Origin: Malonomonas rubra DSM 5091
GTDB lineage: Bacteria > Desulfobacterota > Desulfuromonadia > Desulfuromonadales > Geopsychrobacteraceae
Direction: 5' to 3'
Length of the DNA stretch: 64,000 nt
NCBI RefSeq assembly: GCF_900142125.1
Contig: NZ_FQZT01000013.1
Coordinates: forward strand, 1-64,000
Within the stretch, counting starts at the first letter, position 1. Each line of letters starts with the position of its first letter. The translations under genes and the position numbers were made by a program. Under the pieces are notes generated by a model that did no database searches, had not been told where the DNA came from, and saw only the letters and a program-made list of their open reading frames with translations. Shown piece after piece: positions 1 to 64,000 of the stretch.

Positions 1-278
1 GCAAGTTCGCGCTCAAGTCGCTTGATTTTCTGGGCGGGAGTCTCTTTGTCTTTGGGTGATTGGGGCATAACGTGCCTCACAGGCTGGGTCCAGTCCATCT
101 TTCCATGCTTTCTCAACCATGTTAGCACGGTTGAACGCCCCTGAATGCCATAGATCTTCTGAGCTTGCTTGTAGCTCATGTCGCCTTTTTCTACGGCATC
201 AACCACCTTCAACTTAAAGCCCATGGTGTAATCACGCTGAGTACGTCTCTTTCGCTGTCTGTCTGACTTGTCCATCAT
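1..278 (-). mobile_element. IS3-type transposase OrfA, partial (3' end off window)
   Basis: The minus strand encodes a basic N-terminal start (MMDKSDRQRKRRTQRDY) followed by a helix-turn-helix of the IS3 OrfA type: GFKLKVVDAVEKGDMSYKQA, then GRSTVLTWLRKHGK. A lysine-rich C-terminal part beginning a leucine-zipper-like helix (KIKRLEREL) runs off the left edge. OrfA binds the inverted repeats and is normally joined to OrfB by frameshifting; OrfB would lie outside the window. A GGAGG ribosome-binding site sits just upstream of the double ATG at 278/275. No inverted repeat or target duplication could be identified at the right end, so element limits are unknown. Confidence 0.75.
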
Positions 279-320
279 AAGCCTCCAAGGTGTAAACTTA
301 TTTCAGGACGGGACATGCTA

Positions 321-358
321 TTAAAAGAGGGCGCATCGGAAGATGTGCCCTCTTTTAA
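321..358 (-). terminator. Intrinsic terminator (bidirectional)
   Basis: A 17-bp inverted repeat (TTAAAAGAGGGCGCATC, 4-nt loop GGAA, and its complement with one wobble) lies 15 bp past the stop of the secreted-protein gene at 374. The A/T-rich stem ends supply a U-run in either direction. It separates that gene from the insertion-sequence remnant. Confidence 0.75.
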
Positions 359-373
359 TTTACGAGCAAAGGA

Positions 374-1042
374 TCAGTTTAGAATTGCTTTGAGCTCCTG
401 CTCCATTTCCCCAATCTGCACATTATTGATAAACGCCAGTGTTCCCCAGTTCGTCTGTTTGTCTTTAACCGATCGATAAATCTCCGGAGCTGGCTCTCCT
501 GTTCTTTTCGCTAAAAAGAAACAGAGGATCGCTTCTCGGTTGTCGGCTCCGGCCTGGCGAACCGTTGTCAGCTGTTCACTGTCAACACGCATCAGGTAGA
601 GTAATGCTTCATCCACCACGGCGGTCGCAAGCTGCTCATCGTCAGCTTTTTCGAGGGCTGCGCCGATTGCAGACGACAGCTGTTCCTCCAACAACCCGGC
701 TTCCTTCAGTGCCCCACGCCAACTGCCTTTGATTTGTCGCATGGTCATCACGGATTTCGTATCGAGCCCGGAACGAGCGGCGACATAATGGCTGATCCAA
801 AGCTGTTCGGACGGCACTCCACTCATCAGATCTTTGACCAGACGAAATTTTTGCGCGTTAAATGCAACGGCAAGAAAGGAATTCTGCGTGGTCGCAAGCA
901 GGTACGGCACCACTTTTTCCGGATTCTGATGGTCGAAAGTCCGATCAGTAAAACAGTGACAGTTGATGGTCGATTCTTCTGCAACCGCACTATGGGCCAG
1001 CAGAACAAAAACTATGAAAAACAAGACAGTCAGTTTGCGCAC
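374..1042 (-). CDS. Secreted protein of unknown function
   Basis: I do not recognise a family. The 222-residue product starts with a clear Sec signal peptide (residues 1-21, hydrophobic FFIVFVLLAHS, likely cleavage after AVA), so it should be periplasmic. A Cys-x-Cys pair (NCHC) follows directly. The rest looks mostly alpha-helical and acidic, with no membrane segment. The start is GTG, supported by a GAGGTGA ribosome-binding site. The gene is monocistronic: a terminator follows, and a palindromic FNR/CRP-type box lies about 60 bp upstream of the start. Confidence 0.6.
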   Translation of the reverse strand: MRKLTVLFFIVFVLLAHSAVAEESTINCHCFTDRTFDHQNPEKVVPYLLATTQNSFLAVAFNAQKFRLVKDLMSGVPSEQLWISHYVAARSGLDTKSVMTMRQIKGSWRGALKEAGLLEEQLSSAIGAALEKADDEQLATAVVDEALLYLMRVDSEQLTTVRQAGADNREAILCFFLAKRTGEPAPEIYRSVKDKQTNWGTLAFINNVQIGEMEQELKAILN

Positions 1043-1102
1043 GGGTCACCTCTTCAGAAGGATTGATTTCCTCTCAACTTAGCAGAAGTTTCCCGTTACG
1101 CT

Positions 1103-1116
1103 TTGACCTAAGTCAA
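1103..1116. promoter_or_regulatory. Candidate CRP/FNR-family operator (TTGAC-N4-GTCAA)
   Basis: TTGACCTAAGTCAA is a dyad of the CRP/FNR type. It resembles the published deltaproteobacterial HcpR consensus (ATTTGACCNNGGTCAAAT). It lies between the rubredoxin stop and the start of the secreted-protein gene (1042), where an activator or repressor of that gene would sit. No regulator gene is nearby and the match is a single short motif. Confidence 0.4.
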
Positions 1117-1118
1117 CT

Positions 1119-1277
1119 TCAGTCAAGTGGATCAAACTGATCTTTAGTCGCATAGCACAATGGGCAGACCCAGCTATCCGGCAGATCGTCAAACTCGACG
1201 CCCGGCGCGACCTGGTTCATTTCATCCCCCTTGGCGGGGTCGTACGTGTAGCCACAGCAGGTACAGATGTAACGCAT
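1119..1277 (-). CDS. Rubredoxin
   Basis: A 52-residue protein beginning [14 protein letters not shown]. Two Cys-x-x-Cys pairs (C5/C8 and C38/C41 in WVCPLCY) form the classic FeS4 site, and aromatic core residues (Y10, Y12, F29, W36) are in family positions. The usual Gly after the second pair is replaced by Tyr42. Rubredoxins are one-electron carriers of anaerobes. The gene starts 14 bp after the methionine synthase stop (AAAGGA ribosome-binding site), so it is probably the last gene of that operon. Its redox partner is unknown; a role in reducing cobalamin during MetH reactivation is an inference from position only. Confidence 0.9.
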
Positions 1278-1291
1278 CGCTGATCCTTTAC

Positions 1292-3721
1292 TTAAACGGC
1301 AAAATACTTGGCTTGTGGATGATGAACGACAATTGCAGAAGTGCTCATCTCCGGCACCATCTCGAAAGATTCGGTCAATCCGACGCCGATCTGCTGCGCC
1401 TTGACCAGTTCAAACAGCGGCAGGTGCGCTTCCAGATCGGGACAGGCGGGGTAACCGAACCCGTAACGCGACCCTTGGTATCCCTGAGCCACATAAGCTG
1501 CGACATCGGCCTGAGCCTGTTGCTGAAGCCCCATTTCAATGCGCATCTGTTCGTGCCAGTACTCAGCCAGGCCGTCCGTTAATTCAACCCCCAGCCCATG
1601 CAGCATCAGGTAATCGTGATAGCTGTCCGATGCGTACAGTTCGCTGGTCATTTCCGCCAAGCGATCACCAATGGTGACGACGAAAAAGCCGACCTTGTCA
1701 CCGCCCTCTTCCGCACTGCGGAAATAGTCGGCAATACAGAGGTGCGGTGGAGCAGGCTGGCGTGGGAAGTCGAATCGTTTTTCACCACTCGTGGAGTGTA
1801 CCAGCAGGCTGTCACCCTCGCTGCAGCAGTCAAAATACCCGTAAGCGACTTTCGGCTGCAGCCAGTTCTCGCTCAGGGCCTGATCTTTCAAACGGGCGTA
1901 CAGCGGCAGTACCGTCTTATCCGTGAGCTCGGCATATTCCTCTTTCGACATTTTCCCACGCCGATAGCCCCAGCGGCCACGGAACAGGGCCGCCTGATTG
2001 AGATAGTTGAACAACGGCTCTGCCGGCAGGTCTTCGATAATTTTCTCGCCTAAAAAAGGAACGCTCGGGGGAATCTGTGAACGATCAATCCCTTCCTGCT
2101 GTGGTCCCGGTTTATTTGCCGCAACAGCCGCTGATTCCCAACGGGTCGATTGGAGCGATCCCGATTCAAAGTCCCGGATCGCTTTCAACCCGGCAAAAGC
2201 ATCTGCACAGTAGACCACTTGATTTTCATAGCCGGGGACACAATCCTCGGCGACGAACTTCGGTGTCAGCGCCGCGCCACCGAGCAGCACCGGCTGGGTC
2301 AGTCCGGCAGCCTGAAACTGCAGCATATTCTCTTTCATCAGCAGCGCCGATTTGACCAGCAAACCGGAAAGACCGACGACATCAACCTGCAACTCTTTCG
2401 CCTTGGCGATAATTTCTTCCGCCGGAACCTTGATGCCGATATTATGCACCTTGTAACCATTATTGGAGAGGATGATATCGACCAGGTTTTTGCCGATATC
2501 ATGCACATCCCCGGCAACCGTCGCGAGCAGAATACTGGTTCGCCCTTCATCAGAGAGTTTTTCCATGTATGGTTCGAGCAGGTTGACCGACTGTTTCATT
2601 ACTTCAGCCGACTGCAATACGAACGGCAGCAGCAACTCGCCGCGACCGAACAGCTCACCAACCTCACGCATCGCCGGCACCAGCAGACCGTTGATGATAT
2701 CGAGCGGCTGCCAGCGACCACGCAACTCGGTCAACAGATCTTCCAGCCCCTCTTTATCACCCTTCAAAACCTTTTGTCGCAGCTGTTCCTCCAGCAACGT
2801 ATCGCTCTCTTCTTCGTCGCTTTCTTCAACCGCCTGTTCGAAATGCTCGATGAAATTCATCAGCGCATCGTCGCTGCGGTTGAAAAGCAGATCGAGACAA
2901 AGCTGCCGATCTTCATCACTGATCGCGACATAAGGCAACACTTTGGCCGCATCGACAATCGCCGTATTCAGACCCGCAGCGACCGCTTCGTGCAGAAACA
3001 CAGAATTCAACACCTTGCGTGCGGCCGGGCGCAGACCGAAACTGATGTTGCTGACGCCGAGAGTAAAGCCGACGCCGGGCAACTCTTTTTTAACCTGCTT
3101 GATGGCATCGAGGGTCTGAATCGCGGCATCGCGCATTTTTTCGTCGCCGGAACCGACAGTGAAGGTCAGCAGATCGAAAAGGATGTCCTGCGCGCGCAAA
3201 CCATGCTTTTCGACTGCCAGGCGATAAATTTCCTTCGCTGCGGCGACCTTCTTTTCACAGGTCAGCGCCATACCCTCTTCGGTGATCGTCAACGCGACCA
3301 CGGCAGCACCGTATTTTTTCGCCAGCGCACAGATTTTGTCCAGATTGGCGCCACCGTCTTCTAAATTTATCGAGTTGATAATCGCCCGCCCCGGGTAGAG
3401 CGGCAGCACCGCTGACAGCGTTTCCGGGCTGGTTGAGTCGAGCATCAGCGGTGCTTTACAGGAACCGGCGAACAGTTTGACCAGCGTGTTCATGTCGCTC
3501 AGTTCGTCACGTCCGGCATAAGCGACGCAAAGATCGAGCACCTGTGCACCCCGTGCTTCCTGATCGAGAGCCATTTTCAGGCAACTATCCCAGTCCTCGG
3601 CCAGCAACGCTTCGCGGAAGGCTTTCGAGCCATTCGGGTTGCAACGCTCACCGATCAGCAGCGGAGGAATTTCCTGGTTCAGTTCGACGGCCTGGTAAAG
3701 ACTGGAGACAGAGACTTTCAT
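1292..3721 (-). CDS. metH: Cobalamin-dependent methionine synthase, folate/B12/reactivation part
   Basis: The 809-residue protein contains the MetH modules downstream of the homocysteine domain. A pterin/methyl-THF binding barrel begins at once ([15 protein letters not shown]). The four-helix cap and cobalamin domain follow, with the His ligand motif DVHDIGKN near residue 405. A C-terminal AdoMet-dependent reactivation domain carries [11 protein letters not shown] near residue 754. It takes the methyl group from methyl-tetrahydrofolate onto cob(I)alamin. The homocysteine-binding domain is encoded by the separate upstream gene, whose TGA overlaps this ATG (ATGA), implying translational coupling. 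A full-length MetH is normally one chain of about 1,200 residues, so this is a split enzyme, not a truncation. Confidence 0.93.
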
Positions 3722-4641
3722 CGGCTCACCTCCCGCTGCAACGGCTTAATACCGACCAGCTTTTCTGCCAACGCTTTAATGTGCGCCGGGCTGGTCCCGC
3801 AACAGCCACCGACCACGCTGACGCCCTGCTCGGTGACGAATTGATACATCTGCTCGGCAAACTCGTCCGGCGTCATCGGATAGACCGTCTGCCCATCGAC
3901 CACCTCCGGCAATCCCTGGTTCGGGATACAGGAAATTCTCTGCGGCCAGTGCTGACTAAGATAGTGGATGTGGGAGCGCATATCCTGCGGACCGGTAGCG
4001 CAGTTGAGGCCGAGAGAGAAAAGCGGGTACGGCTCCAGTGTTGCCAGCACGGCTCCGATATCGGAACCGACCAGCATGGTGCCCTGCTGCTCGATAGTCA
4101 CCGAGGCCAGCACCGGCAGCTCCATTTTTGCCGACTCAAGCACTTCAAACACACTGATCAGCGCTGTTTTGGTCTGTAACAGGTCCTGGCAGGTTTCGAC
4201 AATCAGGCAGTCAACGCCCGCTTCAAGCAGAGCATCAGCCTGTTGACGGGTTGAATCCGCCAATTCGTCGACGTTGATATGTCCGAGCGAGGGCAACTTG
4301 GTACCAGGTCCGATGGAACCGGCGACGTAACGACCGGACTGGTCCCCCGCCGCTTTGCGGGCATTTTCTACCGCACGCTGGTTGATCTCTTTGACCTTAC
4401 CTTGCAAACCGTACTCGCCCAGCACAACACTGCTGGCACCGAAGGTATCGGTTTCGACCACCATCGCTCCAGCATCGTACATGCTCTTGTGCAGTTCCAC
4501 AATAATCTCGGGCGCGGTTATGTTCAGTACCTCGTTGCAGCCTTCGCAACCGTCCCAGGCCTGCAGGGGAATGTCCATCAACTGCAGGTTAGTGCCACAG
4601 GCTCCATCGAAGATCAGTAGTTCATTTTCAGTTAAAGTCAT
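3718..4641 (-). CDS. Homocysteine S-methyltransferase module of split MetH
   Basis: A 307-residue (beta/alpha)8 barrel equivalent to the N-terminal module of MetH. It starts FDGACGTNLQ and carries the zinc ligands Cys in LNCATGP and the Cys pair in GGCCGTSP. It should bind homocysteine as the zinc thiolate and accept the methyl group from cobalamin on the partner protein encoded immediately downstream. The ORF ends cleanly by overlap with the next start, and no frameshift scar is seen. By itself it could be mistaken for a BHMT/MmuM-type enzyme, but the adjoining folate/B12 protein makes the MetH role far more likely. Confidence 0.9.
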   Translation of the reverse strand: MTLTENELLIFDGACGTNLQLMDIPLQAWDGCEGCNEVLNITAPEIIVELHKSMYDAGAMVVETDTFGASSVVLGEYGLQGKVKEINQRAVENARKAAGDQSGRYVAGSIGPGTKLPSLGHINVDELADSTRQQADALLEAGVDCLIVETCQDLLQTKTALISVFEVLESAKMELPVLASVTIEQQGTMLVGSDIGAVLATLEPYPLFSLGLNCATGPQDMRSHIHYLSQHWPQRISCIPNQGLPEVVDGQTVYPMTPDEFAEQMYQFVTEQGVSVVGGCCGTSPAHIKALAEKLVGIKPLQREVSR

Positions 4642-4676
4642 TTATCAACCTTTCTGTCTTAACAGCCTGTCTTTTA

Positions 4677-5918
4677 TCAATATATTAAGCCGACAACTGC
4701 GCCTGTCATACAGGTCGCAAAAACTCCGGCAACAATTGATTTCATTCCCAGCGAAATAATTTCATCTCTCCGATCAGGAGCCATGGCCCCCAGTCCACCG
4801 ATCATGATGCCGAGACTACCGAAATTGGCGAAGCCACACAAAGCATACACCATGATCAATCGACTGCGTTCGCCGAGTTGCTCAACGGGAGTTGCGACCA
4901 GCTGCAGGTAAGCGACGAATTCATTGAGGATGGTCTTGGTGCCGAGCAGGCTCCCGGCGACAAAGGCTTCATCCCAGGGGACGCCAAGCAGCCAGACAAC
5001 CGGGGCAGCAACAACACCCAGAACCCTTTGCAACGTCAGTGGTTCACCAGCCACGTCGGGCAACAGTCCTAGCAGCTGGTTACAGAAGCTGACCATCGCC
5101 AGCAAGACGATCAGCATGGCGATAACATTCAGCAACAGCTTGATACCATCCGCGGTTCCCCGGGTGATCGCATCCATCGCACCTGTCGCTTCGCTTCGCT
5201 CCATCTCACGGCCGACGGTTGCTTCTCCGACATGCGGCACCATCACCCCGGCGATAACGAGCGCAGCAGGTGCGCTGATGATCGATGCCGTCAAAATATG
5301 GCCCAGGGAATCGGGCAGGGTCTCGCGCAGGATGCTGGCGTACAGCACCAGAACTGTGCCGGCGATCGTGCTCATACCACAGACCATCAGCGCAAACAGC
5401 TCGCCCCGCGACATCTTCTTCAGGTAGGGGCGGACCAGCAAAGGCGCTTCAACCATGCCGACGAAGATGTTGGCCGCCGCGGAAATACCGACCGCTCCAC
5501 CAACCTGCAGGCTCTTTTCCAACAGCAACGAGCAGCCTTTCACCAGCAAAGGGAGGATCCGCCAGTAAAACAGCAATGACGATAACGCACTGACCACCAG
5601 TATGATCGGTAAAGCACGAAAAGCAAAAACAAAGGATGCCCCCGGAGCCGTTTCGGCGAAAGGCAGGTTCCCACCGCCGAGAAAGCCAAACACCATACTG
5701 GTCCCTTCTGTCGTGGCTTTTTCCAGCGCGAGAGTCAACGTGTTCAGCAACAGGAACAGATCCTTGATCGGCGGAAATTTCAGTAGCAATGCTGCCACCA
5801 GAAACTGCAGCACGACTCCCGTCACCACCAGCCGCCAGTTGACTTTGCGCCGCTGTTCACTGGCAAGCCAGGCCAGCAGGAGCAGCAGGAGAACACCAAG
5901 AACACCTCGATACGCCAT
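4677..5918 (-). CDS. nupC: Concentrative nucleoside transporter (NupC/CNT family)
   Basis: A 413-residue integral membrane protein with the CNT layout: an N-terminal group of hydrophobic helices, a Gly-rich loop (FGFLGGGNLPF), the conserved core (VEAPLLVRPYLKKMSRGELF) and the C-terminal signature (GFANFGSLGIMIGGLGAMAP). It imports nucleosides with Na+ or H+ across the inner membrane. It ends 35 bp before the homocysteine-methyltransferase gene on the same strand, so nucleoside salvage and methionine synthesis may be co-transcribed. The start ATG at 5918 is the first in frame. Confidence 0.93.
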   Translation of the reverse strand: MAYRGVLGVLLLLLLAWLASEQRRKVNWRLVVTGVVLQFLVAALLLKFPPIKDLFLLLNTLTLALEKATTEGTSMVFGFLGGGNLPFAETAPGASFVFAFRALPIILVVSALSSLLFYWRILPLLVKGCSLLLEKSLQVGGAVGISAAANIFVGMVEAPLLVRPYLKKMSRGELFALMVCGMSTIAGTVLVLYASILRETLPDSLGHILTASIISAPAALVIAGVMVPHVGEATVGREMERSEATGAMDAITRGTADGIKLLLNVIAMLIVLLAMVSFCNQLLGLLPDVAGEPLTLQRVLGVVAAPVVWLLGVPWDEAFVAGSLLGTKTILNEFVAYLQLVATPVEQLGERSRLIMVYALCGFANFGSLGIMIGGLGAMAPDRRDEIISLGMKSIVAGVFATCMTGAVVGLIY

Positions 5919-6146
5919 CAGTACTCCATCATCAGGTCATGGAAAGAAAAACAGGCACCACTTTACGCAGATGCAGGTTTTCTGTCCAGCACAAGGAAGT
6001 GATGTAAACGGGTAAAATAATAAGACTTATGTTCCAACCAAAGATATTTTTTGATAGGCTTACATGATCTGCCACAATGAGTGAACGGTCTTTCCACTGC
6101 CTCATTCGAAACAGATGTTGCCAGTATCAAATGAAAAGAGGGGATT

Positions 6147-7319
6147 ATGAGCCAATCTGAACATCGTGTTCGCGAAAGACAGCTGCAAAAGCGACTGGGA
6201 GATTACCTGCTATCCAAAGGAACAATTTCAGCTGAACAGCTCGAAGAAGCGATCGAGAATCAATGCATCTATGGCGGCCGTCTCGGCACCAGCCTGATTG
6301 AACTCGGGCTGGTTGGGGAAGATGAGCTTGCAAGAATCCTCAGCCAGCAGTTGAAGCTGCACTACATCAAGCCGGAAGCATTGATGAACGTGCAAAGCAA
6401 TGTCATCAAACTGGTTCCGCGGAAACTCGCCCTGCAGTACCAGATCGTCCCCTACCATAAAGACAAGGGCAAGCTTTATATCGCTATAAGCGATACTTCA
6501 GACCTGAAAACCATCGACGAACTCTCGTTCCAGCTTGGACATATCCTCGTCCCCCTGGCGGTACCAGAGTTCCGCCTGATGTTGGCGCTCCACAAACACT
6601 ATGGCCAGAATCTGACCCCACGCTACGAAAACCTGGCTCTTCAGCTTAAGGTACGCAGCAAAGCAGAAGAAAAAATAAAAAGATCCCAGAGCTTGAAAAA
6701 AGAAGCTGTGTCAACAAACACAAATTCTGACGAGGAGGCCTGGCCGCTGCTTGGAGATGACAACTTTGAAGACCTTGGCGGCCCCGCTCCTGATGACGAA
6801 ACGTACTTCAGCCTGCCAAGCAGTCAACAGAACAAAAACCAGCCTGATTTCAATCATCGCCTGGTCGCGGCCAACGAGCGCAATGAAATCGGCAACGCTC
6901 TGATCGAGTTCCTTGCTGAGAAATTTCAGGGCTGTGCTTTAATGCTGGTACGCGACAACCTGGCGACTGGCTGGCTTGGACGACATCAAAATCAGGAACT
7001 GTCAACCTTGGCGCAGCTTCAGATCCCATTGCGGGAAGCTTCGATTTTCAATCAGGTGGTCGTCAACCAAGGTCACTACATTGGCATTGTCGGGGATCTC
7101 CCTCATAACAGAAGCCTGCTGAGCCACTTCTCATGCAGTCCACCACAAACTGCCCTGGCTCTTCCGCTGATGGTCAGAGAACGCCTGGTCAGCATTCTTT
7201 ACGTTCAGGACAGCCTTGAGCAACTGGAAAAGAATTTTCACCTCTTGATCAACGCGGCAAGGAAAACTGAAATGGCCTTTTCCATGCTGATTCTCAAGAA
7301 CAAGATTCTGGCAACCTGA
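6147..7319 (+). CDS. MshEN (GspE N-terminal)-GAF-like protein, probable c-di-GMP receptor
   Basis: The 390-residue protein begins with two 24-residue MshEN motifs separated by five residues: R16-Q39 (RLG..LL..G.I) and R45-Q68 (RLGTSLIELGLV, ending SQQ). The second fits the consensus RLGxx(LVI)2xxG(LVI)2x4Lx3LxxQ exactly; in the first, Thr26 and Ile36 deviate. In MshE this pair binds cyclic di-GMP. The rest of the T2SSE N-terminal fold follows to about residue 150, then a charged linker and a GAF-like C-terminal region (about 240-390). There is no ATPase domain, so it is not a secretion motor. GAGGGG ribosome-binding site. It leads a three-gene plus-strand run ending in a GGDEF protein. Confidence 0.8.
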   Translation: MSQSEHRVRERQLQKRLGDYLLSKGTISAEQLEEAIENQCIYGGRLGTSLIELGLVGEDELARILSQQLKLHYIKPEALMNVQSNVIKLVPRKLALQYQIVPYHKDKGKLYIAISDTSDLKTIDELSFQLGHILVPLAVPEFRLMLALHKHYGQNLTPRYENLALQLKVRSKAEEKIKRSQSLKKEAVSTNTNSDEEAWPLLGDDNFEDLGGPAPDDETYFSLPSSQQNKNQPDFNHRLVAANERNEIGNALIEFLAEKFQGCALMLVRDNLATGWLGRHQNQELSTLAQLQIPLREASIFNQVVVNQGHYIGIVGDLPHNRSLLSHFSCSPPQTALALPLMVRERLVSILYVQDSLEQLEKNFHLLINAARKTEMAFSMLILKNKILAT

Positions 7320-7327
7320 TAAAGACA

Positions 7328-8119
7328 ATGGCAACAAACCCGGATCATATTGATCACCAACTGGCTGAACTGCTACAACAGGCTCTCACGGCAAGTGAAG
7401 AAGAACTGTTTCAGACTGTCCTTCATAGTGACTTAAGAATTGTCTCAGCGGCACTGAAGAATCGATCCTGTCACGAAGACCACTTACTCGCGCTGCTAAA
7501 AAGACGTGATCTGAACGAACAGATCTGTGACAGAATTTACAAGCGGCACAAAAAATCTCTCAGCCATCGGCTATTGCTGGCCCTGGTCAAGTGCAACGCC
7601 TGTAGCGATATCACCTTCAGAACGTTGCTACCCTACTTACGCCTGTTCGAATTAGTCGATTTCTGCTTTTTACCGGGCGCCTCCATTGATCGCAAAGTTG
7701 CTGCAGAAAGAAATATCCTGCAACGCCTGCCGACGACACCCCTCGGCAATAAAATGACTCTGGCACGCAGAGCCTCTGCACCGATCGTCGCTGAACTGCT
7801 GAAGGAAGCGAATCCCAGCCTGACCGAAGCCTGCCTGGGGAGCCCACGGGTTAAAGAAGCGGCAATCTTCCAACTGTTGAACAGCTCACGGGCAACAGCT
7901 GATATCATTTCCATGATCGCGCGTCACAGTCGCTGGAAAAACCGCCCTAACCTGCAGCTGGCAATCCTGAAAAATTCACGCACCCCGGCAGTCTGGTTCA
8001 CTCTCTGGCTTCCCAAACTGTCCCTGCCTGTGCTTAAACAATTGGCGGCTGGGCAGCGACTTAACCCGCAGCAAAAGCAGTTAGTAAAGAAGGAATTAAA
8101 AAAACGTGGCGGACATTAG
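7328..8119 (+). CDS. Helical-repeat protein of unknown function
   Basis: I do not recognise a specific family. The 263-residue product is soluble, all-helical in appearance and Leu/Ala/Arg/Lys rich, with short repeated helix pairs reminiscent of HEAT or DUF2336-type scaffolds (for example LRIVSAALKNRSCHEDHLLALL and PRVKEAAIFQLLNS). No signal peptide, no membrane segment and no catalytic motif stands out. It begins 8 bp after the MshEN-GAF gene and precedes the HDOD-GGDEF gene, so a scaffold role in the same signalling unit is plausible but unproven. Confidence 0.55.
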   Translation: MATNPDHIDHQLAELLQQALTASEEELFQTVLHSDLRIVSAALKNRSCHEDHLLALLKRRDLNEQICDRIYKRHKKSLSHRLLLALVKCNACSDITFRTLLPYLRLFELVDFCFLPGASIDRKVAAERNILQRLPTTPLGNKMTLARRASAPIVAELLKEANPSLTEACLGSPRVKEAAIFQLLNSSRATADIISMIARHSRWKNRPNLQLAILKNSRTPAVWFTLWLPKLSLPVLKQLAAGQRLNPQQKQLVKKELKKRGGH

Positions 8120-8161
8120 CGTTTGATCGTTTTTTTTGCTTTCATTTCCAAGTACCTGCTC

Positions 8162-8167
8162 TATAAT
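8162..8167 (+). promoter_or_regulatory. Probable -10 box for the HDOD-GGDEF gene
   Basis: A perfect TATAAT lies 37 bp before the ATG at 8205, inside the 85-bp gap after the helical-repeat gene. The best -35 candidate at 16-bp spacing is TTTCAT (8140-8145), which is weak. This suggests the GGDEF gene can be transcribed independently of the two upstream genes. Confidence 0.45.
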
Positions 8168-8204
8168 TAGACATCACAAATCTTCTTCCCCATAGAAAAC
8201 TGAA

Positions 8205-9737
8205 ATGAATAATACTGATATGGCACTAAAGATCAGAGAAATGATCGAAGAGCAGATAAACCTTCCATCGCCACCGGCTGTCGCAGTGCAAATTCTTAAT
8301 GCCGTGCAAAAGCAGGATACTTCCCTGCACGAACTGGCCCGGATTATTACTGCCGACCCAGCACTGACAGGGAAGATGCTGAGCATCGCCAATTCCGGTT
8401 TCTATGCGTTACCCAACGAGGTTACCAGCATAGAGCGTGCTCTTTCCGTCCTCGGCACCAACCTGATCAAAAACATCGCGCTTTCATTTGTCATTGCCGC
8501 GGAGCTACGGGGCGACAAAGCGTCCAGCTTCGATTTTGAATATTTCTGGAAACGCTCTGTCACTTCTGCCGTTGCCGCAGAGTTGCTTGCAAAGCTTCTC
8601 AATGCAAATAATGAGGATATCTTCGTAACCGGCCTGCTGCATGACATCGGTGTACTGGTGATGTACCTGAGCAAAGGCGATGAATACACTGCCTTGCTAC
8701 ACGAGCGAAAAAGAATGGTAGCCTCACTCACCGAGCTCGAAAAGCAGAAATTCGGTTTTGACCACCAGCAACTTGGCTTCACTCTCGTCTGTGACTGGGG
8801 CCTGCCGGACAAAATAGCGGAACCTATTCGCTATCATCACCTTGCGAGCGAAGCGCCTGAACAGCATCGACAAACCACACAGATCCTTTGGTTTGCCGAC
8901 TTGCTGTCATCCATCTATACGGAGTCGGACTCAGGGGAAAAAGTCCGCGATCTGCAAAATAAAATGTCGGAAACATTCAATCTTGACGAGGATGCTATCC
9001 GTGAATTGCTCGATGATGTCGCAACCAAAAGCATCAGGATTCTAAAAACTTTTGAAATTGACCCCGGTGATTTGAAACCCTACTCGCAGATGCTGCAGGA
9101 AGCCAACGCTGAGCTTGGCAAGCTGAATCTTTCTTATGAGCAGTTGGTGATGGAGCTCAAAGATGCAAAGGAAAAAGCCGAATCGCTGGCAAGTGAATTG
9201 CGCGATGCTAACTCTCGACTGAAAGAGCTCGTCTCCCGAGATGGGCTGACCGGGCTCTACAATCACCGCTACTTTCAGGAGATCCTCGACAAAGAGATGG
9301 CCCGGGCACAGCGCTATCAGTCATCGCTCTCCCTGATTATGTTCGACATCGACTTTTTCAAGGACGTCAACGACAGTTTCGGCCACCCGGCAGGTGATCT
9401 TGTCCTGATGAATCTGGCCCGGGTTGTAGAAGGTGCGGTGCGCCCGAGCGACATTGTCGCCCGCTACGGTGGAGAAGAATTCGCCGTGATTCTGCCTGAA
9501 ACCAACAAGGCAGGGATGCGTGTCTTCAGCGAACGTCTGCGCCGTTGCGTTGAGGGGGTAACCACGCTGGCAGATAATCAACAGATCCAGGTGACGATCA
9601 GTGTCGGCGGCACATCGATCGTCCCTGAACAAACCAATCTGGACAAACAGGACTTAATCGACGCGGCCGATCGAGCCCTTTACGAATCGAAACGCAACGG
9701 GCGCAACCGCGTGACAATCGTCAATGCGACCGATTAA
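8205..9737 (+). CDS. HDOD-GGDEF diguanylate cyclase
   Basis: A 510-residue soluble regulator. Residues 15-215 form an HDOD domain (LPSPPAVAVQILNAV; GLLHDIGVL retains an HD pair). A coiled coil (about 295-340) links it to a GGDEF domain ending near 505. The active-site signature is GGEEF (422-426), preceded by an RxxD inhibitory site (R413-D416) at the usual five-residue spacing. It should therefore make cyclic di-GMP with product feedback. HDOD domains act as signalling or scaffold modules. The genes just upstream encode a probable c-di-GMP receptor and a helical protein. Ribosome-binding site is weak. Confidence 0.9.
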   Translation: MNNTDMALKIREMIEEQINLPSPPAVAVQILNAVQKQDTSLHELARIITADPALTGKMLSIANSGFYALPNEVTSIERALSVLGTNLIKNIALSFVIAAELRGDKASSFDFEYFWKRSVTSAVAAELLAKLLNANNEDIFVTGLLHDIGVLVMYLSKGDEYTALLHERKRMVASLTELEKQKFGFDHQQLGFTLVCDWGLPDKIAEPIRYHHLASEAPEQHRQTTQILWFADLLSSIYTESDSGEKVRDLQNKMSETFNLDEDAIRELLDDVATKSIRILKTFEIDPGDLKPYSQMLQEANAELGKLNLSYEQLVMELKDAKEKAESLASELRDANSRLKELVSRDGLTGLYNHRYFQEILDKEMARAQRYQSSLSLIMFDIDFFKDVNDSFGHPAGDLVLMNLARVVEGAVRPSDIVARYGGEEFAVILPETNKAGMRVFSERLRRCVEGVTTLADNQQIQVTISVGGTSIVPEQTNLDKQDLIDAADRALYESKRNGRNRVTIVNATD

Positions 9738-9749
9738 AACTGAATCGCT

Positions 9750-10352
9750 CTAGAAAGAAGAGTTCGGCTGCTGCAGGAATTCAAGTTCTTCCTGAGTCGA
9801 TTCCCTGCCGAGGATCGCGTTGCGATGAGGGTAGCGGCCAAAGCGAGTGATAATCTCCTGATGTCTCAGGGCATAATCGTAAAAACCGGCAAACACCGAT
9901 CTCCATCGATCCGGCACTTCATCCAGCAAGGCAGCAAACAGCTCTACTGATCGTTGCTGCCGCTTGTTGTCTTCGCTATGCTCGAGCGGCAGATAAACGA
10001 AAACCTTTTCCACTGGTCGCAATTTTTCGACCAGCCCCCTTTCCAGCAGCTCTTCTGCCAACTTCAACGCCAAGTGATCGTAAGCAAAGGCCTGTGCCTG
10101 GTTGCGAAAAATATTGCGCGGGAACTGATCGAACAGCAGAATCGTTGCCAGGAAGCACCTCTCTTCGGCCGATTTGCCGGCCAGAACTCCGGACGCAGCT
10201 GCTTGTGCCAGAACGTGACTGAATCTTTTCTCGATGTCCCGGTCGATTTTTGCATCCTTACCGAACCACAATTTTCCCTGTTGCTGCACAACGTGAAGAT
10301 CGTCTTTACTGTTTCCAAACCAGAAATGCAGAATCTCTTCAGCAACTTCCAT
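9750..10352 (-). CDS. DUF924 family protein
   Basis: A 200-residue protein of the DUF924 family, recognised from the N-terminal EILHFWFG, the central DQFPRNIFR and the C-terminal Phe-Tyr/Arg-rich helices (FAGFYDYALRHQEIITRFGRYPHRN). The fold is TPR-like, cytosolic and of unknown function. I place the start at 10352, where GGGAGGTGA precedes the ATG; an upstream in-frame start at 10415 would add 21 residues outside the conserved part. It is convergent with the HDOD-GGDEF gene, with only 12 bp between the stops. Confidence 0.85.
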   Translation of the reverse strand: MEVAEEILHFWFGNSKDDLHVVQQQGKLWFGKDAKIDRDIEKRFSHVLAQAAASGVLAGKSAEERCFLATILLFDQFPRNIFRNQAQAFAYDHLALKLAEELLERGLVEKLRPVEKVFVYLPLEHSEDNKRQQRSVELFAALLDEVPDRWRSVFAGFYDYALRHQEIITRFGRYPHRNAILGRESTQEELEFLQQPNSSF

Positions 10353-10501
10353 CGTCACCTCCCCTCTCTTCTCACAGCTGCCTAACAGTCTAACGCTAAA
10401 AACGGCTTTTCCCACTGATCAGTTTGTTAATCCACTGGCTAGAGTGCCAAACGCATGCTAACCTTTCAGGCATAAACTGTAACAAACTCCAAAGGTTCCA
10501 G

Positions 10502-11641
10502 ATGCCTCAGCCAACCCAGGATGTCAAATATCAGCTTGACAGCGGTAACTCGACCGCTGTTCTTTCTCTTTGCGGTGACTGGTGCTTCGATGCCGGCATA
10601 CCGCAATCGGAGCCGCTGTTTGCGGACTTAAGCCGACAGCAAAAAAATTCTACATTGCAGATCAACTGCGAGCAGCTCGGCAAATGGGACAGCGGCCTGA
10701 TGACTTTCCTGCTGGCACTGCTCGACACCTGCCGCCAGCACAAAATAGCTGTCGACACATCGCAGCTCCCGGTCGGCGCACAAAAGTTACTGGATCTGGC
10801 GACCCGAGTACCGGAACGAAAAGGTGCCCGACGGGCTGTCCTCGGCTTGCCGGTTTTGACGCGGATCGGCAACGTCACCATTGAAATGCACCGCAACTGG
10901 GAAGACTTACTCTCATTTCTCGGTGAAACCGTTTATGCCGTCGGCAACATGCTGCGCGGCAAAGCACGTTTTCGGACTTCCGACCTGTTCTACCAGATCG
11001 AAGGTGCCGGCCCATCGGCACTGGCAATCATCACCCTGATCAGCACACTTGTCGGTCTGATCCTCGCTTTCGTCGGAGCGGTACAGCTGCGCCTGTTCGG
11101 CGCGCAGATTTTCATTGCGGACCTGGTTGGACTGGGAATGGCGCGGGAGATGGGGGCGATGATGACAGCGATTATCATGGCCGGTCGAACCGGTGCCGCC
11201 TACGCTGCCCAGCTCGGCACCATGCAGGTCAACGAAGAGATCGACGCGCTCAAAACCATGGGCATCTCGCCAATCGAATTTCTTGTTTTACCCCGCCTGA
11301 TGGCGCTCTGCCTGATGATGCCGCTGCTATGCATTTATGCCGATTTCATGGGAATTTTTGGAGGAGCTATCGTCAGTGCCTTAATGCTTGATATCTCCTT
11401 TTTCGAGTATTACCAGCAACTGCAGTCTTCAGTTGCACTGAAGCATTTCCTGATCGGCCTGATCAAGGCAGCGATCTTCGGTGTTATCGTCGCGACCTCT
11501 GGCTGTTTCCGTGGCATGCAATGTGGTCGCAGCGCATCAGCGGTCGGCTTTGCCGCAACCAACGCTGTTGTCACGTCGATTGTACTGATCGTCGTTGCCG
11601 ATGCCATCGTTACAATAATTTGCCAGATTCTGGGGTATTGA
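10502..11641 (+). CDS. MlaE-type lipid ABC permease with N-terminal STAS-like domain
   Basis: A 379-residue permease. Residues 1-110 resemble a STAS domain (beta-strand VKYQLDSGNSTAVLSLCGDW; Leu-rich helix after WDSGLMTFLLAL). The remainder is the MlaE/YrbE membrane domain with the conserved loop EIDALKTMGISPIEFLVLPR and about five membrane segments. In E. coli the STAS partner is the separate protein MlaB; here it is fused. It should move phospholipid between the inner membrane and the MCE protein encoded downstream. I chose the ATG at 10502 (AAAGG upstream) over an in-frame ATG at 10424 that adds a non-conserved Cys-rich stretch. Confidence 0.9.
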   Translation: MPQPTQDVKYQLDSGNSTAVLSLCGDWCFDAGIPQSEPLFADLSRQQKNSTLQINCEQLGKWDSGLMTFLLALLDTCRQHKIAVDTSQLPVGAQKLLDLATRVPERKGARRAVLGLPVLTRIGNVTIEMHRNWEDLLSFLGETVYAVGNMLRGKARFRTSDLFYQIEGAGPSALAIITLISTLVGLILAFVGAVQLRLFGAQIFIADLVGLGMAREMGAMMTAIIMAGRTGAAYAAQLGTMQVNEEIDALKTMGISPIEFLVLPRLMALCLMMPLLCIYADFMGIFGGAIVSALMLDISFFEYYQQLQSSVALKHFLIGLIKAAIFGVIVATSGCFRGMQCGRSASAVGFAATNAVVTSIVLIVVADAIVTIICQILGY

Positions 11642-11642
11642 T

Positions 11643-12392
11643 ATGGCAACGCAAGCGCATCTCGATATCCGCAACCTGACCATGGCCTATGGTGATGCTG
11701 TGATTCAGGAAAATCTCAACTTCACCGTAAAGCGCGGGGAAATTTTCGTCATTATGGGCGGCAGCGGTTGCGGCAAAAGCACCCTGCTGCGCCACCTGAT
11801 CGGCCTGATGACTCCGTACGAGGGGCAGATTCTGCTCGACGGAACGGATCTCTGGCAAGCAAGCCAGGAGGAACGCAACCAGTTGATCAGCCGCTGTGGT
11901 GTCCTTTACCAGGGCGGAGCGCTCTGGAGTTCCATGACATTGGCGGAAAATCTTGAGGTTCCGTTGAAAGAATACACGACTCTTTCGAATAAGCAGATCA
12001 GCGAAGTCATCTCCTACAAACTGGCGTTGGTTGGCCTGGCCGGTTTTGAAGATTATTACCCTTCCGAGATCAGCGGGGGCATGCAGAAACGGGCCGGGCT
12101 GGCGCGGGCAATCGCCCTTGACCCGGACATCCTGTTTTTTGATGAACCATCTGCCGGCCTCGACCCGATCAGTTCGCGCCTGCTGGATGACCTGATTCTG
12201 CAACTGCGTGACAGCCTCGGTGCAACAGTCGTCATCGTCACCCATGAACTGGCGAGCATTTTCACCGTTGGTGACAATTCGATTTTCCTCGATCCCGATG
12301 CAAAAACAAGTATCGCCAGCGGTGCACCGAAAGAGCTGCTGGAAACATCGACAGATCCACGGGTCAGAAAATTTTTGACCCGAACGACATAA
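11643..12392 (+). CDS. MlaF-type ABC transporter ATPase
   Basis: A 249-residue ABC ATPase with Walker A GGSGCGKST, Q-loop region, signature SGGMQKRAGLARAI, Walker B ILFFDEPSAGLDP and switch His in VIVTHELAS. The GGMQKR form of the signature is typical of MlaF-family lipid-transport ATPases. It starts one base after the permease stop and would power phospholipid movement through that permease. Family length is normal. Confidence 0.93.
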   Translation: MATQAHLDIRNLTMAYGDAVIQENLNFTVKRGEIFVIMGGSGCGKSTLLRHLIGLMTPYEGQILLDGTDLWQASQEERNQLISRCGVLYQGGALWSSMTLAENLEVPLKEYTTLSNKQISEVISYKLALVGLAGFEDYYPSEISGGMQKRAGLARAIALDPDILFFDEPSAGLDPISSRLLDDLILQLRDSLGATVVIVTHELASIFTVGDNSIFLDPDAKTSIASGAPKELLETSTDPRVRKFLTRTT

Positions 12393-12424
12393 ACGCTTTT
12401 TAGCGATCAGCAATAGAGGGTTTT

Positions 12425-13480
12425 ATGCAACGACGCAAACGAATAGATCCACGCGTTATCGGCAGTTTTGTCGTCGGCGCCATCCTGCTCGGCATGGCCG
12501 GTTTGATCTTTTTCGGCCCCGGTGGCCTGGTTTCTGAAACCGAAATGTACGTCCTTCACTTCGACAGTTCGGTCAAAGGTCTCACCGTCGGCTCCCCGGT
12601 CCGTTTTCGCGGGGTAAAAATTGGCCAGGTCAAGGACATCAACGTCCGGCTGCGGCCATCAGATCTTGAGTTTCACATCCCGGTCATCATTGAGATTGAG
12701 CCTTCACGAATCAAGGCCGAAGGTAGCGAGCAGGGATTTATCGATGCCATGAAAGCAACGTTAAAAGGTGGCAACCCGATCGATCGACTGGTCGAGAAAG
12801 GCCTGCGCGGGCAGTTACAGCTCGACAGCCTGGTGACTGGTCGCCTCTATGTCAATTTCGACATGTACCCGGATGAACCTGTCTACAATGTCGATTACCC
12901 GTCAGAATACCCGCCCCTACCGACCATCAGTTCCAGTCTCGGTGAGCTGACGAAGACATTTGAAGACTTGCCACTACGTGAACTGGCAGACAAGCTGATC
13001 CGCTCTGCAGACGGCTTCGAGCGACTTGTCACCTCCCCCAGCCTGCACAGTGGACTGGCCAAGTTCGATGAATTGGCAACCAACATGAACGAGCTGCTGG
13101 AGGAAATGAAAAAAGATCTTTCAGGAATCACCGCGGAGCTTTCGGCTACGATGCAGCAGACTCAGAAAACACTGAGCAATATCGACGACAAACTCGGCCC
13201 GGCAAGCAGCGAACTCAGTGATACCCTGCAAGCTTTCGCAGCAGCGTCGAAAAAAACTGAACAAACCATGCAGGCGTTCGCTGCTGCGTCCCAACAAACC
13301 GAGCAGGCCATGCAGAGTATCGAGCAAATGACCTCTGCAGATTCACAGCTGCAACAACAATTGAGCCAAACACTGCAGGAACTGTCACGCACGGCCCGCT
13401 CTGTCCGCTACCTGGCAAATGAGCTGGAGCATGATCCGCAAATTCTGCTGCGTGGCCGTAGCACAGGAGAGAAAAAATGA
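12425..13480 (+). CDS. MCE (MlaD/PqiB-like) lipid-transport protein
   Basis: The 351-residue protein has an N-terminal membrane anchor (about residues 12-32) and one MCE domain (about 38-125: YVLHFDSSVKGLTVGSPVRF, then GVKIGQVKDI). A long Gln/Ala/Thr-rich helical tail (about 195-340) is predicted to be coiled coil, including the repeated AFAAAS(K/Q)(K/Q)TEQ. MCE proteins form hexameric lipid-binding rings that bridge the periplasm. The long tail is more like PqiB or LetB-type and mycobacterial MCE proteins than the short E. coli MlaD. GAGGG ribosome-binding site; the stop overlaps the next start (ATGA). Confidence 0.9.
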   Translation: MQRRKRIDPRVIGSFVVGAILLGMAGLIFFGPGGLVSETEMYVLHFDSSVKGLTVGSPVRFRGVKIGQVKDINVRLRPSDLEFHIPVIIEIEPSRIKAEGSEQGFIDAMKATLKGGNPIDRLVEKGLRGQLQLDSLVTGRLYVNFDMYPDEPVYNVDYPSEYPPLPTISSSLGELTKTFEDLPLRELADKLIRSADGFERLVTSPSLHSGLAKFDELATNMNELLEEMKKDLSGITAELSATMQQTQKTLSNIDDKLGPASSELSDTLQAFAAASKKTEQTMQAFAAASQQTEQAMQSIEQMTSADSQLQQQLSQTLQELSRTARSVRYLANELEHDPQILLRGRSTGEKK

Positions 13481-14052
13481 AAAAAGAGATCATCGCCATT
13501 CTCACCCTGCTGCTGTGCCAAGGGTGCATTCAACTTGGCAGCGACACCCAACCGACCCGCTACTACCTGCTTGAACCCTTGGCGGAACCTGTTGTCGCAA
13601 CAGGCTCTGAACCGCTAAATATCAAACTCGGTCCGATCGAATTTCCCGGCTACCTGGATCGTCTGCAAATCATCACCCGAGGTGCAGACAACGCTATTAT
13701 CACAGCACCACTCGATCGCTGGGCAGAGCCGCTGTCGGAAAATTTTCAACGCACGCTGCAGGAAAACCTTCACCGTCGCCTCGGCAATGCGGAAATCCAA
13801 CTTGCCCCCTGGAACCTGAACAGTAAACCCGGCTACCAAATCCTTTTGACAATCAATAGGTTCGATGCAACTTTAGGGAAGCAGCTTAACGTCGATATCC
13901 GCTGGGATATTATTTCTTTGTCAACAAACGGTAAAAAAACTAGAGGCCATTTCCTGAGTCAGACAGAAATCGGCAAAAACTACGGGGAAATGGTCAAACA
14001 ACTGAGTTCTGCATTAGCAAACTTCAGTCATGAATTGGCTGCAAACCTTTGA
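13477..14052 (+). CDS. ABC-type transport auxiliary lipoprotein (PqiC-like)
   Basis: A 191-residue lipoprotein. The signal peptide ends in the lipobox LCQGC (Cys17), followed by the family hallmark TRYYLLEPL. The body resembles the ABC_trans_aux/PqiC fold (LGPIEFPGYLDRLQI; DRWAEPLSENFQRTLQENL). In Pqi systems this lipoprotein sits on the outer membrane and meets the MCE tunnel. Its ATG overlaps the MCE stop by 4 bp, so the two are translationally coupled. It completes a permease-ATPase-MCE-lipoprotein operon. Confidence 0.88.
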   Translation: MKKEIIAILTLLLCQGCIQLGSDTQPTRYYLLEPLAEPVVATGSEPLNIKLGPIEFPGYLDRLQIITRGADNAIITAPLDRWAEPLSENFQRTLQENLHRRLGNAEIQLAPWNLNSKPGYQILLTINRFDATLGKQLNVDIRWDIISLSTNGKKTRGHFLSQTEIGKNYGEMVKQLSSALANFSHELAANL

Positions 14053-14113
14053 GAATTGGTCGCAAAGCATCTCTGACCTCTCGACGGATATAAGTGTTAA
14101 GGAGCAAACCTGC

Positions 14114-15010
14114 ATGTCAAGAATGCTGGGATATCTTTTTGCAATGTTAACTGCCCCTACCATCTGTTTCAGCGAGCCGGCTAACATCTCTCCTTTACCT
14201 GAAGCTGGCAACAACCTGACAATCCATTTCATGGATGTCGGCCAGGGCGACGCAACTTTAATCAATTGTCCTGACGGCAACTCAATCCTTATAGATGCCG
14301 GCTCCAGCTCGGGGTTTCCGGGAGGGAAGCTTCGCTACTATCTCCTCAAGCAGGGAGGCATAGCGGGAAAACCCCTTGAGGCTCTCATCATAACTCGCCC
14401 GGACGCCAGCAAATACAATCTCGTAACAAGAGCCCTCGACAAGGTGCCTGTTAAAAATGTCTACCTTGCTGGTTCAGAAGCTGAATACAGAGGTATAAAA
14501 TTCAGCAAATGGCTCAAAGAGATTGACGAAAACCACAAACATTTTCTGCAAGGGAATGAGATCAGTACTTATGAAATTCCAACTTCAGAAATTTCTTGCG
14601 GAGATGTACGGCTCTCTTTTCTGACAGCTTCCTCCATTTTGGGCCGTTCTGACCAAAATACGCAGAGCATGGGAGTAATGATCAGCTATGGCGATTTCAC
14701 AGCCATCCTTACAAGCGACATATCAACCGTAACAGAAATCGATACCCTTGATCGCTACTCCACGCCACAACTGAACGCAGATGTCGTCAAGATAGGCAGC
14801 AACAGCAGTTTGGCATCAGCAGTAACTGACCAGTTGTTCGAAACGCTCAAGCCAAAAGCTGTCATTGTAAGCACTGGACAAAAAGACAACGCCAGGGAAA
14901 AACCTTTAGCTGCGCTCAGCAATGGCTCCAAAGCCATTTATTCGACAGTGACAGATGGCAACTTGGTTTTAAAAACTGACGGCCGTCACTTTCAGATTTT
15001 CATACCTTAA
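14114..15010 (+). CDS. Exported ComEC-C/metallo-beta-lactamase-fold protein, metal motif lost
   Basis: A 298-residue protein with a signal peptide (about 1-22), so periplasmic. The MBL-fold hallmark of ComEC C-terminal domains is clear: IHFMDVGQGDATLINCPDG and ILIDAGSSSG. Where active members have THPxxDH, this one reads ITRPDASKY, lacking both metal-binding histidines. Later strands match the fold (MGVMISYGDFTAILTSDIS; VVKIGSNSS; AVIVSTGQ), but again His residues expected there are absent. It may be a non-catalytic binding protein. The start at 14114 has a strong AAGGAG site; a longer in-frame version from 14030 would overlap the lipoprotein gene and lack a signal peptide. It follows the Mla operon closely. 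Confidence 0.75.
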   Translation: MSRMLGYLFAMLTAPTICFSEPANISPLPEAGNNLTIHFMDVGQGDATLINCPDGNSILIDAGSSSGFPGGKLRYYLLKQGGIAGKPLEALIITRPDASKYNLVTRALDKVPVKNVYLAGSEAEYRGIKFSKWLKEIDENHKHFLQGNEISTYEIPTSEISCGDVRLSFLTASSILGRSDQNTQSMGVMISYGDFTAILTSDISTVTEIDTLDRYSTPQLNADVVKIGSNSSLASAVTDQLFETLKPKAVIVSTGQKDNAREKPLAALSNGSKAIYSTVTDGNLVLKTDGRHFQIFIP

Positions 15011-15090
15011 AATACCTACGCCCCGGCCGACCGATTGTGCCGCACTCTAAAGAACAGTGTGTTCTGGTAGCAATGAATTCAGGTATTTAA

Positions 15091-15570
15091 TTACCAAGAT
15101 AATGTTTTGACCTTTGGGTCGAAAAGAATACCAAGAACCAAATCTTCATTCCCCATAGTAACACCATCGATAAAATCATCTTTCTTTAGGCCAGCAGCTT
15201 TCGAGCAGGCCTGACAAGCTATAACCTGTCCGCCATCTTTGATAAAGGCGGTAAGCATATCTTGTATCGATTCGCCTTTTTCTTTCATCAGTCCATGGAC
15301 ATGAGAAGCCCGCTTTTTATCAGCCAGGTATATGCCACGAACATTCAACCAGACGGCTACTGGTTTGTAACCGTTCTTCAGAGCTTTCTGGTGGGCAAAG
15401 AGAATCGCTTTTGCGGCGGACCACGTATCATCCGTGGTTAAGTTGACGAAAAGACCACCTTTTGCATCGTGCTCCTCCATGTGACCAGATGCCAGAGATT
15501 GAGCCGCAAAGATAATTAAACTAGCAACAAGTATCATTGTAACCATAGAGCCGAATCGTGCCGTTCTCAT
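15091..15570 (-). CDS. Exported DsrE-family protein
   Basis: A 159-residue protein with an N-terminal signal peptide (about 1-27, ending SLASG) and a DsrE/DsrF-like fold. Family features seen are LFVNLTTDDTWSAAKAILF, the YKPVAVWLNVRGIYLADK strand-helix, and a Cys-x-x-Cys (IACQACSKAAG) at the position where DsrE-type proteins carry their reactive Cys. DsrE relatives handle sulfur-relay thiols; a periplasmic copy could act on persulfide or thiosulfate, but no partner is adjacent. Start at 15570 is set by AAAGGAG; longer in-frame ATGs add non-conserved sequence. Confidence 0.75.
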   Translation of the reverse strand: MRTARFGSMVTMILVASLIIFAAQSLASGHMEEHDAKGGLFVNLTTDDTWSAAKAILFAHQKALKNGYKPVAVWLNVRGIYLADKKRASHVHGLMKEKGESIQDMLTAFIKDGGQVIACQACSKAAGLKKDDFIDGVTMGNEDLVLGILFDPKVKTLSW

Positions 15571-15911
15571 CAGAAGTCTCCTTTGGAAAAGTTGATTGCA
15601 AAGATAGAGCAATACTAACCAGAGTCGTCTACTCATCAAGAAACCTTTTCTATTATGTGATAGTTCGACAACATGAAAACTTCTGAAAGTAGGCATTTCA
15701 ACCAAACTGGAGGAAGATCACGAACACCGTGACATATGAAAAAGCTGTGGGACAATTCTGTATCTGGTACGCGTAATCATTGACTGACCTAGCGGCTTTT
15801 ACCTTTCACTGTTTACGAAATCGACTTCTAACCTCAAATAGTCTTGACAACACACCTTTTTCTGTTGCATTCAATTTACGGAATATCTCCTTAAAATGAG
15901 AAGCTTTGTAA
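15571..15911. other. Divergent intergenic region, no gene seen
   Basis: This 341-bp gap separates the DsrE-like gene (minus) and the M23 peptidase gene (plus). It is A/T-rich and must hold promoters for both. A TTGACA hexamer at 15844-15849 is a possible -35 for the peptidase gene, but no convincing -10 follows. No RNA gene or riboswitch fold was recognised. Confidence 0.4.
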
Positions 15912-17222
15912 ATGAATGCGATCTGGAAATCGACATCTGCACAACTGAAAAAACGCCGCCGCAATCGCTGCCTGCTTTTGCTTGCCCTGGTCACGTTTTC
16001 TTTCTGCACCGGGCTGTATTTTCTCTGGAAGCCAACCTCGCCTGAAGTTTCATCTCCTGCGGTGACTGCCGCTGTTGATAATACGACTACGACCATATCC
16101 TCCCGTCCTGCTGAAAAAATTAAAGACAACGTGGATGATACTGTACGTGTTCGTACAATTCAGTCTGGCGACAACCTGAGTATATTGTTTGACAGTGTTA
16201 AAATCGGCCAGACAACCATGTTTCAGATCCTGGATGCCGACGAATCCCTGCTGGCTCTCGATATCCTTCGCCCTGGCAATACGTTGACCTTCACTGTCGA
16301 TGAGGAAAACGGCAAGCTGCAAACCCTTGAACTTTTCATTCATCCTGGGCACCGGGTCATCTATCGGCGCGTTGCAGAGGATAGTTTCGAATACGAGGAG
16401 GTTATCCGTGAGGGGCAATGGACCGAACAACTGCTAAGCGGTGAGATTGAAGGGAGCTTCTATCTTTCTGCGTTATCTGCTGGCTTGACTGAACAGGAAA
16501 CCGGCAATATCACCGAACTGTTTGATAGCCATCTGAATTTCGCCCGCGACATTCACGCCGGGGACCACTTCCAGGTCATCCGCAAGCAGCAGTTGATCGA
16601 TGGCAGTCTGACAGGTCAAAGCTACATCAAAGGAGTGCGCATTTTTGCTCGCAAGCATTATTACAATGCGTTTCTCTTCGAGGACGGTAACTATTACGAT
16701 GAACAGGGCGAGAGCCTTGCCAGTGCCTTCAGGCGCTATCCTTACAAAGGGAAATACCGGGTCAGTTCTTCGTTCAACCCTCGCCGCCTTCACCCTGTTA
16801 CTGGCAGAATCAGCCCACACAAAGGAGTCGATTTCGCCATGCCAACGGGCACTCTCGTGCTGGCGACAGGAGACGGTGAGATCACCAGGGTCAAGAACCA
16901 TCCTTTTGCCGGGAAATATGTCGAAATACGGCATGACGGCCGCTATATATCGCGCTATTTGCACTTGAGCAGAATAAAGGTCAAACGCGGACAGAGGGTC
17001 AAGCGTGGCGAATTCATCGCCCTTTCTGGCAACACCGGTCGCTCAACCGGCCCTCATCTCCATTATGAGCTGCACATCAATGGTCGGGCTGTTAACCCGT
17101 TGACCGCCAAAATACCAATGGCCGCGGCAATTCCCAAAAACAAGTTGGCCTCGTTCAAAAGTCAGATAACCACAGATATTGCTTTCATGGAACAGCCCCG
17201 CCCCAGCCTTCCTGGTTCCTGA
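15912..17222 (+). CDS. M23-family murein endopeptidase (MepM-like)
   Basis: A 436-residue envelope protein. An Arg/Lys-rich N-terminus precedes one membrane anchor (about 21-37). The periplasmic part has a LysM/OapA-like region (IQSGDNLSILF near residue 80) and a middle domain. The C-terminal M23 peptidase domain carries zinc ligands HKGVDF (near 303) and the HxH of GPHLHYEL (near 381). It should cut peptide cross-links in peptidoglycan and permit cell-wall growth. The ATG at 15912 has only a weak ribosome-binding site. It is convergent with ptsP, 31 bp between the stops. Confidence 0.92.
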   Translation: MNAIWKSTSAQLKKRRRNRCLLLLALVTFSFCTGLYFLWKPTSPEVSSPAVTAAVDNTTTTISSRPAEKIKDNVDDTVRVRTIQSGDNLSILFDSVKIGQTTMFQILDADESLLALDILRPGNTLTFTVDEENGKLQTLELFIHPGHRVIYRRVAEDSFEYEEVIREGQWTEQLLSGEIEGSFYLSALSAGLTEQETGNITELFDSHLNFARDIHAGDHFQVIRKQQLIDGSLTGQSYIKGVRIFARKHYYNAFLFEDGNYYDEQGESLASAFRRYPYKGKYRVSSSFNPRRLHPVTGRISPHKGVDFAMPTGTLVLATGDGEITRVKNHPFAGKYVEIRHDGRYISRYLHLSRIKVKRGQRVKRGEFIALSGNTGRSTGPHLHYELHINGRAVNPLTAKIPMAAAIPKNKLASFKSQITTDIAFMEQPRPSLPGS

Positions 17223-17253
17223 GGCACAAGTAAACTACGCACTTTCCCTGCTT

Positions 17254-19503
17254 TCAGCGGAAAAGTGCAGCGAGATTGTACTGACCAAGAACGCGTTTAA
17301 CTAAATCGCGAACCAGGTTTTCATGTTCCAGCAATAAAGCTTCCTGAAGGGTCTGCTCAGCGACTTCTGCTGGTAAGGTCCGTATAAGCCATTTAATTTT
17401 CGGCAAGCTGTAAGCGCTCATACTCAAGGCCTCAATCCGCATTCCCAGAAGCAGCACAACCGCTAAAGGGTCGGCCGCCATTTCCCCACAGAGACTTAGC
17501 GGTAGATCGAACTTCCGACATTCAGTAACAATCCGATAAACTTCACGCAACATGGCCGGGTGCAAGTTATCGAACATGTGTGATACCCGGGAATTGTTGC
17601 GGTCGAGCGCTAACAGGTATTGAGCAAGATCGTTGGAACCGATAGAAACGAAATCGATGCGTTTGGCCAGAAAAGGCAACAGGTTTACAGCGGCTGGCAC
17701 TTCGACCATTATGCCGACCGGCGGCTTCTCGATATCAATCCCTTCCCCGTCCAGCTGCGCACAGGCATCATCAAGCAGCTGCATAAACGCTTCGAGTTCG
17801 TCCACCCGGCTGACCATCGGCAAAAGAATTTTCAGGTTGTGTAGCCCTTCAGCGGCACGCAGAAACGCACGGAGTTGCGTCATGAAGATCGGCCGGTTAT
17901 CGAGGGTAAAGCGGATTCCCCTCCATCCCAGGTAAGGGTTTTCCTCGCTGAAGCGGAAATAAGGCAAGAGCTTGTCGCCGCCAATATCAAGGGTGCGGAT
18001 CGTAACAGGTTTCCCGGCATAAGCCTTAAGGACCTGGCGATAGGTCTGCAGCTGCTGCTCCTCAGTCGGGAAGTGATCATGCTCCATGAATGGGATTTCC
18101 GAGCGATACAACCCGACACCCTCTGCCCCATGTTTCAGCCCCGGGGAGATATCGGCCATCAGGCCAGTATTGGCGTACAGCTTAATCCGAAAACCGTCAG
18201 GGGTCAGGGCCGGAAGATCTCTCAATTCTTCAAGCCCGGCAAACAGGTTGCGCTCCCTGTCTGCGAGATTCCGATATTCAGCCAGGACCTGTGGACTCGG
18301 GTTGAGGATGACTTCTCCCTGGTGTCCATCAACAATCGCCAAAGCTCCCTGCTGCCATCTCTTCAACTTACCGCCCCCCATGACGGCCGGCAAACCGAGG
18401 GCATTGGCAAGTACCGCTGTGTGGGAAAGCGCCGATCCGGCACGACATATGATTCCAGCTAACTGCCCAGGCTTAAAACGGGCTATATCGGCGATACTGA
18501 TCAGGTCTCCAGCCAAAATAAGGTTTTGCTGTTCGGAAACGGCTGGCTCCGCACCATTCATACTGGCGTAGATCTTGTTGCCAATATTACGCACATCTTC
18601 AGCACGTAAGCGCAGGTATGGGTCATCCATTTGCTCGAAACGGGTAGAAAGATCGGTAACTGTTTCCCTTAAAGCCCCCGGAGCCCAGCTTCCATTCCGT
18701 ACAGCCGCCTCGACGCTGGAAATTAATTCACGACTGTTCAGAAGCATATGGTAAACGGAAAAGATCGAAGCAACCTCACCCGAAAGTTGATCCCCGAAAG
18801 AGAGGGAACCCTGTTCAAGCTGATCACGGCACTGTTGCAAAGCAGTATGAAATCTTTCCAGCTCTAAACTGCTGTCCGAACATTCCTTGTCTGCAACCTC
18901 GGAAAGGTCGTTTCCGGAAATCAGGTAAATAGACCCGATTGCAATCCCGGGAGCACCTTTGACACCCTTCAGCCGCTGCATGTCGTCAGGCTGCAGATCA
19001 GGTTCGTCTGCCGGATGTCGGTCCCTTTCCAGAAACAAAGTCGCCGCCAGTTGAGCGGCCACGGTCACCAGGAAAGCTTCTTCATCAGAACTGAAGATCC
19101 GCTTTTCCTGCTCCTGGATAACCAGCACCCCGATCAGTTGGCGCAGATGGACCAGCGGGACACCAAGAAATGCCTGGTATTGTTCCTCCCCTGTTTCCGG
19201 GAAATAGCGATACGCCGGATGTTCCGCCGCATTATCGGTACTTACCGGATGGCTGCTGCTCGCAACAAGTCCGACCAGACCTTCCCCGGCCGATAGTTTT
19301 ACATTGCCAACAGCTACAGAGGCGAGTCCATCTGTTGCAGCCAAAACAAGGCCTCCATCGGTGTCTGCAATGTAGAGGCTGCAGACGCTGACCTTCATCG
19401 CTGAACGGACAGCGCTTACGATATAGGTCATCTGCGTCTCGACAGACTCAGCAGAGGCCGCTTTCTGAACGATCTCTTTCAATATAGACAGAGAATTCTC
19501 CAT
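17254..19503 (-). CDS. ptsP: PEP-protein phosphotransferase PtsP (GAF-EI, EI-Ntr)
   Basis: The 749-residue protein has an N-terminal GAF domain (about 1-165) and a full enzyme I body. It contains the phospho-histidine loop GSALSHTAVLANALGLPAVMG, the PEP-binding barrel (GLYRSEIPFM, TLDIGGDK, MVEVPAA, IGSNDLAQYLL) and the catalytic Cys in LCGEMAADP. It starts the nitrogen-type PTS phosphorelay by transferring phosphate from PEP to NPr. Its partners (ptsN, ptsO) are not in the window. ATG at 19503 follows a strong GGAGGTGA. A short hairpin overlaps its stop but lacks a U-run. Confidence 0.95.
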   Translation of the reverse strand: MENSLSILKEIVQKAASAESVETQMTYIVSAVRSAMKVSVCSLYIADTDGGLVLAATDGLASVAVGNVKLSAGEGLVGLVASSSHPVSTDNAAEHPAYRYFPETGEEQYQAFLGVPLVHLRQLIGVLVIQEQEKRIFSSDEEAFLVTVAAQLAATLFLERDRHPADEPDLQPDDMQRLKGVKGAPGIAIGSIYLISGNDLSEVADKECSDSSLELERFHTALQQCRDQLEQGSLSFGDQLSGEVASIFSVYHMLLNSRELISSVEAAVRNGSWAPGALRETVTDLSTRFEQMDDPYLRLRAEDVRNIGNKIYASMNGAEPAVSEQQNLILAGDLISIADIARFKPGQLAGIICRAGSALSHTAVLANALGLPAVMGGGKLKRWQQGALAIVDGHQGEVILNPSPQVLAEYRNLADRERNLFAGLEELRDLPALTPDGFRIKLYANTGLMADISPGLKHGAEGVGLYRSEIPFMEHDHFPTEEQQLQTYRQVLKAYAGKPVTIRTLDIGGDKLLPYFRFSEENPYLGWRGIRFTLDNRPIFMTQLRAFLRAAEGLHNLKILLPMVSRVDELEAFMQLLDDACAQLDGEGIDIEKPPVGIMVEVPAAVNLLPFLAKRIDFVSIGSNDLAQYLLALDRNNSRVSHMFDNLHPAMLREVYRIVTECRKFDLPLSLCGEMAADPLAVVLLLGMRIEALSMSAYSLPKIKWLIRTLPAEVAEQTLQEALLLEHENLVRDLVKRVLGQYNLAALFR

Positions 19504-19710
19504 CACTCACCTCCAGTGCAGACAACCAGAAAACTCTGCGCATATTCTAGACGTTTTATTTTTGAACCTCCAAACAAAAGAGCACGCGGACAGGTTCGCT
19601 TGTAGGCAACACTTAAAATGAAGAGAAATAATGCGATTTATACAAACAGCCTTATAATTAAAAGACCATTTCAACATGAACAAGGATACGCATAGACTCT
19701 GGAGCCCCTG

Positions 19711-21555
19711 ATGGCAAACCTCCCCCCCCTGCCAAATCTGCACGCAATAGCAGTCCTTTTTCTTGCTGTTTTCGCACTGCTGCTGTTTACCCGAAAAAAC
19801 CTGCCGCTGGAAACCTCAAGCTTTATTATCCTGATATTGCTGGCCATAGGTTTCGAAATTTACCCTTTCCAGGTCGATGGTAAAACCCTGCATGCCGTCG
19901 ATTTTTTTCAGGGTTTCGGTCACGAAGCACTGGTCGCCGTTTGTGCCCTGATGATTGCTGGTCAGGGCATCGTTCGCACTGGTGGGCTTGAGCCGCTCGG
20001 ACGAGGCCTTGCCCGTTTATGGAAAATCAGCCCGAGTGTTTCCTTGCTGCTGACATTAATTCTGGCCGCATTCATAAGCGCTTTTGTCAATAATGTTCCT
20101 ATTGTTGTCCTGCTGCTTCCCATTTTGATCAGCGTTTCAATCAGGACAAAAATAAAAACCTCCTCTGTCCTTATGCCAATGGGATTCGCGACCCTGCTTG
20201 GAGGAACCTGCACCACCATCGGAACATCGACCAATCTCCTGGTTGTTTCAGTTGCGGCGGACATGGGAGCGGGGCGCCTGGAAATGTTTGACTTTCTGCT
20301 CCCTGGAGTCATTGCCGCCGGAATCGGAATCAGCTATCTCTGGCTGATCGTCCCACGGATCATGCCGGAACGTAAAATCGCCCTGACCGACACCTCCCCG
20401 AGAATTTTCACCGCTCACCTGGCGATCCCGGAAGAGAGTTCCAGTGTTGGCAAAACGCTCGCAGAGATCATGCAAAAAGTCGACGATGGCTTGAAGATAA
20501 AAGGGATCAGGCGTGGCATCGACAGCTTTACGACACCTCTTCCCAGTGTGGTTTTAAAAGCAGGAGACCAACTGATCATCAGTGACACACCAGAACGGCT
20601 AAAAGAGATTGAAGATCTGCTGGATGGAACTCTTTACCAGGATGAAACGCTGGGGAGTCCGGTCGATGAAGACCACCCGCTAAAAGCAGACGACCAGCAG
20701 GTTGCCGAAATCGCCGTCGTCCATGGGTCTCATCTGCAGGGAAGAACACTGGGTGGAATCCGCTTTGCAGAACGTTACGGCGTGATTATTCTGGCGATTC
20801 ACCGTGCAGGTAAAGAGCTGAAAAGAAGAGTCGATTCTATCAATAAAACCCGACTTCAGATCGGTGACATTCTCCTGGTGCAGGGCCCACGCGAACAGAT
20901 TACCAGTTTAAAAAAAGAAAAAAACATTCTGGTCCTCGATGCCACGATGGATCTGCCCTTCACCAAAAAAGCACCCTTGGCGCTTGGCATCATGCTGGCG
21001 ATTATATTAACAACCGCTTTCGGATTCCTGCCGATAGCGATCAGCGCATCATGTGGCGCCTTACTGATGATCATGTTCGGCTGTCTTGGCTGGCGTGACG
21101 CCACCAAGGCATTAAGCACACAGGTCATCATGATTGTTGTCTCCAGCCTGGCCCTTGGGTCGGCCCTGCTGAAAACAGGAGGAGCTGAATACCTGGCACA
21201 ACTATTCCTGGCCGTTGGCGGGGACGCATCGCCGCTTGTCATGCTCAGTGGACTCATGTTGTTGATGGCTGTCCTAACCAATATTGTCTCCAACAATGCG
21301 ACCGCCGTCATGGGCACCCCCATTGCGATCTCGATAGCAACCCAGATGGGTCAACCTCTCGAGCCGTTTGTCCTTGCAGTACTCTTCGGCGCGAATATGA
21401 GTTTTGCCACGCCCATGGCCTACAAAACCAACCTCCTGGTCATGAATGCCGGGGAGTACACATTTAACGATTTTCTGCGTATTGGTATTCCGTTGGTTCT
21501 TCTTTTGTGGATCACATTGTCCTGGGTTCTTCCAGCGATCTATGGCATTTCGTAA
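19711..21555 (+). CDS. SLC13-family permease with two TrkA-C domains
   Basis: A 614-residue transporter of the DASS/ArsB-like superfamily. N-terminal helices include the motif FVNNVPIVVLLLPI and GGTCTTIGTSTNLLV; the second half has the matching NIVSNNATAVMGTPIAISIA and GANMSFATPMAYKTNLLV. Between them (about residues 220-410) are two TrkA-C/RCK_C domains, usually ligand-sensing. Relatives carry sulfate, dicarboxylates or other anions with Na+; the substrate cannot be read from sequence. A single-gene unit ended by a strong hairpin at 21591. Confidence 0.9.
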   Translation: MANLPPLPNLHAIAVLFLAVFALLLFTRKNLPLETSSFIILILLAIGFEIYPFQVDGKTLHAVDFFQGFGHEALVAVCALMIAGQGIVRTGGLEPLGRGLARLWKISPSVSLLLTLILAAFISAFVNNVPIVVLLLPILISVSIRTKIKTSSVLMPMGFATLLGGTCTTIGTSTNLLVVSVAADMGAGRLEMFDFLLPGVIAAGIGISYLWLIVPRIMPERKIALTDTSPRIFTAHLAIPEESSSVGKTLAEIMQKVDDGLKIKGIRRGIDSFTTPLPSVVLKAGDQLIISDTPERLKEIEDLLDGTLYQDETLGSPVDEDHPLKADDQQVAEIAVVHGSHLQGRTLGGIRFAERYGVIILAIHRAGKELKRRVDSINKTRLQIGDILLVQGPREQITSLKKEKNILVLDATMDLPFTKKAPLALGIMLAIILTTAFGFLPIAISASCGALLMIMFGCLGWRDATKALSTQVIMIVVSSLALGSALLKTGGAEYLAQLFLAVGGDASPLVMLSGLMLLMAVLTNIVSNNATAVMGTPIAISIATQMGQPLEPFVLAVLFGANMSFATPMAYKTNLLVMNAGEYTFNDFLRIGIPLVLLLWITLSWVLPAIYGIS

Positions 21556-21590
21556 TGCCTCCAAAAACTGGCTCGCTTCATCCAAAACTA

Positions 21591-21623
21591 AACAGCCACT
21601 TCCTACGCGGAAGTGGCTGTTTT
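21591..21623 (+). terminator. Intrinsic terminator after SLC13 permease
   Basis: A 13-bp perfect stem (AACAGCCACTTCC, loop TACGC) ends in TGTTTT, 35 bp past the stop of the permease gene. It also separates this gene from the convergent ZntB-like gene. Confidence 0.8.
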
Positions 21624-21690
21624 GTGGCGTACCAAGCTAACATGTCAGCACTTTTTCTGTGACAAAAGGCTCGCTGGCAGAATCAGCCCT

Positions 21691-22659
21691 TCATACCCAA
21701 TGAATCCGCCTGAAAATCATCACCTGTCCGGCGACTATGCCAAGTAACATCAAGCAAACGATGATGAAAGCAAAAGGATTTTCGCTGCCGGGAATTCCTC
21801 CGACATTGATGCCTAACAGGCCGGTAATAAGGCCCAGGGGTAAAAAGATTGCCGTGATGATTGACAGGATGTAGAGGGTCTTGTTCATCTGTGAGGCGAT
21901 TCGATTTTCCAACTCTTCCTGGCAGACAGCAGCCCTGTCTTTTGCCGAGTCGAGATCTTCGACATAGCGCGTAATCTGGTCGGCAACTTCGCGCAACAAA
22001 ATCCTGTCCATCTCCGACAGAAGTTGTGTTTTCTCCGTCTGTAACCGGGTCATCACCTCACGTTGGGGAGACAGGTAACGACGTATGCGAATGATCTGTC
22101 GCCGCAGACTGCTCAGCTTGCTGCGCTGCTCGAATGAGCCCCGTTCAAGCACCTCATCCTCCAGCAGGTCGACTTCATCATCAATCTGGTTCAGAACATC
22201 TCCGATGCGATACGCAAGGCCCCGCGTCAAGCGAAAGAGGAAATCACCCACATCGGTCGGCCCATTCCCGTCAACAACACTCTTACGAATGTCGTCGACT
22301 GCCATAACCTTGCGGTGGCGAATTGAAATGATTCGGTGAGGCTCCAGCCAAACCCGCAGTGAGATCATATCATCGGGGTCTGCCCCCGGGTTCAGGTTGA
22401 CGCCTCGCAGTATCACCAGCATGCCACAGGGATAAGCAAGGCAGCGCGGCCTGGTATCTTCAGCCAGCAGGGCCTCAAACACAACCTGATCAAGCCCGCT
22501 TTCCTCTTTTAACCATTGGTGTGTTTCATCTTCTTTATAGTCTAGATGCAACCAGAGCAAACCATGATCAGAATCCCAATTCCGTATGCCCGGCCAGTCC
22601 AGCTCTTTTCCGCCACCTTTTCCGTTCAGCAAAAACGATGCGATCAATGCTGATTCCAT
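21691..22659 (-). CDS. CorA/ZntB-family divalent metal transporter
   Basis: A 322-residue protein of the CorA superfamily. A long cytosolic N-terminal domain with coiled-coil helices (about 150-255) precedes two C-terminal membrane segments. The pore signature reads GINVGGIPG, instead of the GMN of magnesium CorA; this GxN..GGIPG form is typical of the ZntB branch. It probably moves Zn2+ or another divalent cation. Ribosome-binding site GAGGTGG. It starts 15 bp after the PPK2 stop, so the two are likely one operon. Confidence 0.87.
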   Translation of the reverse strand: MESALIASFLLNGKGGGKELDWPGIRNWDSDHGLLWLHLDYKEDETHQWLKEESGLDQVVFEALLAEDTRPRCLAYPCGMLVILRGVNLNPGADPDDMISLRVWLEPHRIISIRHRKVMAVDDIRKSVVDGNGPTDVGDFLFRLTRGLAYRIGDVLNQIDDEVDLLEDEVLERGSFEQRSKLSSLRRQIIRIRRYLSPQREVMTRLQTEKTQLLSEMDRILLREVADQITRYVEDLDSAKDRAAVCQEELENRIASQMNKTLYILSIITAIFLPLGLITGLLGINVGGIPGSENPFAFIIVCLMLLGIVAGQVMIFRRIHWV

Positions 22660-22674
22660 AAAACCACCTCAACA

Positions 22675-23412
22675 CTAAGTTAACTCTTGGACGATGCTGG
22701 TGTCAGGGTCAAGTCGTTCACCAGTCAAACCTTTGTCGGAATAGTTTACCTTACTGAGGACATAACGCATCGCTTCCAATCGTGCCATATCCTTGTCGTT
22801 TCCCTTGATCACAACCCAGGGATTTTTAGGAGTACTGGTTTTGCTGAACATCATCTCTTTGTAGAGCGTGTATTCCTGCCATTTTTCCTGGGCCTTGGCG
22901 TCAACTGTACTCAGTTTCCACTGTTTCAGCGGGTTCTGCCGTCGCTCTTCCAGCCGTTCCTTCTGCTCAGACGAATCGATGGAGAACCAGAATTTGATGA
23001 TGCGAAGACCATCTTCGTGCAGCATCTCTTCCAGCAGAACCACCTGATTGATAAACCTGTCATACTGATCACTGGTACAGAAATTCATAACCGGTTCGAC
23101 TACGGCACGATTATACCAGCTACGATCGAACAGGACGATTTCCCCGGGGTTCGGCAACTCTTTAATGTAGCGCTGAAAGTACCACTGCCCCATCTCCATG
23201 TCCGTCGGTTTCGGCAATGCCACGATCCGGTAATAACGAGGGTTGATGTAGCGCACAAAGCGCATGATCGCACCTCCTTTGCCGGCAGTATCCCGCCCTT
23301 CAAAAATGATCAGAAGGCGCTTCTGGTTATCGATGATCGAGCGCTGCAGCGCAACCATTTCCGTCTGCAGGCGAAGATATTCCGGGTCATTTTCAAGTGA
23401 AAAAAAATCCAT
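22675..23412 (-). CDS. ppk2: Polyphosphate kinase 2
   Basis: A 245-residue PPK2 of the short one-domain type. It has Walker A GRDTAGKGG (39-47), the lid motif and Walker B IVLFDRSWYNRAVVEPV, and the family helix KFWFSIDSSEQKERLEER. It transfers phosphate between polyphosphate and nucleotides, commonly making GTP or ATP from the diphosphate. It precedes the ZntB-like gene; polyphosphate binds divalent metals, so shared metal homeostasis is conceivable, but that is inference. Confidence 0.95.
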   Translation of the reverse strand: MDFFSLENDPEYLRLQTEMVALQRSIIDNQKRLLIIFEGRDTAGKGGAIMRFVRYINPRYYRIVALPKPTDMEMGQWYFQRYIKELPNPGEIVLFDRSWYNRAVVEPVMNFCTSDQYDRFINQVVLLEEMLHEDGLRIIKFWFSIDSSEQKERLEERRQNPLKQWKLSTVDAKAQEKWQEYTLYKEMMFSKTSTPKNPWVVIKGNDKDMARLEAMRYVLSKVNYSDKGLTGERLDPDTSIVQELT

Positions 23413-23681
23413 AAGCTCTCTCTATCAGCAGATGACTTTTAGTTGACACCAATGCGATACCTGAACGCTCAAAGAGTAGCCGAAAACCGCCAAGGCACAA
23501 GGCCAAGTATGCCACTATTCATCATGCCTCCGCTTGAATTCGGATTATTTCACAAAGCAAACAAAAAAGGCTTAACAACCAGAACGAAACTTTATTTTCA
23601 TGCCCTGTCAGTTAGACTTGAATTTTAGAAGCTATTCGTTCATATACCCATCACTGTCCAACAAAGAAAAGAATATTTCTG

Positions 23682-24749
23682 ATGATGACAAACGATTTAC
23701 TGACATATTTTCTTGGCCCACTGCTGGTCGTCTCGTTACTGCTAGTTGTGTTGATTTTATTGAACAAAGCCTTCAACCGTTATCTGCAACAGCAGCCTAA
23801 GAGAAAACTGCAGAAGCAGGTCACCATGCTGATTGCGACTCTGTTGCTAATCATCATTACCGTTGTCCTGTTACCTATTGATGAAACCCTGCGTGGCCAG
23901 ATTCTCAGCCTGTTGGGAATCCTGCTCAGTGCAGCAATCGCCCTGAGTGCAACAACCTTTCTCGGAAATGCACTGGCAGGAATTTTATTGCGCAATCTGC
24001 GCAGTTTCAGAACCGGCGATTTTATCTATATCAACGAATATTTCGGTCGGGTTTCGGGGCGTGGTCTCTTCCACCTGGAAGTACAAACCGAAGACCGTGA
24101 CTTGTTGACCCTCCCCAACCTTTACGTCACCAACAACCCGGTTAAGGTGATACGCGATTCGGGAACTATCGTATCTACAGAGGTGTCCCTCGGCTATGAC
24201 ATACCACGTGGGCAGGTCGAAGAAGTCCTCTTGCAGGCAGCGAAGTCGGCAGGGCTTGCTGACCCCTTTGTGTATCTGGTCAAATTGGGAGATTTCTCCG
24301 TTGTTTACCAGGTCAAGGGGTTACTGTCAGACGTCAAACTCCTGCTCTCAGCACGCTCCCAATTAAACGGACAAGTTCTTGATGCGCTTCATCACGCGGG
24401 AATCGAAATTGTTTCCCCCAACTTCATGAACACGCGAAATGTCGAACAGACCACCTTTGTTCCCAAGGTGTTGGTGGAAGCGGACGGTTCTACAATAGAC
24501 AGAAACCCGGAAGATATTATCTTCGACCGGGCGGATCAGGCGGAAACCCTGGAAGAACAAAAGGCTGCTTTGGCAGAAATTGAGCAGCAGATACAAAAAT
24601 TGGACAAAGCAGAACCGCAAGAGGGTGTCGAAAAGGCGAAACAAAGACGAGAAGAAAAATTGAAACAACAGCACAGCATACTGAAAGAAAAGATCGAGCA
24701 GGCGACAGAAGAATTAGCCGCCGAGAAAGAATCGGGAAAACAAGCCTGA
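23682..24749 (+). CDS. Mechanosensitive ion channel (MscS family) with C-terminal coiled coil
   Basis: The 355-residue protein has an N-terminal membrane helix and two further helices (about 50-70 and 75-110), the last being the pore-lining Ala/Gly-rich TM3 (ALSATTFLGNALAGILLRNL). The MscS beta-domain follows (FRTGDFIYINEYFGRVSGRG; TLPNLYVTNNPV), then the alpha/beta domain. A charged Glu/Lys/Gln-rich coiled coil of about 70 residues ends the protein. It opens on membrane tension to release solutes. It starts a plus-strand run with a DUF432-like gene and a second MscS gene. Confidence 0.9.
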   Translation: MMTNDLLTYFLGPLLVVSLLLVVLILLNKAFNRYLQQQPKRKLQKQVTMLIATLLLIIITVVLLPIDETLRGQILSLLGILLSAAIALSATTFLGNALAGILLRNLRSFRTGDFIYINEYFGRVSGRGLFHLEVQTEDRDLLTLPNLYVTNNPVKVIRDSGTIVSTEVSLGYDIPRGQVEEVLLQAAKSAGLADPFVYLVKLGDFSVVYQVKGLLSDVKLLLSARSQLNGQVLDALHHAGIEIVSPNFMNTRNVEQTTFVPKVLVEADGSTIDRNPEDIIFDRADQAETLEEQKAALAEIEQQIQKLDKAEPQEGVEKAKQRREEKLKQQHSILKEKIEQATEELAAEKESGKQA

Positions 24750-24837
24750 GCGAAAGAGACGAGCAAAACAGAGGAAAAAACAATGATTTCGCACGGGCAC
24801 CGCCAAACTGGTGGATAGAAGGCACAACGGGGCTATT

Positions 24838-25650
24838 ATGACAACAGAAGACGCAACATTATCATCTTCGAACTGGTGGGGAGACTTTCAACTGTCAGTC
24901 AATGAGTCGTTACGCTGGACAATCGGCCATTTTTCACTTCAAGTCCTGCATCGTGAAAAGGAGTGGCTGATCTGGCACAAGACGACCACCGACACCCTTG
25001 CAGATGACGCGCTCTGGCAGATTGAAAAGAATCAGGAACTCAACCTGGACGAGGGAGACGTTCAGCGCCACGTTTTCAGCAACACAGAAAACCTGTTCTC
25101 TATCTCCCCCAAGCTGGCAGACCGCCCTGTCGTTGTCAAAACAGCGAAGCCACTGCATATCCAGACGAAACAGCAGATAGACCTTTATGTCAGCTTACCG
25201 CTCTGGTTTGCGGTTTCGGCACATAAAAGCAAAATCGATTTACAGGAAGTGCCAATCATCCGCCCATCGGACACTTGGTTTGGCGCTTCGACCCGGTCCG
25301 GCGAACTCAGCTATGCCAGCACCACTCAGGGACGCCTTTATCTGAGCGATCTACCCCAGCGTCCGCACCGTGCCATCTCTCAAGTCAAAATTAAAAATCA
25401 GGCGGACAAACCGCTGCTTCTGACCCAATTCAGTTTGCCGGCCCCTTACCTCTCATTGTTTGATACTGGTCACGGGGGACTGTGGACCGAAGCGATCACT
25501 TTACTGAACGACGATGACACTGATATGGCGAAGGTTTCTTTTTCCGAGGCTCCTCCCTCCCCATATGCCAAGGCGAAGAAGATTACCAAGGCGCGTGAGA
25601 AAAAGGACCGTAGCATGCTGCTGAACACATTCAGCACACTGTTCAGTTGA
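24838..25650 (+). CDS. DUF432-like protein between two MscS genes
   Basis: A 270-residue soluble protein without signal peptide. Features consistent with DUF432 are the early WWGDFQLSVNESLRWTIG, the middle DLYVSLPLWFAV and TWFGASTRSGELSYAS, and LTQFSLPAPYLSLF. The assignment is from memory of the family and is moderate. It lies 88 bp after one MscS gene and 13 bp before another, fitting the known habit of DUF432 genes to sit beside mechanosensitive channels. The start is uncertain: ATG at 24838 lacks a strong ribosome-binding site, and an ATG at 24811 would add nine residues. Confidence 0.6.
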   Translation: MTTEDATLSSSNWWGDFQLSVNESLRWTIGHFSLQVLHREKEWLIWHKTTTDTLADDALWQIEKNQELNLDEGDVQRHVFSNTENLFSISPKLADRPVVVKTAKPLHIQTKQQIDLYVSLPLWFAVSAHKSKIDLQEVPIIRPSDTWFGASTRSGELSYASTTQGRLYLSDLPQRPHRAISQVKIKNQADKPLLLTQFSLPAPYLSLFDTGHGGLWTEAITLLNDDDTDMAKVSFSEAPPSPYAKAKKITKAREKKDRSMLLNTFSTLFS

Positions 25651-25663
25651 GAGAGGACACATC

Positions 25664-26551
25664 GTGGATTTACTGGAATATTTTGGAGATTTGAGTAATT
25701 TCATTGAGAAAGAAACGCTTTTCAACGCTGCCCAGGCGCTGGTTATTCTTCTGGTCGGCTATGGAGTCGCTAAAATTGCATCAAAGTCAATTGGCAAGGT
25801 GTTTAAAAAGCACGCATCGACCCATCAGCACATTCTTCTGCAAAGAGCTGTTTTCTATTTTCTGTTTGTCTTTTTCCTGATTGCCGCCCTTAAAGAGATG
25901 GGCTTCGAACTGTCGGTGCTGCTCGGTGCGGCGGGTATTCTCTCCGTCGCTATCGGTTTTGCCTCGCAGACATCTGCTTCGAACCTGATCAGTGGCCTGT
26001 TTTTGCTTGGTGAACGACCTTTTGGCGTCGGGGATATTATCAAGGTCGGTGGAACAACAGGAGAAGTCCTGTCAATTGATCTGCTGGCAGTCAAAATTCG
26101 CACCTTCGATAATCTTTTTGTGCGGATTCCGAATGAAACGATGCTCAAGTCGGAAGTCACCACCCTGACGCGCTTTCCAATTCGCCGTCTCGACCTGCAA
26201 ATCGGTGTCGCCTACAAAGAGAATATTGAAAGAGTTCGCGAGGTATTATTCGCCGTTGCCGACAAAAATCCGCTGAGCCTGGAAGAACCGAAACCACTTT
26301 TTATCTTCCAGGGATTCGGCGACTCGGCGCTGAACCTGCAGTTTTCGGTCTGGGCCAAGCGGGAAAACTTTCTTGATCTGAAGAACAGCATCCAGTACGA
26401 AATCAAGCTTGCTTTCGACGAACATCAGATCGAAATCCCCTTCCCCCACATGACTCTTTACACCGGCAGCATCACCGAGCCTTTCCCGATCCGTCTGGTG
26501 GCAGACAACGAGGGGCAAGTCAAAGCCGAGAACGACAAAACAGGTGTATAA
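25664..26551 (+). CDS. Mechanosensitive ion channel (MscS family)
   Basis: A 295-residue MscS-type channel. Membrane helices lie at about 22-40, 60-80 and 85-120, the last being the TM3 pore helix (GAAGILSVAIGFASQTSASNLISGLFLL). The beta-domain is clear (ERPFGVGDIIKVGGTTGEV; RIPNETMLKSEVTTLTRFP), followed by the alpha/beta cage domain (FQGFGDSALNLQFSVWA). The start is GTG, preceded by GAGAGGAC. Unlike the first channel it has no long coiled-coil tail, so the two paralogues may differ in gating. Confidence 0.92.
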   Translation: MDLLEYFGDLSNFIEKETLFNAAQALVILLVGYGVAKIASKSIGKVFKKHASTHQHILLQRAVFYFLFVFFLIAALKEMGFELSVLLGAAGILSVAIGFASQTSASNLISGLFLLGERPFGVGDIIKVGGTTGEVLSIDLLAVKIRTFDNLFVRIPNETMLKSEVTTLTRFPIRRLDLQIGVAYKENIERVREVLFAVADKNPLSLEEPKPLFIFQGFGDSALNLQFSVWAKRENFLDLKNSIQYEIKLAFDEHQIEIPFPHMTLYTGSITEPFPIRLVADNEGQVKAENDKTGV

Positions 26552-26652
26552 CGTTGACACTGACAGCTCGATTTATGGTTTACAACCTACTGCAGAGATG
26601 CTGGGTCCAAGTTAAGAATTTAACGCTCCTTCACTCGGCAGAGGGTTAAATA

Positions 26653-27624
26653 GTGATTTCTATAATCGCAATTATTCTTGGCCTGCTTCTTTTACTCTGG
26701 AGCGCTGATCGTTTCGTTGAAGGGTCAGCCGCTGTTGCCAGCCACTATGGCATGCCGCCGCTGCTGATAGGTATGCTGGTTGTCGGTTTCGGCACATCTG
26801 CCCCGGAAATGATCGTGTCTGCCCTGTCGGCCTTCCAGGGTTCTCCCGGCATCGCTTTAGGCAATGCCTATGGTTCAAACATTACCAACATTGCCTTGAT
26901 CCTTGGTTTAACAGCCATCATCAGCCCGATTACTGTTCACTCCCAAGTCCTAAAGAAAGAACTGCCAATTCTGGCTCTGGTAACTGCGTTAACGGTGGGA
27001 CTGTTGCTGGACAAGCAATTAGGACGGCTTGATGCTTTCATCTTGCTGGCTGTTTTTTCTTTGCTGATGTCCTGGTCCATCTGGCAGGGCACGAGAAAGA
27101 AAAGCGATTCTCTGGCGCAGCAGATGGAACAGGAACTGGATCAACGCAGCATGTCACTCGGGCGGGCGACATTCTGGCTGTTTCTCGGCCTGATATTGTT
27201 GATTATCAGCTCCCGTGTCCTTGTCTGGGGAGCAGTCGATCTGGCCCATAAATTCGGCGTCAGCGACCTGGTTATCGGATTGACGATTGTCGCTATCGGC
27301 ACATCGCTACCGGAGCTTGCATCTTCGATTATCGCGACGCGGCGCGGTGAGCACGATATTGCACTCGGCAACGTGCTGGGGTCGAACTTGTTCAACACTC
27401 TGGCAGTCGTCGGAATTGCTGGTGTGATTAAGCCGCTGAAAGTTCCCCCGGAGATTCTTTTCCGCGACTTGCTGACTATGGGACTGCTAACAGTCTCCTT
27501 GTTTGTGATCTGTTACGGGTTCAAAGGTCGGACCGGTAAAGTTAATCGTGTGGAAGGACTGCTTCTACTGATTGCCTATGCGGCTTATTCGACTTATCTT
27601 CTGACAGGCATTGCGAACCCCTGA
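26653..27624 (+). CDS. Na+/Ca2+ exchanger-type antiporter (CaCA, YrbG-like)
   Basis: A 323-residue protein with about ten membrane helices in two inverted halves. The diagnostic alpha-repeats are GFGTSAPEMIVSALSAF followed by GNAYGSNITNIALILG in the first half, and AIGTSLPELASSIIAT followed by GNVLGSNLFNTLAVVG in the second; their Glu residues coordinate the cation. It should export Ca2+ (or a similar ion) against Na+ or H+. GTG start with GAGGG upstream. It belongs to the ion-homeostasis run between the MscS genes and the CNNM-like gene. Confidence 0.93.
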   Translation: MISIIAIILGLLLLLWSADRFVEGSAAVASHYGMPPLLIGMLVVGFGTSAPEMIVSALSAFQGSPGIALGNAYGSNITNIALILGLTAIISPITVHSQVLKKELPILALVTALTVGLLLDKQLGRLDAFILLAVFSLLMSWSIWQGTRKKSDSLAQQMEQELDQRSMSLGRATFWLFLGLILLIISSRVLVWGAVDLAHKFGVSDLVIGLTIVAIGTSLPELASSIIATRRGEHDIALGNVLGSNLFNTLAVVGIAGVIKPLKVPPEILFRDLLTMGLLTVSLFVICYGFKGRTGKVNRVEGLLLLIAYAAYSTYLLTGIANP

Positions 27625-27659
27625 TTCTATGGAAACATTGAATATTTTCTGGAGCTGAC

Positions 27660-28685
27660 ATGGATGCTTTGATCTGGTTGGGTATTTTATTTTGCGTCAG
27701 TCAATCTGCGATGTTTTCAGGTTTGAACCTCGCTTTCTTCGGTATCAGTCGTCTGCGCCTGGAAATAGAAAAAAACCATGGGAACGAAGCAGCCAAAAAA
27801 GTTTTGCGCCTACGGGAGGATTCAAACTTTCTACTGGTGACAATCCTTTGGGGCAATGTCAGCATCAACGTCTTACTGACACTACTATCTAATTCGGTCA
27901 TGACCGGAGTTGCCGGCTTTCTTTTTTCAACCTTTGTCATTACCCTGGCTGGCGAGATTACCCCACAAGCCTATTTTTCCCGTCACGCTTTGCGTATGGC
28001 ATCCCTGCTCAGCCCAGCGCTGGTGTTCTATCAGAAACTTCTTTACCCCGTAACCAAACCATCAGCAATGCTTCTGGACGCTTGGCTGGGAAAGGAAAGC
28101 ATTCAGTATTTTCGTGAAAAGGATATCCGGGAGATCCTTCGCCAGCACATGGCAGCCGAGGAAACAGATGTCGATCACCTTGAAGGCACAGGTGCAATGA
28201 ACTTTCTCGCAATTGATGATTTGCTCGTCATTGATGAAGGGGGCGATATTCTGCCTGAAAGCATTATCCCCTTGGATAACCAGCAGGGGAAACTGGCATT
28301 CCCAGCTTTCGCACGCGACAAAAACGATCCATTCCTCCAAGCGATAACCTGTTCAAATAAAAAATGGGCAATTTTAACTGATGCCAATGGCTTTCCCATT
28401 TACGCACTTGATACCGATAAGTTTTTGCGCGGAGCCCTGTTGTCTTCGGAAAATTTCAATCCATGGTCCTGCTGCCATATTCCCATCATTGTTAATGATC
28501 TGAAGTTACCTCTCGGTGAGGTGATAATGAAGCTCAAAGGAACCTATAGCCGCACCAGTGACGACCCGATCGATAAAGATGTTGTGCTCGTTTGGGGTGA
28601 AAAAAAGCGCATTATCACCGGCGCGGATATTCTTGGCCGGTTACTCAAAGGAATTACGAAACTGGGCGCAGCGACCGCGAAATAG
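27660..28685 (+). CDS. CNNM/DUF21-domain membrane protein (CorC/HlyC-like)
   Basis: A 341-residue protein with an N-terminal DUF21/CNNM membrane domain of about four helices (SQSAMFSGLNLAFFGISRLRLE; SNFLLVTILWGNVSINVLLTLLS; FVITLAGEITPQAYFSRHAL). A cytosolic part with weak CBS-like character follows (IPLDNQQGKLAFPAF; IVNDLKLPLGEVIMKLKGTY). Family members are linked to Mg2+ or Co2+ efflux. The CBS pair seems degenerate and there is no CorC_HlyC C-terminal domain. GGAG ribosome-binding site, 35 bp after the exchanger stop. Confidence 0.85.
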   Translation: MDALIWLGILFCVSQSAMFSGLNLAFFGISRLRLEIEKNHGNEAAKKVLRLREDSNFLLVTILWGNVSINVLLTLLSNSVMTGVAGFLFSTFVITLAGEITPQAYFSRHALRMASLLSPALVFYQKLLYPVTKPSAMLLDAWLGKESIQYFREKDIREILRQHMAAEETDVDHLEGTGAMNFLAIDDLLVIDEGGDILPESIIPLDNQQGKLAFPAFARDKNDPFLQAITCSNKKWAILTDANGFPIYALDTDKFLRGALLSSENFNPWSCCHIPIIVNDLKLPLGEVIMKLKGTYSRTSDDPIDKDVVLVWGEKKRIITGADILGRLLKGITKLGAATAK

Positions 28686-28715
28686 GTTCACACTGAAAAA
28701 GCAGAAAGACCTGAA

Positions 28716-28751
28716 AACAAAAAGCACCTGACAATGAATTGCCAGGTGCTT
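28716..28751 (-). terminator. Intrinsic terminator of tRNA-Gly
   Basis: On the minus strand, AAGCACCTGGCAAT pairs with ATTGTCAGGTGCTT (one wobble) and is followed by TTTGTTTTC. It lies 8 bp beyond the tRNA 3' end and also closes off the convergent CNNM-like gene. Confidence 0.8.
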
Positions 28752-28759
28752 GATTATAA

Positions 28760-28835
28760 TGGAGCGGGAAACGGGACTCGAACCCGCGACCCTCAGCTTG
28801 GGAAGCTGATACTCTACCAACTGAGTTATTCCCGC
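28760..28835 (-). tRNA. tRNA-Gly (anticodon CCC)
   Basis: A 76-nt cloverleaf: acceptor GCGGGAA pairs with TTCCCGC, discriminator U, encoded CCA. The anticodon stem TCAGC/GCTGA holds loop TTCCCAA (anticodon CCC), and the T-loop GTTCGAGTC is standard. It has its own promoter and terminator. Confidence 0.96.
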
Positions 28836-28846
28836 ATGCGTGGCGC

Positions 28847-28876
28847 AGTATAGAAACTGGCAAACGTCTTTGTCAA
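28847..28876 (-). promoter_or_regulatory. Sigma-70 promoter of tRNA-Gly
   Basis: TTGACA (28871-28876) and TATACT (28847-28852) with 18-bp spacing, ending 12 bp before the tRNA. The -35 box overlaps the stop codon region of the upstream CCA-adding enzyme gene, so the tRNA is made independently even though it lies in line with that gene. Confidence 0.75.
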
Positions 28877-30162
28877 TCTGATAATTGTTGCTGCAGCCAT
28901 CTACTGGCGCTTTCCGCTGAGTTGACTTGCCCGTCCAGTTCAGCTTGCTTTATCCGCGTCTGCCATTCTCCAATACTGCTATCCGGTTGATCGTGCAGCA
29001 GTTCCCTGAGCTGATGTCCGTCAAGCAGGTCCGGCACTCGGCCAAGCTTCTGCTCCTGATAAAAAGAACCGAGCAGATTATATACTTTATCGAGGCTTAT
29101 TTTCTGTTCGTAAATTGCCCAGTAAAGCAGCTGTTCGTCAGGAAAATAGCCGAGCTGTTCAACCAGCAGGGCTTTTTTTCGGCTATCGTTCAAAGTTGCT
29201 GCCAACCGGTACCAATCGACAGATGGCGCCTGTTGAAGGCTGATTATAACTCTTTCCTGCTGGCGACTGAGACGAAGGGTTTTGTGTAACAGTTCATCAA
29301 GCTTTTCAGGGCGGTAAAAACGCAGCAAAGTTGCCAGAAAAAAGATCGCCCTGCTGTTAAAGGGGTCTGTCTGACCTTCATTGTCTGCAATACCTGCCTC
29401 TATCTTTTCGATTGACTGCTGCAGCGACGTCAGTGCAGAGACCGCTAAATCCCTTTGATAATCAGGCTGGCTTTGACCAAGGAGCACCTGCAGCAGGCCA
29501 CTGCTTTCCAACAGAGTGAAGCCCTCAACAGCATCCGGAGAAGAAAATATTTTCCCGAGTTCATCCCGGATTCTCTCTCCTGCAACGTTTTTCAGCAACT
29601 CGGCATGCTCTTTTATCAGCGTGAAACTCGCATCATCCAGTTTCACTGGCAGGGTCACTGCGTGGCGGATCCCTTTAAGCATGCGTAAAGGATCATCCTG
29701 CAGACTTCGCTCAGAGCAAAAGCGCAGGCACTTGCTGTGTAAATCATCCTGCCCCGAAAGCGGATCAAGCAGGCTAGGCTGATTCAACTCGCCGTCCAAA
29801 GGTAGCGCCATTGCGTTGATGCGAAAATCGCGTAATGACAAATCACCTTCGATCGTTGGTGCCCGCAACGGTGTAAAATCGACGGTTAGCCGGGATGACG
29901 TCAATACCCTGCTCTGAGATCTCTCTTCATCAAGCCAGAACCAGCGTCCGGCGACCTTGCGTGCCCACTTCTGCGCAGCGGCACTCGGATCACCCACCGT
30001 TGCGATATCGATATCGACAATCTCTTTCTGCAGCAGCAGATCACGTAGAGTCCCGCCAACCAGCCAGGCAGAAATCCCCTCTTCAGCAAGTATCTGCCGA
30101 AGCACTTCTAAATCCGGATGGCTGACAAAGAGTCGGTCGACTCTCTGGTTGAAATTTGTCAT
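28873..30162 (-). CDS. CCA-adding enzyme / tRNA nucleotidyltransferase family
   Basis: The 429-residue protein is a class II nucleotidyltransferase. It has LVGGTLRDLL (34-43), the metal-binding Asp pair VDIDIAT (D50, D52), SLRDFRINAMAL, the template-region DDPLRMLKGIRH and the helix ERIRDELGKIF. The C-terminal half is less conserved. It either adds CCA to tRNA or is an A-adding or poly(A) relative; the motifs do not settle which. All three tRNAs in the window already encode CCA, so the enzyme may serve mainly repair. GGGGG ribosome-binding site. A tRNA gene follows directly. Confidence 0.9.
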   Translation of the reverse strand: MTNFNQRVDRLFVSHPDLEVLRQILAEEGISAWLVGGTLRDLLLQKEIVDIDIATVGDPSAAAQKWARKVAGRWFWLDEERSQSRVLTSSRLTVDFTPLRAPTIEGDLSLRDFRINAMALPLDGELNQPSLLDPLSGQDDLHSKCLRFCSERSLQDDPLRMLKGIRHAVTLPVKLDDASFTLIKEHAELLKNVAGERIRDELGKIFSSPDAVEGFTLLESSGLLQVLLGQSQPDYQRDLAVSALTSLQQSIEKIEAGIADNEGQTDPFNSRAIFFLATLLRFYRPEKLDELLHKTLRLSRQQERVIISLQQAPSVDWYRLAATLNDSRKKALLVEQLGYFPDEQLLYWAIYEQKISLDKVYNLLGSFYQEQKLGRVPDLLDGHQLRELLHDQPDSSIGEWQTRIKQAELDGQVNSAESASRWLQQQLSD

Positions 30163-30244
30163 CTAAACCCCCTTCATGCCAACTCACAACCAAAACCGAG
30201 AAAAAGAAAAGACCTGCAGAGCAAGCCTTTTCCAAACTTAATGA

Positions 30245-30352
30245 TCAATCAGATTTTTTCTTACCACGATTCACCAGCATCAGGATCAGGTAGATAATTG
30301 TGCTGATGACCAGAATCAAAAGCGTGTCGGCAAAAAACTCACTTCTCATCAT
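30245..30352 (-). CDS. 35-residue single-span membrane protein
   Basis: A tiny gene encoding MMRSEFFADTLLILVIST, then a hydrophobic helix through VNRGKKKSD. The layout is a short acidic N-terminus, one membrane helix (about 10-27) and a Lys-rich C-terminal tail, as in small membrane regulators. A perfect AAGGAGG precedes the double ATG. The first ATG overlaps the stop of the TPR gene (ATGA), so translation is probably coupled. No family is recognised. Coding is supported by ribosome-binding site, overlap and composition only. Confidence 0.65.
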   Translation of the reverse strand: MMRSEFFADTLLILVISTIIYLILMLVNRGKKKSD

Positions 30353-31296
30353 GCCTCCTTGGCAGCGATTTCGTCCTGAGCTGCCTTATGCTGTGGATCA
30401 ATTTCCAGCGTTCTGGCAAATGCCTGCGCCGCGTCATCCTGGCGACCGTCCTGCTTGCGGCATAGACCGAGGAAATAAAAGAATTCAGCATTCGGCAGTT
30501 CCTGCGGCAAGCGACCATCGGCGGCGACTTCTTCCATTATAGCGCAGGCATCAGCATATTTTTCATTGCTGTAGCAGCTCATCGCAACACCAACCTGCTC
30601 CAAGCGATCCAACAATGGCTGTCCTGGAAGATCTTCACTTTCGATCCTGTCTATCCGCGACCGCAACTCATCCTTAGCTTCGCCCTCTTCCAACGCATCA
30701 GAAATAATCCGCCAGTACAGTTTCGCCTGTGGATAGCCCCCGCTGAAATAGCAGATCTGTGCCAGGTAATTGAGGTTCTGCAAATCGTCGTTGCAAACCC
30801 TGCGGGCTTTTTCAAGCCAGAGCCGAGCTTGTCCCATCAGCTGTCTCACATCGCCCAGTTCGCTGTAAACCATTGCCAGTTCGTAGTAAGCCATGCCAAT
30901 GTTCTGCAGCACGCCGAAGTTTTCAGGCTCCATCAGTGCCAGCACTTTGAGCATATTGATTTTTTCACGAACAAATTCAGGTTCGACCTCTTTAACATCA
31001 AGAATGATGATTTCAGAACCAAGGTCAGAGACATGAAAGGGATAAGCTTCTTTGAGAATACGAGCGTAATCCGGGGCATGCGGGCAATCAGGGAAACTCC
31101 GCAGGTAGGTGTTCAGGCCTTCACCGATAGCTCGTTCTGAAGGTTGTTTTCCTTCTTCCATATCCTTTAAATGAATCGGCAATGGAATTTGTGGAACATC
31201 GATTTCAGCATCTTCACCGATCGTCAGGGTCATTCCTTCCGGTGGCATCCAGAAGTCGAACTCATTCTGCTCAAATGTTTTTACGGTTTTATTCAT
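30349..31296 (-). CDS. TPR-repeat protein
   Basis: The 315-residue cytosolic protein has TPR-like helix pairs in its second half. Examples are FGVLQNIGMAYYELAMVYSE with ARLWLEKARRV, LNYLAQICYFSGGYPQAKLY, and AEFFYFLGLCRKQDGRQDDA with AFARTLEIDPQHKAAQ at the end. The N-terminal 90 residues are unlike any family I know and contain a possible beta-sheet. It is likely a protein-protein adaptor. GAGGGA ribosome-binding site. The 35-residue membrane peptide downstream overlaps its stop, suggesting the two work together at the membrane. Confidence 0.8.
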   Translation of the reverse strand: MNKTVKTFEQNEFDFWMPPEGMTLTIGEDAEIDVPQIPLPIHLKDMEEGKQPSERAIGEGLNTYLRSFPDCPHAPDYARILKEAYPFHVSDLGSEIIILDVKEVEPEFVREKINMLKVLALMEPENFGVLQNIGMAYYELAMVYSELGDVRQLMGQARLWLEKARRVCNDDLQNLNYLAQICYFSGGYPQAKLYWRIISDALEEGEAKDELRSRIDRIESEDLPGQPLLDRLEQVGVAMSCYSNEKYADACAIMEEVAADGRLPQELPNAEFFYFLGLCRKQDGRQDDAAQAFARTLEIDPQHKAAQDEIAAKEA

Positions 31297-31402
31297 TGGT
31301 TCCCTCGTGATAGATAAAATTCGAAAAATTGAATCTAGCTGAAAAAACCACTCGGAAGCAACTCATCTAGACAGATTTGTGTAATTTTCATGGCAGGAAA
31401 AC

Positions 31403-31434
31403 AAAAAGGATGAAGCCGAAGCTTCATCCTTTTT
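31403..31434 (-). terminator. Intrinsic terminator of tRNA-Gln
   Basis: A 14-bp perfect stem (AAAAAGGATGAAGC, tetraloop TTCG on the minus strand) ends in a run of T. It lies about 60 bp past the tRNA 3' end. The sequence is symmetrical enough to work in both directions. Confidence 0.8.
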
Positions 31435-31493
31435 GCTGTTATCCCTCAGGATAACTATCTTTATCTGTATCAGGCGTTAGCCTGTATCTATAG

Positions 31494-31568
31494 TGGCTGG
31501 GGCACCAGGATTCGAACCTGGGAATGCCGGAATCAAAATCCGGTGCCTTACCGCTTGGCGATGCCCCA
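31494..31568 (-). tRNA. tRNA-Gln (anticodon TTG)
   Basis: A 75-nt cloverleaf: acceptor TGGGGCA pairs with TGCCCCA, encoded GCCA end. The anticodon stem CCGGA/TCCGG holds loop TTTTGAT (anticodon TTG), and the T-loop is GTTCGAATC. Flanked by its own promoter and terminator. Confidence 0.96.
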
Positions 31569-31584
31569 ACGCAACGAGACCGAA

Positions 31585-31613
31585 TTTTTAACAAAGTTCA
31601 TTTCCAGCGTCAA
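31585..31613 (-). promoter_or_regulatory. Promoter of tRNA-Gln
   Basis: TTGACG (31608-31613) and TAAAAA (31585-31590) are separated by exactly 17 bp and end 16 bp before the tRNA. The -35 lies just past the aminotransferase stop at 31627. Confidence 0.6.
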
Positions 31614-31626
31614 GTAGAAAACTTTC

Positions 31627-32817
31627 TTAAAGAACGGCTTTGATCGCATCGCAAAGACGATCCATGTTATCGGGGGTCATACCAGCAACATTGATACGAC
31701 CGGAACCGACAATATAGATAGAAAACTCTTCACGCAGACGGTCAACTTGATCCTTGGTCAAACCAGAGAAGCTGAACATCCCGCGCTGCTCGATAATGGT
31801 AGAGAAGTCTTGGGTGACGCCCTTGTCTTTCAGGGTCTTAACAAACAGGTGACGCATTTCGTTAATGCGGTTACGGATGTCAGCAACTTCCTCGATCCAC
31901 TTCGCCTTCAACTCGGGATCGCTGAGAACAGTCGCAACGATCTGGCCTCCGTGAGAGGGCGGATTCGAATAATTGTAACGGATCCGCAATTTGACCTGGC
32001 TCATCACGGTTCCAGCCTGTTCAGCGTTATCAGCGACGAGGGTCAAAGCTCCGGTTCTCTCGCGATAGAGACCGAAATTTTTGGAGAAGCTGGAGCAGAT
32101 AAACATCTGCTTAACCTTTTTGACCAGTTCCAGCAGACCCAGACGATCCTGCTCAAGACCATCGGCAAGGCCATGATAGGCGAAGTCGACCAAAGGAGTT
32201 ACGCCTTGGGCAGCCAGCAGGTCACCAATGATGGCCCACTGTTCCGGGGTGGGATCGATACCGGTCGGGTTGTGGCAGCAGCCATGCAGCAGGATGACAT
32301 CGCCAGCCGGGATGGTTTTAATCGATGCGCACATGGCGTCGAAATCGAGGCCGTTCGTTGCTGCGTCGCGATATGCATATTGCTTGCACTCGACACCGGC
32401 CGCTTCGAAGATAGTGTTGTGATTGGCCCAGGTCGGGTTGCTCAGCCAGATTTTCGCACCCGGATGGACGATATTCAGATAATCGCCGGCAACCCGCAGA
32501 GCACCGGTCCCGCCAGGACACTGAGCAGTCGCAGCACGCTTGCTGGTGATAATCTCATGCCCTTCACCAAACAGCAGCTTCTGCACTTCGGCACAATAGG
32601 CAGGTTCACCGGTCATCGGCAGATAGCCTTTGGAGTTTTCCTGTTCAAGAATACGTTTTTCCGCCTCTTTCACAGTTTCCAGAACCGGGGTCTTGCCGGT
32701 CGCGTCCTGATAAACGCCAACGGAAAGATTAATTTTTTCAGGGTTCGGGTCGGCCTTGAACAGCTCGGTCAGACCGAGAATCGGATCGGCAGGTGCGGTT
32801 TGAACATTCTCGAACAT
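31627..32817 (-). CDS. Aromatic/aspartate aminotransferase (class I, TyrB/AspC type)
   Basis: The 396-residue protein is a PLP enzyme of the AspC/TyrB subgroup. It begins FENVQTAPADPILGLTELF, has NLSVGVYQD near residue 35, the substrate/PLP segments LHGCCHNPTGIDPT and VDFAYHGLADGL, and the Schiff-base lysine in CSSFSKNFGLYRERTG. A C-terminal Arg-containing GSGRINVAG binds the substrate carboxylate. It exchanges amino groups between aspartate or aromatic amino acids and 2-oxoglutarate. Family length is normal. A monocistronic gene with AAAGG ribosome-binding site. Confidence 0.94.
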   Translation of the reverse strand: MFENVQTAPADPILGLTELFKADPNPEKINLSVGVYQDATGKTPVLETVKEAEKRILEQENSKGYLPMTGEPAYCAEVQKLLFGEGHEIITSKRAATAQCPGGTGALRVAGDYLNIVHPGAKIWLSNPTWANHNTIFEAAGVECKQYAYRDAATNGLDFDAMCASIKTIPAGDVILLHGCCHNPTGIDPTPEQWAIIGDLLAAQGVTPLVDFAYHGLADGLEQDRLGLLELVKKVKQMFICSSFSKNFGLYRERTGALTLVADNAEQAGTVMSQVKLRIRYNYSNPPSHGGQIVATVLSDPELKAKWIEEVADIRNRINEMRHLFVKTLKDKGVTQDFSTIIEQRGMFSFSGLTKDQVDRLREEFSIYIVGSGRINVAGMTPDNMDRLCDAIKAVL

Positions 32818-33015
32818 ACGGGTTAACCTTTCATCTATTTAGGTTTGATGGAGCCTTCCAGGCAAGGAAGCGAGAGCTCCAAATTATTATCTCTCTCCAT
32901 AAATAAATCGAATTGAATAGCAGCATTTTCTACCGTAAGCACCTGCCCTTGTCAATCGCGAGTTGGCTTTATTCCAGCAATAATTGTGCGTATAGCAACA
33001 TGCAAAAAATACGGG

Positions 33016-36000
33016 CTATTCAACCACCTTACTGCGCCAGAAATTTCGCCGCGCCGACTCAGCCAAAGAGTAAAGCACCGGGACCACAACCAGGGTCAGT
33101 AAAGTGGCAAATGCCAGCCCGAAAATAACCGCCACTGCCATCGGTCCCCACCAGTCAGCCGACTCGCCGCCAATTTCCCAGGTAAAGGTTTTGAAATCAA
33201 AGCTGACACCAATCGCCATCGGCAGCAGGCCAAGGATGGTGGTAACAGCCGTCAGCAACACCGGCCGAAAACGCACGGTGCCTGCACGAACCAGTGCAGC
33301 ATTCAGCTCCATTCCTTCTTTGACGAGCTGATTAATGTAATCGATCAGCACGATGGCGTTGTTGACGACAACCCCGGCCAGCGAGATCACGCCGATCCCC
33401 GTCATGATAATACCGAATGGTGTCACTGTAATCATCAAGCCGAGGAAGACACCTGTCAGCGACAGGACGATGGATGTCATCACGATCAAGGTCTGCAGTA
33501 CTGAGTTGAACTGGGTGATCAGCACCAGCATGATCAGCAGGATAGCACCGACAAACGCCTTCGACAAAAAGGCACTCGCCTTCTGCTGCTCTTCCTGCTC
33601 ACCGGAATAATCGATGTTGTAGCCGGACGGCAGTTCCAGCGCTGACAGTCGTTGCTGAACCTCTTTGAGCACTTCGTTGCTGTTGCGGCCAAAGGTGTCG
33701 GCAGAGATGGTCACCACCCGTTTCTGGTCGATGTGTCGGATCGAACCGAAACCGGTACTCAAGCGGATATCTGCGATAGTCGACAGCGGCACCGGCGAAC
33801 CGTCGAGAGCCGGAACCAACAGGTTCTCGATATCGGCCACCGAGGTCCTCCGCTCGGCAGGCATGCGGGCGATAATGTCGTACTCGTCCTCGCCTTCGCG
33901 GTAGACGCCCAGCTTGGTGCCGCTGATCGCTGCCTTGACCATATTGGAGATCTCCGAGGTGGAAAGATTCATCAGGCTCGCCTTTTCCCGGTCAACATCA
34001 ACCCGGATCTCCGGTTTGGCTTTGGCGAAATCATCTTTCAGGTCGACCAGTCCCGGCACATCTTTAATCAGGCTGCGAGCGTCTGCCACGAGCCTGTCGA
34101 GGACATCGATCTCCTCGCCACTGATTTCCACGCTGACCGGCGGCCCGGTCGGTGGTCCCTCTTCCTGCTTCTCTGTTTTAAACTCAGCGCCTGAAAGCGG
34201 CGCGATCAGGTTGCGCAACCGGTCGATAACGTCACGCGAATCCTCGGCGCGGTCTTCACGGTCGAGGAAATCGAGAGTAATCTTGCTGAGATTCGACTGA
34301 ACGCTGTCACCACCTCCCTGATCACTGCTCGATACACCAACCTCACTGACAACATAGCGAATATCCTGCTCCTGCAACACGAAGTCCTCGACCTTCAAAG
34401 CCAGCTGGTCACTTGCCTCCAGGTTGGTTCCTTCCGGTGCCTTGATTTCCACGAAGGCCCGGTTCGGTTCGATATCGGGGAAGAGTTCGACACCATGCCC
34501 CAACACAGCGTAAGTGAGAATAATGCCGATCAGCAGCACGAATGACCCCATGACGACCAACAGCCGATGCTGCAGCGCCCAGACAAGAGAGCTCCCGTAA
34601 ATCTGGATGATCTTTGCCGGTTCACGTTCGGTCAAATCGGCATTTTTACCCAGCGACATGAAGTGACCGCAAAGAGTCGGGTTGATCACCAGTGCGACAA
34701 AGAGCGACGCACTCAGAGTGATGATCAGGGTGATGGGCAGATATTTCATGAACTCGCCCATGATACCGGGCCAGAAGGTCATCGGGAAAAAAGCACAGAG
34801 CGTAGTCAGGGTCGAGCTGATAATCGGCCAGCCGACCTCGGCAGCGGCAATCTTGGCAGCACGAATACCGGAATTGCCTTCCTGCATATGGCGGTAGATG
34901 TTCTCGACGATAACAATCGCGTTATCGACCAGCATCCCCAGCGCCAGGATCAGGCTGAACAGTACGACCATGTTCAGAGTAATACCGAGAAGTTGCAGCA
35001 CACCGAAAGAAAGCAGCATCGAAAAGGGGATCGCCAGCGCGGCAAAGATCGAGTTGCGCAGGCCGAGAAAGAGAAAGAGGACCGTGACCACCAGGATCAG
35101 CCCGGTGATGATGTTATTCTCCAGCTCAGAGACCATGCGACGGATATCCTTCGACTGGTTCAGCGTCACCGACAACTCGATACCTGGCGGCGTCTGGGTA
35201 TCGGCATACTGCAGCAGCGCGAACACCTGGTCGGCAACCTCGATGATATTAGCACCGGTTCGCTTCTTGATCGCCAGTGTCACGCTTTGCTCACCATCCA
35301 GTCGGGCGCTACTGTTACGATCCTCAAAAGAATCGACAATATTGGCGACATCTTTAAAATAGATGACCCGACCGTCTCGCTCAGTCAGCACCAGGTTGTC
35401 GATCTCGGCGGGGTCAGTAAACTCTCCCGGTATCCGCAATAAGTATTTCCCCTGACCGATATCGATACTGCCGCCGGGAATATTGACGTTCTCCTGTTGA
35501 ATGGCGCGGATGACTTCACTGAGAGAGATACGGTAAGCGAACAGCCGGTCGGGATCGAACTCAACGCGGATTTCACGTTCGCGACCACCGGTAATGACGA
35601 CATCGAGTACTCCGGAGATCTGTTCGATGCGATCTTCCAGTTCTTCGCCAACCGTCTTCAGCACCGTCTCGTCGACCGGGCCGGAGACGGCAACCATCAG
35701 GATCGGGAATTCCGACATGTTGATTTCCAGGATCGACGGATCATTCTCCAGGTCGGTCGGCAGGTCGCCTTTCGCCTGATCAACCTTGTCACGCACCCAC
35801 TGCAGAGCGTTGTCAATATCGACATCCGGCGTGAACTCGATGGTGATCATCGAAGACCCTTCCGCACTGACCGAACGGATCTCCTCAACATTTTTCAGGC
35901 CCTTGAGCTTCCTCTCAATGGGATGAGTGATCAGGCTCTCGATATCTCCGGACGCCACTCCTTCATAAGGCGTCACAACCAGCACATAGGGAATCGTAAT

Positions 36001-36117
36001 GTCAGGCGTCGATTCACGCGGCAGGACAATATAGCTGTAGATACCGACAACAAGAATTATCAGCATCAACGCAAAAACAGTGCTGCGCCGATCGATGGCA
36101 ACGTCGGAAATCAGCAT
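33016..36117 (-). CDS. RND efflux pump inner-membrane subunit (HAE1/AcrB type)
   Basis: A 1033-residue RND transporter with the expected 12 membrane helices and two large periplasmic loops. Seen are TM1 (VFALMLIILVVGIYSYIVLP), the porter start PRESTPDITIPYV, the TM4 proton-relay segment LALGMLVDNAIVIVEN, and the TM10-11 region GVISLAGVVVNNAIVLIDYI. It has one Asp in the TM4 motif, as in many HAE1 proteins outside the E. coli AcrB group. It exports drugs, lipids or solvents with proton influx. The start at 36117 follows CAGGAG and lies 4 bp past the adaptor stop; an in-frame start at 36156 would overlap that gene. Confidence 0.93.
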   Translation of the reverse strand: MLISDVAIDRRSTVFALMLIILVVGIYSYIVLPRESTPDITIPYVLVVTPYEGVASGDIESLITHPIERKLKGLKNVEEIRSVSAEGSSMITIEFTPDVDIDNALQWVRDKVDQAKGDLPTDLENDPSILEINMSEFPILMVAVSGPVDETVLKTVGEELEDRIEQISGVLDVVITGGREREIRVEFDPDRLFAYRISLSEVIRAIQQENVNIPGGSIDIGQGKYLLRIPGEFTDPAEIDNLVLTERDGRVIYFKDVANIVDSFEDRNSSARLDGEQSVTLAIKKRTGANIIEVADQVFALLQYADTQTPPGIELSVTLNQSKDIRRMVSELENNIITGLILVVTVLFLFLGLRNSIFAALAIPFSMLLSFGVLQLLGITLNMVVLFSLILALGMLVDNAIVIVENIYRHMQEGNSGIRAAKIAAAEVGWPIISSTLTTLCAFFPMTFWPGIMGEFMKYLPITLIITLSASLFVALVINPTLCGHFMSLGKNADLTEREPAKIIQIYGSSLVWALQHRLLVVMGSFVLLIGIILTYAVLGHGVELFPDIEPNRAFVEIKAPEGTNLEASDQLALKVEDFVLQEQDIRYVVSEVGVSSSDQGGGDSVQSNLSKITLDFLDREDRAEDSRDVIDRLRNLIAPLSGAEFKTEKQEEGPPTGPPVSVEISGEEIDVLDRLVADARSLIKDVPGLVDLKDDFAKAKPEIRVDVDREKASLMNLSTSEISNMVKAAISGTKLGVYREGEDEYDIIARMPAERRTSVADIENLLVPALDGSPVPLSTIADIRLSTGFGSIRHIDQKRVVTISADTFGRNSNEVLKEVQQRLSALELPSGYNIDYSGEQEEQQKASAFLSKAFVGAILLIMLVLITQFNSVLQTLIVMTSIVLSLTGVFLGLMITVTPFGIIMTGIGVISLAGVVVNNAIVLIDYINQLVKEGMELNAALVRAGTVRFRPVLLTAVTTILGLLPMAIGVSFDFKTFTWEIGGESADWWGPMAVAVIFGLAFATLLTLVVVPVLYSLAESARRNFWRSKVVE

Positions 36118-36121
36118 CGAT

Positions 36122-37183
36122 CTAATTCTCCTGCAGGGCGACTTTTGCCCCGTCAATCAAAAGCTGCTGCCCTTTGACAATCAGTCTCTGGCCGGGCTCC
36201 AACCCGGACCGAATGACGATCCGCTGATCAACCGAGCTACCAGTTTCCACGTTTTGTCGCTTGGCAATACCGTTCTCCTCAACAAAAACCAGTTTTTCTC
36301 CATCACGATCAAGCACGGCAAAAAGTGGTGCCGAGACAACCTGCGACAACTGCTGACGAACAAATCGCGCCCGCACGATCATCCCCGGTCGTAATTCGCC
36401 CTTTTTATTGTCGATGGAAATTTTCGTCCGATAAGTCCGGGTCGTGGCATCGGCAGAAAAAGCGATGTGTTCGATACGCCCGGTGAGGGTCTGTGCCTGC
36501 CGGTTATTAATAATGGCCGGGATAACCTCGACCTGCTGATCAACCTGCAGAAAAGGAACATCCTTTTCAGGCACGTCGGCAATCGCTTTTAGCTTGTCCA
36601 CCTGCACCAGGCGCAGCAGTGGCTTGCCCGGGTCGACGTATTCGCCACGATCGACATAGTGCAGATCGACAACACCACTGACCGGCGCTTTCGGGTAACA
36701 TTTAGCCAGCTGCAAACGGGTTGCTTTCAACGCCATATCAGCAGCAGTCAGAGCATTCTCCAGATCCTCAACCTCCTGCTCGCTGACCAGACCTTCCCTC
36801 GCAAGATCACGAAACCGCTTCAGCTTGCGCTGTGTTGTGGCAAAATTCTGCTCTTCCCGCTCGAGACTACTCTTCAATGTATCGGGGTCGATTTCCAACA
36901 AAGTAGCCCCGGATTTTACTCTATCCCCTTCCTGGTAATTGAATTTGCGCACTGGCCCGGCGATCTCGGCAGAGATCACCAGATCCTCCCAGGCTTCCAG
37001 TCCGGCTGGCAGGGTAAAAGTTTCTTCCAGATCCACCGGCTGCACCCGCTCGACGGATACCGAAACCACCTTTTCCGGGGATTCGATTCTGGCATCCGCA
37101 TTTTCTTCCGGGCCACCGCAACCAGGCAAAAACAGGAGCAGCAGAGAAAACAACAGGATGTATTTGAGATTACATGATTTCAC
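36122..37183 (-). CDS. RND efflux periplasmic adaptor lipoprotein
   Basis: A 353-residue membrane-fusion protein. The signal peptide ends in the lipobox LPGC (Cys22). The lipoyl half-motifs (LVISAEIAGPVRKFNYQEGD; APVSGVVDLHYVDRGEYV) flank an alpha-helical hairpin (about 110-165), followed by beta-barrel and membrane-proximal domains (GELRPGMIVRARF). It bridges the RND pump and the TolC channel encoded on either side. Start is GTG with GGAGAG upstream, and it overlaps the tolC-like gene by 14 bp. Confidence 0.93.
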   Translation of the reverse strand: MKSCNLKYILLFSLLLLFLPGCGGPEENADARIESPEKVVSVSVERVQPVDLEETFTLPAGLEAWEDLVISAEIAGPVRKFNYQEGDRVKSGATLLEIDPDTLKSSLEREEQNFATTQRKLKRFRDLAREGLVSEQEVEDLENALTAADMALKATRLQLAKCYPKAPVSGVVDLHYVDRGEYVDPGKPLLRLVQVDKLKAIADVPEKDVPFLQVDQQVEVIPAIINNRQAQTLTGRIEHIAFSADATTRTYRTKISIDNKKGELRPGMIVRARFVRQQLSQVVSAPLFAVLDRDGEKLVFVEENGIAKRQNVETGSSVDQRIVIRSGLEPGQRLIVKGQQLLIDGAKVALQEN

Positions 37184-38714
37184 GGCTGCTCTCCTCCGTT
37201 GCGGGTACCAGTGTGATACTGTGTTTTTCGAGAATAATCCCGCGGCTGTAGTCGAATTGAGCGAGGCTGATAAAGTATTGCGCCAAGGCGTTGATTCGGC
37301 CGATCCGGGCGTTGATCATATTGTCCTGAAAGGAGATGATACGAAAGCTGTCGGACAATCCTTCATCCAGCCGCCGTTGCTCTTGCTGGAGGGAGAGTTG
37401 CGCCAATTGCTCGAAACGCTCTGCCAGGCGGACCTGCTCGTATGCCCGCAGTAGGTTGACCTGTTGTTGCTTCAACTCGGTTTTCAGCAAGGCCTCCTGA
37501 TCCATCTGGCGATACCTGGCCTGTTCGTTCTGCAGCTTGGCCTGTTGTACGCGTGACTTGGCCGCCCGATTTTCCCATGGCATCGAAAACTCTAAACCGA
37601 CCGACCACTGGTAACCATCAGTGTCGGCGGCACTGGTTATCGATTGTTCCCAGGATCCGGAATAAATACTGCTGTTGCCGCTGCGCTCATTCCCGGACAG
37701 TCCGTTGATACCTGCCTGCATGTTAAGGTCGAGCTGAGGCTTGAGCTGGTTGCGGAAATAATCCTGCTGCAGCGAAGCGTTTCGTACATCATAATCTGCC
37801 AGTTGCAGGGCAATGCTTTTGTCCATAGCAGCAGCAAACAAGTCGCTGAATGCCGGCAGCTCCGGCTCCCGCAGATCGGTCGAAAAGGGATAGAGCGAAG
37901 CTGCATTGAACTTTTCCGGTAACGCATGGTTCAGCTGCCGGTTCAAGTCCTCAAAAGTCAGTTCCATCTCCTGCCGGGAAAGCGACAGGTTCAGCTCCCG
38001 GTTGGCCAGCGCGGTTTCCGCCTCCTGAACCTCGGAGACCGGGATGACCCCGGTAACGAAGCGTCGACGGTTGGCGTTGTACAGTTCCTCCGCAAGGACC
38101 ACGGCCTCGGTGCGCAGATCAACCACCTCACGACCGGCTGCAAGTTGCACCGCAAATACCTCGACCTGCAGAGCAAGAACCTGCGCCTGTAGTTGATATT
38201 GCAGTTCAGCCTGACTCATGCGGTTGCGGGCAATTTTGATATCGGTCGCATTGGCTTCGCTGCCGTAATTGCGCAGCAGCGGTTGAATCAGGCTCAGGTT
38301 CAAGCCCGTGCGATATTCCGGATCGAGTTGGCTGGTCGAATCGTTGTCATCTTCCCATTCCGAAAAGAGTGATAACGATGCCAGCAGGCCAGTACTGAAC
38401 TTTTTGCGCACACCAAGCTCGCCGTTCAGGACATCACTGTCGCTGGTCGAGTCGTAACCGGTGATAGAAACAGGGGTAGATGTTTCAACCAGGCCGAACG
38501 TTGCAAAAACTTCGCTATCGAAAACTGCGAGATTCTGAGTCAGTGCTTCAACAGTGACCTGAGTATTCAGCTGTTCCACTTGCAACCCGATATTCTGCTC
38601 AACCCCGAGAACGATCAGATCACGCAAAGTCTTCGTTTCCGTCGTCGCAGCGCCAGCCTGAAACGGCAAAAACAGGACAAGGATTGGCAGTATTTTTCGC
38701 AAAATAGGCGTCAT
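37170..38714 (-). CDS. TolC-family outer-membrane efflux protein
   Basis: The 514-residue protein has a signal peptide (about 1-22, ending AGAA) and two outer-membrane-efflux repeats with long coiled-coil helices. Markers are YRTGLNLSLIQPLLRNYG, the helix LQYQLQAQVLALQVEVF and, in the second repeat, WSVGLEFSMPWENRAAKSR. It forms the trimeric exit duct for the adjacent RND pump. The start overlaps the tetR stop (ATGA), so regulator, channel, adaptor and pump form one co-translated operon. Confidence 0.9.
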   Translation of the reverse strand: MTPILRKILPILVLFLPFQAGAATTETKTLRDLIVLGVEQNIGLQVEQLNTQVTVEALTQNLAVFDSEVFATFGLVETSTPVSITGYDSTSDSDVLNGELGVRKKFSTGLLASLSLFSEWEDDNDSTSQLDPEYRTGLNLSLIQPLLRNYGSEANATDIKIARNRMSQAELQYQLQAQVLALQVEVFAVQLAAGREVVDLRTEAVVLAEELYNANRRRFVTGVIPVSEVQEAETALANRELNLSLSRQEMELTFEDLNRQLNHALPEKFNAASLYPFSTDLREPELPAFSDLFAAAMDKSIALQLADYDVRNASLQQDYFRNQLKPQLDLNMQAGINGLSGNERSGNSSIYSGSWEQSITSAADTDGYQWSVGLEFSMPWENRAAKSRVQQAKLQNEQARYRQMDQEALLKTELKQQQVNLLRAYEQVRLAERFEQLAQLSLQQEQRRLDEGLSDSFRIISFQDNMINARIGRINALAQYFISLAQFDYSRGIILEKHSITLVPATEESSREIM

Positions 38715-39310
38715 GGCTTTATCCCATCGATAAATTGTCTGAAAAATATGCTCAGCCCATTCTCAACGTCTTCGGCAGTTTCCGAATAGCCTCCGTAAAA
38801 ACCTGCAAGAGCAGCGAAATAAAGGGAGAAAACATGTGCCGACAGATAATAATAATCCTGGCCCGTGGCGATCTCTCCCCGCTGCGCTGCAGAACGGAAG
38901 ATATTTTCAAGAAAATCAAAATAATACTTGTTATGTTCTTTCAGCGCCGGATTCGCTTCTTCAGGGAAAGAGGTTGCTCGCATGAGCTGACGCCCGAACT
39001 CCCGATCCCTGGTGACAAACCTGAACATAATCATGAAAAATTCAAGCAACTGCTCATGCAGGTCAGAAGCGCGGCTCTGCTTCGTTGCCAGCTCACTGAA
39101 AGCTCCTTCCAGCTCATCGTCGCAGTAAGTCAAAAAGATATCGACCTTCGCGGAAAAGTACGTATAAACAGTAGCTTTGCCAATTCCGGCAACAGTTGCA
39201 ATATCTTCGATGCTGGTTTTTTCAAAACCTTTATTTGAAAATAACTGCACCGCGGCATCGATAATTGCTTTTCTGGTTTCTGCTTTTTTCTGTTCCCTCA
39301 GGCCCGCCAT
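38711..39310 (-). CDS. TetR-family repressor of the RND operon
   Basis: A 199-residue TetR-type regulator. The N-terminal helix-turn-helix is typical (TSIEDIATVAGIGKATVYTYF, about residues 33-53) and the C-terminal ligand domain is helical. As first gene of the tetR-tolC-adaptor-pump operon it very likely represses that operon and releases it when a pump substrate binds. I chose the start at 39310 with GGAGGAG; an upstream in-frame ATG at 39370 would run through the promoter and operator region. Confidence 0.92.
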   Translation of the reverse strand: MAGLREQKKAETRKAIIDAAVQLFSNKGFEKTSIEDIATVAGIGKATVYTYFSAKVDIFLTYCDDELEGAFSELATKQSRASDLHEQLLEFFMIMFRFVTRDREFGRQLMRATSFPEEANPALKEHNKYYFDFLENIFRSAAQRGEIATGQDYYYLSAHVFSLYFAALAGFYGGYSETAEDVENGLSIFFRQFIDGIKP

Positions 39311-39329
39311 TTCTCCTCCAGTTAAAATC

Positions 39330-39395
39330 TCGAATGCGGTCGAGTTTAGCAGGGAATTACAGAAAATCAAGAAAAAGTCGAACAGGGTCGAGTTT
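39330..39395 (-). promoter_or_regulatory. Promoter with paired TetR operator-like repeats
   Basis: Two near-identical 18-bp direct repeats, TCGAA-N3-GGTCGAGTTT at 39330-39347 and 39378-39395, are 48 bp apart. Each contains the dyad TCGA-N6-TCGA. Between and over them lies a sigma-70-like promoter on the minus strand: TTGATT (39365-39370), 16 bp, TAAACT (39343-39348). One repeat overlaps the -10 and the other lies 7 bp upstream of the -35, a good layout for repression by the TetR protein encoded next. Confidence 0.65.
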
Positions 39396-39482
39396 CGCCA
39401 ATAAGAGCTATTTTATTTAAGGTTTGCAATCATTTGGCCGATGAAATATCATATTTAGTAACATGATGAAAAATAAGAGGAA

Positions 39483-39887
39483 ATGATGAATACTGCGACT
39501 GCTGAAGAAAATGGCACCCCGTCCGCCGATTTAAGACAAAATCTGCGCGCACCGCTGATCGTACAGAAGATTCGCATCGACTCGGACCGGCCGGTTTTTT
39601 TCGGCTACAGTAAAAACATCAGTCGCAGCGGTCTTTTCATCGCCACTACGAATCCAGCCGAACCTGGAGATCAGCTCGACCTGGAGATCCCCCTCCCCGG
39701 CTCGCTCGAAGGAACAATCCGCTGCCGCTGCGAAGTGGTCTGGCGGCGCCCCTTCGGCAATCACCTTCCCTTTGAACTTGGTATGGGAATCAGATTCATT
39801 GACCTGCCGAGCGAACTGTCAAAACAGATTGATGACTGGATTCACGAACAGCACAGACTTGAAGCAGAAAAAGAAAGCCCGACCTGA
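39483..39887 (+). CDS. PilZ-domain c-di-GMP receptor
   Basis: A 134-residue protein made almost entirely of a PilZ domain. The RxxxR c-di-GMP clamp is R18-Q-N-L-R22, and the second motif (D/N)xSxxG is NISRSG in the strand FGYSKNISRSGLFIAT. A beta-barrel continues (GDQLDLEIPLPG; GMGIRFIDLP) and ends in an acidic helix. It should bind cyclic di-GMP and alter a partner. No partner gene is adjacent, but a GGDEF protein and an MshEN protein lie elsewhere in the window. The ATG at 39486 fits the AAGAGG site about as well as 39483. Confidence 0.88.
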   Translation: MMNTATAEENGTPSADLRQNLRAPLIVQKIRIDSDRPVFFGYSKNISRSGLFIATTNPAEPGDQLDLEIPLPGSLEGTIRCRCEVVWRRPFGNHLPFELGMGIRFIDLPSELSKQIDDWIHEQHRLEAEKESPT

Positions 39888-39903
39888 TTGGCCGGGCTTT
39901 CTT
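39871..39903. terminator. Bidirectional terminator between PilZ gene and gltX
   Basis: AAGAAAGCCCG and CGGGCTTTCTT form an 11-bp stem with an 11-nt loop. It overlaps the stop codon of the PilZ gene and lies 26 bp past the gltX stop on the other strand. Both flanks can give U-rich ends. Confidence 0.75.
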
Positions 39904-39928
39904 GCATCTAGCTTTCCTGCGATTTGCT

Positions 39929-41323
39929 TTACAGCGTTGCGAGTGCCTGTTCAATTCTCGCCAATGCTCGCTCTTTCCCCAACACCTGCAACACCTCATA
40001 AATGCTCGGGCTGGCGGTTCCGCCGGTCAGGGCAACGCGCAACGGCTGGGCGACCTTGCCGAACTTCAACTCAGTCTGATCCATGATTTTGGCGAAAGCC
40101 GCTTCAAGCTGTTCTTCGTTGAACAGCTCGCAGGTGCCGAGCTCGCTCAGGATCGCTTCGAACACCGGTTTCTGCTCAGCTTTGAGAAACTTGTTTTTTG
40201 CCTTCTCTTCGTACTCAACGGTATCAACAAAGTAGAAAGCGGCGCCGTCGGCCATTTCGGCCATGGTGGATGCGCGCTCCTGCAGGCTTTTGACCGCTTC
40301 AACCAGGTCAGGACCCTGCTCGGTCGCAATTCCTTTCGCGGACAGGAAAGGTTTGAGCAGTTCGGCCAAACGAACCGGGTCTCCGGTTTTAATGTAGTGT
40401 GCATTCAGCCAGAGCAGCTTTTCCGGATTGAAAACACCGGCCGAACGACCAACGTTATCGAGGCTGAACTTCTCGATCAGGTCATCCATACTGAAGATCT
40501 CTTCATCTCCGTAAGACCAACCGAGGCGCACCAGGTAGTTGACCATCGCTTCCGGCAGGAATCCTTCTTCCTGGTAAGCCATAACAGAAGTGGCGCCATG
40601 ACGCTTGGAAAGACGCTTTTTGTCAGAACCGAGGATCATCGGAACGTGGGCAAACTCCGGCACAGCATAGCCGAGCGCTTCGTACAGCAGAATCTGGCGC
40701 GGCGTATTGTTAACGTGGTCGTCGCCACGAATCACCAGGTTGATACCCATTTCGGCATCGTCAATGACCACAACCAGGTTGTAGGTCGGAGTGCCGTCGG
40801 TGCGGGCAACGATCAAATCGTCCAGCTCTTCCAGTCGCACAGAAATTCTGCCCTTGATTCTGTCATCAAAGGCAACCTCTTCCTTGCCTTCCGGCAGTTT
40901 AAAACGAATAACATAAGGAGCATCCGGGTGATCAGTACGGTTGCGACAGGTACCATCATACTTCGGTTTGCGACCTTCTTTCATCGCCGCTTCACGCTTG
41001 GCATCCAGTTCTTCCTGGGTGCAGTAACAGCGATAAGCCTTACCCTCATCAATCAACTGCTGAACTTTTTCTTTATACAGACCAAAACGCTCCGACTGGT
41101 AAAAGGGACCTTCGTCACAGGAGAGTCCGAGCCAGTTCATCGCATCGAGAATGGCATCAACCGATTCCTGGGTCGAACGGGCAACGTCGGTATCTTCGAT
41201 CCGCAGAACATATGTCCCGCCCTGCTGTTTTGCCAGCAGGTAGTTGAACAGTGCCGTACGGGCGCCGCCAATATGCAGGTAACCGGTCGGACTGGGGGCA
41301 AAACGAACTCGCAAGTCTGACAT
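39929..41323 (-). CDS. gltX: Glutamyl-tRNA synthetase
   Basis: The 464-residue class I synthetase has its HIGH-like motif in [17 protein letters not shown] near the N-terminus and its KMSKS-like motif in [11 protein letters not shown]. It also has the discriminating-type anticodon-binding C-terminal half. It charges tRNA-Glu. The start at 41323 has a clear AAGGAG; an upstream in-frame ATG at 41347 adds eight residues and overlaps the preceding terminator. The C-terminus contains no unusual extension. Confidence 0.96.
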
Positions 41324-41348
41324 TTGAACTCCTTGTTTTCTGAACATA

Positions 41349-41374
41349 AAAAAGACCGCAACAGCGGCCTTTTA
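41349..41374 (-). terminator. Intrinsic terminator after MEMO1-family gene
   Basis: On the minus strand AAAGGCCGC pairs with GCGGTCTTT (one G-U pair, tetraloop TGTT) and ends in a T-run. It lies 30 bp past the MEMO1-family stop, and gltX starts 26 bp further on. Confidence 0.7.
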
Positions 41375-41403
41375 TACTGTTTTTATCTGGCTGAAGGCAA
41401 GTT

Positions 41404-42207
41404 TTAATCGATGCTCAGCGCGGCGTAACCGACCACCCGACTGTTGTCGCCGTTGACCTGACCTGAGTGAGCGTAGCGTACCAGCTTGCACTCGCCAGCC
41501 CCCAGTTCTTTGGCGGCAACCATCGCCACCACGGCAGGCAGAACACCGCACATGCTGATGCGATTCTCCACCACCGTTCGATATAGCGCTTGAGGGTTGA
41601 GCTCGGTCATCGCCGAGATCGCCATGAAATCAAGCTGTTCAGTCGTATCGGCATCAAGGAAATGATTCATGTCGCTGCTCGCCAGCAACAGCACATCTGC
41701 TGCGACCTGATTCAAAACTGCAGCGATATTGCAGCCAAGCTGCACAGCATCCTGATAGCTTAACGCGCGTAACGAGATCGGTAAAATCTGCAAATCAGGC
41801 TGCCGGCGCTGAAGAAACGGTAGCATCACTTCCAGAGAGTGTTCATTCTGGTGGGCACGATCATCGACTGCAAGCTGCGGAATCTGCGCGCACATCATTT
41901 CGCGGAGCGCTGCTGCAATCGGCACCTCTCCCAGAGGCGTCGCCCAGCTTTGTGCGCCGGTGACAGCAACATCCCGCCCGGCACCCTGATGATTCGGGCC
42001 GATCAGAACCACGGTGCGAGGAATTTCTGTCGCGGCAATCACCTCGCCAGCAACAGCGCCTGAGTAGATATAACCAGCATGGGGAACAATAATCGCTTTG
42101 GCAGGCTGGGGAACAATGTCGGCAGGCAGCAGGTGGTCGAGTTCGCGGTTCAGGCCACGTGCATCACCCGGATAAAAACTTCCGGCCACGGCAGGCTGAC
42201 GGATCAT
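41404..42207 (-). CDS. MEMO1-family protein (AmmeMemoRadiSam system protein B)
   Basis: A 267-residue MEMO1-like protein starting IRQPAVAGSFYPGDARGL. It has IVPHAGYIYSGAVAGEV, VVLIGPNHQGAG, NEHSLEVMLPFLQ and LLASSDMNHFLD. These conserved His, Asp and Glu residues belong to the dioxygenase-like fold (LigB superfamily). Prokaryotic members often occur with an AMMECR1 and a radical-SAM gene; neither is in this window. The function is unknown. Strong AAGGAGG site, 10 bp after the TauE-family stop, so the two share an operon. Confidence 0.9.
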   Translation of the reverse strand: MIRQPAVAGSFYPGDARGLNRELDHLLPADIVPQPAKAIIVPHAGYIYSGAVAGEVIAATEIPRTVVLIGPNHQGAGRDVAVTGAQSWATPLGEVPIAAALREMMCAQIPQLAVDDRAHQNEHSLEVMLPFLQRRQPDLQILPISLRALSYQDAVQLGCNIAAVLNQVAADVLLLASSDMNHFLDADTTEQLDFMAISAMTELNPQALYRTVVENRISMCGVLPAVVAMVAAKELGAGECKLVRYAHSGQVNGDNSRVVGYAALSID

Positions 42208-42217
42208 AGCGCCTCCT

Positions 42218-43033
42218 TTATCCGCTGAGCAGAATTTTTGCGCCGATAAATACCAGTAACAGGGCGAACACCTTGATCAGGTTTTTCTGGCTGGTGCGGC
42301 TCGCCAACTTCACACCCAGACGTGCAAACCCCATCGAAACAGGCGCGACAACGGTTGCAACTAAAACATTAACATATCCGAGCGACAACGGCGCCGTTTC
42401 CGGCAGTTGCAGACCATGAAAAACATAGCCGAGGGTTCCGGCAAAAGAAGAGACAACGATCAGCGCACTTGAATTTCCGACTGCCAGATGAATCGGCAGC
42501 TGCAGAACAATCATCATCAGCGGCACAGCGATAATTCCGCCACCGATACCAAAAAAAGCAGAAAACAATCCCCCGGCCAGACCGACCAGCGCCAGCTGTT
42601 TACTCGGTGGTTTATCATCTCTTTCAGGGGGCATGTGCGGATGATAGAACACCAGCTTGTAAGCAATGACAAATTGCAGCAGGCCAAAACCAAGCTTCAG
42701 ATGTTTTCCAGGCAGGAAAGCTGCCGCCGTTGAGCCGATGATCGCACCGACAATTCCTCCAAGCGCCAGCCAGCCGACCATATGCCAATCGACATTGCCT
42801 CTTTTGCGGTGTCCGAGCATACTGCTGAAAGCTGTCGGTATGATAATCGCCAGACTGGTGCCGAAAGCGGTATGGACAATCAGATGGTCAGGAAAACCGG
42901 CCAGGGGGAACAGCCAGAGAAAGAGCGGAACCAGGATCACGCCGCCGCCGATGCCGAGCAGACCGGCAAGAAATCCGGCAAAAGCGCCGAACCCGAGAGT
43001 CAAGGCGATGATCTGTGCTGAGAACAGTTCCAT
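42218..43033 (-). CDS. TauE/SafE-family anion exporter
   Basis: A 271-residue membrane protein with about eight helices and the two TauE repeats: GFGAFAGFLAGLLGIGGGVILVPL near the start, and GLAGGLFSAFFGIGGGIIAVPLM in the second half. Family members are proposed to export sulfite, sulfoacetate or other organosulfonates. The substrate here is unknown. The start is uncertain: ATG at 43033 has a poor ribosome-binding site, and a longer version from 43078 would run into the tRNA-Cys terminator. Confidence 0.88.
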   Translation of the reverse strand: MELFSAQIIALTLGFGAFAGFLAGLLGIGGGVILVPLFLWLFPLAGFPDHLIVHTAFGTSLAIIIPTAFSSMLGHRKRGNVDWHMVGWLALGGIVGAIIGSTAAAFLPGKHLKLGFGLLQFVIAYKLVFYHPHMPPERDDKPPSKQLALVGLAGGLFSAFFGIGGGIIAVPLMMIVLQLPIHLAVGNSSALIVVSSFAGTLGYVFHGLQLPETAPLSLGYVNVLVATVVAPVSMGFARLGVKLASRTSQKNLIKVFALLLVFIGAKILLSG

Positions 43034-43044
43034 AAGCCCGCGCG

Positions 43045-43082
43045 AAAAAAAAGAGTGCCAGCCGTTAGCGACTGGCACTCTG
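43045..43082 (-). terminator. Strong intrinsic terminator of tRNA-Cys
   Basis: On the minus strand AGAGTGCCAGTCG pairs with CGGCTGGCACTCT (one G-U pair, loop CTAA) and is followed by eight T. It starts 7 bp past the tRNA 3' end and should insulate the TauE-family gene from tRNA transcription. Confidence 0.9.
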
Positions 43083-43089
43083 GATTTTT

Positions 43090-43163
43090 TGGAGGCCCCG
43101 ACCAGATTCGAACTGGTGATAAAGGTGTTGCAGACCTCTGCCTTACCACTTGGCGACGGGGCC
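43090..43163 (-). tRNA. tRNA-Cys (anticodon GCA)
   Basis: A 74-nt cloverleaf: acceptor GGCCCCG pairs with CGGGGCC, encoded UCCA end. The anticodon stem GAGGT/ACCTT holds loop CTGCAAC (anticodon GCA). The T-loop is GTTCGAATC. Confidence 0.96.
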
Positions 43164-43189
43164 GTTCATGCCGATTTGGCGTGCGCATT

Positions 43190-43218
43190 GAAGTACCAAA
43201 TCGACCAAGGGGTGTCAA
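43190..43218 (-). promoter_or_regulatory. Probable promoter of tRNA-Cys
   Basis: A perfect -35 TTGACA (43213-43218) and a weak -10 TACTTC (43190-43195) with 17-bp spacing lie 26 bp before the tRNA. The -35 sits 7 bp past the stop of the secretin-like gene. Confidence 0.55.
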
Positions 43219-43224
43219 GAGAAA

Positions 43225-44019
43225 TTAGTCGGCTGGGTCAATTCTAATTTCCAGTCGTTTGTCCGACTCACCATCGCTACTGCGCCAGCGGATGATTGCC
43301 CGGCTGACTTTATCCCTGTGCATGAGCTGGTTGCCGAGCGGGTACCATTCTCCGAGAGGCACCTGCAAACGGGTACGAAGCTGGGCAAAGTCGATTTGTG
43401 GTGGCTGAGTACCACTCTGTTCTGCGTTGCCGATATAGGGCTCAACATCGACCAGCACCTTGTCTTCAACTATTTTTTCCGGGTAAATCCAGAAACCGGT
43501 TGCAACTTTTTTATAAGCCGTACTTGCCGCATAACCACTGTTTTCACCGCTAAACGCCGCCCACTGTTGAGTGTACGGGATATCGCGACCGACCTCGATC
43601 AGCCCCCTGCCCCCCTCAACCAGCAACAGGCTCTGCTCACTGCTTTGTTTCGAATTGCCCAGATGCGTACTGATTTTCGCTGAAGTGGTCACTCCTGCTT
43701 TAGTGTTGTAACGAACAGTTCCGGCACTCTCTTCGCCTGCAACCTGCCGGTTCTCACTCTGCCGTACTCGAATCAGCAGGTTACGCTGCACAACATCGAG
43801 TAACTCTATCAGTTTGACAGCGGCCTGCAGTGACTCTCCATCGGCAACCAGAATCAGATGCGACCCTGCAGCCTGCACCTTTTCATCATTGTCCAATATT
43901 TCTCGGACCTGGCTTTCAAGGGATGACGCGGCCCGATGCTTCACCTCGATAATTTTCACCTCGGCGAATGCGCAAAGGGGTAAAGTTGACAGCAGAATCA
44001 GCAGCAGAATTTTTTTCAC
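43225..44019 (-). CDS. Exported secretin-like (N-domain/short secretin) protein
   Basis: A 264-residue periplasmic protein with a signal peptide (about 1-19, ending AFA). Residues 20-90 look like a secretin N1-type domain (VKIIEVKHRAASSLESQV; LIELLDVVQRNLLIRVRQ). A region resembling part of the secretin homology domain follows (LLLVEGGRGLIEVGRDIPY; KVATGFWIYPEKIVEDKVLV). It is much too short to be a full gated secretin channel. GTG start with AGGAG overlapping the end of the sugar-dehydrogenase gene. What it does is unknown. Confidence 0.65.
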   Translation of the reverse strand: MKKILLLILLSTLPLCAFAEVKIIEVKHRAASSLESQVREILDNDEKVQAAGSHLILVADGESLQAAVKLIELLDVVQRNLLIRVRQSENRQVAGEESAGTVRYNTKAGVTTSAKISTHLGNSKQSSEQSLLLVEGGRGLIEVGRDIPYTQQWAAFSGENSGYAASTAYKKVATGFWIYPEKIVEDKVLVDVEPYIGNAEQSGTQPPQIDFAQLRTRLQVPLGEWYPLGNQLMHRDKVSRAIIRWRSSDGESDKRLEIRIDPAD

Positions 44020-44022
44020 AGG

Positions 44023-45399
44023 TCACTCCTGTTGCGGCCAAGTTATGCGGTAGATTGCGTTGGCCCTGTCATCGCTTAAATAGAGACTCCCGTCCGGTCC
44101 GACCAGGGGAGCCACGGGACGCCCCCACGCCGTCGTTCCCTGCAACCAGCCGAAAAGAAATTCTTTCGGCTTATCCGGTCTGCCGTTAGTGAACGGAATG
44201 CGCACCAGCTTGTAGCCGGTCGGTTGGCTGCGGTTCCAGGAACCGTGAAAAGCAACGTACATGCTCTGCCGGAAGCCTTCTGGTGCATTCAACCCGTCAC
44301 CGAATGCAATCCCCAGAGGAGCCGAGTGCGCCGGCAGATCCACCGCGGCGGCAATTGTGTCGGAGCAATTGCCATTCGGAAAAAGTTCAGGGTCGGCGAC
44401 CTGATCGCCAAAACAGCGCGGCCAGCCGTAATCAGCACCGGCAAAAATTTTATTGATTTCATCCGGCGGCAGGTTGTCGCCCAACATGTCGCGGCCGTTA
44501 TCACTGCCCCAGAGCGCCTTGCCATCACCTGAAAACGCCAAGCCAACCGTGTTACGCAGCCCTTTGGCGTAAATACTCGACTCTCCGGTTTCGGGATCAA
44601 CCTGCAGCACTGTCGCCCGCCTTTTATCTGCTTCGTCACAAGCGTTGCAGCGCGAGCCGACCGACAGGTAAAGTTTGCCGTCGTTGCCCACGGCCAGTGA
44701 ACGGGTCCAATGACCACCATCATCCGGCAAGTTTTCAAGCAGAACAGTTATCTCATCGACCTGATTATCCTGATCTTTATCCCGCAACCGTAGCAATCGC
44801 GATGTTTCTGCGACATAAAGCGTGTTTCCGGACCAGATCAGACCATGAGGTCGGTCGAGATCGACATGATAGAGCAACGGCTGCTCAGCAAAACCGTCTT
44901 TGTCGCTGTCTGTAAGCTGATAAATCGCATCGAGCTCCGGGATGGACACATAAAGCCGGCCAAGCGGATCAAAAGCCATCATTCGCGTCCCACCGGGCAA
45001 ACGCGCATACAACTGCACCCGCAGGTCGGTGACTCCTGCCAGTTTACGTTCTTCTGCAAAGACGCCTTTTCGATCCTCTTCACGCACCTCCAGAATCACA
45101 GGTTTTCCCTTTTGCACCTCTTTTTCCATCCGCTGCAGAAAATCGATAACGGATATCTTGCCATCAGGGTAAACCTGATTAACTGTTGCGATCGACAACG
45201 CTGCCATGACGAACACAGCCAATGCCGTGCGCATGGCGTTCAGCTGCTTCCGCACAATTCCGATACCGACACCGAGCAGCAACGCGGGAACCAGGTAGTA
45301 AAAATCGCTTTGCAATGGGATGGCCTGAGAAAAGAATGCGCTCAGCCAACCAGCGAACACCATGAGACAGCCGCCAAAAATTATCAGTGATCGTGACAT
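44023..45399 (-). CDS. PQQ-dependent sugar (glucose/sorbosone) dehydrogenase family protein
   Basis: The 458-residue protein has about three N-terminal membrane helices (residues 1-75). A periplasmic six-bladed propeller of the GSDH/sorbosone-dehydrogenase family follows. Family signatures are LPGGTRMMAFDPLGRLYVS, the RPHGLIWSGNTLYVAE blade, GLRNTVGLAFSGDG, and the C-terminal HGSWNRSQPTGYKLVRIPF and GPDGSLYLSDD. Such enzymes oxidise sugars or aldehydes using PQQ; no PQQ biosynthesis gene is visible here. The N-terminal anchor is unusual. I use ATG at 45399. The secretin-like gene starts 3 bp later. Confidence 0.8.
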   Translation of the reverse strand: MSRSLIIFGGCLMVFAGWLSAFFSQAIPLQSDFYYLVPALLLGVGIGIVRKQLNAMRTALAVFVMAALSIATVNQVYPDGKISVIDFLQRMEKEVQKGKPVILEVREEDRKGVFAEERKLAGVTDLRVQLYARLPGGTRMMAFDPLGRLYVSIPELDAIYQLTDSDKDGFAEQPLLYHVDLDRPHGLIWSGNTLYVAETSRLLRLRDKDQDNQVDEITVLLENLPDDGGHWTRSLAVGNDGKLYLSVGSRCNACDEADKRRATVLQVDPETGESSIYAKGLRNTVGLAFSGDGKALWGSDNGRDMLGDNLPPDEINKIFAGADYGWPRCFGDQVADPELFPNGNCSDTIAAAVDLPAHSAPLGIAFGDGLNAPEGFRQSMYVAFHGSWNRSQPTGYKLVRIPFTNGRPDKPKEFLFGWLQGTTAWGRPVAPLVGPDGSLYLSDDRANAIYRITWPQQE

Positions 45400-45477
45400 C
45401 GTCAATTTCCGGTGAAGAGGTTTAAATTATTAGAATAGCACAGGAATGGCGGGGGAGCGACTGGGGCTGGAGAGAAA

Positions 45478-46149
45478 TCAGCTGAAATCGTATTTGTTGA
45501 TGATTGCAACCGGGGCAGAAAAAGTGACCGCGGCGGCATACCCCCTGGTCAGATAAAAATGTCTGCTGAATTCATCGGCCCCGGTTGTTTGCCCGGCGCT
45601 AGAGAAGCCCCCCCCCTGCATTTTCAACCAAGCCTCTTTCTGAGTCCACAGCCGGTAGAAGATTCTGAGCTGTCGTATCAGGCTGGCAGCCTCCAGAAGA
45701 GTTCGTTCAGTAGAGGAAAAGTAGCGTTGCGCCAGTAAATGGTAATCGAGAGTGTGATCAAGACCTTCAATATCGACACCAACCTGGCCTTGGCCTACTG
45801 CCAGTACCCCCCAGCGACCGGAATGCGCCAAGTTGAAATCAACACCTGCAACGCCCCGCAATCCCGGTTTGCCTTGCTCAGCATAGACAAAAGCGATCGC
45901 TGAGGGCTCGCAATGAAGGTAACGGCTCAGGATTTGGCGTATCCGGGCGCGGGCACAGATGAACTGCTGCTGTTTCTCTTTGAGCAGCAAGCGCCCGGCA
46001 CGAGCAATTTCATCATCAGTTAAAAGAGATTTTAGCTGGTCGGTCTGGACTTCGGGCAAGGCAAGCGAAAAGCGCCAAAGGTCGATTTTATCGGGAGAAA
46101 CAACAGGACGCTCAGGTGCAGTACGCCAACAACCAACAGCAATACCCAT
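45478..46149 (-). CDS. 4'-phosphopantetheinyl transferase (Sfp type)
   Basis: A 223-residue PPTase of the broad-range Sfp/AcpT class. It has FNLAHSGRWGVLAVG, the Mg2+-binding VGVDIEGL and the helix FYRLWTQKEAWLKMQGGG, whose Lys and Glu complete the active site. It transfers phosphopantetheine from CoA to the Ser of carrier proteins. It is the last gene of the pfa-ole operon, 3 bp after oleD, and so is most likely dedicated to the five ACP domains of the PfaA-like protein. PUFA clusters commonly need such an enzyme (PfaE). Confidence 0.93.
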   Translation of the reverse strand: MGIAVGCWRTAPERPVVSPDKIDLWRFSLALPEVQTDQLKSLLTDDEIARAGRLLLKEKQQQFICARARIRQILSRYLHCEPSAIAFVYAEQGKPGLRGVAGVDFNLAHSGRWGVLAVGQGQVGVDIEGLDHTLDYHLLAQRYFSSTERTLLEAASLIRQLRIFYRLWTQKEAWLKMQGGGFSSAGQTTGADEFSRHFYLTRGYAAAVTFSAPVAIINKYDFS

Positions 46150-46152
46150 CTG

Positions 46153-47142
46153 TCAACCTTTTGCCAGCCAGTCCTGCAGGCGCCGCATTCCTTCATCAAT
46201 AGAGACCTTCGGCTGATAACCGAAATCTTCCTTGGCGTTGCTCAAGTCGAACCAGTGGGAAGTCGATAATTCACGAGCAACGAAACGGGTCATGCGTGGT
46301 TCCCCCTTCAATTTGAAAGTGGAGTAGATTTTTTCCAGCACTGCCCCGGCAAAATATGCCAGGTCAGGAGAGATGCTCCTGGTGACCGGCGGTAGATTGC
46401 CTGCGGCCAGAATCCTGTTGACAACATCCCAGAGAGGCAATGGCTCGTCGTTGGAGAGAAAATAGGCTTTGCCAGCCACCTCACTGCCGATCGCGAGCTT
46501 TTCAGCTGCCTGCAAGTGGGCTTCGGCCGCGTTATCGATGTAAATCGTATCGACCAGGCAATCGCGCTTACCGATCTTAAGCAAGGCCCCTTTACGCCCT
46601 CTCTCCAGAATACGCGGCACAAGATGGTTATCTTCCGGCCCCCAGATCAAGTGCGGCCGTAGCGCCACGGTGGCCAGATTCTCATCATTCGCCATCAGTA
46701 CCAGTTTCTCGGCTTGCGCTTTGGTTTGCGGATAGTAAGCGTGGAAATGACCCGGATAGGGGATCGACTCGTCAACACCTTCCATGTCGGTGCCATCAAA
46801 AACAACACTCGGTGAACTGGTATAAACCAGGCGCTCGATACCATGCTCGCGGCAGGCCTGGATCACATTTTGGGTGCCAACCACGTTGGCAAGATAATAA
46901 TCTTCGTAATCACCCCAGACCCCAGCTTTAGCCGCAACATGAAAAACGATATCGCAATCGACGGCAGCAGCACGCACAGCAGCATAATCATTAAGAGCAC
47001 CCGAAAAGTGGTTCACTCCAAGAAGCGAAAGCTCCGGGTACTCACTTCTCGAAAAAGAATTAACTTTCCAACTCTTAGCGAGCAATAGTTTAACTATTGC
47101 CTTACCTAAAAAACCACCACCGCCAGTAACCAGAGCTCTCAT
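46153..47142 (-). CDS. oleD: OleD, 2-alkyl-3-oxoalkanoate reductase
   Basis: A 329-residue extended SDR of the 3-beta-HSD-like group. It has an N-terminal Rossmann motif TGGGGFLG, the catalytic Ser-rich segment YTSSPSVVFDG and the YxxxK pair in YYPQTKAQAEKL. In the olefin pathway OleD uses NADPH to reduce the beta-keto acid made by OleA to a beta-hydroxy acid. Its start overlaps the oleC stop (ATGA). Position directly after oleA, oleB and oleC makes the name secure. Confidence 0.92.
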   Translation of the reverse strand: MRALVTGGGGFLGKAIVKLLLAKSWKVNSFSRSEYPELSLLGVNHFSGALNDYAAVRAAAVDCDIVFHVAAKAGVWGDYEDYYLANVVGTQNVIQACREHGIERLVYTSSPSVVFDGTDMEGVDESIPYPGHFHAYYPQTKAQAEKLVLMANDENLATVALRPHLIWGPEDNHLVPRILERGRKGALLKIGKRDCLVDTIYIDNAAEAHLQAAEKLAIGSEVAGKAYFLSNDEPLPLWDVVNRILAAGNLPPVTRSISPDLAYFAGAVLEKIYSTFKLKGEPRMTRFVARELSTSHWFDLSNAKEDFGYQPKVSIDEGMRRLQDWLAKG

Positions 47143-48794
47143 CTGATTTGCCCCTTAGCCCAGACCGCCAGTTTCTCGCGGAAGATTTTTGCATTGTGCC
47201 TGATATCGACCGGGAAAGCAGGATGGATCAAAATATGCCCGATCGGCTGAATCAGTTCATGCTTCTGCGTCAGTAATTTCAGTTCACGGATGATCTGGGC
47301 ATGTTCATTTTTATCGATCCCCGGCTCAAGTTCGATACAGATCACAGGTTTCATGTTTCCGGGCTTGCCAACACCGACCAGTGCCGAACGAAAGACTTTC
47401 GGGTGAGTATTGAAGATCGCTTCGCAGGGGATCGTGTACAACGTCTTATCAGTGCAGGTCACCCGATGTGCCTTACGACCACAAAACCAGATCCGACCAT
47501 AGTTATCACGATAACCGAGATCGCCCATACGATGGTAAAAGGTCGCATTCGGCGGATCGAGTATTTTTGCCAGATCAGTCGATTTCTTCCGATTGAAATA
47601 GCGCCGGGTGACCTGCGCTCCGGAAACAACAATTTCTCCGATTTCATTGGCCGGTACTTTCAAGTCATCGTTCCACCAGTCGATCGGTTCATCGGTCGTG
47701 CTGATGATCTCAAGCTTGATGCCGGGAACCGGCATGCCAACACAAACACCGAAGCCGTTATCTGTCGCTTTCCGGGTATCTTGCAGAATTTCTCGACTGC
47801 CGATGGAGCAGACTGGCAATGATTCGGTCGCACCGTAGGGAGTAAAAACCTCAACGCCCTCTCCCAGCATTTTCGTAAAACGCTCCAACACAGATGCCGG
47901 GACCGGGGCACCGGCCGAAATTGCCCGTTTCAGTGATGGCAGCTTTATCCCATTCTCTTCACCGTAGCGGCCAACACGGTTGATCAGTGCCGGGGACCCG
48001 AACATGGTGGTGATATTGAATTTTTTGATTGGATCGATAATGTTCTTCGGGTCAACCGAACCGGGGCGGGTAAAATCCATCACCGGCACGACCGAGCTCA
48101 TCCCCAAAGCCGGGGCAAACAGGGCAAAGAGCGGGAACGTCGGCAGGTCAATTTCGCCCGGTTGAATATCGTAAACAGCTTTGAGCTGCTCAACCTGGGC
48201 GATAAAATTTCCGTGGGTATAAACGACGCCCTTCGGCACTCCAGTACTGCCACTGGTAAAAAGAATGGCCGCCGTTTCTCCGCTCTCGGTTTCCACCACG
48301 CGATAGGGTTTATCGGCGGGTGCTTTACGTTTAATGCCACGCAGGGTTGAACCGCCCCAGAACAGCTTACCGCCGACGGTCAACAAAGTCTTCAAGGTCG
48401 GCTTACCCCAGCCGAACAACAGCCGCGCAACGTGCGCTTTCGGAATACCGACAAAGGCTTCCGGTTCTGCTTCTGCAAGACAGATCTTGAGATTTTTGAT
48501 GCCGATACCTGGATCGATCATGATTGGCACTGCACCGACCTTGAACAGGGCAAAGGTCAGGGCAAAGAATTCAAGTCCCGGGGTCACCATCAGCGCGGTA
48601 TGAACGCCACGACCGATACCGATCTCCTCGAGGCCATGGGCAATCCGGTCGCTCTCCCGATCAAGCTGCTTAAAGCTGAAGGTTTTGTACTTCTGCCCTT
48701 TTCCGGTCGGAATATGGATGGCGGGGGTATCCGGCTGCCGACGCGCCATCGCCGGCAGATGCGCCGCGATGTTGGTCAACATGCCGGAACTCAT
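47139..48794 (-). CDS. oleC: OleC, beta-lactone synthetase (ANL superfamily)
   Basis: A 551-residue AMP-forming enzyme. The P-loop is LFTSGSTGVPKGVVYTH, followed by TPYGATESLPV (A5-type motif), MGDLGYRDNYGRIWFCGRKAH (A7/A8 hinge) and a short C-terminal domain. In the Ole pathway it activates the beta-hydroxy acid with ATP and closes it to a beta-lactone. Length fits stand-alone OleC; in some bacteria it is fused to OleB, but not here. Overlaps oleB and oleD by 4 bp each. Confidence 0.93.
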   Translation of the reverse strand: MSSGMLTNIAAHLPAMARRQPDTPAIHIPTGKGQKYKTFSFKQLDRESDRIAHGLEEIGIGRGVHTALMVTPGLEFFALTFALFKVGAVPIMIDPGIGIKNLKICLAEAEPEAFVGIPKAHVARLLFGWGKPTLKTLLTVGGKLFWGGSTLRGIKRKAPADKPYRVVETESGETAAILFTSGSTGVPKGVVYTHGNFIAQVEQLKAVYDIQPGEIDLPTFPLFALFAPALGMSSVVPVMDFTRPGSVDPKNIIDPIKKFNITTMFGSPALINRVGRYGEENGIKLPSLKRAISAGAPVPASVLERFTKMLGEGVEVFTPYGATESLPVCSIGSREILQDTRKATDNGFGVCVGMPVPGIKLEIISTTDEPIDWWNDDLKVPANEIGEIVVSGAQVTRRYFNRKKSTDLAKILDPPNATFYHRMGDLGYRDNYGRIWFCGRKAHRVTCTDKTLYTIPCEAIFNTHPKVFRSALVGVGKPGNMKPVICIELEPGIDKNEHAQIIRELKLLTQKHELIQPIGHILIHPAFPVDIRHNAKIFREKLAVWAKGQIR

Positions 48795-49702
48795 AAGGTT
48801 TGTCCCGGAAGCGGATTCTCAGCAAGGAAATCGCGAATGATCGGAATCACATCCTCTTTGGCGTCTTCCAGGATGTAATGGCCGCAGTCAGCAAAGCTGT
48901 GCACTTCTGCCTTCGGCAAGCGCTGCTTCCACTCCTTGAGAAAGTTGACGTCGAAAACGAAATCCTTTTCGCCCCAGCAAATACAGATCGGCAGGTCGGC
49001 AAACTGCTGCAGATTCTCATCCACTTCACTGACAATATCGTAACCAGGATCGCCCTCTTCCAGCGGAATGTCCTGCACAAAACGCAGCGTTGCAACCCGG
49101 CTCTGCCAGCTATCGTAAGGTGCGCAATAGGCTTTGCGTAGCTCCACCGGCATCGATTTGCGTTTGCAGCCGATAAAAGCTGCGCCCCGAGCGAAAAGAT
49201 TGAACCCCTGCACCAGAAAAGCACCGAGCTGGGTATCGCGACAGATACGCAGTGCAACCGGGAAGGTTTTGCTCTTCGGCAAATGGAACGCGGCAGTATT
49301 CATGAACACCAGTCGCGCGATCCGCTCGGGATACCGGGTGGCGTAAGCCATGCCGATCATGCCACCCCAATCGTGCAGCACCAGGGTAATGTTCGATTGA
49401 ATATCGAGATGATCAAGCAACGCTTCGAGATCATCAACCCGTTGCTTGAGAGTAAATGAATACATCGAATCTACCGGCTTGTCCGACAGGCCGCAACCGA
49501 TGTGATCCGGTACGATAACGCGATAATCATCACGCAACTCTTTGACCAGGTTGCGATAATAAAACGACCAGGAAGGATTCCCGTGCAGCATCACCACCGG
49601 GTCGCCTTTGCCTTCGTCAAGGTAGTGATATTTCAGCTGACCGAGTTGAAGAAAATTTCCATCGAAGGGGTATTCTTTTTTCATCAAAGGAGTATCGAGC
49701 AT
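48791..49702 (-). CDS. oleB: OleB, beta-lactone decarboxylase (alpha/beta hydrolase)
   Basis: A 303-residue alpha/beta-hydrolase of the haloalkane-dehalogenase branch. The oxyanion segment is VVMLHGNPSWSFYYRNLV, the nucleophile Asp lies in LVLHDWGGMIGMAYA, and the final catalytic His is in HSFADCGHYILED. OleB decarboxylates the cis-beta-lactone to the olefin. I take the ATG at 49702, overlapping the oleA stop as TGATG, which favours coupled translation; an in-frame ATG at 49729 would overlap oleA by 28 bp. Confidence 0.92.
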   Translation of the reverse strand: MLDTPLMKKEYPFDGNFLQLGQLKYHYLDEGKGDPVVMLHGNPSWSFYYRNLVKELRDDYRVIVPDHIGCGLSDKPVDSMYSFTLKQRVDDLEALLDHLDIQSNITLVLHDWGGMIGMAYATRYPERIARLVFMNTAAFHLPKSKTFPVALRICRDTQLGAFLVQGFNLFARGAAFIGCKRKSMPVELRKAYCAPYDSWQSRVATLRFVQDIPLEEGDPGYDIVSEVDENLQQFADLPICICWGEKDFVFDVNFLKEWKQRLPKAEVHSFADCGHYILEDAKEDVIPIIRDFLAENPLPGQTL

Positions 49703-50745
49703 CACCACTGAATCCCCATCATCAAACAATTCAAGCCGCTGCCGATGCCGAGAAAACCGACAAAATCACCCGGCAGCAGAACATCACGCTCTTTGGCGAT
49801 CGCCGCGGTAATCGGCAGGGAAACAGTTCCCATATTGCCGAGGAATTCAAAAGTCGTAAAATCCTTCTGCGGCGAGATACCGATCGTCTGCAGTATCAAT
49901 TTCTGGTGCGCTTCCCCGACTTGATGGCAAATAACCTTATCGACCTTATCCGGTGAGATATCGAGCTCAGACGCAAAAGCATCCCAGGTCCGCTTACCCA
50001 GTTCAACGCCATGCTTCATAACGGCGACGGCATCAGTCGACATGTAAGGGATATGATTTTCCGGCGAATCGACACGGATCCCCCAGCGGCAAAGTTCGTG
50101 GAATTCCGGTTCGGCGACATTAACGCCACCAAGCAGCTTCGGCCGTCGAGAAGGGGTGAAGGAGCCATCGGTCAGCAGGACAGCCGCGGCACCAGAACCG
50201 CCGGTCATGGTTGCCAGCGACTTGGTGAACAGCTCCATCGATGGATGGCTGTTCATCTGCTTGATCATAATTTCGTTGATTTCGCGCGAACTTTCACAGG
50301 CAACAACCAGGCCGGCACGAATCTGTCCCAACTCAATCCGGTTGGCGATATCGAGCACGCCATTAAGCACGCCGAGACAGGCATTGGATAGATCGTAAAC
50401 CGCGGCATTCCCCTTAACCCCCAGCGCCGCAGCAACCTGGCAAGCCGTGGCCGGTTCAAAATGCTCGCGGCAAACCCCGGCGTAAACCACGGCACCGATA
50501 TCCTCCGGCGAGATATTCCTCTCCTGCAGCGATTTTTTCGCCGCGGCAATGGCTCCATGAGAAATCGGCGTATTCGGTTTCCACCAGCGCCGCTCACGGA
50601 TGCCGGTTAAGGCTTCGAGCTGGCCCGGAGCAATATGCAAGGCTTCGTAGGTTGGCTGTAAACGGCTTTCCAGTTCGGTGGATGTAACCACGATCGGTGC
50701 CAGTTCGTAGCCGACCGATTCAACGTAGACGCGAGAATATTTCAT
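49702..50745 (-). CDS. oleA: OleA, head-to-head acyl condensing thiolase
   Basis: The 347-residue thiolase-superfamily enzyme has the active Cys in LSNACLGVLNG, the His in VICHQVGEAHQK and the Asn in EFLGNMGTVSLP. The Glu of GVCREHFEPATA matches the catalytic base that separates OleA from FabH. OleA removes one acyl-CoA alpha-proton and joins two acyl chains to a long beta-keto acid. ATG at 50745 follows GGTGAG. Upstream lies a 159-bp gap with a large stem-loop, then the PUFA-type synthase, which could supply its substrates. Confidence 0.94.
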   Translation of the reverse strand: MKYSRVYVESVGYELAPIVVTSTELESRLQPTYEALHIAPGQLEALTGIRERRWWKPNTPISHGAIAAAKKSLQERNISPEDIGAVVYAGVCREHFEPATACQVAAALGVKGNAAVYDLSNACLGVLNGVLDIANRIELGQIRAGLVVACESSREINEIMIKQMNSHPSMELFTKSLATMTGGSGAAAVLLTDGSFTPSRRPKLLGGVNVAEPEFHELCRWGIRVDSPENHIPYMSTDAVAVMKHGVELGKRTWDAFASELDISPDKVDKVICHQVGEAHQKLILQTIGISPQKDFTTFEFLGNMGTVSLPITAAIAKERDVLLPGDFVGFLGIGSGLNCLMMGIQW

Positions 50746-50818
50746 CAACTCACCAGAGATTCATTGTCTGTTCTGAACAATCAAGAAGCAAAATAATCGG
50801 AGTAGGTTTTTAACATGG

Positions 50819-50869
50819 AAAGAGCCGCGAATAGAAGGGAAAATGCAATCCCACCATTCACGGCTCTTT
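50819..50869 (-). other. Large stem-loop between the Pfa subunit gene and oleA
   Basis: AAAGAGCCGTGAAT and ATTCGCGGCTCTTT (minus strand, one G-U pair) form a 14-bp stem closing a 23-nt loop that itself contains GGGA/TCCC. It lies 35 bp after the second Pfa subunit stop and 74 bp before oleA. The 3' flank (CCATGTTAAAAACC) is not a U-run, so efficient intrinsic termination is doubtful. An attenuating or mRNA-processing element that sets the pfa:ole ratio is possible. Confidence 0.6.
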
Positions 50870-50904
50870 ATTTGCGCATCGGTGTTTCGATTAGACGGCT
50901 GAAA

Positions 50905-53900
50905 TCAGGGGTGCAACCGCAGGGAAAAATCATGCAGTTGATAAATCACCTTGCCATCAACCGAGAGGAAACCGTCAGCTTTGAGCAGCTTCTGCTGATC
51001 ATCAGCGAAAGTGATAACCGCTTCAACTTTGACTTGGTCATTACTCGGGACAATCTGCCCGCGATAATTCCAGCTGTGCTTCTCGTTCAGCGCGATTGTT
51101 TCAAATTTACTGCTCGCACTAACGCCCCAACGCTTCGCCGCTGCCACCTTGAGCAATTGCAGGAAAGATTCTAGCCCCAAAGATCCAGGACAGACAGGAT
51201 CCTGATAGAAATGTGCCTTGAAAAACCACTCATCGGGATCGATCTGTTTGAGTCCACGAATATATCCGAGTTTGTTCGGCCCGCCGCCAGCAACAAATAG
51301 ATCGATCTCATCGATCATGCGCATTTTCTTTTCCGGAAATGGCGCATCGGTCGGGAAAGCAAAGCGTTCTCCCCTGCCCTCATCTTCGGCGGTCGGCTGA
51401 TAAAGTTGGGCTCCGCGCACGCCGACCTGCTGGGCCAGAGACTCAGCGGAGAAAAAACCAAATACGGTGTCGCCGGTGTAGACCGGACCGTGCTTGTCAT
51501 AGATTTCGAAATCGTAACTCTGAATGATCATGCCACCGCTGCTGGCAACCCGGGTGATTTTGACATTGGTGGTCAAGGTTCCGGACTCCGGAGTCACCGG
51601 ACGATGCTGTAGCGCGTTGCCGTCAAGGTTGCGGAACGACAGATCGGTATCGCTGGTCAGTGCCGAACCAAGATAAGCCGCCAGCCATCCACAAGGCTGC
51701 AGGCCGGTTTCGAGCAGCACGCTGAATGGCATTTCCGGTTGACGCCCGGCAGCGAAATACCAGGCATCGGGTGGCACATCGTATTCAGCCTCGACAGTCA
51801 CCCCTTCAACAAGTTTCCAGGGTTCGCCGTTGATCGCAACGATCCGGTCGAGGAACTGGAATGGTGGTCCCGGCAGACGCGCGATCTTCCGCTCGTTGTC
51901 GAACACCTTATAGGGTTCACCGAAGGCGTCAGAGGGGTTGCCGATGGCGAATGCAGTGATGCGATCGGTATCGTAAAGAACCTGTTTCTGTTTCGGTACG
52001 ACGGGAGCAGCAACCTGCCCAGACCATAGCGCTTCAACCTGCTGTCGATCCAGACCGGTCAAACGACAGGTCATATTCGGGATTTCGACAATCGGCTTCC
52101 CGTCGGCAAACATCAACGCATCGACAATGGCATAGGGTTCCGGCCGGTAGCCGAGCTCCTTGATACTGACCTGGTAGGTCACCGTTTTGGTCGACTCGAT
52201 TACCTGTCCACGGCACTTGAGGCCGCTATCTACTCCGGGAACCGGCTCACACCAGGCTTGACCCCCTTCACCGATCCAGCCCATGCGTAGCAGGAAGATG
52301 CGCAGGGTGTGCATACAGCATTCGTACATCAGGGTACCAGGCATGACCCGATCATCGACAAAATGACAGGTCAGGAACCAATCCTTTGGATCGATATCCA
52401 TCTCGGCGTTGATCTGGCCAAGTCCGTAACGCCCACCTTTTGGATCGAGCTTGACCACCCGGTCGACCAGTTTCAAGTGGCCACCCGGCATGGTGTACGG
52501 CTGCTGCAGGCCGAGATTGGCGAATTGTGCACCGAAACAGCTTGCCAGATCACCACGGTACAAGGCATCGATCTGCGCTTCGTTGTAACTTTCCACCTGC
52601 ATCGGCACCAGTTCGCGCCAATCATCAGGCAGTTTGCCCGGCTGTGGCATCAGGTCGAGCTTGGTGTGGACAATCCCCTGACCTGCTGCCAATTCCTCCT
52701 CGGTAAAGAACCCGGCACAACCGTTCTGCATCGACATCAGTGGCTCGCCGTTGACCGTTGCCTCAAAATTGAAACGGAACAGGTAGGTCTGGTCCTGGCG
52801 AAAGAAATGATCGATTTTGATATCGTAGTGGATAGTGTCGCCAACCACCGGCAATCCGCGATGGAAGGTAACCACCGCATCTAGCAGACGGTAGACCGCT
52901 TTGCCTTTATGAATAAAATCGATGCCGAGGTAGCCGGACAGAAAAAGATCCGCCTGTCCCGCTTCGACCGCCACGCAGGTCGGAATCCGGCCACCGTCGA
53001 GATACCAGCGATCCGCAGTGACGTCATGCTCGGTCACCACCCGGCCACTGGTCATGGAACGTGGTTCACCCTCGACAGTAAGAATCCGGTCGACCAACAT
53101 CAAGGGTTCATCCGGCAGACGTACGCGGGTCGGGTAAGTATCGACTTCAGCAAACTCGGGGCCGAGCATTTTCGCAACCGAACCGATGGCGAATTCCATA
53201 CACATATCGCGGTCGAAGGCGACTTTCGGTATCGGCTTTACCGGGCTCCTTGCAAACACCGGAGCCGAAGCAGCTTGTTCAACAGGCAAAGGTGAGATCT
53301 GCGGAATCGGCTCGCCATTGGCCGCCATCTGCTGCAGCAACGACATCTGCAGACTGATATTCTCAGCCAGCGTCTGCTCCATGGTTCTGGCAAACTGCAG
53401 ATAGGTTTCGTGCGCCTGAGCACTGGCCGCTGCCGATTCAGTCAACTGCTGCAGAAACGGATTCTGCAATTCAGCTGCAGGCGGCATTTCCTGTTGAGTC
53501 TTTTCAATCTGTTTAACCGCTTGCGCAGCAGCAGGCGCAGTCGCCGCTTTCAATCGGGTCTGCACTGTCGGCTTCGTTACCACCGGTTTCGGCGGTGCAA
53601 ACGGCTGCCCACCGATCTGGGTGTGAATCAGAGCCTTTGGCGCAGCTTCCTCTTTTGCCACTACGCCATAAAGTGCAGATAAATCAACATCAACCCCTTC
53701 AGACAGGCACTGTGCCAGCAAGCGTAAAATCATCGAAGCCTGATCCTGATTAGCAACACAGGTCGGGCGGGCGAGATGCGGTCGTTCTTCAAGAATACTG
53801 TGAATCATCCGGCTGCAGGAATTGCCGGGGCCAACTTCGATAAAAATTCGCACACCATCGGCATACGCCTGTTCGATGACACGCGGATAATCGATAGTAT

Positions 53901-56900
53901 CAAGGGCTTGCTCAAGGATGGTATCGGCACAATTGTCGCGTGAGAGCTGGTATTTTGCGCCGCGTGCGCAACTGTAATAATCGATCCCTTCCGGCGGGGT
54001 CGTATCGAACAGGTGCAACTCGCGATAGGGTGTCGCGACAGGCCTGGTCACTTCACAGTGGACGGTTGTCACGCCGCGAAGCTGGATCATGTGGCAGCCG
54101 ATCTCCTGCACAAGTTGTTCAACCTGCTGGCGATCCCCGCCGATGACACATTCTTTGTAAGTGTTGATAATCAACAGGTAGGCGCGATCTTTACCCTGCA
54201 GGTGCCGGCGTACTTTATCCGCGGGAGCGTCGATAATACCGAGAATCCAGTCAACCTTTTTTCCTGGCGGCAGATTCCAGGTTTTCGCTGCAGCTTTGCA
54301 GGCCCCGCCCAGATCCTCGGTAAACAAGGTCGACTTGCTCAGGCGTCGCAGCATGCCGTCCCGTTCCAGCCACGCATTGGATGAAAACAGGCCGGAAGAT
54401 TCGCCGAGACTATAACCGCTGATGGCATCCGGCTCGAGACCGAAGCTGCGAACTAGGTCGCTGATTGCGGTGCAAAGCGCTACATGTGAGATCACCAGCG
54501 CGTTGTGATCCTCATAGATCGGGTCACTCAGCTGTTTGCCCCAGAAATGTTGAGGCTGATATTGGTCGGCCAGATAATCGCTATTCCTGTCTTGCGCGGC
54601 ATAAACTTTCGGCCATTGTGCCGACAGTTCGCGACCCATCCCGGCAAAGTGGTTACCGGACCCGGGAAAAACAAAAGCCAATTTGCCTGCATCGGCCAGA
54701 GGCTGTGGGCTAAAGAACACGCGATCCCGAGCAACTGCCGACAGATTTGGTTGACCGTTTCCTCCCAAAGCTTTATCCGGCTGCTCACTAAGCGATTTTA
54801 TCGCGAAATCGATCTGTTCAGACAATTCCTGGGCAGAACCGGCAACGAAAGTCAGACAAAGCTTGCCGACCGATTTATTGCTCTTATGCCAATGAGCTGC
54901 AAGCCTATCAATGGCCGACATCCTGCTCTGGGCAGCAAATGCTTTGAGCTCGCCTGCTCCGGAAATAAGCTCCGCAACAGCATCGGCCCGTAATGCAAAC
55001 AATCCTTCAGCCAGTTCCCCCAGCGGTCGCACGGAATCTTCGACCGTTGACCCCTCGTAGGCTTCCAGTAAAGCATGCGAACAGCTGCCATCGACACTGA
55101 TCGAGCTCACCAGCGCCTGGCTGCGCCCATCGGCCCGGTTGCGCAACCAGTACTGTGGACCTGCGGGCAAGTTGAACTTGCGTTTACCGCGAATCCATTC
55201 ATAGCGCAGGTTATCGACATTACGCAGCGGCGGCAGAATCTGCCTGTTCAGGCAGAGTGCGGTCTTAACCAGTGATGCCAAGCCGGCAGCCGAACCTGCA
55301 TGGCCAATATCGGCTTTGACGCTGCCAACATAACAGGGAATATTACTCTCCTGCCTACCGAAATACTCACCCAGCACCTGGGCTTCAGTCTGATCTTCCG
55401 AGGTAACGCCACTTCCGGAGGTTTCCAGGTAGCCGACCTGAGACGGGCTGCTTCCCGTGTCGCTGTATAATTTCTGCAATGCAGACAAGTAAGTTGCGGA
55501 ATGAACCTGCGCTTTTTCGGACGAACCACCGACAGCAGTCCCGATACCCTTGATTACAGCATAGATCCGGTCACCATCCTGCTGGGCATCTTCAAGCCGT
55601 TTCAGAACCACGGCGGCAGCGCCTTCACCAACCAGGGTTCCATCAGCACTCTGATCAAAAGGTTTGATTTCCCCTTTGGCAGAAAACGGCATACCTGAGT
55701 GCTGGCCGAGCACCGAACGCAGGTCTCCCGCCATATCAACGGCGCCGACAATCGCCCGGTTGATCGCCCCCTCCTGCAGCGCCCGTACTCCAACTTCAAG
55801 CGCCCGCAAACCGGAATTCTCTTCGCTCGACAGGGTAAAACTGGGACCGCCGACTTTGAACTCTTTGGCGAGACGGCTGGCAACGATACTGCCGAGGGCA
55901 CCCATGACGCGATTCGCCGACAAGGCAGGCCCGGCAGCCCGGCGCAATTCAGCGATCCACCCCTCCAAGTCAGTATCGCTTAAGTTCAGGTCAAGCTCGT
56001 TTGCCCAAGCTTTAGCCAATTTCTGGATGCTCCAGCGAAAGGTGAAGTTGGTCGCGTTAAGATCGAGCCCTGTGCCGATAAAAACACCTGTGAAAAGCTG
56101 ATCTTCGTTGCGCAAACCGGCATCCTGCAACGCTTGGTCAGCGACATCGAGCATCAGCAACTGACGCGGTAGCATCTCGATCAGTTCGGTAGGCGGAATA
56201 CGGAATTTACCCGGGCTGACGGAAGCATCCGGCACAAAAAAGCCCTTGAAGGATTTTTTCAGCCCAGCGACGTCCCGGATCCATTCGCTCTCCTCAGCTC
56301 CCCACCAGTTTTCCGGTGCCGTCGGTTCAATCTGTGCGTCGCCGCCGAAAACCCGCTGTAGAAATTTCTCCAGCGAATCCCAGGGGCCGAAATGCGCCCC
56401 CATGCCGACGATAGCTATCGGTTGGGATTTTTTCCGGCTGGCAGGCAAATAAGCGACTGAACTTTTTGCAGATTGCTGAGGCAGCCACTCTTCGACCAGC
56501 AAATGAGCGTTGATACCACCGAAGCCGAATGCGCTGACCGCTGCCCGCCGCGCACGTCCAGACTTAGGCTGCTGCCAGTTTTTCGTTTGATTCAGGATAC
56601 TGAAGGGACTGTTCTGCATGGCCATTCCGTCGGCCGGCTGTGCGAAGTTAGCCGTCGGTGGCAGAGTCTGATGTTTAAATGCCAACAGGGTCTTCATCAG
56701 AGCGGCAGAACCGGCCGCCGTGAGCAGGTGGCCGATATTCGATTTGACCGACCCGATAACACACTGCTGTCGTTGCCAGCCCTGATCGCCCCACAAAGCT
56801 TTCAAACTGGCAAACTCGACAGCATCACCAACCGGAGTCCCGGTGGCGTGACACTCGATCAGGTCAACATCGCTCGGTTGCCAGCCGGCGGCTTTGTAGG

Positions 56901-57831
56901 CGGAGCGCATCGCCCGCAGCTGGCCTTCGGAAACTGGGGCTAGCAGGCTGCCACCGATATCGTTCGACAGGCCGATACCGCGAATCACCGCGTAAATATG
57001 ATCACCATCGCGAACCGCATCTTCGGTCCGTTTCAGCACAAAGATACCGCAACCCTCACCAACCACCAGGCCGTTGCCATTCTGATCGAAAGGCGAACAG
57101 GTTCCGGTCGGCGACAACGCCCGTAATTGTGAAAATCCCATTTGCGTATAAAGGGAATCGGGACGCGAAAGTCCACCGGTAAGCATGGCATCGGCGCGGC
57201 CGGAGAGCAGTTCATCGACCGCCAGTTTGATGGCGTAAAGGGATGAAGCGCAGGCGGCATCAAGAGTAAAACAGGTGCCACCGAGGCCAAGAGCTTTCGC
57301 CAGCATCCCGGCCGGGAGTCCGGCAACGTAGCGGTTCAGGGGGTTGATCGGACCTTCGATGGAATCGACCGATTTGCCAAGCAGTTTTTCAGCAAAGGTA
57401 CGCCCCAAGTATTCGCGCGCCATGGCCGAGGATTTCTCAGACGGCAACGCAAGGTTGCCGATGATGATGCCGGTGCGGCTGCGGTCTAGCTTATCAGTTT
57501 TGGCATCGGCGAACGCCTGTGAACCGGTGCGCAGCAGCAAACGAAACATCGGGTCGAGCCCGGCAAGAAAATCGGCATCGATATCGATGCCGGGGATATT
57601 TCGCGTATCGTCTTCGTCAGCCAGAAAACAGGCTTTTTTTGAATAAACCTTGTCGGCCGCCCCCACCAGCGGGTCGTAGACCTCATCGACATCGAGCAGC
57701 CAGCGCCCTTGCGGTGGCTCCGTTGCGGTATCAACCCGCTCAACGATGTTCTGCCAGAACTGATCAAGGGTCGGTGATTGTGGGAAGGAACCACCGACCC
57801 CGACTATAGCAACAGACTTTCCGTGCTTCAT
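50905..57831 (-). CDS. PUFA synthase-type subunit: KS-CLF-AT-DH-DH (PfaC with PfaB-like AT)
   Basis: A 2308-residue multidomain synthase. KS (about 1-460) has Cys194 in DAACASS, His328 in HATGT and His368 in NIGH. A second KS-like domain (about 470-900) has SSEENSG (near 669) where the Cys should be, marking a chain-length factor. AT (about 1030-1400) has nucleophile Ser in GYSLGESSG (near 1141). An Ala/Gln-rich linker leads to FabA-type hot-dog domains (about 1535-2308), with CHFVDDRVMPG (near 1830) and AHFYQDPVCPG (near 2210) preceded by two inactive-looking halves. Shewanella PfaC is KS-CLF-DH-DH and PfaB carries the AT; here the AT is inside one chain. The gene starts 2 bp after the PfaA-like stop. 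Confidence 0.92.
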   Translation of the reverse strand: MKHGKSVAIVGVGGSFPQSPTLDQFWQNIVERVDTATEPPQGRWLLDVDEVYDPLVGAADKVYSKKACFLADEDDTRNIPGIDIDADFLAGLDPMFRLLLRTGSQAFADAKTDKLDRSRTGIIIGNLALPSEKSSAMAREYLGRTFAEKLLGKSVDSIEGPINPLNRYVAGLPAGMLAKALGLGGTCFTLDAACASSLYAIKLAVDELLSGRADAMLTGGLSRPDSLYTQMGFSQLRALSPTGTCSPFDQNGNGLVVGEGCGIFVLKRTEDAVRDGDHIYAVIRGIGLSNDIGGSLLAPVSEGQLRAMRSAYKAAGWQPSDVDLIECHATGTPVGDAVEFASLKALWGDQGWQRQQCVIGSVKSNIGHLLTAAGSAALMKTLLAFKHQTLPPTANFAQPADGMAMQNSPFSILNQTKNWQQPKSGRARRAAVSAFGFGGINAHLLVEEWLPQQSAKSSVAYLPASRKKSQPIAIVGMGAHFGPWDSLEKFLQRVFGGDAQIEPTAPENWWGAEESEWIRDVAGLKKSFKGFFVPDASVSPGKFRIPPTELIEMLPRQLLMLDVADQALQDAGLRNEDQLFTGVFIGTGLDLNATNFTFRWSIQKLAKAWANELDLNLSDTDLEGWIAELRRAAGPALSANRVMGALGSIVASRLAKEFKVGGPSFTLSSEENSGLRALEVGVRALQEGAINRAIVGAVDMAGDLRSVLGQHSGMPFSAKGEIKPFDQSADGTLVGEGAAAVVLKRLEDAQQDGDRIYAVIKGIGTAVGGSSEKAQVHSATYLSALQKLYSDTGSSPSQVGYLETSGSGVTSEDQTEAQVLGEYFGRQESNIPCYVGSVKADIGHAGSAAGLASLVKTALCLNRQILPPLRNVDNLRYEWIRGKRKFNLPAGPQYWLRNRADGRSQALVSSISVDGSCSHALLEAYEGSTVEDSVRPLGELAEGLFALRADAVAELISGAGELKAFAAQSRMSAIDRLAAHWHKSNKSVGKLCLTFVAGSAQELSEQIDFAIKSLSEQPDKALGGNGQPNLSAVARDRVFFSPQPLADAGKLAFVFPGSGNHFAGMGRELSAQWPKVYAAQDRNSDYLADQYQPQHFWGKQLSDPIYEDHNALVISHVALCTAISDLVRSFGLEPDAISGYSLGESSGLFSSNAWLERDGMLRRLSKSTLFTEDLGGACKAAAKTWNLPPGKKVDWILGIIDAPADKVRRHLQGKDRAYLLIINTYKECVIGGDRQQVEQLVQEIGCHMIQLRGVTTVHCEVTRPVATPYRELHLFDTTPPEGIDYYSCARGAKYQLSRDNCADTILEQALDTIDYPRVIEQAYADGVRIFIEVGPGNSCSRMIHSILEERPHLARPTCVANQDQASMILRLLAQCLSEGVDVDLSALYGVVAKEEAAPKALIHTQIGGQPFAPPKPVVTKPTVQTRLKAATAPAAAQAVKQIEKTQQEMPPAAELQNPFLQQLTESAAASAQAHETYLQFARTMEQTLAENISLQMSLLQQMAANGEPIPQISPLPVEQAASAPVFARSPVKPIPKVAFDRDMCMEFAIGSVAKMLGPEFAEVDTYPTRVRLPDEPLMLVDRILTVEGEPRSMTSGRVVTEHDVTADRWYLDGGRIPTCVAVEAGQADLFLSGYLGIDFIHKGKAVYRLLDAVVTFHRGLPVVGDTIHYDIKIDHFFRQDQTYLFRFNFEATVNGEPLMSMQNGCAGFFTEEELAAGQGIVHTKLDLMPQPGKLPDDWRELVPMQVESYNEAQIDALYRGDLASCFGAQFANLGLQQPYTMPGGHLKLVDRVVKLDPKGGRYGLGQINAEMDIDPKDWFLTCHFVDDRVMPGTLMYECCMHTLRIFLLRMGWIGEGGQAWCEPVPGVDSGLKCRGQVIESTKTVTYQVSIKELGYRPEPYAIVDALMFADGKPIVEIPNMTCRLTGLDRQQVEALWSGQVAAPVVPKQKQVLYDTDRITAFAIGNPSDAFGEPYKVFDNERKIARLPGPPFQFLDRIVAINGEPWKLVEGVTVEAEYDVPPDAWYFAAGRQPEMPFSVLLETGLQPCGWLAAYLGSALTSDTDLSFRNLDGNALQHRPVTPESGTLTTNVKITRVASSGGMIIQSYDFEIYDKHGPVYTGDTVFGFFSAESLAQQVGVRGAQLYQPTAEDEGRGERFAFPTDAPFPEKKMRMIDEIDLFVAGGGPNKLGYIRGLKQIDPDEWFFKAHFYQDPVCPGSLGLESFLQLLKVAAAKRWGVSASSKFETIALNEKHSWNYRGQIVPSNDQVKVEAVITFADDQQKLLKADGFLSVDGKVIYQLHDFSLRLHP

Positions 57832-57833
57832 GC

Positions 57834-60800
57834 TCAGGCGACTCCCTGCAGCTTATTCCGCTGGAAGCTCTCATTCAGGGAGGCATCGATAACGCACTCG
57901 TAATCTTCAATCCGGGCGATCAGCACACCTGTCAGCGGATCTACAAAATCAACCTCTGCTGTCGCCTTGCTGGCGCTCTGCTCTGTCACTCGGACTCGGA
58001 CTTCGGCTCCCGAGGTCGGGAAACTGTCCTGGTACTGGCGGTAACGGCCGGTGAAGACCGGCAATGAACCGGCTTTGTACTGCTCGAAGCTCCAGAGGAT
58101 CATCATCTGGAAGCTGCTGTCGAGCACCAATGGATCGGCCAGCCAGCTGTTGCGCAGTGGTTGGCTGATCCAACTGTTCGGTTGTGGTGCGGGAGAGACC
58201 AGCGTGCTGATCCCTTCCGCCGCGCAGCCGAGCACTTCTCGGATACCATGGAAGTCCGGGCCGTGAAAGAGGCGATCAGGCTGATAGATTTCGCTGATGG
58301 AACGTGCATAATCTGCCAATTCCAATTTTGCCTCAGCCGGCTTGGATTCCGGCAACTTGCCTGCCAGAACAATCTTCGCCCGGGCGTGAACAACCTGCGT
58401 TCCTTTGGCGGTCACACCAGACAGCTCGACCGGGACCACATGCATGCCATCACTCTTGATCGCTTTACCGGTCATGACTTGAAGATTGTGGCTTTCACCG
58501 TTTTCAATCTTAACGCCGTTGAGAATGCGCAGATCGTTGAAGCCGTGGAAACGCAAGCCTGGATTATTGTGAATCGCACCATGCGCCATCCACTCAACGA
58601 TCACCGCCATCGGCAGCACCGCTTTTCCATCGATGACATGCGATTTAAGAAACGGGTACTGCTCAACCGACAGGTCGAGATCGAAGGCCTTGGAAACATA
58701 GATGTTCTGATGCGATTGCCCCTCTTCTTCAACAGCGTCCGCTTCACCACCCACAATCACCAGCTCGACCGGTCCACCCGGCGGCGTTGAAATTTCCTGC
58801 ACCAGGTAGTCTGCACCGGCTTGCAGGTCGATCACTTCAATTCCTTCCTGCTCGAACACTTTCTTCAATGCCGGCGTCACCATGCCTCCATCCCAAGGAC
58901 CCCAATTGAGGGAAAGTACGCGGCAATCAGGCCGCTGCAGCGCCTGTTGCTGGGCAACCTTATTCAGGATTTCGTTGGCAACAGCGTAATCAATCTGACC
59001 GGTCCGACCGAAACGACCAGTTGAGGACGAGAACATGACCATAAATTTCAGCGCGTCCTCTGCAACCGCTGCCAGCAGTGCGTTCAATCCCTCGATTTTA
59101 GTTGAATAAACACTGGCAAACTGCTCGATTGTCTTATCTTTTATCAAACGGTCTGCGAGAACTCCGGCACCATGAATCAACCCCTTGACCTGGCCGTGCT
59201 GGTTGCGAATTTCGGCGACTGCCTGCGTCACACTATCAGCATTGCGCAGATCAACTGAGCGGTAAATCGCTTTGCCGCCGACCGCCTCTATCCGCTGCAA
59301 AGTGCTGACAACTTCGCGGTTGCTGCTGATCTGTTGATAGCGTTCAGCAACATCACGCGGTTTCAGCGGAGTAACGGCATTGGTAACCAGCGCTTTTTTG
59401 ATCTGCGCTTCATCAGTCAATCCACTGAGCCAATCAGGCTCGGCTTCCGGCAGCGGGCTGCGACCAAGCAGCAGCAGCGTTGCCTTGCTCGCTTCCGCCA
59501 GCTTGATGGCGACTTCAGCAGTCACACCACGAGCACCGCCACTGACAACCACAAGGTCTCCGGCGGCAACCGGCAATTCAAGTGCATCTTTGGAAATCCT
59601 GGTTTCAGTCAGTTTGAGACCGTGCAGCCCCTGCGCCGAGAGACCGATTTCTTGCGGACCATCGGTCAGGAGTGCATTGACAATTTCAGCAGCGGCTTTT
59701 TCTGTCGATTCCAAATCAGTCGCCAGATCGATTGCCTTGCAGGACACTTTCGGCCATTCGTGGCCCGCAGTTTTACTCAATCCGGCCAGACCACCTGAAT
59801 TAACGTCGGTAATTTCATCGCCCGGCTGCAAACCAAAGTGGCCGTTGAGGCGCGAAATGGTGGCAAAGACAGCTGCCGTCTCCTCAGCAGTTGCATTCAA
59901 CCCCGCTTCGGCTTTCTGCAGCAAACGAAATGCTGTCTGAATGAAGCTGTCATCAGTTCCGCCTTGCGGTGCCAGAACCAGCAGTCCAGCCAAATTATCC
60001 GGCACATCCAAATGATCACAATCGGCTGGCTTGATTTTCACCGGTTGCAGATTTTTTGCAGACAATTGACTACAGATAGCATCGGTCAGTTCAGAGCCAT
60101 CATCTGTCACAAGCACCTTCCCAGCTACCGGCATCGGCAGAAGATTGCGATCCGACTTCATCTGTAAAGGAACGACTTTAAGCACTTGACGGCTTATTCC
60201 TGCTGCTGCACCCGGTTCCTCGGTTAAAGCATTCGTTTTTGCGGCAGCGGTTCCGCTTACGCTGGCAAGAAAATCAACAATCTGGCCAACGGTCTGCAAG
60301 GTTCCGAGATGTTCCGGCTTAATCGCCGGTGCGCCCGGCAATTTCTCTTGCAGTGCAGAGAGAATTTCGACCCGCTTGATCGAGTCGATGCCAAGATCAG
60401 TGTCGAGAGCCATCTCAAGCTCCAGCATCTCGACCGGATAACCAGTCTTCTCAGAAATCACCGACAACAGCGTCGTCGCCACCGTGTCCCGATCGATCTG
60501 ACCCAGCTGGGGTGCCACCGGTGCAGTCGTTGTTTTTTTCGGTTGTCCGACTGCCGCCAGATGTTCGACGATCTGCCCAAGAGTCTGCAGCACGCCGAGA
60601 TCTTCCGGCTTGACCGCCGGGGCGTCCGGCAGTTTTTCCTGCAGGGCGGAAAGGATTTCGACCCGTTTGATCGAATCGATACCTAGATCGGTATCAAGGG
60701 CCATTCCCATTTCCAGCATCTCCTGCGGATAGCCGGTTTTCTCGGCAATCACTTCGAGCAGCACAGAGGCGACCTGATCGGCACTGATGCCGGCAGCGGC

Positions 60801-63800
60801 AACAGGGGCTGCAGCAACTGCGGGCATTGCTGAACTCAGGTGCTCAACGATCTGTCCCAGCGTCTGCAATACGCCAAGGTCCTCCGGCTTGACCGCCGGG
60901 GCGTCCGGCAATTTTTCCTGCAAGGCGGAAAGGATTTCGACACGTTTAATCGAATCGATACCTAGATCGGTATCAAGGGCCATTCCCATTTCCAGCATCT
61001 CCTGCGGATAGCCGGTTTTCTCGGCAATCACTTCGAGCAGCACAGAGGCGACCTGATCGGCAGCGATGCCGGCAGCGGCAACAGGGGCCGCAGCAACTGC
61101 GGGCATCGCTGAACTCAGGTGCTCAACGATCTGCCCCAATGTTTGCAACACGCCAAGATCTTCCGGCTTGACTGCCGGGGCTTCCGGCAGTTTTTCCTGC
61201 AGGGCGGAAAGTATTTCGACCCGCTTGATCGAATCAATACCGAGATCGCTGTCGAGAGCCATCTCCATTTCCAGCATCTCAACCGGGTAGCCGGTCTTTT
61301 CCGCGATAACATCGAACAGTACCTGAGCCACCATGCCGTCATCGACTGCGGTAGCAGCCGCAGCGACAACGGCTGCAGCTTGCGGCATCCCCGTATTCAA
61401 ATGCTCGACGATCTGCCCCAGAGTCTGCAGGATGCCGAGATCCTCCGGCTTGACCGCTGGAGCTTCCGGCAACTGTTCTTGCAGCGCGGAAAGAATTTCC
61501 ACCCGTTTGATCGAATCGATACCGAGGTCGGCATCGAGGCTCATCCCCATCTCCAGCATCTCCTGCGGATAGCCGGTTTTCTCAGCAATCACACTGAGCA
61601 GCACATCGGCAACCTTGCCGGAATCAACAGCTGGGACGGCAAAAGTTTCCTGCTGAACAGGCTGCGGAGCCGGAGCTTGTTCAGTAACGACAGGTGCTAC
61701 TACGGGCGGCTGAGCTAGCGGCTGTGGTGGTACCGCAGCGGTCGGAGCCGCGACAAGCGGCTGAGACGACAGTGGAACACCCTGCATCAGGCTGCGCTGC
61801 TGCTCTACCAGGTTGAGGAACGACTTAGTTGCCGATTCCTGCCCTTGGAGGTACTGCTGATGTAAGCGGGAGGTTTGTTCCTGCAGCGACTGCAAAGCCT
61901 GCATGCTCTGCTGGGTCATCAATAATGCCTGCTGTAGTGATGAAGAATCTGTCGTAACCACAGCTGGTTGAGCTTGTGTTGCCGGTGTCGAAGCAACAGG
62001 CTGAGCTGCCGCAGGTTGCGGGGCTGCAACCTGTTGCGATGCTTGCGGTAGTGGCGGGCGTTTTTCCGGCTTCTTGAAATGATTGATACCAAGCAGCTGA
62101 ACCGTCATCCCCTTCTTTTTCGGCGGCAGGTTACGTTGTGCCGCAAGATAGCCCGCATCCCAAAGATTGAGGTCGATATTGCAGCCGAGGCTGCTCAGTT
62201 GTGCCAACACTCGGGCCAGGTCGGCGATACCGGAGCGCTTGCCGTTGGATGAATCAACCGCCAGCGCATGATAATCACGTTCCCCGAGAATCGCTTTAAC
62301 CATACCGGTCAGACGTGCACCCGGGCCGACCTCGACAAAGGTGCGAATGCCGGCTTTGTAGATGTTTTCGATCTCGTTAACGAAGTCTACCGGCTTGGCC
62401 AGTTGCTCGGCCAGCAACTTTTTGGCTTTTGCCGTGTCGGCCGGATAAATTTTCCCGCTGGTGTTGGCATAGACATTTCCCATCGCCTTGCCGAATTTGA
62501 CATCCTCCATCTGCTCGCCGAACGGCACAGCAGCAGCAGCCACCAGCTCGCTGTGAAAAGCAGCTGAGACAGCCAGTTGCTTGCCGCGCATCCCTTTTTG
62601 CTCCAACAGCGCGGCAGCTTTTTCGATTTCAGCGGTCGTGCCGGAGAGGACGGCCTGCTCCGGAGTGTTGCGGTTGGCCAGCACCAGGTCCAGTTTCTGC
62701 TCAGCGAGAAATTTTTCAACATCGGCAAGCGGGGCAGAGACCGCCAGCATCGAGCCACGATCCCCTTCTCCGGCAGCCATCAATTCTCCACGCAGGCGAG
62801 AGAGCCGGTGCAGGTCTTGCTGAGACAGCACCCCAGCGGCGCAGAGAGCTGTCAATTCGCCGTAGCTGTGCCCCGCATAAGCGACAGCCGTCACGCCGAA
62901 CTCAGCCAGTACCGCCCGGGTCGCCAGGCTTACGGCCCCCAGCGCCGGTTGCGCATTCTCGGTTGCGCGCAGATCGATTTCCGTCTGCAGCGCAGCCTCA
63001 TCGTCATAAGTCGGCAACGGGTAGATTTTATCGATCAGCCGTCCAGCTTTATGGTCAGTTGCCTCAAGGTAGCTGTGATCTGCAACTTCCAGTTCAGCCA
63101 AAGCTGAAGGGAACTGCAGCGCCAGGTCTTTGAGCATGCCGGTATACTGTGCTCCCTGTCCCGGAAACAACATCGCCAGGTTACCGGAGGCATCAACCGC
63201 GGAGAAGTAGCTGCCATCCGGGGTGCTCCAGCTGTCCTGATCAGATTTCGTTTCTAGCATGGTCAACGCGGTCTTTTGCTGGGCAGCGCGATTGGTTTTG
63301 TCTTTTTCGATCACCAGTGCCAGACGCATCGGTTGATTTGCATCGAACTTTTCACGACTTTCAGCTGCAGTAAGACGCAACTGGGCCCAATCACTGTCGA
63401 CCGGAAAATCACGCAGAGCAGCCGCAAGACCGCTGCGATCCGCAGCGCTGAAAGCGACGATCTGCACATCTCCATTCCAATCCACGACGGGTATTCCTGA
63501 CGGGTATTCCTCCAGCACGCAGTGGAAGTTGCTGCCGCCGAAACCGAGGGCGCTGACAGCGGCACGACGTGGGTGGCCAGCACGCGGGACCCAAGGTCGC
63601 AGTTCGGTGTTGACATAGAACGGGCTGTCTGCCGCCAGCAAAACATCCTGCGGCTTTTTGACCTTGATGGACGGTGGCAAAACTTTGTGGTGCAACGCCA
63701 ACGCGGCTTTGATAATTCCTGCAGAGCCAGCGGCCGCCTTGGTATGACCGATCTGCGATTTGATCGAACCGATAGCGCAATAAGGAGAGTCAGCACTACC

Positions 63801-64000
63801 ATACACCTCTTTCAGTGCCGAAACCTCGATCGCGTCACCGACCCTGGTACCGGTGCCGTGAGCTTCGATCAGCTCGATGGTGTCGGGAGTAATCCCTGCC
63901 TGTTGATAGGCACGCCGCAGCGCCTTGGTCTGACCGGTCGCGCTCGGCTCATAAATCGCTGCCCCGCGCCCGTCACTTGAAGAACCGACACCTTTGATGA
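57834..64000 (-). CDS. PfaA-like PUFA synthase subunit: KS-AT-ACPx5-KR-DH (5' end off window)
   Basis: The 5' end lies beyond the right edge. Visible in order: the end of a KS (AHGTGTRVGDA near 63850; SQIGHTKAA near 63755); AT with Ser in AGHSYGE (near 62860); a Pro/Gln/Ala-rich linker; five ACPs, each with LGIDSIKR, Ser codons near 61514, 61233, 60954, 60675 and 60384; a KR (GGARGVTAEVA near 59535, YAVAN near 58990); and a polyketide-type DH (SHVIDGKAVLP near 58625; DPLVLDSSFQ near 58115). This is the PfaA order. It builds acyl chains from malonyl units on the tandem ACPs, with dehydration and isomerisation shared with the downstream subunit. No enoyl reductase domain is present. Confidence 0.94.
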   Translation of the reverse strand, partial: IKGVGSSSDGRGAAIYEPSATGQTKALRRAYQQAGITPDTIELIEAHGTGTRVGDAIEVSALKEVYGSADSPYCAIGSIKSQIGHTKAAAGSAGIIKAALALHHKVLPPSIKVKKPQDVLLAADSPFYVNTELRPWVPRAGHPRRAAVSALGFGGSNFHCVLEEYPSGIPVVDWNGDVQIVAFSAADRSGLAAALRDFPVDSDWAQLRLTAAESREKFDANQPMRLALVIEKDKTNRAAQQKTALTMLETKSDQDSWSTPDGSYFSAVDASGNLAMLFPGQGAQYTGMLKDLALQFPSALAELEVADHSYLEATDHKAGRLIDKIYPLPTYDDEAALQTEIDLRATENAQPALGAVSLATRAVLAEFGVTAVAYAGHSYGELTALCAAGVLSQQDLHRLSRLRGELMAAGEGDRGSMLAVSAPLADVEKFLAEQKLDLVLANRNTPEQAVLSGTTAEIEKAAALLEQKGMRGKQLAVSAAFHSELVAAAAVPFGEQMEDVKFGKAMGNVYANTSGKIYPADTAKAKKLLAEQLAKPVDFVNEIENIYKAGIRTFVEVGPGARLTGMVKAILGERDYHALAVDSSNGKRSGIADLARVLAQLSSLGCNIDLNLWDAGYLAAQRNLPPKKKGMTVQLLGINHFKKPEKRPPLPQASQQVAAPQPAAAQPVASTPATQAQPAVVTTDSSSLQQALLMTQQSMQALQSLQEQTSRLHQQYLQGQESATKSFLNLVEQQRSLMQGVPLSSQPLVAAPTAAVPPQPLAQPPVVAPVVTEQAPAPQPVQQETFAVPAVDSGKVADVLLSVIAEKTGYPQEMLEMGMSLDADLGIDSIKRVEILSALQEQLPEAPAVKPEDLGILQTLGQIVEHLNTGMPQAAAVVAAAATAVDDGMVAQVLFDVIAEKTGYPVEMLEMEMALDSDLGIDSIKRVEILSALQEKLPEAPAVKPEDLGVLQTLGQIVEHLSSAMPAVAAAPVAAAGIAADQVASVLLEVIAEKTGYPQEMLEMGMALDTDLGIDSIKRVEILSALQEKLPDAPAVKPEDLGVLQTLGQIVEHLSSAMPAVAAAPVAAAGISADQVASVLLEVIAEKTGYPQEMLEMGMALDTDLGIDSIKRVEILSALQEKLPDAPAVKPEDLGVLQTLGQIVEHLAAVGQPKKTTTAPVAPQLGQIDRDTVATTLLSVISEKTGYPVEMLELEMALDTDLGIDSIKRVEILSALQEKLPGAPAIKPEHLGTLQTVGQIVDFLASVSGTAAAKTNALTEEPGAAAGISRQVLKVVPLQMKSDRNLLPMPVAGKVLVTDDGSELTDAICSQLSAKNLQPVKIKPADCDHLDVPDNLAGLLVLAPQGGTDDSFIQTAFRLLQKAEAGLNATAEETAAVFATISRLNGHFGLQPGDEITDVNSGGLAGLSKTAGHEWPKVSCKAIDLATDLESTEKAAAEIVNALLTDGPQEIGLSAQGLHGLKLTETRISKDALELPVAAGDLVVVSGGARGVTAEVAIKLAEASKATLLLLGRSPLPEAEPDWLSGLTDEAQIKKALVTNAVTPLKPRDVAERYQQISSNREVVSTLQRIEAVGGKAIYRSVDLRNADSVTQAVAEIRNQHGQVKGLIHGAGVLADRLIKDKTIEQFASVYSTKIEGLNALLAAVAEDALKFMVMFSSSTGRFGRTGQIDYAVANEILNKVAQQQALQRPDCRVLSLNWGPWDGGMVTPALKKVFEQEGIEVIDLQAGADYLVQEISTPPGGPVELVIVGGEADAVEEEGQSHQNIYVSKAFDLDLSVEQYPFLKSHVIDGKAVLPMAVIVEWMAHGAIHNNPGLRFHGFNDLRILNGVKIENGESHNLQVMTGKAIKSDGMHVVPVELSGVTAKGTQVVHARAKIVLAGKLPESKPAEAKLELADYARSISEIYQPDRLFHGPDFHGIREVLGCAAEGISTLVSPAPQPNSWISQPLRNSWLADPLVLDSSFQMMILWSFEQYKAGSLPVFTGRYRQYQDSFPTSGAEVRVRVTEQSASKATAEVDFVDPLTGVLIARIEDYECVIDASLNESFQRNKLQGVA
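60318..61584 (-). repeat. Five tandem ACP-coding repeats
   Basis: Five ACP modules repeat with a period of about 279-291 bp. The third and fourth from the N-terminus are nearly identical DNA: 60670-60783 matches 60949-61062 base for base over 114 bp at an offset of 279. The other three differ at many synonymous sites. This points to recent duplication or gene conversion within the array; copy number of such arrays sets output in PUFA synthases. Confidence 0.9.

Follow-up and report, generated by a model that had tools for sequence, protein, structure and literature searches.

A fused PfaBC subunit with a PfaB-like acyltransferase domain in the pfa-ole gene cluster of Malonomonas rubra DSM 5091

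Two kinds of pfaBC fusion were described by Shulse and Allen in 2011: Type C, with the composition KS-CLF-AT-DH2, and Type I, which occurs in Deltaproteobacteria (e.g., Geobacter bemidjiensis) and in one Planctomycete and was proposed to feed olefin synthesis (PMC3098273). A 2016 review sets out the G. bemidjiensis genes as a tandem of pfaD, pfaA, pfaB/C, oleABCD and pfaE in an organism that makes C31:9, and also records an acyltransferase (AT) in the middle of myxobacterial pfa3 (PMC4882568). Fused homologues appear again in a paper on Minicystis (PMC8436480) and in a 2026 survey of hybrid clusters (PMC13291983). PfaB itself has been characterized as a terminal long-chain acyltransferase (PMC12895367). 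In Shewanella, with pfaABCDE as separate genes, the acyl carrier proteins (ACPs) of PfaA supply OleA with acyl groups (PMC6463001).

Here we describe the genes surrounding pfaBC of Malonomonas rubra DSM 5091, the domain order and active-site residues of the encoded protein, the kinship of its AT with PfaB and the conservation of the cluster. The window analyzed is a stretch of 64,000 nucleotides (contig NZ_FQZT01000013.1, positions 1 to 64,000). We are confident that the encoded PfaBC belongs to a secondary-lipid synthase of Type I (of the polyunsaturated fatty acid kind), specified by a pfaD-pfaA-pfaBC-oleABCD-PPTase cluster in a member of the Desulfuromonadales. Two features of Type I are present, namely the pfaBC fusion and oleABCD directly downstream, and the published range of the type is matched by homologous loci whose records are titled Desulfuromonadales, Isosphaeraceae and Gemmataceae.

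Table 1. Coordinates of pfaBC, its domains and the neighboring genes. Positions are those of the window unless marked; residue ranges refer to PfaBC.
Feature	Position	Strand	Composition or extent	Basis or residues
pfaBC	50905..57831	minus	2308 aa; KS-CLF-linker-AT-DH'-DH-DH'-DH	ORF list, Pfam/NCBIfam scans, single-domain searches
KS domain	56467..57816	minus	aa 6-455	active-site Cys194 in CASS
CLF domain	55102..56424	minus	about aa 470-910	Glu replaces Cys; SSEENSG from aa 668
KS-AT type linker	54697..55044	minus	about aa 930-1045	partly aligned to KS'-AT linker of PfaB 9RY8
PfaB-type AT (by sequence)	53572..54696	minus	about aa 1046-1420	Tyr1140-Ser1141, His1258, Trp1185, Trp1195, Lys1166
pseudo-dehydratase DH' 1	52612..53154	minus	about aa 1560-1740	
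FabA-like dehydratase DH 1	51997..52554	minus	about aa 1760-1945	
pseudo-dehydratase DH' 2	51412..51954	minus	about aa 1960-2140	
FabA-like dehydratase DH 2	50908..51369	minus	about aa 2155-2308	
pfaA	57834..64913 (contig; window ends at 64000)	minus	KS-MAT-5 ACP-KR	
pfaD	contig 64910-66502, beyond window	minus		TIGR02814, 632 bits
oleA	49702..50748	minus		NF006720 over cut-off
oleB	48791..49729	minus	alpha/beta hydrolase	closest NCBIfam model is haloalkane dehalogenase (under its cut-off); assigned from gene order
oleC	47139..48794	minus		NF006754 over cut-off; also sub-cut-off matches to olefin beta-lactone synthetase models
oleD	46153..47142	minus		best models 2-alkyl-3-oxoalkanoate reductase, 460 bits, below cut-off of 580; plus gene order
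4'-phosphopantetheinyl transferase, pfaE position	45478..46149	minus		P0 motif IRQILS

All genes of the cluster lie on one strand, in the order pfaD-pfaA-pfaBC-oleABCD-PPTase, with a gap of two bases between pfaA and pfaBC. PfaA contains five LGIDSI ACP motifs and a weak PS-DH match that falls under the cut-off. The phosphopantetheinyl transferase (PPTase) conforms to motif P0 (hRxhLS, here IRQILS) and to motif P1a (x(G/D)xP, here QGKP), and its P1b sequence, FNLAH, departs by one residue from (F/S)NxSH, the motif described as common to PPTases of Types A-D, F, I and L (PMC3098273). We do not treat the P1b motif as defining the type. The PfaD of a further locus (L005:7910-9502) matches PF21607 over aa 377-456 (6e-34); this family is a helical insert domain that takes its name from FabD.

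A sequence-only reading of this DNA had placed an acyltransferase between the CLF and DH domains of a single chain, KS-CLF-AT-DH-DH, and had given no strand for it. Pfam and NCBIfam matches bear out that placement, in a minus-strand ORF that spans exactly 50905-57831. Ketoacyl synthase is matched twice, FabA-like families along three stretches (5.5e-82) and Acyl_transf_1 (PF00698) at aa 1053-1265 (2.9e-10; 40.6 bits vs a cut-off of 32.7), so the segment at 1030-1400 is indeed an acyltransferase. The pfaB_fam model (TIGR02816) matches aa 996-1351 (2.7e-23) with 82.5 bits, under its curated cut-off of 144.3; of the 36 genomes with a match in the phylum draw described below, 33 likewise stay under that cut-off. 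The proposed order thus stands; the number of dehydratase units does not. Searches with single domains resolve the C-terminal part into four hot-dog units, DH'-DH-DH'-DH, and the catalytic-His motif is absent from both DH' units when their sequences are read by eye. In the CLF a Glu occupies the position of the Cys (TLSSEENSG), just as in the CLF of Moritella ORF10/PfaC (TVSAEENS, 6RIW).

The structure predicted for CLF-linker-AT has a mean pLDDT of 87.4 and a pTM of 0.89. KS-AT didomains align along the whole of this model with an rmsd of ∼22-26 for the pair as a whole, which means that the orientation of the two domains in the model either differs or is unsure. PfaB 9RY8 was absent from the structure matches among the 50 rows listed in either list.

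Is the middle domain the equivalent of PfaB? Among solved structures, the best sequence match of the PfaBC AT is PfaB 9RY8 of Shewanella baltica (E 1.1e-24), in an alignment that spans part of the linker together with the AT. The residues named for PfaB in PMC12895367 were mapped onto the domain: Tyr1140, Ser1141 and His1258 have their counterparts, as do Trp1185 (W501) and Trp1195 (W511), and the Gln-Arg pair of malonyl transferases is missing, with Ile1114 and Lys1166 at those positions. A departure from PfaB is seen at its Gln539, to which one alignment assigns Thr and a second Asn. Across an alignment of 53 domains, comprising 42 fused-AT or PfaB rows and 11 rows of malonyl transferases (MATs), the second Trp and the catalytic His are present in 42 of 42 fused-AT/PfaB rows; Tyr-Ser is found in 41 of the 42 (the exception, from Azospirillum, has Leu), and so is the first Trp (L136 has Phe), which occurs in none of the 11 MAT rows. 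Arg at the malonyl position shows the opposite distribution (0/42 vs 11/11). The MAT rows had been labeled by their GHS motif, so the His before their Ser follows from that choice, unlike the Arg and Trp. These features, all of them of the sequence, support the view that the AT of PfaBC is a PfaB equivalent. In Azospirillum lipoferum (L158:10842-19628) the fused AT departs from the pattern at two sites: Leu replaces the Tyr that precedes the catalytic Ser, and PfaB Ile429 is matched by a Gln, the residue said to stand there in malonyl transferases.

Two other functions for this domain were weighed. It could load extender units, which would make it a second malonyl transferase: it belongs to the same fold family as MATs (PF00698), and Moritella PfaB passed some malonate to ACP (PMC12895367), which makes a minor malonyl activity conceivable. 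Yet the domain carries K1166 instead of the malonyl-binding Arg, Tyr for His before the Ser and both PfaB tryptophans; PfaA has a MAT of its own; and in a tree of 54 rows (52 chosen from 114 extracted, plus 9RY8 and E. coli FabD) the 12 MATs, FabD included, are split from the ATs and PfaBs, with the PfaBC AT on the latter side, with support of 100/100. On the residue alignment and the tree we reject this role, which we consider barely credible. Alternatively, the domain might be a hydrolase that frees a fatty acid rather than transferring an acyl group. Hydrolase activity has been reported for some PfaB homologues (PMC12895367), none of the proteins of the cluster matched a thioesterase family, and all seven 4HBT matches of the genome lie on contigs other than that of the cluster. 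Against this, the same source assigns a Ser-His dyad with Tyr to transferases, and hydrolysis would be wasteful given that OleA requires a thioester (an argument drawn from PMC6463001). We regard a hydrolase as unlikely, and favor an acyltransferase equivalent to PfaB.

That the fusion removes the need for a separate pfaB had also been proposed, and the genome agrees: across the 42-contig assembly the PfaB model matches just the AT of PfaBC and, weakly, the MAT of PfaA. No separate pfaB was found in this genome-wide search, and with a PfaB-like AT built into PfaBC none would be needed.

The same reading took the domain order to be unusual. It is not: the order is standard in the clade, and the Type C and Type I fusions of 2011 and the 2016 review mean that the layout was already known. 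A scan of named genome contigs was made with the last DH domain as query, that is, without selection for an AT. Among the best 80 of at least 552 confirmed relatives, a sample in which nearer relatives are over-represented, 25 loci had a gene truncated at a contig end or split into shorter frames and did not enter the count of domain order; KS-CLF-AT-DH'-DH-DH'-DH was found in all 55 intact homologues. The surrounding cluster is conserved in these 80 loci too, which supports Type I: OleA-D follow in 41 of the 50 with at least 5200 bases downstream, and PfaA precedes in 48 of 53. The record titles of these intact fused genes are Desulfuromonadales, Geobacter, Isosphaeraceae, Gemmataceae, Pedosphaera, Elusimicrobia, Cloacimonetes and KSB3. 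Plasmids of Persicobacter, Streptomyces globosus and Azospirillum lipoferum encode the same order at ∼31-33% identity. A match on a Photobacterium plasmid (L155) was rejected, the genes being those of another polyketide synthase.

Nearer to M. rubra the cluster is patchy. In 31 genomes (its own plus 30 relatives, with a match threshold of E 1e-50 and counting by eye) PfaBC was matched in 21 and was without a match in 10. In 12 of the 21 the match extends from end to end of one ORF, 2315-2386 aa long; in the remaining nine it is cut, partial or confined to the KS. A wider draw from the phylum, 297 genomes searched with the PfaB model, gave matches in 36 genomes and 22 places with more than 70 bits: one is a stand-alone ORF (1016 aa) and 21 fall in ORFs of 1281-2430 aa, some of which are cut by contig ends. 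The fused layout is ordinary for this bacterial group.

Several records encountered in these searches deserve separate mention. The own-family genome G014 shares 200 identical bases with the locus of Pelovirga terrestris. Two contigs titled as metagenome-assembled genomes (MAGs) of Klebsiella pneumoniae (L099, L113) carry a pfa-ole cluster, and their titles are most likely wrong. The plasmid protein of Streptomyces globosus (L157:11806-19689) has its AT between CLF and DH'; the published Type L string, from Streptomyces coelicolor, is KS-CLF-DH2-AT, and the plasmid protein may be another type.

Comparison with the described systems places the locus closest to Type I of G. bemidjiensis, which by its published description has the same pfaBC fusion and gene order and from which, on that description, no distinguishing difference was found. 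Type C of Desulfatibacillum alkenivorans likewise has KS-CLF-AT-DH2 in one protein, but its pfaD lies at the 3' end rather than at the 5' end as here (PMC3098273). Myxobacterial Pfa3 of Aetherobacter and Minicystis is described as having its AT in the middle of PfaC and pfaD as the first gene (PMC4882568, PMC8436480); it differs in a C-terminal AGPAT domain, for which PfaBC, ending after its last DH, has no Pfam match, and the PPTase, linked here, is unlinked in the myxobacterial systems. The gammaproteobacterial PfaB and PfaC comprise the same kinds of domain. By sequence comparison with the solved structures, PfaB 9RY8 resembles PfaBC in AT residues and in part of the linker, and ORF10/PfaC 6RIW in the KS-CLF; the domains lie in two proteins there, not one, and PfaB has a KS' (PMC12895367). 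A partial likeness to thraustochytrid subunit B joined to subunit C, suggested from the letters of the DNA, fits the published description, in which PFA2 joins pfaB to the front of pfaC and PFA3 is the rear of pfaC (PMC4882568); the thraustochytrid subunits differ in having parts of pfaD fused.

The sequence-only reading also suggested that the fusion could give a different chain length or release mode suited to OleA; on that view the layout would be a novelty that arose for handing chains over to OleA. In favor is the conserved position of pfaBC directly before oleA: among the best 80 of at least 552 relatives, 72 loci extend 1300 bases or more downstream, and 64 of these have OleA there on the same strand. 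The eight Type I-like loci without an OleA match in their 1.3-10 kb of downstream sequence speak against it, with the qualification that the absence is firm in just one of them, L066, which has nearly 10 kb; the other seven have 1.3-6 kb. Eight of ten further loci with a fused gene, from the phylum draw and the plasmids, have no ole match among their ORFs of at least 250 aa; three of these eight are short contigs, and the ole-less genes include those of Streptomyces, Persicobacter and Azospirillum. The arrangement is already in print (PMC3098273, PMC4882568), and Shewanella couples a split pfaB and pfaC to OleA through ACPs (PMC6463001), so OleA does not require the fusion. An arrangement evolved for OleA is therefore very improbable, and the suggestion that the fusion is suited to OleA is not supported, given the split genes of Shewanella and the fused loci that have no ole match. 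The L066 gene itself (3518-10450), from a MAG named Candidatus Anammoxibacter, has no PfaA match in 3.5 kb upstream and no ole match in 10 kb downstream: it is either an orphan subunit or a binning mix-up.

From relatives, and from Shewanella and Geobacter in particular, we infer the following catalytic steps and product. Malonate would enter through PfaA, which would hold the chain on its five ACPs and also perform the keto reduction; condensations would fall to the KS-CLF of PfaBC, dehydration and isomerization to its DH pairs, and reduction to PfaD. The PfaB-type AT may move or off-load long acyl chains and so help to set the final product. Two polyunsaturated acyl groups (16:4 by analogy), drawn from the PfaA ACPs, would be condensed by OleA, after which OleB, OleC and OleD would complete a C31 polyene hydrocarbon.

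One locus bears on the origin of the stand-alone PfaB. In L148, from a genome of the same phylum, a fused PfaBC (4132-11379) adjoins a stand-alone PfaB (11425-14232), on the minus strand. In a tree of 47 chosen KS, CLF and KS' rows, the KS' of this PfaB falls inside the CLF group (21 rows, 100/100) and apart from the KS of PfaA; within that group it shares a set (100/99) with the CLF of the adjoining PfaBC and those of four more PfaBCs, and its highest identity, 33% over 332 columns, is to the CLF of the neighboring PfaBC. It is one protein, and its row is a long branch (2.75). The AT tells a similar story: in the best AT tree the ATs of the L148 PfaB and of PfaB 9RY8 lie among the fused ATs (99/96), in a tree with long branches for 9RY8, for E. 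coli FabD and for three plasmid rows. AU tests rejected neither a single clade of all 40 fused ATs (p-AU 0.0996) nor a tree that leaves outside just the MATs and PfaB 9RY8 (p 0.384). Of the AT and CLF phylogeny that the sequence-only reading had proposed, these trees cover the part with 9RY8 and related loci; they place one KS' among the CLFs, and the opposite polarity keeps a p-AU of 0.0996.

It has been proposed that PfaB originated from the KS-MAT pair of PfaA (PMC12895367). The position of the L148 KS' among CLFs speaks against that origin and for a detached CLF-AT unit. We tentatively suggest, as a possibility somewhat short of even, that the stand-alone PfaB, which sets the product in marine PUFA synthases, is a detached copy of the CLF-linker-AT part of a PfaBC and that its KS' is a decayed CLF. 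A search of publication titles found none stating that PfaB is a detached CLF-AT unit; titles alone are not proof that the idea is unpublished.

Together these analyses show that the PfaB/PfaC split of marine gammaproteobacteria is not general: in the loci examined, fusion as PfaBC is the rule. The combination of Tyr-Ser, two Trp and no Arg separates PfaB-type from malonyl-type ATs and is usable for annotation. If PfaB did arise from a CLF-AT unit, its dead KS' would be explained, and the fused layout of M. rubra and its relatives would be the starting point of the textbook split rather than an anomaly.
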